From assembly GCF_000003605.2 (NCBI RefSeq), contig NW_003157237.1:53635-82277 (forward strand): a stretch of 28,643 nt of DNA, read 5' to 3'. Below are positions 1-28,643 of the stretch, piece by piece. The position numbers and the translations under genes were made by a program. Each line of letters opens with the position of its first letter. Positions within the stretch are counted from its first letter, which is position 1. Below the pieces are notes generated by a model. That model saw nothing but the letters and a program-made list of their open reading frames with translations. It was not told the DNA's origin and searched no databases. The DNA is from Saccoglossus kowalevskii. Its lineage: Eukaryota; Hemichordata; Enteropneusta; Harrimaniidae.

Positions 1-180
1 ATCCTGATAACTGCTTGCACTTATGATTTTAAACACCATATTATCTCCATTAGAAGTGCATGTGCTTAAATGTAAATGACAAAGGCAAGTCTGTGGTCGA
101 AATAAGGCATAGTTGTACTTCATGCCTCGAATACGCTTAGCACACTTGAGTTGTTTTTAAGGTTTCTTTGATCTTAAATG

Positions 181-242
181 CTGTCGTAGAAGAACTATTT
201 CTCGAAATATCTAACTATTTTGAATCGTTATTTAGGAAATCG
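181..242 (+). repeat. Dispersed repeat copy 1 (decayed hammerhead-like motif)
   Basis: This stretch aligns with 1945-2006 across its length: CTGTCGTAGAAGAACTATTT followed by CTCGAAATATCTAACTATTT here, against CTATCGATGAAGAGCCATTG and CTCGAAACGTCTAGCTATTT there. The left copy is the more degraded one. Confidence 0.5.
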
Positions 243-400
243 TGTATTAAATAGTATGAGGTTATTAGAGGATACCTCAAAATATGCACGAAGACAGTAC
301 AATCGGGAGTATCGACCGACGCGTACTGCCTGATGAAAATATTACATTACGGCACGCTGTAACTTATGGCGTTACGGTGACAGATGTATAATAATATCTA

Positions 401-501
401 TTAGATCAATTGAGAGGTGTCCGACGTAGTCTCCTTCGTAATGTCATCGTATGAGGGCGGTGCACAAGTTGGCAAGACGACGCTTTCTTGACCTCCGGTG
501 C
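401..501 (-). CDS. Gene B last exon: second PPxY and stop
   Basis: 101 nt after acceptor tttttttatcag, entered in phase 1, encoding a 32-residue tail with CAPPSYDDITKE and ending in TAA at 403-401. A longer open frame overlaps it in another phase, but only this phase follows the 163-nt exon and gives a PPxY tail. No clear AATAAA was found in the 400 bases downstream. Confidence 0.75.
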
Positions 502-3500
502 CTGATAAAAAAATAAAAAAACTGTATTACGCCGGTATATACGAAACGATAGTGTACCTACATGTTTATACGTATAAGTAAGTGAGGTCACTGTATAAGA
601 TGGATGAGATGCTGAGAGCTGAACATTCTTAAAGGTCGCTGTACTTACCTGTTGTTTGTTCATAGGTAGGTGGTGTGAGGATGACTCGTGTAGGCACTTC
701 AATATCCGTGCTATTATTAGAACGCCTCGCCGTGTTATTACCCAATGCTAGAGCACAGATAGTACCCGTCATACTAATACCAATATCTTTACATGTGAAT
801 TTACGATATGCCTAAATAAAATACATAAACATGAATATAATAATGTGAAATAGGAATTGCGGTGATAAACTGTTTTATTCTTTTGTAGATTTGAACACAT
901 TCGGGGCAAATCAAATTAAATACTAATATCACTATACACAGCTAATACTAGCTGATGTGACCAGGGAATACAGCAAGTATACGCAACCATGGTCTCGAAG
1001 TGAGAAGTACTAAAACGACGCTCACGTACTTATAACACCAATATTTTTTGAATGATCTGTTAAATTTTAGATTTTAGATTTCACGGAAAGAATCCTAGTT
1101 GTTCAGTAGGACTAATATCCAGGTTAGCTAAAATTGAATTTGTTCTCTGTGATCTCATCTGATATTCATTGAGTTGCCCGTAAGCCTCGGCCGTCGGTCG
1201 TTAAAGGTGATCATGTTTCCCAAAATAACACCGAATTATATTAATGGAGCCCAGTGTGCAAATACATTGCATTGAAGATACAATTGTGAGGATGCGATCG
1301 TTAGGTTTCATGCTACGTTATACAACACGTGTAAAATCATTGATTACACGACGTGTTATACGACGATGGCCGATCTTCAGTCACATATCGATAATCAGCT
1401 TGAGGCCTTGTACCCTTCTGCCAATGTGACGAAACTATCAAATCACCCTAAAATAGACCGCAATCGCAATTATATATTGTAGTGCACAATTATCAAACTA
1501 ACTACAGCAAAATACATACATACATGCATACATACACATAAAACAGACAGTTTGGAGAGGAAATGTGTCGCTCAAAGGGTTAAACCTAACCGTATTATAT
1601 CATTGCACTCACCGTATAAGCTGGACACATAACTAAACAACAGGGTAGACAACAAATCCACAAGTCGACAGTTTCCGGAGAGCAATCAAAACAATGGTGA
1701 TACTTAGTGTGATTCGTGATACAAATTCTACCATACTTGCTGTAATAGCTTCCCTGGCAAAGAGTGTCTCCGCCCAATGTGTCGGCGAACCATTCCTTGA
1801 TCAAATCACTGAAGTCGAACTGTAATTAATAACAGAGTAATTAGGTAGTGTCATTTATACTATGATACTTCTGTGGTGCGTGAATATGATAGTTGCAGAT
1901 GAAATAACACTAAGTGACGATATGTTATGAGAACACTATCTATGCTATCGATGAAGAGCCATTGCTCGAAACGTCTAGCTATTTTTAATAGTTACTTAGG
2001 ACTACGATTACCAAATATTATCTACTAAATATCACAATACTATAAGTGTATTGAGTAACCTCAACAAGTAGCCAAGATATACAAATAATCGACAAAGATC
2101 GAACCTAATTCAGATTTCGGATTACTGAGCAATGCCCTAAGGGAGGAATTCTCATTAAAGATAATAAAATGGAGTAAAATGATAAATACAACCATGTAAT
2201 CGAAACAAAATGTGACATGAAGAAATATGTACATATATACATAGACCAATACAAAATAGACGTAACAATATAGAATTTCGTTATAATATTCTAAATCGTT
2301 TATAAAAAAAAACTGTCCAGTATTACAGTAACTGTTTTTACTTTTTTGTATTTTGCAGGAATCAGAAAATAAATAGAAAGTTTGAAAATATGACATTTGA
2401 ATTCCAGGTGTGTGAATTGGGATATAAACACACCTAATACGTAGTGATGTATAAAATGAAATGGATACATATAAAAAAAGATATATAGTATTACAAAAAA
2501 TAGTGGGTTTTTAACGAGGAAATGCGATCTATGGAAATCGCTGCTAAAATGACATTTTATAACATATTATTTTACAGTTTTTCTCATAAACAGATTTACA
2601 GTGAACCAAAAAACTGAAAAAAATACATATACTGTTGAATAATTGTAGACAGAGTTTGATACGAAATGTTGTTACTGCTATATGCGCTAAAATATACACA
2701 CATGTAAAAATAACTCACGAGTACTATAATACTTTAAGGATAGATACGACTAAATGTTCCACATGTCTGGCTAATTTAAACACTACGACAAAGACTTTCG
2801 GTATCGACATTGTAGAATTCTTTCGTTTTTTGGAGAAAAAAAAAACTGAAAAAAACTGATTTTGACAAGATAATTTAGAAATTTTTATTGAGAATAATTC
2901 ATAACGAAATGCATTCCCTATGCACCCATAAATAATTTTCATAATTACAATTACACAAGAATATTAAAGAAAAAAAGATAATTTGCTATATTCTCTATAT
3001 TTTTGCCTTTTATTTGTCTTGAATTATGACTATGAATTATGAAGCTGAATGATATTACAAACTGTGTAGTGTGATTACCACTTTACTTTAATAAATATGG
3101 CTTGGTAAACAAAATTTCTGCATAAAAAACGAAAGAATTTCACAATGTCGAAACGGAAAGTCGTAATCGCAGTGTTCTATTTGAAAGTGACAAAACCCTT
3201 TATGTATTTTAACTTTTGCTAGTTTGCACCACTTGCCTCTAATGCAAATTTTTCCCCATTACTTATATATTTTCTGGCTTCGTCAATACCTCTTTGCAGT
3301 TGTTCCTTGATGTGCGGATGCTTTGTGTTGACTAGAACGGCAAAATAGGCTGGAGGGAGAGAATATATCATGCAACTCGGAAAAAAATAATATATACGCA
3401 CATTACAGAATAATAAAAGCATAATAATATATGTATTTCGGATACTTGTGGTCATGTCTGGAGATTCGGCTCGTTGTTACCTATTTCACGTAAAGCTATG

Positions 3501-6500
3501 TTTTCATGCAACACAATATGTGTTGTTTACAGGATTTTATCGCTTCTACAAATACAGGTAATTGTTAGTCTGCAAAATGATACATGGGGGATAGACCACT
3601 ACCACGATGTTTTTGTTGTCATTTGTTTTATACCGTTTTTTATATAACCGTCTCCATCCAAATTGCGATTGCTTTTGGCCGCACACCTCTAAATATCTTT
3701 CAAATAAAACCCAACCACACACACACACACACCGGGGAATTTCCCCCTACCGCACCCCACGCCCCTACAACAACCAACCAACCAACCAACCAACCGGGGA
3801 ATTCCTCCGACCACAGCCACGCACTTGCATCGTCCGCCTGCACGGTGTTGTTCCATTCGAACATTCCCACAATTGGAGGCTGAAAATCAATAAATACTAA
3901 TTTAAAAAAACAAAAAAACATCCGCTATACGTATATAAATAAACGTATAGCGAATGATTTTTTTAAAAAAAATTAGTATTTAGTGACTGTGAACATTCCT
4001 CCCCAGTGGAGTGCTTCGCCTGAACATTCACCTTGAAAATTCAAGATGTGCACTGGGGGGGGGGGATTTCCCCCTTTTGAACCATACACACCGAGGGAAT
4101 TTCCCTCTACCGCACCCACTTATTGTCAATGACGGAATACCCCCCCTCCCCCTCCCCAAACGCACCGTAAGTTCCCCCTGCAAGCACAGTCAGCTGGCGC
4201 ACATCTGATATAATAAAATAATGACGCATAAAACTATTTAAGTGACAAGTTGTGAAACGCGTTTTTTAGATTCCTACAAATCAGGACAAAATACCAATCT
4301 TTCGAAAAAATATGGTCCGTTGGTGTTATATTAAGCCAACCGATAACAAAATTCGGCCGAATTCGTCGTTTTTGTGTGGAAAATCCCTTGCATACGAACA
4401 CCAAATTACACGAAGAACCTGGAACACTTTCCTGGGGTATTTGAAACAAAAAATTAGCATTCTAGCATAGCAGCCAATCAGCGACGGCCTTACACTTAGA
4501 TGACAACTCCGGTTTCAAACACCCAGCCTTAGATATCATACCTAATACGCCATCTTGTTCAGGTTAGCAAAAACTGCTGATGACATCTACAACTTTAACA
4601 AAAATTGTGCAAAATTGTGAGTTTTTGGTCAAACTATTTTGTGCCCTTGTTATCTCAATGGTTATCGAATTAATATTTGAATAACTATTAATTGTATATA
4701 CCCTGTTAATTTACTTTTGCTACTATGCGTAATTTTAGTATGTTCAAAATTTTCGGCTTTTTGGTCCCAAATTGGGTGGTTTTGTTCAAATTTGAGGCAT
4801 AGTAGCTGTATGCTGATGTTATTTTAATGCTATGGTAACCGAATGTATGATTGTTTTATCTACGAACGGAAGACAGTTATTCTGTAAAAGATCGTCTGGA
4901 AAATACGGAAAAATCTGAAAAAATGTCATCAGCAGTAAATGCTACCAAGAACAAGATGACGTGTCAGGTATGAAATTTATTCAAGACCCTCTTCAATCAG
5001 TATCTTCAATCCATCGTCGTTGATCCGTAGCTCAGAATGATTACATAAATGTACGCACTATGTTATGAAATTACGCACCGAATACATTGCACACCGTAAA
5101 TTTGGATCGATGATAATTATATTGTAACATAATGATTCATAATTAATTCATAATTTTTTGAACATTAAACTTCAATAACTTGTAATTAAAAATTTAACTG
5201 GCGGCAAGTGACAGTTCGACTGGCGTCACGTGACTTGCGGCTGGCTTCAGCCCGGTCTGTCTACCTTCTAACCAGGGAATTTCCCATACTGCACCTCACT
5301 TGCCGGGGGCCTCGTAATTTCGCAAACTATACTTCTAATAGTTTGATCGGAACGCTACAGTTCTCTGAACACACGGCGCACCATCTCCAGCAAAATACTA
5401 GTATGTGATCACATGTACAACATCGTTTAGTCTTTCCATAAAGCACTGTTTTTTCCACTGTTATGTAACGTGAACATGTAATTAAGCTTGAACTAATTAC
5501 CATATATAATAATAATAATTTTATTCAACACGAAAATCTACTACAGAGAGTAATTTTATGGTTGTAAAACAAGAACAGAAAACACCGAGTAAATATGCGT
5601 GTTCCCAGTGTACTTATATTCAGTCAGAAATTCATTCGGCACATATACCAGTTAGTCACCTTGTTTACTGGAACGTAGAACCGTCCACCCCACCGAATCA
5701 TTACCACTCCAAGCTACAATTTCGGGGTCACATGCATAGATACTGTGAACAGATTAGCTCCAATAAAAATTGAACTCCTGAGATATAGAATCGATGTGAA
5801 GTGTGAACAATACAAAGACTGTTTCTTCAAATAATTCACAACCATAGACACTAACCACCTTACCTGAAGTTATCACTCTAAAATTACCAGAACGCTTTCT
5901 GTTTTGTGAAAATACGTCTAAAAACAACGGTTTAGCCACAAAACTAGTTGCGAACACTTCAAATTCATCTTCCGTCTCTATTTGAATGAGTCTGAAATAA
6001 ATGGAGACCAATTAAATATACACACTTGGCTTGTGACATACGCGTCTACTTTCAGTAACCCGCGGACTGGGATGTGATTGGTGGAGACTACCTCAGAAGT
6101 GGACCGCCAGTATCTACAGTCAAAGTGCGAAAATGGATGACTCCTCAAACATAGGCGTTCTTCTCCCACAAAAACAAAACAAATCAACTGGTTTATTATT
6201 TCTATTTTTGAATCATTGTTTTTCCCTGATTCTCTTTCAATATCTCATTGTTCACAAATTTGACAAGTTCTGTTAATATAAATCACACTTACTACTAATT
6301 TTAGTGGGAAAAAAAACACAGCAATTTACTCAATGGACTTGGTTGTTGTTTTTCAATTATGTTTGTTATAACTATCAAATTAAATAAAATTAGCAAACTG
6401 TTCACATGAGAGTTGTGTCACCAATCTGATGTGGTACCCGCATACACGTATGACATGACAATTGCATTCAATTGTCTATGTCAATACGTGTTAACTTTCC

Positions 6501-9477
6501 CATGCTTATTACTTTAATGTTCACATTCCTACACCTATATGTAATATCTAATGTATTGTTTAAAGCCTAAACCATATTAACACTTTTATACACGCCGTGT
6601 CAAACGTCACCATGACTGTCTAGTACTCCTTATTTGGCATGTTAGTAAGTTCTAACCAATCACGTTGACTTGTGCTAGGCGTCGTAGTGACGTCACGATA
6701 TCACGTGGTTTCACTTATAAATAGGGGGACTGATGAGAAAGAGGGAGCGGAGGTTATACGGGAGCGGAGGTTATACGATAGCTGAGGTTATACGGGAGCG
6801 GAGGTTATACGGGAGGTCTGTCTCTAGGCGTGGCTGTAAAGCCATCGCCTGGAAACCAAGTTTACACTTCACTGTATTATCACTGTATCTGATGTCTCCA
6901 CGAATAAATATCCTGATTATATCACCACTACCCTCAACAGTTCAAAATATAAGTCTGTTACAGTTGTCATCCGTTCAGCGGCGTTCTGTACTAACATTGT
7001 TCCAATTTCTGCCCTGCACTGCTTTTCTATTTTGCATCTCGATGAAAGTTCATGATATATTTATCAGTTTATGATTCCAATATGTTTGCATATATCACTT
7101 CCTATTGAGATTTGATCAAGTCTTTCAAATTTGACGGTAGTCGTCGCGTCACCCATGCGCGAGATATATGGGTCTCATATAAACAAAGATGAACAGATAA
7201 ACCAGTACAAACTGAGACGTTACCAAGCTTTGATTAGGTAATTTTTAGGTGATTGGAAGGTATCGAAGGAGTCATCGGCGGTAATTAGTACAGGCCGTGC
7301 CCACATCAAACCTCATCAAACCTGGGAAAATCAAACGAAAACTCAGATGCGCACCACCACAACATACATCAAACAACAACATTAAAAAATACACGTTCTC
7401 ATCCATGATGCACCTTCAACCAGCGAATAAGTAAAATATATCATGATGTATCTTTATGTAACATAGGGGGCGCAATGAAACACCAAAAAAACGTATGTGT
7501 TAGTTCACTGTTGTTGATAGTTCAGTAAATATAAAATGACTGTTCCATTCAGTTTACACACGCGCACTTGATTACTCTTCAGCGCGACGCATGCGCATTT
7601 AGACCTATCTTATCTTTATATCCGTATATCACCTTTTTAGAAGACTACGTCATAACACAAACACGTGACCGATACATAAACTATAAACACATTATTCCGT
7701 TATCTGTATGATATGGGTTGGCAATTATTAACAAATAAACTGAAAATCGTCATGCAAAATAATTTAGAAAAAACATCATTCTACTGAGTATACGTTATAC
7801 ACAAATGTGACACATCTTGTTTGTATGTTAGTGCTTTGACCTCTAGCACTGCCCACTTATCGTCCGATAACAGGCTGCCCGTGGCACCGATCAACCAATG
7901 AGAACAAGGCGGTTCAATAATGGGCCGCGCATTGTATATTATATTGGTGTCATTACGTTATTGCACCGAACGAATAGTACATTTTACATTATATAAAACT
8001 AACGACTCTAGTTTACGGTCAATTATGTACGAACATCAATTTGCGAGGAGATGAAAAGTATTTAAAAAGTGCTAAAAGTGATCCATGATGTATCTTTAAG
8101 ACAGTCACATTTATACGTAAATTACCTCCAGGTCGTATTAATAACGCATTTGGTATTGTTCTTAAATGTTAATTCTATCGGCGCTCGCTGCTTCAAGATA
8201 ATTTCATCGAATTGGAAACAGTGATGTGAAACACAAACTTCCCGTTACTCGACGAGATCCGTCCGCTAAGTTTAGATCTTTAAATTTTAAAAGGAATCAT
8301 AAATTCTTGTGTGTTTCCCAAATGCGCATATATTTAAACTAACGCGATTGAGTATTGAAGTAAAGTAAATATTTAATTTTTTGCAGACACCAATATAGCC
8401 ATGGACAAGAAATATAGCACACAATAGCGGACAACGTTTGTGCAACTATAAGAAGAAATTATTATAGATGTTTTGGTTAAAATGTAACACACTTGGCACA
8501 GTGTTGGTGATTGTAACAATGTTATGTTACGGCGATATCCGAATGTTGATTGGCTAATTAGCGGTTGACAAGGACAGCGCCACCTCTTCAGATCTTTGAA
8601 TAGAACATATGAAATGAAGTTGAAATGAATATTCAAATATTTAAGTCTAAACACACACATGTAATGAACATGTTATCTAATTTGTTTTATTCGTGTATAT
8701 AGTATATGTGTGTGTGGTTCCGGCTCTTGTCATGCTTAGTGTAGTCATTGGTGGGTTAATCCGCCATTATTCGAACCCTGCTTACATGTATGTTTAATTA
8801 TATATTCTACTGTACAATAATTACATATTTTAATGAATACCCTGTAAGTGTCATTCACCATTAATATTAACGAAAACTGTATTTTTTTAGTTCGGGGTAG
8901 AGCAGGTTCGTGGTGACAATCTCGTGACGATCGAGTTGACCTTTTAGACGATGACATTACGCCTACTGCACAACGTACATTGAAACTGTGTTTAACTTTT
9001 ATGTAAACCCAATGTATAGATACAAGTCACTAGGTAATGACTTTACAATTCTAGTACTTACCCTCCCTGTGTATTCGGAAAGTCTGGTGCGTGTCTATCT
9101 GAGTGAACAAAAACGTTAACTCGACTGGGATCTTGGTGGACTTCGGAATGACCCCTTTCATCGTTCCACCTTATTTCAAACATGCTAGGCAGACCGTTCA
9201 AAAAGTCTTCCATTAGCGATATCCCTATCATTGGTTGTTCAGCAGGACCATCCATTCCATTGATCGGTTGGTTGGAAAAATGCGAATTGTTAAAAGCGTT
9301 GTGTGGTGTTGGAAAATGTCCGTTCGTAGTAATATTGGTCCGATTAAGAATACCCCAATGATTATGCACTGCGCATGTGTTGTTATTTGGTAACTTATAA
9401 CTGGGGTAGAACGGGTAAACCCTTAACTCGGAAATTCGCCTGACGTTTCGCCACTTGTCGTGAGATCTCCATCTCAT
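401..9477 (-). CDS. Gene B: six-exon gene for a 375-residue Cys-rich single-pass membrane protein with two PPxY motifs
   Basis: Exons on the minus strand are 9477-9062, 5991-5864, 3349-3237, 1819-1613, 811-649 and 501-401. They total 1128 nt, exactly 376 codons including TAA, and every junction is in phase (2, 1, 0, 0, 1). Residues 1-138 are Asn/His-rich with sequons near 32, 45, 48 and 63. Residues 139-219 form a charged region also found in gene A. Residues 220-288 are the FDF exon with one sequon near 255, ending in a hydrophobic segment (272-290) with about five cysteines, followed by RK. The tail 291-375 holds PPTY (335-338) and PPSY (357-360). Positive residues after the membrane segment suggest an outside N-terminus and cytosolic tail. 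No signal peptide is seen, so an upstream exon may be missing. PPxY motifs bind WW domains. Family not recognised; function unknown. Confidence 0.75.
649..811 (-). CDS. Gene B exon 5: juxtamembrane YRK and first PPxY
   Basis: 163 nt between acceptor ttttatttag and donor gtaagt, phase 0 to phase 1. It begins AYRKFTCKD, matching IYRKLTCND at the start of gene A's last exon, and ends in TPPTYEQTT. The homologous start and the exact fit to the next exon's phase make this exon secure, although its frame contains no long free-standing ORF. Confidence 0.8.
812..1612 (-). other. Gene B intron 4
   Basis: 801 nt between donor gtgagt and acceptor ttttatttag. Apart from a short (CATA)n-like run near 1514-1535, I see nothing else. 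The 61-codon plus-strand frame at 1244 looks like chance. Confidence 0.6.
1613..1819 (-). CDS. Gene B exon 4: FDF motif and start of the membrane segment
   Basis: 207 nt, phase 0 at both ends, between acceptor attaattacag and donor gtgagt. It starts with FDFSDLIKEWFADTL, includes YGRICITNHTKY with a sequon, and ends in LWICCLPCCLVMCPAYT. The gene A exon 14320-14538 has the same order: FDFKKSMSAYF, YGKIAITNCSKY, LWVICSPLCLLTLPCYL. The CC-L-P-CC cluster next to the membrane is a plausible palmitoylation site (inference). Confidence 0.85.
1820..3236 (-). other. Gene B intron 3 (GC-AG)
   Basis: 1417 nt, AT-rich, with the hammerhead-like repeat copy at 1945. A 111-codon minus-strand frame at 2061-2396 is hydrophobic and AT-driven; no splice fit was found. 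The rest holds A/T runs and nothing recognisable. Confidence 0.6.
1945..2006 (+). repeat. Dispersed repeat copy 2 (hammerhead-ribozyme-like core)
   Basis: GATGA at 1950-1954 is followed by a small hairpin GAGC-CATT-GCTC (1956-1967), then GAAAC (1968-1972) and GTC. This is the order of the hammerhead core (CUGAUGA, helix II, GAAA, helix III), but the core has TC where CT is needed, so the copy is probably inactive. Hammerhead motifs are known in Penelope-like retroelements. The assignment is an inference. Confidence 0.35.
3237..3349 (-). CDS. Gene B exon 3, ending at a GC donor
   Basis: 113 nt, the same length as its gene A counterpart. The acceptor is tctctccctccag and entry is phase 1. It encodes a helical-looking segment, VNTKHPHIKEQLQRGIDEAR, against VNTLHRTIRDQINEGLDEAK in gene A. 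The exon must end at GAG|gcaagt, a GC-AG type donor: reading on gives a stop five codons later, and only the GC site gives phase 0 and joins to the FDF exon. Confidence 0.8.
3716..3796 (+). repeat. Simple repeats (CA)n and (CAAC)n
   Basis: A (CA)n run of about nine units ends at 3732. A (CAAC)n run covers about 3768-3795. Both are followed by a GGGGAATT motif. The overlapping open frames on either strand are low-complexity and not genes. Confidence 0.85.
3893..3981. repeat. Near-perfect palindrome with ~39-bp arms
   Basis: AAATACTAATTTAAAAAAAC to CGCTATACGT (3893-3931) is mirrored by ACGTATAGCG to AAAATTAGTATTT (3943-3981) around a short AT loop, with a few mismatches in the A/T runs. It would form a strong hairpin or cruciform. 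It lies in a repeat-rich block within a gene B intron. Confidence 0.65.
4537..4972. mobile_element. Non-autonomous DNA transposon-like element with ~50-bp terminal inverted repeats
   Basis: The left end (4537-4586: CATACCTAATACGCCATCTT, then GTTC, later CTGCTGATGACAT) matches the reverse complement of the right end (4923-4972: ATGTCATCAGCAG to GACGTGTCAGGTATG) at most positions with a small gap. The interior has no coding potential. The similarity stops on both sides. No certain target-site duplication is visible. It sits in gene B's 3350-5863 intron. Confidence 0.6.
5864..5991 (-). CDS. Gene B exon 2
   Basis: 128 nt between acceptor tttatttcag and donor gtaagg, entering in phase 2 and leaving in phase 1. 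It encodes LIQIETEDEFEVFATSFVAK followed by PLFLD and a basic stretch. It aligns with gene A exon 20790-20920 (TIRVRSEEELNDVAHMLLDK followed by PFLTD), sharing the charged start, the KP(L/F) motif and D. Both splice phases are identical in the two genes. Confidence 0.8.
6656..6723 (+). promoter_or_regulatory. Promoter-like cluster: CCAAT, CRE, E-box, TATA
   Basis: In order on the plus strand there are CCAAT (6656-6660), a perfect CRE palindrome TGACGTCA (6688-6695), an E-box CACGTG (6702-6707) and TATAAATA (6716-6723). The spacing would place a start site near 6745-6755. It is antisense to gene B, inside its largest intron. No convincing coding exon follows: the 113-codon frame at 6733-7074 begins before the predicted start site. 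Confidence 0.4.
6742..6816 (+). repeat. 17-bp tandem repeat, four copies
   Basis: GAGGTTATACG recurs at 6750, 6767, 6784 and 6801 with a GGAGC(G)G lead-in, an exact 17-bp period. It starts just downstream of the TATA-like motif, so it would lie at or just after any start site. Confidence 0.8.
9062..9477 (-). CDS. Gene B exon 1 (or first visible exon)
   Basis: An open frame of 138 codons plus 2 nt runs from an ATG at 9477 to a consensus donor (GG|gtaagt) at 9062, leaving phase 2, which is what the next exon needs. The protein is rich in Asn, His and Pro in its first 75 residues, then has a more ordered stretch around EIRWNDERGH. The ATG could be the true start. A weak acceptor (gataacag) lies 13 nt upstream of it and the frame stays open through it, so the exon could instead be internal. 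No matching exon was found for gene A, so this part is either gene-specific or fast-evolving. Confidence 0.6.
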
Positions 9478-10359
9478 ATTGCACCACCTGTTATCTTTAT
9501 TTTATAAATCTTTGATTGTACATATGTTCCGTTCCAGTACCACGGGCGCCCGCAAGCAAATATCGTTGGGACAGCAAACACAAACTTGAATAATTGTACA
9601 GCCAACCGAAGCGATGAGGGATGAAAAAAACTTATATTTGCTTTAATAATGTATAATTTTCCAATATCGTTTTTTTTTTTTCAAGTAGTACAGAACAAAA
9701 TTAACAATGTGTGTATGCATCTGTGTTCAATTCAAACAGTTTTCAGTCATATATGGGTATATTACGCGACTCTCAACTGTGAATAAATTAGACTGAGGAC
9801 TGTCGACAGTCTATAATGAAGCCAAAATCCACAAATAATCATAGGACATTTTCGTACAGAACTGCTCGATTTAGTACAAGTATTCAACCAACGTTAAGTT
9901 GCATGTATATTTAACATATTCGAATAACAGTTTCAGTGTTGAAAGTTCTCTTTTTTGTGAGTAATAATAGTGTCACTGCAGGATAGGATATGAAGCTACT
10001 GGTAACTAAGACAACGCTACATTGAAGCACCGTGGTTACTAGCCTGTCTGAAGAATAGAGACGGATAATCTCGTGGAATGGTTATCAACTGATTCAGAAC
10101 GCAGCACAGCTGAACAGGAAAATAGCAAACTGTCGGCAAGACAGTATAAATTGTAAGAGTAAATTAAAAACAAATCTGTGAATTATGGTTCCAGAGGGCG
10201 CTGTCTATCATCAGGAGAATAGTCATTTTGAATTGGGATATCACAGGTTGTACATATAGCAACAATGGTTCAAACCTTTAAGACTTTTATTGAGGAATCA
10301 AAACGTCAATCAATGTTTAATTTTATTTGAAACGGTAAAGATAAAGTTAAAGATAAAGT

Positions 10360-10938
10360 ATTATGATAATTGCAGACATTGAAAGGAGTGGACTAAAAGC
10401 CCAAAAGTTTCAATGGATTAAAAAGTTTACCATGGAAGGCCAGGCAAGATGTGTTAAGTAATTTTGGTGGTAACGTACTTTAATTCTCTGCACTTACTTT
10501 GTACAGGAACTGAAAGAAATTGTTTTGCCATTCTTGTTAGATATCTGCCTTGAATGGGAAACATTTGCACAAGTTGTCCCTGACTCACCTAATATAATAG
10601 ACCATCAATGGCTTCGGAATAACAAATATATAAACATTGGGTATCATTCAGATTATTTTAAATCTCTGGCAATTAAAAATGTTAATAGAATATTGATTCA
10701 TGCGACAAAGGGGCAACCTGTGGGACTGGAATTACTGGAAAACAAAGAAATTGTCAACTATAGATTACTACATATTCATGGATTAAATTCTGCAATCCCA
10801 AAAAATTGGAAAACTAAAATTCATAATAACAGTCATAATTGCGATGAACCAGAAAATGTAATTTATTTCAATTCATCATATATACATATCAATTCATTAA
10901 CAAGTACGCGAGTATATAATAGGATCCCCAACAATTAA
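10360..10938 (+). mobile_element. Non-LTR retrotransposon (LINE) ORF2 fossil
   Basis: The plus strand encodes pieces typical of the C-terminal part of LINE reverse-transcriptase ORFs. Around 10368-10430 there is IERSGLKAQKFQWIKKF. From 10525 an open frame of 137 codons contains WLRNNKYINIGYHSDYF, then YRLLHIHGLNSAIPKNWK. The pieces are separated by stops and lack the catalytic RT core, so this is a 5'-truncated, decayed copy. It lies between genes B and A, on the opposite strand. Clade not resolved. Confidence 0.6.
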
Positions 10939-11092
10939 GTCTAGACTGGAGGAACTGTATGATGTATCGTGGCTGTGGTAGTTGTTGAAACTAGTAAAAT
11001 ATTTAATTTCTTCATATAAAAGTCATCAAAAAATGTTTACCGATTCATACAAAGTTCAGGTTCAGAAGCACATGTGTTACGAATTAAGCTTT

Positions 11093-11146
11093 CCGAAACT
11101 GAAAATATGCCTACTAGAACTTAAAATATGCCTACCAGAACTAAAA
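11093..11146 (+). repeat. Two-copy ~23-bp direct repeat
   Basis: AAAATATGCCTACTAGAACT and AAAATATGCCTACCAGAACT are adjacent copies just downstream of the LINE fossil. Confidence 0.7.
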
Positions 11147-13377
11147 TAATCACTCTCTTACAATAATTGTCCATTGATCGTGACTCTTTATTGGTGAGTG
11201 TCATTGCGAGTTGACTGATCTTATTAAGCATGCATTCCTAGACAGAACCATAGATTAATAATCAGTTTAATGGATTATTCGAATTCATATACGCAACAAT
11301 GTATATGCAGTGATGATCATTTTAATTAGAAAATAATCGGAGCACTGTATCACTAATCATATAAACGAGTTATTTATAAATCTTCTGGCAAACTTCATTT
11401 CATGGGCGACAGATACTATAAAACGCCGCAGCTACGCGTGTTATTGCAAATTACACACAATTGTCGAATGACCACAGAAGCGGATGTGTAATTGAACATT
11501 ACCACTTCGCTAATGTACACTCATCACGACAGAAAAGTATACGTTCATATCAACGTAATCTCAGGCGATAACATTGTCACGTTTTTCATATCTACACAAA
11601 ACATCGGCAATTTATATAGACGTGTTTAGTTTGCCCTATTCAACTGGATACGCACGGTAAATGTAAAGTGGCTTCTTGTATATTTATATATGAATCGAGA
11701 GGACATGTCTTTTCACCCACGTCCTCGTATACCGAACATATACACATCAACTCATTCGTGAAATACCAAGTGTTTACTGTATTCGTAATCTCGGGGAATT
11801 TTATACTGACAATGTATTAACAGCTGTACATCGGAGTTGATTTAATATTACGATATTTAAATGTTATGATTTTAGGGAACTCAGAGATTACAATTATTCA
11901 AAATTTTATTACAAATCGTCGATGACACAATATTGTAGCAATTTCGTTTGTTTTAGCTACATGAATATAGTAGAAACTATTGAGTTGGGTTAATTATAAG
12001 ATAATGTTTTTTCACACACAACGCTACCTGGACTCAGCAATGCATCCAAGTACATATTAATATTTACATATTAAATTAATTGTAATACTTATTGGAAATA
12101 ATCGGGGAGAGTGGGAGAGAATGATCAACAGTATATGATGAACTAAGCATCAATGTACATGTTTTGGGCGCTGCAATATTACAGTAATACAGGTTACATA
12201 TAAAGTATTTAAAACAACGAAGCCATTTGTAAAAAATAAATAATGCATGATTATTTACATTTATAATGCATTTATTCAGAGGAATGGATATATATTACAA
12301 TAACAGATCAAAGCCTCTTTAAGTACTACACGGTCTATATCGAATATCACTGATCTTATCTGCGTCTGATATAGCTCTTGAATGCACTTTAAACATAGCT
12401 TACACGAATAAGGTTAGCGCAATAGCGAGTAATTGCTGTTTAAAGAGGTTCACGTCACCTTTATAGTTGCTGCAAGTCACATTGTGAACCTTTATATTAC
12501 CATATTTGTTATACAATTCTGTTTTCGTTATTATCACATACAAAAATGTTTGGTTTCGTCAAAGTCAGTAACTGTAATGTTCAAATAAATAAGCACAGTG
12601 AATAAAGCAAAAAGTGTTGACCCTCCGAATAAATGTAAAAGGTTATATTTGTTGTACCCTTACAAATAGCATTTAAACTTTCTAAAATAGCTGAAGTACG
12701 AACAACTCTCAATGTGACATTTAGACTCGATTAAATCTTTAAAAATAACTGTTTTCGGATATAGTAGTGGAAAAATAAAACGTTTTTTTTTGTCAGCCGT
12801 TAGCATATTATTATTTTTGGGAGAATACGACTTATTACCAAAACTTACAATAATCGTAGTAGTGGAATAACATAAATATTATTAATAATATGAGAATAAT
12901 ATAATGAAGAATAATACATAATTTATCTGAAAACCATCTTGTCAAGACACAATTCTTGACAACACTGTATGTGTCATGTTTATATTGTGATAACTCAAGT
13001 TATATGTAACAATATACCGAATCTTATTGGCTGAGAAAAATCTCGTTTCGCAGTATACACGTTATTACGATTACGATTATTTTGAAATGTAATTATATTT
13101 TTTATCGATTCTCAAATGCAACATAAGATTGTAAATCTGAATGGGCATTCTACCTTCACACTCACACGCTTCTCTATAAACACGTACTGTGACTGCCATT
13201 ACAAGTTTATATCCATCAGACATTTTACCATGTATGTACACTTTTCTCCGTAACTATTCCTGGTGATGTTTTTAACCGGGAAATCTGTGGTGAGATGTGT
13301 GCGGGGTGGGAATTATTGACAAAGAATAAGTAGATCGAATTAGAACATTTCCGTCTCTTCTTCAGCACAAAAAAGTC

Positions 13378-13680
13378 CTACAGAATATGCACTAAGCCTT
13401 CTTTGTCATCGATGCATTTTTCCTTTTTCTTCCCCGCAATAGCCTGTACCCATTTCTTGACACGTCGCCTTGTTATTTTGGTATTTGACAATTTTGCGTG
13501 AGTAACCGCACTGGTGTAACTGCTGTCTGGCTCGGTCACGATTGTCGTCGGCGTTTCATTTTTCACAGGTTTATTCTTATAGTATTTGTTAACAATGTCC
13601 TCTTCTAGGTCATATGGAATTGGCAGTGGTTTTGATTTGACGTCGCAGTGCATGTCATTACATGTCAGTTTTCTGTAGAT
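13378..13680 (-). CDS. Gene A last exon: long basic tail
   Basis: 303 nt after acceptor ttttactcctcag, phase 0, 100 codons and TAG. It starts IYRKLTCNDMHCD as in gene B, then diverges into a Thr/Ser-rich middle and a basic C-terminus (ITRRRVKKWVQAIAGKKK). No donor is evident inside it, so a single terminal exon is the simplest model. Confidence 0.75.
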   Translation of the reverse strand: MYRKLTCNDMHCDVKSKPLPIPYDLEEDIVNKYYKNKPVKNETPTTIVTEPDSSYTSAVTHAKLSNTKITRRRVKKWVQAIAGKKKEKCIDDKEGLVHIL

Positions 13681-16600
13681 CTGAGGAGTAAAATAGAAGA
13701 AACACAATGAAATAAAATCACCGTCGGTTGCACTTCGTATGTGCGACGGATAGTTTCCTTAGTTGTGTTCAAATTAAAACTGCTGTGTTTCACTGTCAGC
13801 GCTGACTCAAATAGCATATGAGCTGTCATTTCAGTTTTAATTTCCAGTTGACTAGACGAAGCTCCAAACAAATAAATCTTACGTAAATTGCAGTTGCTAG
13901 AAAACAATGACAATTTTAAGTACTTGTATTTGAACAGATAAATGATAAACTAGTGAAAAAATAAATAAATGTACTGGAAAATTCAGCATTTTAAAGCACG
14001 CAAAATAAAATACATATATCCAATGCTAGAATGCTTGTATTCAAATTATTGTACATATCTTTATATTACGGTATGTATAAGACCTTTGATAGAGGGGGCC
14101 ATTGTGTTTACCATTCAAGTATGACTGTACATAAGAATGTATCTTACTCCCTCCACGGTGTTTGTAGTGTAATCTTTAAGCGAATATACACACCACTGAC
14201 CCAGGCATTGGACAAATTGATGCTTCGATATAAACGTATAGGACTTGTTTTAATGGAACAAACGCCGATGTAATGAGACCTTAGATCCCATTTAATTGGT
14301 TTGGGGCATGGGTGCTTACCAGGTAACAAGGAAGTGTCAGCAAACACAGCGGTGAACAAATAACCCACAGAGGGCACACCTTATCTTCAAATTTGAACAA
14401 CGGGGAATATTTGCTGCAGTTTGTGATAGCGATCTTTCCGTATCCACATCTGCAGTCTTCTAACCTATCGTGATCCTCGTCATCTCGAATTTGGATTTTT
14501 TCACAGAAATACGCTGACATTGATTTTTTGAAGTCAAACTGCAACAAATTAATATGCACATTGTTATATACTTAAATAACAGTTCATTGACCAGGTAAAG
14601 GAACTCCCATTTCATTGACCAGTTAAAGGGACCCACAATTTCATTGACCTGTTAAGGGATTCTCAATTTGGGACACATTAGAATATACACATCCGAATCC
14701 AGTGCAATACATACGTACACAGTGTAGGACTTATTACATATGTACCCCCCCCCCCAACTGCGACTCTCCTGTCAATTACTATGACAAATACGTTTTTTCG
14801 CCGAGTTTTGTACACACATTACTGTGATTTATTATTAATTGCAATCCATTGGGTTTTGCTAATGACCTTCAATTGTACAAAATTGCTTGTACGTGTAATT
14901 CAAAATATTGTTCAATGCTGCAAATTGGCATTGATTTTTGATTTACACGTTTAAAGAAAGGGAACACAACTTTGTACAAACGGTGTTTTCTTTGATTTAA
15001 TAGAAAGATTACCTAATATCAATGAATACATATTTTCTAACAGTACAAGCTTGCCTGGCGTGTTGAAACGATTTTGAAAATTGTTGGTGTCGTGATGAAA
15101 GTTTAATAATAATTGTGTGAAACAAAATTCAGATAAATGACAAATTCTCTATCGTAATCATAAAATATGATGATATGTTCACAAAAAACTAGTTTTTACT
15201 GACTTTAAAGGTATATTAATATGTGTAACAAATTTAATCTGTCTTTTTAGCTTACTATTTTGACATGCTATTTCTTTCTAATTTGTAATTGTCAACGGAT
15301 TATAGTTTGTATAATTGTAGCATATCAACATGGCAAGCAAACGATTTGTTTTATAAACAAACCGAGAAGGCAGGATAAATTGAACCCAGAATTCATGTTT
15401 TAGTCGTAAACTATGTCTTTCTCTTGTTCTGCCATGCCAATTTGTTTATAATACTGTGTTTTAAACTGCATTTATATAGATTCTGGAATTTGAAATGGCT
15501 GAATAAATAAATAAATCACAATATTGCTCTTACCTGAAGGAAGAATTTCTTGTCATCTCGCATGAGTCTTTTGGCTTCATCGAGTCCCTCATTTATTTGA
15601 TCACGAATGGTTCTGTGTAAAGTGTTGACGTAAACAAACGCATTTCCTGGAAACGAGCAAAGACGAATCATATTGAAATACTTAGATTGGTTAATGTACC
15701 ATGGCATTACTGTGCCTACTAAACTAATTGCTATTCACCAAGCATACACCTTTAAAACTAACCATGTATCCAGCTGGTTTTATTACAGAGCTAATGAGGT
15801 TTTCATTGTATATGATGAATCAGATGAAAGTATCCGATCTACTAATTCTTGCCTGTTATTACCAAGCACGTTTAGGAATAATGACCGCTGTCAAAAGTTA
15901 AATTGTAGGTGAAATCAAAGTAACACAGTATTGTTTTATATATATGGCACAGCAAACGTATAGTCATTAATTGCCTAGCCTTACTAACACCATTAAACAC
16001 GTGATGAGATCGCGGCATTTGTTTAACTCGTCTTTTTAAAACATTGATGAGAAAGCTAAATGTCATGAGAGGCAATCGACACGCAGTTGCTTGGGGACTA
16101 GGTTGACATTTTCTTAGGTAACATATCCTAGAATGCTCGAAAGACACATCATAAAGTTAAAAATACATAGGCTAGTGATTAGTATTTGACAAACCCACCT
16201 CTTTCTTTGACTCAATGTTATTTGTGACGTTTTGACGGCACACATTGTTATCGGTTATTTGTCTTATCAGTTCATTAACAGTGTTATATACAATTCTTGT
16301 GACATAGTCATTGTTAAAAGTCAATAATTTGTGAATGTTAGCTTTGAACTATTTTACTGAAAAAAACATACAAGAGTCACAATTCATATGAAACCCCCAA
16401 AATGCTCATAATATATTTTTCGTGAGCTGAATGTGTTTTCAATAAACAGGAAACAGGCCAGCTGCTAATAACTCAGGCGCATTTCACGCTAGATAACATA
16501 TATCTGAAAGTGGATGAGGCTCCAGATGTCCAGATGTCCAGATGAGGCTCCAGATGCTTGGACATCACTGGATGAATATCCGATCAATCAGGTATTTGCG

Positions 16601-19600
16601 TTGATGCATGGTGAGGGCGAAAACAAATACAGATACAAATGCATTGAATAATTTCCAACATTTTAAAAATATTTTTGTGTCAGACGACAGTTGCGGACAT
16701 TGAATGCCACTGCAGTCTCTCCTATTTTTCATGTTCAAATTGCAAGTGCTGACATTAAGTTTGTTACAGAAACTTAATTATCGTAATTCATGTTTGGGAC
16801 TACATGGCAACATAACGGGCTTTATTTTCATTCAAACTTTACATATAATACATACATATTTACTTTAAAAAAAAACAGAGTAAAATGACACTGTTTGACC
16901 CCAAAGTCACCCTTACCATGCTCAGAATCAAAAACAAAATGTACGCACAACTGTATGGTCTATTGATACACCTTAGTAGTAAATTTCGTGAAAAAACGGT
17001 CAAAGCGTTTCAGAGTTATGACGCAGCAAATATTTTTTAGATTTTGTGGATAAAAATGACAATTTTGAACTCCAAAAGACACTTAACATACACAGATACA
17101 AAAACAGATGTATGTGGGGCTTTGTCATTGACCTAATGACTTGTTATTATTATGTTATATCATCAATATAACTGGGGGTTTTATTCGGCGAGAAACCACC
17201 TAATTGGGTTTGGGCTTGTGTATTATACCGTGGGAGATTGCTTTGCCCAAGCCTTCAGTCATGGAATGCTTTATTCTACGATGAACGCCGCCTTTGTATA
17301 AATGTCAATTCGTTCAGACTACGTTTTCAGTTATAATTCTCAATTTTCGTAGCACATAAAATTTAACATGCTTATACGATAACAAAATTAACGTCACATC
17401 ATTTAGGAGCCAATTGAGTAATCCTCTGACGGTTAATATGCAGCAATTACGTCAGCAATTACGTCAGATAATGGTGTATCATACCATAGCGAGTTGTTGT
17501 CTTTAATTATAGTGTCACTACCGGATGTAAGTGTAAAATTAAAAACGCGCATTTCCAAAGGTTGCGTTTTTCATTTCAGTAATGGCAGTTCGCGTGATCC
17601 GGGCCTAAAACACGATTAATTGACCTTGACTCTGAGACTGAGCATTTATATCACGTAATCCGTAAAAGTGCTTTATCATTAAATTGAGGTAACAGTGGGT
17701 ATTATTGGATATTATTTTTTTATTCCATGTCCTAGTAGTTGTTCTATTCCGTATACGCGCCACACAGTCTTCTAGTAATGAGGAAGGGTTTGTCATGTCG
17801 AGCCTAATGCGATATGGCCTCTCATCTATGCAGTATTAACTTTACTAGCACCAAGGTAAAGGATAAGAGACTGATCTTACCGTCTTAGTGAAATCGCTAT
17901 CACATACTTCAATCTAAAACACGGCAACCTTCTGCCCCGAGGTAATAACATTGCAAAGAGTGTACTAGTGCAATACAATTTGCATGGTTGCTAGGAAACA
18001 AGATGTGACACCGTGCAATCTTCTTATCACTGTCCGTGTCTACAATCATTTCCAAACGTTCAAGAAAGATCCAAATGATCAAATGACTTCAATGTTGACA
18101 CATTGTATTTCAAATTGCTAAACCAACAATTCTACGTTTCGTATTTAAATCGTTTCGCTTAGCTGTAATTCAAAACTCTCAGGATATCAACGTGCCGACC
18201 TTGTTGCCAACAATGCCGGAGACATCTGTCCGCCTGGTGTTTCGGTACAATATTATTTGTTTATTTTCTTCAACCAAGAACATTATATATTGCGAGTTAT
18301 TATCAAATAATAAATAATCTTTGGGAATAATTACATGCAACTGCAGGTATGGGCAATTCTCATTATTTAGTACTTGTTATAAGTAGTCTGTAAGATGATA
18401 GAATAGTAAGTATAGTGAAAAATCAGCACATATGTTCCTCTGACCGATTCTCAATATAATGACGTATTCATTGTTCAACACACTGCATCACGGGAAAAAA
18501 GCAACACAAATGACATTTGCGCCAAACAACTCGTACTAGTACATACATTTCTAATGGACATAACAATGCACAGTTATTTCCTTTCCAAATTCGAAACCCC
18601 GTCTAGTGCCTCAAAAAAGTATTTGATAAAAGAGGACACCGCATACATGTATTACAACAATGACATATCAGGATATAATTACGGTACGATTGGTTTACAC
18701 TCAAATTCGCGGAAACCAAGCTTTCACACAAAAACCTGCTATGAATTTTCCCCAAGATTATCACAAAACACAAATAAATGAGGTGGGTGATTGACATTCA
18801 AATGCATTTATAAATTTAAATAATGTTGTAAACTGATTGTCTCAACATGGCTCAGAAGCATTTTACAATGTTTGTGTTCAAATCTCATAAAAAACAAGTC
18901 TCAGTGCACGAGATTTCCTATTACATTGAGTAAGCTGCAGTCACGACGACCGAAATACGATATATAAAAAACTTAATAACGGCAAGTAAAACCAAAAAAA
19001 ATATTCATAAATAATCAAAAATAACAATAAAAAAATATATAAATTAAAAATATAAATATAAAAAAAAACTTAAAGACTATAGCTGCATCGAATTATAATC
19101 ACATTGATCACCATATGCAATGGAAAGTAACGAGAGCGGTATCCATCAATGTGATAAAGTATTATGCTAACCAAGGGATTATAACCACCATTACAGGTTA
19201 CATTCAATCAAACATTCTATATTCTAATTCCAACATTTGAAAAAAAACTATATATATATAAAGTGTTTCTTTGCTCATGAGGTATATTAATATTGTGAGT
19301 ATGCGCACACTTTTGTATGTGATTCCATGCATGAACATAACTGTTATGTATGTGATTTCATGCATGAACATAATTGTTATGTATGTGATTCCATGTATGA
19401 ACATAACTGTTATGTATGTGATTCCATGTATGAACATAACTGTTATGTATGTGATTTCATGCATGAACATAACTGTTTTGTATGTGATTTCATGCATGAA
19501 CATAACTGTTATGTATGTGATTTCATGCATGAACATAACTGTTATGTATGTGATTTATATGAGCATAACGGTCATGTATGTAATTGCAAATATGAACATA

Positions 19601-20920
19601 ACTGGTATGTACGTGATTTCATGTATGAGAATGAGATGTTGTTTATTTAAATGGCGTCGTTCAAAAACAAATACATTTGTATACTAAATCATTTACATTG
19701 AAGAAGATTCTAACTATTTTATTTTAGTATAAACCTGAAATATTTCAGAGCTGATGTTAATTAATACATTTTGCTATGAATTATATATCCTAGCCTTATT
19801 CTAATTGGATATAAGTGGGCTACTCCCGCTGTGTTTTCACCTCCCTTTATTGATGGGAATGTGTAGTAAATTATGCTTATCTGAATTTTTAGAGAATCTT
19901 GTCAATGTGTCGAGAATTTAAAAACTGTGTAATCCCCTCGGTGTGACCTGCCATGATTGCATGATTGAATAGTTTCTTTAATTTCCCTATGGGAAACTCA
20001 CACAACCGATAAGCTGTGTAGAGTTAGGCTATTATTCTTAGTATTAGTGATAGTTGTGTTTGCGTTATTTATCATGCTGTCAGACTCTAGCTTTGATTTA
20101 CTCCACTTATATCAAATGGCTCACATTACAGAACCCGTTTAAATCTGACTAATACAAGAACCCTATTCGTTGAACAAAACATTAATACACCAATGTTAAT
20201 CTATAATTAACCATTTTTATAGACGTTTGGGTTGTACAGAACTATAGAAATGCAAACTGTAAATATTTGTGAAACAGTAGGAAGAAGATGAAATATCATG
20301 TGTTACTGTAATTGTACATAAGTTGTCAAACAAGCTGTACACACTTCACGCGTAATCTAGCCACGAAATCCCTGTGTGACGTCAGCATGAAATACTGTAA
20401 AATACTTTCTTTTCGCTTGGTATTTATTTCCGTTATCTTCGCTATTTTCAGTGAAAAATCTTTTTAGCAAAAAATAATTCCAGTAAAGTATTTTACAGCA
20501 AACGGTTCAAGTGCAATGCCGTTTTTATATTTATAGCAAATCTCTATAAACATCTGTTTTTATTCACGTACGGTTTATTACGTAACATTCTTGAACAGCG
20601 TTTAATATAGCTACAATGACACTTTAATAACTGCAACTGTTCGACTTTCGACATGACATTATATGCCGTTCGCACTTGAAAAACTATATCACTTCCAGCT
20701 TGTTTATTTTAGTCCAATGGGAGAACTGCGAATAAATCCGTATAGACTCAGCCACATTCTAACGTTAATCTAGTCATATGTGTACCTACCCTCAGCTGTG
20801 TAAACTCTGGCAGGAAAACAGACTTCCACTTTTTCCCATCTAATATCAGTCAGAAATGGTTTGTCCAATAACATGTGTGCAACATCATTTAATTCCTCTT
20901 CTGATCGAACTCTGATAGTT
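13378..20920 (-). CDS. Gene A: paralogue of gene B, C-terminal four exons (5' end not resolved)
   Basis: Exons on the minus strand are 20920-20790, 15646-15534, 14538-14320 and 13680-13378, giving about 254 residues to TAG. Intron phases (2 at entry, then 1, 0, 0) equal those of gene B. In order it has a charged region, an amphipathic helix-like segment, the FDF exon with Cys-rich stretch and sequon, a membrane segment of about 20 residues (CPLWVICSPLCLLTLPCYL), then IYRKLTCND and a 100-residue basic tail. Where gene B has PPTY, gene A has only LPIPYD, and gene B's last small exon has no counterpart. At least one upstream exon ending in phase 2 is required. Alternatively an ATG at 20997 reads straight through the acceptor, but the acceptor's position is conserved in gene B. 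Family unnamed; likely single-pass membrane protein. Confidence 0.7.
14320..14538 (-). CDS. Gene A FDF and membrane-segment exon
   Basis: 219 nt, phase 0 at both ends, acceptor ttaatttgttgcag and donor gtaagc. It begins FDFKKSMSAYFCEK, has an acidic stretch DDEDHDRLEDCRCGYGK, the conserved ITNCSKY, and ends in the hydrophobic CPLWVICSPLCLLTLPCYL. It is 12 nt longer than in gene B, with extra cysteines in the DCRC motif. Confidence 0.87.
14582..14669 (+). repeat. Three-copy ~28-bp tandem repeat
   Basis: TTCATTGACC recurs at 14583, 14611 and 14640, each followed by (A/T)G(G/T)TAA(A)GGGA and a CAATTT-like end. It lies in gene A's intron, just upstream of the FDF exon acceptor. Confidence 0.75.
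15534..15646 (-). CDS. Gene A exon matching gene B exon 3
   Basis: 113 nt between acceptor ctcgtttccag and donor gtaaga, phase 1 to phase 0. It encodes NAFVYVNTLHRTIRDQINEG followed by LDEAKRLMRDDKKFFLQ. Length is identical to the gene B exon, and the donor is an ordinary GT where gene B uses GC. Confidence 0.85.
16880..17113 (+). repeat. Two diverged direct copies of a dispersed repeat unit, ~173 bp apart
   Basis: AAAATGACACTGTTTGACCC to AGAATCAAAAACAAAATGTA (16881-16942) resembles AAAATGACAATTTTGAACTC to AGATACAAAAACAGATGTA (17054-17113). The text between them (AAATTTCGTGAAAAAACGGT, then CAAAGCGTTTCAGAGTTATG) is repeat-like too. No coding potential. Confidence 0.5.
17446..17473 (+). repeat. 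Two-copy 14-bp direct repeat
   Basis: CAGCAATTACGT is repeated back to back with a CAG link. Confidence 0.7.
18960..19075 (+). repeat. A-rich low-complexity tract
   Basis: Mostly A and T with runs such as AATAAAAAAATATATAAATT. No gene or hairpin is seen in it. Confidence 0.8.
19315..19640 (+). repeat. 33-bp tandem repeat, about nine copies
   Basis: GTATGTGATTYCATGYATGA plus ACATAACTGTTAT repeats with an exact 33-bp period from 19315 (next at 19348, 19381, 19414, 19447, 19480, 19513, 19546); the last units are diverged and shorter. Because 33 is a multiple of three, two plus-strand frames and one minus-strand frame stay open for over 100 codons. These frames are a by-product of the repeat, not genes. 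It lies in gene A's 5.1-kb intron. Confidence 0.9.
20393..20500. mobile_element. MITE-like element, copy 1 (TRCTGTAAAATACTTT inverted repeats)
   Basis: The left end TACTGTAAAATACTTTCTTT matches the reverse complement of the right end, TGCTGTAAAATACTTTACTG. The interior holds TTTCGC / GCGAAAA-type subrepeats. A related element lies at 25024-25150. The element is about 108 bp, non-coding, in gene A's large intron near the 20790-20920 exon. Confidence 0.6.
20790..20920 (-). CDS. Gene A exon matching gene B exon 2
   Basis: 131 nt between acceptor tttaatattttcag and donor G|gtaggt. Entry is phase 2 and exit phase 1. It encodes TIRVRSEEELNDVAHMLLDK, then PFLTDIRWEKVEVCFPARVY. The same acceptor position and phase in gene B support splicing here rather than translation from the ATG at 20997. 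Confidence 0.8.
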
Positions 20921-21296
20921 CTGAAAATATTAAAGAGACGTGGCACTATTGGTATAATTATTACAAACTTAGAACGACTTCCGGGATCAAAGGTCATGGC
21001 TTACAATCAGAAATACGTCAATAATGGATGAAATATGTAGAAACAACATAGACTCAGGTGATGTTTGCATTCAACAAAAAACAGACCGACAGCGCTAATC
21101 AATATTTCTTCTATTATTAATGCGATGCTGCCCTAATGTATTGTAGAACTCAGAGAGGTGTGATTAGAATGTAACACTGGAAACACGACATAAAGCGGTA
21201 CATTGTTAATCAGGAAGCATGTTCATGTTTTTTTTCAATATAAAACAAACTGCTATAGTTTAAAATAGTTTAAACGAAACACCTTTTCAATAGTGG

Positions 21297-21363
21297 TTTA
21301 TTTTTTTTGAAAGTAATTAAATTCGTTTTAAAAATTAAATACACTTTTTTTCAAAAATAAAGC
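21297..21363. repeat. Short inverted repeat (hairpin)
   Basis: TTTATTTTTTTTGAAAGT is mirrored by ACTTTTTTTCAAAAATAAA across about 30 bp of AT-rich spacer. Confidence 0.6.
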
Positions 21364-21385
21364 CCTGGACATAAACATGTCATCG

Positions 21386-21826
21386 TTAGTGTTTATGCCA
21401 CATTTCGCTACAAGTATTCCGCGGGTCACCAAATGATGTTTCATGGTGTTCCAACTTCTTCAAATGCAAATACTTCATCAGTGTGACAATCGGCAGCATG
21501 TCGATAGAACTCAAGCACCAGATTATGAACAAACACTGTTTAATTTTATTCACATATGAAAGATACCACACGTACATTGTTTCAATGTAACAATACATCA
21601 GACTATTAATTATTGATAAAGTGGTACAGAACACTATTGTATGTATCATAATAACAACAATGAATATTGTCGACGTCTTGCGCTTATCTATTAGATAATT
21701 TGAAAAAAAGCCCACATACGTCATCATTGTAGGCAGACATAAACTGCACTTTGTTATGTCACTTGTATTTCTATTTTGTGTATGTACATATCCTGCACAC
21801 GTCATGAGTTCAGTAACAGGTGACAT
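21386..21826 (-). CDS. Open frame of 146 codons with two hydrophobic segments, origin unknown
   Basis: An uninterrupted minus-strand frame starts at ATG 21826. It has two strongly hydrophobic stretches, about residues 53-80 and 97-120, separated by YVNKIKQ, and a hydrophilic C-terminus with FGDPRNTCSEMW. In DNA this AT-rich a frame this long is somewhat unexpected, but AT-rich chance ORFs are often hydrophobic. No family is recognised and no splice partner is clear. It might be a small single-exon gene, a fossil, or chance. Confidence 0.25.
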   Translation of the reverse strand: MSPVTELMTCAGYVHTQNRNTSDITKCSLCLPTMMTYVGFFSNYLIDKRKTSTIFIVVIMIHTIVFCTTLSIINSLMYCYIETMYVWYLSYVNKIKQCLFIIWCLSSIDMLPIVTLMKYLHLKKLEHHETSFGDPRNTCSEMWHKH

Positions 21827-21962
21827 TTAATATGCACGGCGTTATTATCAATGTTAGTAAACAACATTACGCAGCGTTACACAAAAGTTTATTTCCTGAT
21901 TTTTTAAAATTCTTTTAGCAGAACGTGGTTGTCAAATTACAGGTAATATGTACGAAATAGTT

Positions 21963-22180
21963 CATAGCCTGGACGGTACTAATACAACCCGTCCACACCC
22001 TAAATAATCCATAGGCTGGACAGGACTAAAGTAATACTCCCACAACCTACATAGTACATAGGCTGGATGGGACTAAAACTACCCCGCACCATAAATAATC
22101 CATAGTATGGACGGGACTAAAATACCACCCACCCACACACACCCTAAATAGTCCATAGGCTGGATGGGACTATTTAGTCC
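21963..22180 (+). repeat. Imperfect minisatellite, five units of ~44-52 bp
   Basis: CATAGGCTGGACGGGACTAA-like cores start at 21963, 22010, 22057, 22101 and 22153, separated by C-rich spacers ending CCCTAAATAATC. Units differ in length and sequence, so the array is old. Confidence 0.75.
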
Positions 22181-22257
22181 GTAGATGTTGACATTACCCA
22201 TTTCAAGATGCTTCTCCCTTAATATGCACAATTTGATTTTAAAATTGATTTATTACA

Positions 22258-22473
22258 TTAAATGCAAAATGAAATCAATATACGGTATATTCTATTGTTT
22301 AAAGATATTTCAAAGATTGTTTTAATTTGTATTAATGATGCATCTGCAAATACGTTTTCACATACAATGCACGGACGGATGATTTCTGTGAAAAGTTCAA
22401 GTAATACTTCGTTCGTTGAATCGTGATAGTATTGCTTTATCATGAAGCAAATCGTGATTCCAGTAAGAATTAC
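22258..22473 (-). CDS. Candidate terminal exon of an unknown gene (weak)
   Basis: Acceptor ctctttttaccacag at 22474 is followed by a 71-codon open frame to a stop at 22258. The product starts VILTGITICFMIKQYYHD (hydrophobic start) and continues through EVLLELFTEIIRPCIVCENV. A short upstream segment at 23012-23080 (…CRLMPDIFANAYH) ends in gtaagt in phase 0 and would join in frame, but its acceptor is poor. No family resemblance is recognised, and it does not look like genes A or B. Confidence 0.22.
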   Translation of the reverse strand, partial: VILTGITICFMIKQYYHDSTNEVLLELFTEIIRPCIVCENVFADASLIQIKTIFEISLNNRIYRILISFCI

Positions 22474-23417
22474 CTGTGGTAAAAAGAGCGAGTTGGCACG
22501 TAGCTAGGCTATAGGCAAATGTATGCTATGTCACAAAAGACTAACGTTGGAGACATTTGTTGTCCAATTCCAGCCGGTATTTGTTCGTGCTGATTTAATA
22601 TCACATTATAAATGAGTTAATGCATTCCTAATGAAAAAAAATAACTGACCGATTTGCATTTATCATTTGGTTGCGACTGGAATTTCGTATTTGTATTGTA
22701 ATCCGACTAATTTTCGTTTGGTCACCAGAATGGTGGTTTGTAGAATTAAGGATGCCTTCCATGCAAACCATGTTTGCTCCTCATTTTTGTATCAAGACCT
22801 ACCGACACCATACATACAGCAATTAATTTTGTTCTTTTTAGTTTTAGATTTAAAAGCAAATAATCCGTGCACCTTCTAAGTGTATTTCTACCATTTTAAT
22901 TGATCACCCATTAATTTTAATTACAAATTCGTATTTGTGCTACCAGATATTCGTACAAATGTCAATAGAGTGTATGGGTATTGAGTGTGTTCAAGACATG
23001 TACGTACTTACATGATATGCATTGGCAAATATATCAGGCATTAGTCTGCATATATTATTTTCAGATTGACATTTTACAATCTCTCATTGTAATTAAGTGC
23101 ATATGAGGCACGCTAGGAAATGCTTCTTAATGGGGTACAGAAAAGGTATTATATATTATGCACAATTATTTTCGCTACATGGTCAACGACGTTTGTACGA
23201 TATGCAAAATGTTAAAATTTTGCCATTTATCAATCTGTTCCCTAACTAAAGCAGTTTCATTGACAAAAAACATCAAGTACGTCTTTCTTTGTTATTTCAT
23301 GTACATTGAATGAGTCGAGTGCAAATAACTATGATTCTTCTATTGTTTAGCTTGCTTTGAGAACACACATATTTTTATGAGATTAAAATGATTATTAAAT
23401 TATTCAGCGATATTTAC

Positions 23418-23569
23418 TTGTCATAATCTATTTTTATCTTTCCCAGAGACGCCGGGAGTGGAATAGACAGCTTATCAATAGATTCATATAATATGTTTTC
23501 AATCCGGATTCTGAGAACCGGGTTGTGTTTGATGATTATCATAAATTGATGATTATCATACCTATGCAT
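23418..23569 (-). CDS. Candidate first exon of gene A (weak)
   Basis: A minus-strand frame with an ATG at 23569 runs 50 codons plus 2 nt to a possible donor (AA|gtaaat) at 23418. It would leave phase 2, as gene A needs. The frame is open further upstream to about 23630 and includes SCKHCGKLM, but no ATG or good acceptor is visible there. A second in-phase donor (AG|gtatga) lies just after MH. Similarity to gene B exon 1 is not convincing. It could be chance. Confidence 0.22.
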
Positions 23570-23943
23570 TAGTTTTCCACAGTGTTTACAGGAAACGCTC
23601 CCGGATTTCGGTTCATTAGCCACAATCGATATTATATATAGTTACTATGTGTAAATATTTACTAGTCGCCAAACGTGATATGCCCTGCGATAGCTGAACA
23701 AATCACTTAATTGAACAAACATAGTTAGAATGACAAATTGGAAGTGTAGCCCGAGGATTTGATAGTTTATGCTAATTCTCAAATTAGATTTCATGCTCAC
23801 AAGGCAACTACTGAGACTGAATTTTTTCATGTACTCATATAGAAACATTGGGGTCCGTCGTTAAGTAATTTGACGTCATCGTTAATACACAAAGGCACCG
23901 ACACATTCAAAATATACTTGGTAACGAAAATTATGAGTTAACA

Positions 23944-24226
23944 CAGAACGACACGTGGTCTTCCTCGCAGCCTACATCTCATTGCATCGTAAAACAGAAC
24001 GACACGTGGTCTTCCTCGCAGCCTACATCTCATTAGATCGTAAAACAGAACGACACGTGGTCTTCCTCACAGCCTACATCTCATTGGATCGTAAAACAGA
24101 ACGACACGTGGTCTTCCTCACAGCCTACATCTCATTGGATCGTAAAACAGAACGACACGTGGTCTTCCTCACAGCCTACATCTCATTGGACCGTAAAACA
24201 GAACGACACGTGGTCTTCTTGATACA
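23944..24226 (+). repeat. 51-bp tandem repeat, about 5.5 copies, each core with an E-box
   Basis: Units start CAGAACGACACGTGGTCTTC at 23944, 23995, 24046, 24097, 24148 and 24199. They are nearly identical, so the array is young. Each contains CACGTG (23952, 24003, 24054, 24105, 24156, 24207). The period is a multiple of three, which gives an artefactual repetitive frame. It abuts the reverse-transcriptase fossil. Confidence 0.92.
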
Positions 24227-24240
24227 TCATAGTTGAATAT

Positions 24241-24800
24241 CATTCTAGTTACTTTGTTAAAAAGACGACTGATGAAAAATCTTTTCACACTGAAGATGCT
24301 AGAATTTTTATAAACAGCATAGTAGCCGAGTTAGGAGGATATATTTTCGGTATTCCAATGGAAACAAATTGTACTACCTTAAAGCTTGCTGGCTGATTTC
24401 CTATTTGCATAAAGTTTTAAAAAAGTACGAAAAGCCAAATCCTTTCCATCGATATTTAAAGTTTATATTCAGTTAAACTTGAAATTAAGAAGACTGCTTT
24501 TGCTCATTCTGCCTCATACTTAGATCTGTTCCTTGAATTTGATTCTAAAGGTCAGCTTTCTATCAGATTTTAATTTTAATATCAGCAATTTTCCAAATCT
24601 TTGCAGAAACATCCCCCTCTCCTCCATATGGGGTATAAATTTCTCAACTTATTAGTTATGTCAGAGCCTGTAGTAAATACGCAAACATTGTCTTCCTTCG
24701 TCCAAACTATTAAACCGAGGGTTTTGACAAGAATGACTGGCCTTAACATTAAATATTGTTTGCAGATATATTGAGCTTGTAGTTAAGTACAAAAAGTTAA
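24241..24800 (+). mobile_element. Reverse-transcriptase fossil of the FGIPMGTNC type
   Basis: With frameshifts and stops, the plus strand reads ELGGYIFGIPMETNC (24328-24372), then a segment matching the ADLF region, then PPYGV, a stop, ISQLISYVRACSKY (about 24620-24680), LLNRGF (about 24708) and RYIELVVKY (about 24770). This order is the one seen in a widespread class of invertebrate reverse transcriptases with a GIPMGTNCAPL motif. The copy is inactive: several nonsense codons and indels. I am not certain of the class; Penelope-like is one possibility. Confidence 0.6.
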
Positions 24801-25023
24801 AGTTAAAGATGAATGATCTCAGATAGCGTAAATGTCATTTGTCTGATGTAGACATCCGGTTTCTCACACAGAAGGAAGCAATTAATTACGACTCAAAATG
24901 ATGCATGGTGGATGTATGTAAATCAGGATGTGCTCACACTTTTCGAAATTCCTGACGTCACTTCATGTTATCATGGAGTCCATATATCTTTCTCTAACAT
25001 GCGCTGAAGTGTATTTGTTCATA

Positions 25024-25150
25024 TACTGTAAAATGCTTTATTTTAGCTGGAATAAATTTTCGCTGAAAAGGGTGTTTTGTATGGAATTTATTTTCTCTGA
25101 TTACACTGACTAAATCATTCTTTCAGCGAAAGTAGCGAAAATTTACAGTA
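25024..25150. mobile_element. MITE-like element, copy 2
   Basis: It begins TACTGTAAAATGCTTTATTT, then AGCTGGAATAAATTTTCGCTG, and ends CAGCGAAAGTAGCGAAAATT plus TACAGTA, an imperfect inverted repeat. The ends and the internal TTTTCGCTG motif match copy 1. The overlapping plus-strand frame at 24928-25113 is not a gene. Confidence 0.6.
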
Positions 25151-27930
25151 GAATATTTTGCAAATTTTGTGTTAATGGTTTTTTAGTGTACATTTTCTGT
25201 ACGACTTTTGATTAGAGATCTACATTTGGTTAAGTTATTTTCGCTTCACAAATGCAGGATGCCATTTACGTATGTCAGTGACCAGAAAATTAAACATTTT
25301 GATCACAGATAAAAACTACACGTTTCAATGTTAACGCTGTGACAATACGAATCTCTATACTTTGAATGGTTGAGAAAATTCAGTTGCTGAAACTTTACAA
25401 ATGGTACAGCAGTCAGTCGCCGAGGATTAATTCATGATCATTGCAATTGCTTCAAATGGAATGGAACAAAACCATCTGCATGACAAAGTTTTGTTCTCTC
25501 CTAATAATTTTCTTTTTTTTTCAAATTAGAATATGGCTTAACTGTGACTTCTTTCTTTTTGCACGATGTACGTCGCATATATATACAAACGCTTCACGTA
25601 CACAGTAGACAGTGGCAACGGGACTCATTTTACCAGCAAATCATCAGTAGACCAGTGGTCTGGAGCCCATTCTACCACAACGTGCACAGTGACAATGATC
25701 ATTAGACAATGAGTCTGTAATCGCTAGTTGGCAGTGGCCAGCGCATGCCCACTAGACAATAGCCCCGAGAACCAAGTTCAAAACCTGTTTAATATAAACA
25801 GAATGTTATATTAGTCCCTGAAAATATAACCCTGAAATGAGCAACAACTGTATTTACTATCTACATTTTTTTTACTGTAGGTATTTCAATTATCTCTTTC
25901 TCGTCCACCATTCCGCACTTACAAATCGGACATCGACATATAAAATAAAGTGATATAAGAAAAAAGAGTTTTTACCAACTAAATTGAACATTGTAATAAA
26001 ACAAACCTAATAATACAGTTAAAGAAAAATCACAATATCGTCAAAAATACAGTATAGTTTTTTTTTTTTAATTATTTTTACAACGGGATAGTTGTATGTC
26101 ACATTGTCTCTTACCTGACACGTATTTTGTTTTTATTAACTTATTAGTGTTAACATCCTGTATCCCGCTTGCCCCTGTGTGCAGGCAACGCTATGTAGAC
26201 GCTAACATACATGACATCGTGAGGGACATATAAGACCGAAATTAATAAATAAAAGAAGAACAAAATACTAAATCCTGACTAGTAAAAAAAATTATTGCCC
26301 AAAATCATGATAAATACTTTACAATACGGATAAAACCAATGAAATCAATAGATATGATGGTCCTGTATATCCAAAACCATACGTTTGCATTTCTTAATAA
26401 TGTCCGGGCTTCCTAAATTCCGAAATTAATTATTTGTAACTTAATCCGAAATTTGAGATTAAATTTTCGATAATAGATGTGATAAACCAAAGTCTTAAAC
26501 GATGTGTTATTGTTAGTGTTATGTAATGTAGTAACTTAGTACATACATCATAGTTGATTTGATAGCTCGTTTTGTTATTACTAGTTTGTAAATACATAAA
26601 GTACGCTAATGAATACTGATAAACAATGTATCACTCAATGCACATGTGAAGGGTCTGGTGGAAGTAATGACCATTCAATCAACATCCAGATATGTAAATT
26701 AGGCCATCTTCACGAACGCAAATTACTTACGGGTTGTATGGATAGAGTATTCAGCGCGTTATACCCATACATGCACAATGATAGTAGATTATATGCAACG
26801 TATGAAACACAAAACGATTTGAATAAATTCACCCACAATGGCGTGCAATACAGCATTGTAGGCTGATAACACACTCGACTGGCAAAATCAATGCAAGTAA
26901 TAACACTGCACACATACTTGACGTAAAAGAAGAAAGTTTCTATGCAATAGATCACCAGATAATCTGATGGTAATAAACCATTTTAAAGCTCAAAGGTCAT
27001 ATTAAGTTAACGCTAGGAATATAACGAATACACACAGAATAGGATCATTAGATTTATTTCCTAAATCATTCACCTTCAAGCAAATAAACGTGACTTGAAA
27101 ACTAAGAATTCTTTATCGAGACTCACTATGGATCACTGGCATGTATCAGTAAACAAATGTGACATGTATCAGTAAACAAATGTGACATGTATCAGTAAAC
27201 AAATGTGACACAACGTGTGTATACAGATATAAGTTAAAGAAGCGTCAGTTAGATTCCAATTAATTTAATTGGCAGCATTTAATCTTAATGTGATACATTA
27301 GACGCGTGTTCATAAAATGAACATATATAATTTGTGAAAAACGAAAAACTATCAGCGATTACCTAACATTAATAATGTTGTATCAATGCCGAGTAAGTTG
27401 CTCAATTAGAATGATTTCATTGTCTATACATGATTTGTTGAATATTGCCACGTGACAATCCAACATACTATTCTGTTACTGTAAATACAGTACGTAACAC
27501 ATATATGCCACTGTATATTTCCACATGTACTTATCATAAATCCTCGTAAGTTGCCTCATGTGATTAATTAAATATATTTGTATGATTGGACTTCACTCAA
27601 GGTAGTCTGGTGTAGTTGTATTGCAGAGGTTGTACTGTTTGCTTTTGTTGGGTACATCATTGTGTCGCCTTGGAATTAGAAAACCACTTCAACATGCTTA
27701 ACTACAATCATACTTTCTACAATAACATTGGTGATTAATTCATTGTGATGACGTGGCAATCAAGGTTATCTGGAAGCAGATTATCATACACTGTTATTAA
27801 CTCAGTGGAGGTGATTTAAAATTCATAAACATTAAACAGACTCCATTAGTTATAGATCTGAAATCAGGCTCGCTTGACTGCTTCAATGCATCTAATTTCC
27901 CTGCAAACAGGAAAAGCCTGTATGTAATCC
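25151..27930. other. Right-hand region without a supported gene
   Basis: AT-rich, with the 23-bp repeat and little else. An 85-codon plus-strand frame at 26609-26866 looks compositionally less biased than its surroundings but has no recognisable match. A TATATATA at 25578-25585 could be a promoter element, but no exon follows. No FDF, membrane-segment or YRK exon of the third paralogue was found here by eye. Confidence 0.5.
27141..27209 (+). repeat. 23-bp tandem repeat, three copies
   Basis: ATGTATCAGTAAACAAATGT plus GAC repeats at 27141, 27164 and 27187 without visible differences. Confidence 0.92.
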
Positions 27931-28056
27931 TCATTCCACGTTATCTAAATATTCTTTAGCAAAACGTTTTGCTTCATCGAGCACTCGCATAAATGGTATA
28001 TTGAGTATGCATTTTGTATCACGAACTGAATCACTAATGAGCGAATTTGCATGTTT
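27931..28056 (-). pseudogene. Third family member: diverged or decayed exon related to gene A exon 15534-15646
   Basis: The minus-strand frame contains ANSLISDSVRD, an insert of a few residues, then VLDEAKRFAKEYL and a TGA at 27933-27931. Gene A has VNTLHRTIRD and GLDEAKRLMRDD in the same order, and DNA identity is high across CTCGATGAAGCNAAA and TTCGTGAT. The orientation is the same and it lies upstream of gene A, as expected for a tandem array. No clean acceptor or donor is seen at the expected ends, and a minisatellite abuts it upstream. It is most likely a fossil exon, though a divergent live exon is possible. Confidence 0.45.
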
Positions 28057-28109
28057 TCAATTACAACATTCTGTATCATATATCATTATGACTGTTCCTT
28101 CCGATTGTA

Positions 28110-28643
28110 TGTTACAGACGAATGATTTGTTTGAGCTCCATTGCATGATGCAGGAGAGGATTCGTTTGAGGTGCATGCTACAGACGAAAAATGGTCTGTG
28201 TTCGATTGCATGGTACAGAAGAAGAATTGATTGACCTGCATTGCATGGAACAGAAAGAGAATGGTTTGAGTTCAATTGAACGGTACAGAAGGAGAATGTT
28301 TTGAGTTCGATTGCATGGTACAGAAGGAGATGGTTTGAGTTCGATTGCATGGTACAGAAGAAGATTTATTTGACCTCAATTGCATTATACAGAAGGAGAA
28401 TGGTTTGAGTTTGATTGCATGGAACAGAGCGAGAATGGTTTGGGTTCGATTGCATGGAACAGAAGGAGAATTGGTTGTGTTCTATGGCATAGCACAGAAG
28501 AATGGTTTGAGTTCGATTGCATGGTACAGAAAGGGAATTGTTTGAGCTACATTGCTTGGTACAGAAAGAGAATATTTTGAGCTGCATTGCATGGAACAGA
28601 AGAAGAATGGTTTGAGTCCAATTGCATGGTACAGAAGAAGAAT
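28110..28643 (+). repeat. 35-bp minisatellite, ~15 copies, running off the window
   Basis: A unit of about 35 bp (GAATGGTTTGAGTTCGATTG, then CATGGTACAGAAG) repeats; CAGAA anchors fall at 28216, 28251, 28286, 28321, 28355, 28390, 28425, 28460, 28495, 28527, 28562, 28597 and 28632. Units vary at GGTACAG/GGAACAG and at TTCGATT/CTGCATT. All reading frames here are repeat artefacts. The array adjoins the third-paralogue exon fossil. Confidence 0.9.

What the first reader, a model, noticed from the sequence alone, without database searches (positions are those of the whole stretch)
401..20920. Tandem pair of unnamed membrane-protein genes with conserved exon structure
Genes A and B share four consecutive homologous exons with the same phases and near-equal lengths, and gene B joins into one uninterrupted 375-residue frame over six exons. 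The shared core is KP.xxD, VNT, (I/L)DEA, an FDF exon start, ITN(H/C)(T/S)KY, LW..C.P.CL, and YRK(L/F)TC.D. I do not recognise the family; it may be a lineage-specific, locally expanding one.
Basis: partly seen in the sequence, partly recalled or inferred. Interest (0 to 1): 0.75.

Follow-up and report, generated by a model that had tools for sequence, protein, structure and literature searches.

The report
Four-member orphan membrane-protein gene family
Two neighbouring animal genes really are old duplicates of one another with matching exon layout, belong to a small family of at least four genes that matches no catalogued protein family we searched, and probably make membrane-attached adaptor proteins, but their job is untested.

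Summary
On the minus strand, a six-exon gene (401-9477; 375 residues) and a four-exon, 5'-incomplete gene (13378-20920; 254 residues) lie head to tail and match exon by exon with the same intron phases. Not mentioned in the finding: a GC-AG intron and two C-terminal PPxY motifs in gene 1, and gene 2's missing first exon. Two more members in the same genome keep the exon order and phases; a hand-made consensus found no convincing fifth. Identity to gene 1 is only 26-37%, so the duplications are old, not a recent burst. Genes 3 and 4 lie at contig ends and the window ends its contig, so one broken cluster is possible but unproven. Pfam-A, NCBIfam, PHROGs and PDB sequences give no credible match. 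Best reading, largely inferred: a cytosolic domain held on a membrane by a cysteine-rich hydrophobic segment; gene 1's PPxY pair would recruit WW-domain ubiquitin ligases. Lineage-specificity could not be tested: no other animal genomes were available. An undescribed family, but otherwise ordinary gene duplication.

The parts
9062..9477 (-). Gene 1 exon 1 (from the first ATG after an in-frame stop; 139 residues). Its end, RVNVFVHSDRHAPDFPNTQGG, has counterparts in genes 3 and 4
5864..5991 (-). Gene 1 exon 2
3237..3349 (-). Gene 1 exon 3, followed by a GC-AG intron (donor GCAAGT)
1613..1819 (-). Gene 1 exon 4, ending in the cysteine-rich hydrophobic segment
1625..1663 (-). LWICCLPCCLVMC, the putative membrane anchor of gene 1
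   Evidence: hydropathy maximum 1.63 over residues 270-288; place
649..811 (-). Gene 1 exon 5
662..673 (-). PPTY, first PPxY motif of gene 1
401..501 (-). Gene 1 exon 6 with the stop codon
449..460 (-). PPSY, second PPxY motif of gene 1
20790..20920 (-). Gene 2 first found exon (matches exon 2 of gene 1); no exon 1 found upstream
15534..15646 (-). Gene 2 exon matching exon 3
14320..14538 (-). Gene 2 exon matching exon 4, with LWVICSPLCLLTLPC at 14326-14370
13378..13680 (-). Gene 2 terminal exon; first residues match exon 5, then its own basic tail; no PPxY

Best explanation
These are two members of a small, old family of animal protein-coding genes with at least four copies in this genome. Shown by sequence: homology, exon order, intron phases and protein-level constraint. 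Inferred: the protein has no signal peptide; a conserved domain of roughly 130 residues (exon-1 tail to exon 4) stays in the cytosol and is held on a membrane by a cysteine-rich hydrophobic segment, possibly S-acylated; the C-terminal tail, different in each copy where it could be read, decides what is recruited. In gene 1 the tail carries PPTY and PPSY and would bind WW domains of NEDD4-type HECT ubiquitin ligases, so it would act as a membrane adaptor that brings such a ligase to cargo. Genes 2 and 3 lack the motif and would have different partners.
For: Exon-by-exon homology among genes 1-3 only between corresponding exons; same phases in four genes. In all six gene pairs, aligned codons of exons 2-4 are most alike at position 2 (0.55-0.62), then 1 (0.44-0.54), then 3 (0.25-0.37), as protein constraint predicts. 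The hydropathy maximum lies in the cysteine-rich end of exon 4 in the three genes tested: 1.63, 1.86, 1.74; gene 4, not tested, has IICCPCITCGVC at the same place. Two PPxY lie in gene 1's 87-residue tail; 4 of 100,000 shuffles of that tail hold two. The genome has 67 exon-level HECT matches (NEDD4-type not told apart, WW domains not searched). PPxY-dependent recruitment by small membrane proteins is reported for LITAF and Itch (PMC3033906, abstract and section list) and NDFIP2 and NEDD4 (PMC10611234, passages).
Against: PPxY was found in one of the four members; genes 2 and 3 lack it and gene 4's tail is not defined. Over the whole 375 residues, at least one PPxY arises in 4.7% of shuffles, and the motif was noticed before it was tested. 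A section heading of PMC3033906 says LITAF is unable to alter Nedd4's localisation, so PPxY does not act alike on every ligase. Hydropathy is borderline for a transmembrane helix. Topology is open: gene 1 has eight N-glycosylation sequons, four of them in residues 32-65, which could mean an outside N-terminus. No transcript, orthologue or usable fold: the exon-4 model had mean pLDDT 51 and was discarded.
Confidence: 0.4

Rival explanations
1. Single-pass surface protein with the conserved domain outside the cell and the tail inside, a receptor or adhesion molecule.
For: Four N-glycosylation sequons in residues 32-65 of gene 1; basic residues (YRK) just after the hydrophobic segment of genes 1 and 2 suit a cytosolic tail; several cysteines in the domain.
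Against: The N-terminus of genes 1 and 4 is not hydrophobic, so no signal peptide is visible by eye (no predictor was run); the sequons lie in an asparagine-rich stretch; only one cysteine before the hydrophobic segment is kept in all four members, which does not suit disulfide pairing.
Confidence: 0.25
2. Same family, but the function lies in the membrane segment itself (for example membrane stress or lipid binding, somewhat as in CYSTM proteins), and the PPxY pair of gene 1 is incidental or a degradation signal.
For: The cysteine-rich segment is present in all four genes while PPxY was found in one.
Against: Exon 3, well N-terminal to the segment, is the best-kept exon in Z, and no CYSTM match appears in Pfam-A.
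Confidence: 0.25
3. Recent, locally expanding, fast-evolving family.
For: Head-to-tail pair; gene 3 lies within 6.5 kb of the end of a 300.8 kb contig and exons 1-4 of gene 4 within 5.7 kb of the end of a 318.5 kb contig, which would follow if one cluster was broken in assembly.
Against: Four members found at 26-37% identity to gene 1; third codon positions only 0.25-0.37 alike.
Confidence: 0.07
4. Decayed or non-coding remains.
For: Gene 2's first exon is not found on the contig, and the conserved exon-1 tail of gene 3 is closed upstream by a TAA.
Against: Gene 1 is complete with consensus splice sites; codon-position pattern of constraint in all six pairs.
Confidence: 0.03

Closest known systems
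LITAF/SIMPLE
   Same: Small membrane-associated protein with two PPxY motifs that recruit a WW-domain ligase, Itch (PMC3033906, abstract); cysteine-rich part recalled
   Different: PPxY is N-terminal in LITAF, C-terminal here; no LITAF-domain match in Pfam-A
NDFIP1/2 (NEDD4 family-interacting proteins)
   Same: PPxY motifs on an adaptor that binds NEDD4 (PMC10611234, passages on NDFIP2)
   Different: No Pfam match; one candidate membrane segment here, three in NDFIP (recalled)
CYSTM (cysteine-rich transmembrane module)
   Same: Cysteine-rich hydrophobic segment
   Different: CYSTM proteins are small and tail-anchored (PMC10217909, abstract start in search listing); here a domain of roughly 130 residues precedes and, in genes 1-3, a tail of about 90-100 residues follows; no Pfam match
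Phospholipid scramblases (recalled)
   Same: Cysteine-rich acylation motif and PPxY in some members (recalled)
   Different: No Scramblase match in Pfam-A

Membership tests
The paralogous family defined here | Homology of exons 2-4 in the same order | tested here: met
   All three pairs among genes 1-3; gene 4 by tblastn and alignment, not by the shuffling test
The paralogous family defined here | Intron phases 2, 1, 0, 0 | tested here: met
   the first rests on the acceptor side only in gene 2, the last on the donor side only in gene 4
LITAF / NDFIP / scramblase / CYSTM / IFITM / PLAC8 | Match to the family's Pfam-A model | tested here: not met
   No Pfam-A family listed at E up to 10 for joined genes 1, 2 and 3 or for any of the four cores; that these families have Pfam models is recalled
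NEDD4-type adaptors (works like) | PPxY motifs | tested here: met
   Two in gene 1; none in genes 2 and 3; gene 4's tail not defined
NEDD4-type adaptors (works like) | Binds WW domains through PPxY, on a membrane | not testable with these tools
   needs binding and localisation assays
Membrane proteins | Hydrophobic segment long enough to span or enter a bilayer | tested here: inconclusive
   Kyte-Doolittle 19-residue maxima 1.63, 1.86, 1.74 in genes 1-3
Lineage-specific (lophotrochozoan) family | Absent from other animal phyla | not testable with these tools
   no other animal genomes or protein sets could be searched

The most novel reading that the evidence does not exclude
An undescribed animal membrane-adaptor family with its own fold, in which paralogues share a membrane-anchored domain and differ in exchangeable tails, one of which has gained a PPxY pair to recruit NEDD4-type ligases.
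Probability: 0.25. Interest if true: 0.45.

Novelty: new member of a known kind. Interest (0 to 1): 0.3.

Why it matters
It adds a checked gene model and a four-member family with a clear signature to the stock of animal genes with no family name, and gives a concrete test (does gene 1 recruit WW-domain ligases to a membrane?). Duplicated orphan genes are common in animal genomes (general knowledge), so the wider surprise is modest.

Tried and rejected
Family look-ups gave nothing credible. Pfam-A on nine exon ORFs gave three weak hits at E 0.098-0.14 (interferon gamma, DUF4921, SpoVIF), each on one exon ORF; none appeared on the joined proteins. NCBIfam best 0.032, one member; PHROGs 0.029 and 0.21, one member each. 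PDB sequences: the best E of the four searches were 1.4, 0.71, 0.46 and 1.2, to unrelated proteins. The consensus gave Pfam sCache_4 at 0.17. All taken as chance. PADLOC was not searched.

Viral contigs: no relative in two scans. The exon-4 structure model (three sequences, mean pLDDT 51.4, pTM 0.34) was discarded and not searched. Rfam: none in the window.

The rest of contig C4666 (L001-L006, 53,634 bases, 25,512 of them N) showed no further family exon: best E 1.6. A possible decayed exon 3 at window 27940-27984 (minus, VLDEAKRFAKEYLDN) was seen by eye; tblastn did not list it at E 20, and it is not counted. Weak places at C1596 (E 5.45) and C2039 (E 6.93) were taken as chance. C1596 scored E 6.6e-4 against gene 1 in a small four-locus database, but as one stretch running across gene 1's exon 4/5 junction, with no convincing second exon, and it did not come up with genes 2, 3, 4 or the consensus.

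Joining contig ends into one cluster was looked at: C2387 and C4666 end in tandem repeats, C3419 does not visibly start in one, and no shared end was seen by eye. Blast between the window and stretches of C2387 and C3419 gave five short matches only. Literature searches were for context; none looked for this family by name, so nothing is claimed about print.
Full report
What was claimed. Both are on the minus strand, head to tail, 3.9 kb apart.

Gene 1's six exons join into 1128 bases without an internal stop, 375 residues plus stop; introns are 3070, 2514, 1417, 801 and 147 bases. Four of its five introns are GT-AG and one, after exon 3, is GC-AG with the donor GCAAGT. Gene 2's four exons give 254 residues plus stop, with introns of 5143, 995 and 639 bases. 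The two proteins align over 167 columns with 33% identity, E 5e-25 for the pair.

More members. The window lies at the right end of contig C4666 (82,277 bases) of a 572 Mb genome in 4830 contigs. Searching that genome with gene 1 gave 10 places: seven in the window, two in a third gene at the right end of C2387, and one (C1596, E 5.45) taken as chance. Gene 3 found a fourth gene at the left end of C3419. Both keep the exon order and phases 2, 1, 0, 0, and gene 3 also keeps the phase-1 intron before the last exon. Searches with gene 4 and with gene 2 gave six places each and added none. A hand-made consensus gave 14 places: 13 belong to the four genes and one (C2039, E 6.93) was taken as chance. 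The tool searches exon by exon, scores only the best candidates and calls its counts lower bounds, so 'four' means 'at least four'.

Protein constraint. Over exons 2-4, the six gene pairs, compared at 137-142 aligned codons each, are 0.44-0.54 alike at codon position 1, 0.55-0.62 at 2 and 0.25-0.37 at 3. That is the pattern of conserved protein over much-changed silent sites, and it speaks against recent duplication. MAFFT identities to gene 1 are 33% and 30% for gene 2 (two alignments), 37% for gene 3 and 26% for gene 4.

Missing and broken ends. A scan with the exon-1 tails of genes 1, 3 and 4 scores 70.7-78.3 at those three genes, by construction, and at most 16.3 elsewhere in the window, in L018 and L031, or in five control stretches, so gene 2's first exon is either off the contig or changed beyond recognition. 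Gene 3's conserved exon-1 tail is closed upstream by a TAA, while a start resembling gene 4's lies in another frame. I describe this and mend nothing.

Place in the genome. Gene 3 lies within 6.5 kb of the end of a 300.8 kb contig, exons 1-4 of gene 4 within 5.7 kb of the start of a 318.5 kb contig, and gene 2 within 15.3 kb of the end of the 82 kb contig. If genes fell at random, being that near either end has chances of about 0.043, 0.035 and 0.37, so only the first two are striking, and this was asked after the fact. C4666 and C2387 end in tandem repeats. One cluster broken by repeats would fit, but no contig ends were shown to adjoin.

What the protein is like. Sixteen columns are the same in all four members, among them P77, D81, V103, V105, N106, F137, D138, C157, T171, N172 and C193 of the alignment's first row. 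In genes 1-3 the most hydrophobic 19 residues lie in the cysteine-rich end of exon 4, running one or two residues into exon 5 in genes 3 and 2 (1.63, 1.86, 1.74), and gene 4 has a similar segment. This is borderline for a transmembrane helix; S-acylation is my inference. No signal peptide is visible by eye in genes 1 and 4; no predictor was run.

PPxY. Gene 1 has PPTY at residues 335-338 and PPSY at 357-360. Two such motifs arise in 4 of 100,000 shuffles of its 87-residue tail, in 0.094% of shuffles of the whole protein, and at least one in 4.7% of the latter. The motif was noticed before it was tested, so these are not clean p-values. Genes 2 and 3 have none; gene 4's tail is not defined. The genome holds HECT-domain matches at 67 places (places are exons, not genes, and NEDD4-type ligases were not told apart).

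Comparison with what is known. No Pfam-A, NCBIfam, PHROGs or PDB sequence match is credible. LITAF, NDFIP, scramblase, CYSTM, IFITM and PLAC8 all have Pfam models (recalled), so membership in them was tested and not met, though distant kinship below HMM reach remains possible. Gene 1 may still work like LITAF or NDFIP2, whose PPxY motifs recruit Itch and NEDD4 (PMC3033906, abstract and section list; PMC10611234, passages). The LITAF paper also has a section headed 'LITAF is unable to alter the cellular localization of Nedd4', so partners differ.

Verdict. A real, old, small family of at least four paralogues, unnamed in the libraries searched. The membrane-adaptor mechanism is inferred at about 0.4. 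Whether the family is lineage-specific cannot be told here.

Noticed in passing
window 10474-10938 (+): Open frame of 154 residues that looks like a retroelement fragment to the eye; no Pfam match at E 0.1.
   Followed up: partly
window 19314-19628, 23939-24218, 28102-28643: Tandem arrays with units of 33, 51 and 35 bases; the last runs to the contig end and may have broken the assembly.
   Followed up: partly
window 21955-22172: Tandem array of a unit of about 47/91 bases, AAATAGTCCATAGGCTGGA....
   Followed up: no
window 3237-3349, donor just below 3237: GC-AG intron in gene 1 where genes 2, 3 and 4 have a GT donor.
   Followed up: yes
L018:1073-2252 (C2387): Two overlapping open frames of 213 and 182 residues upstream of gene 3; the second has a weak IQ-motif match (E 0.0021, 18.1 bits, below Pfam's cut-off of 20.3).
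   Followed up: partly
window 27940-27984 (-): VLDEAKRFAKEYLDN resembles part of exon 3 of the family; possible decayed copy or chance, not listed by tblastn.
   Followed up: no
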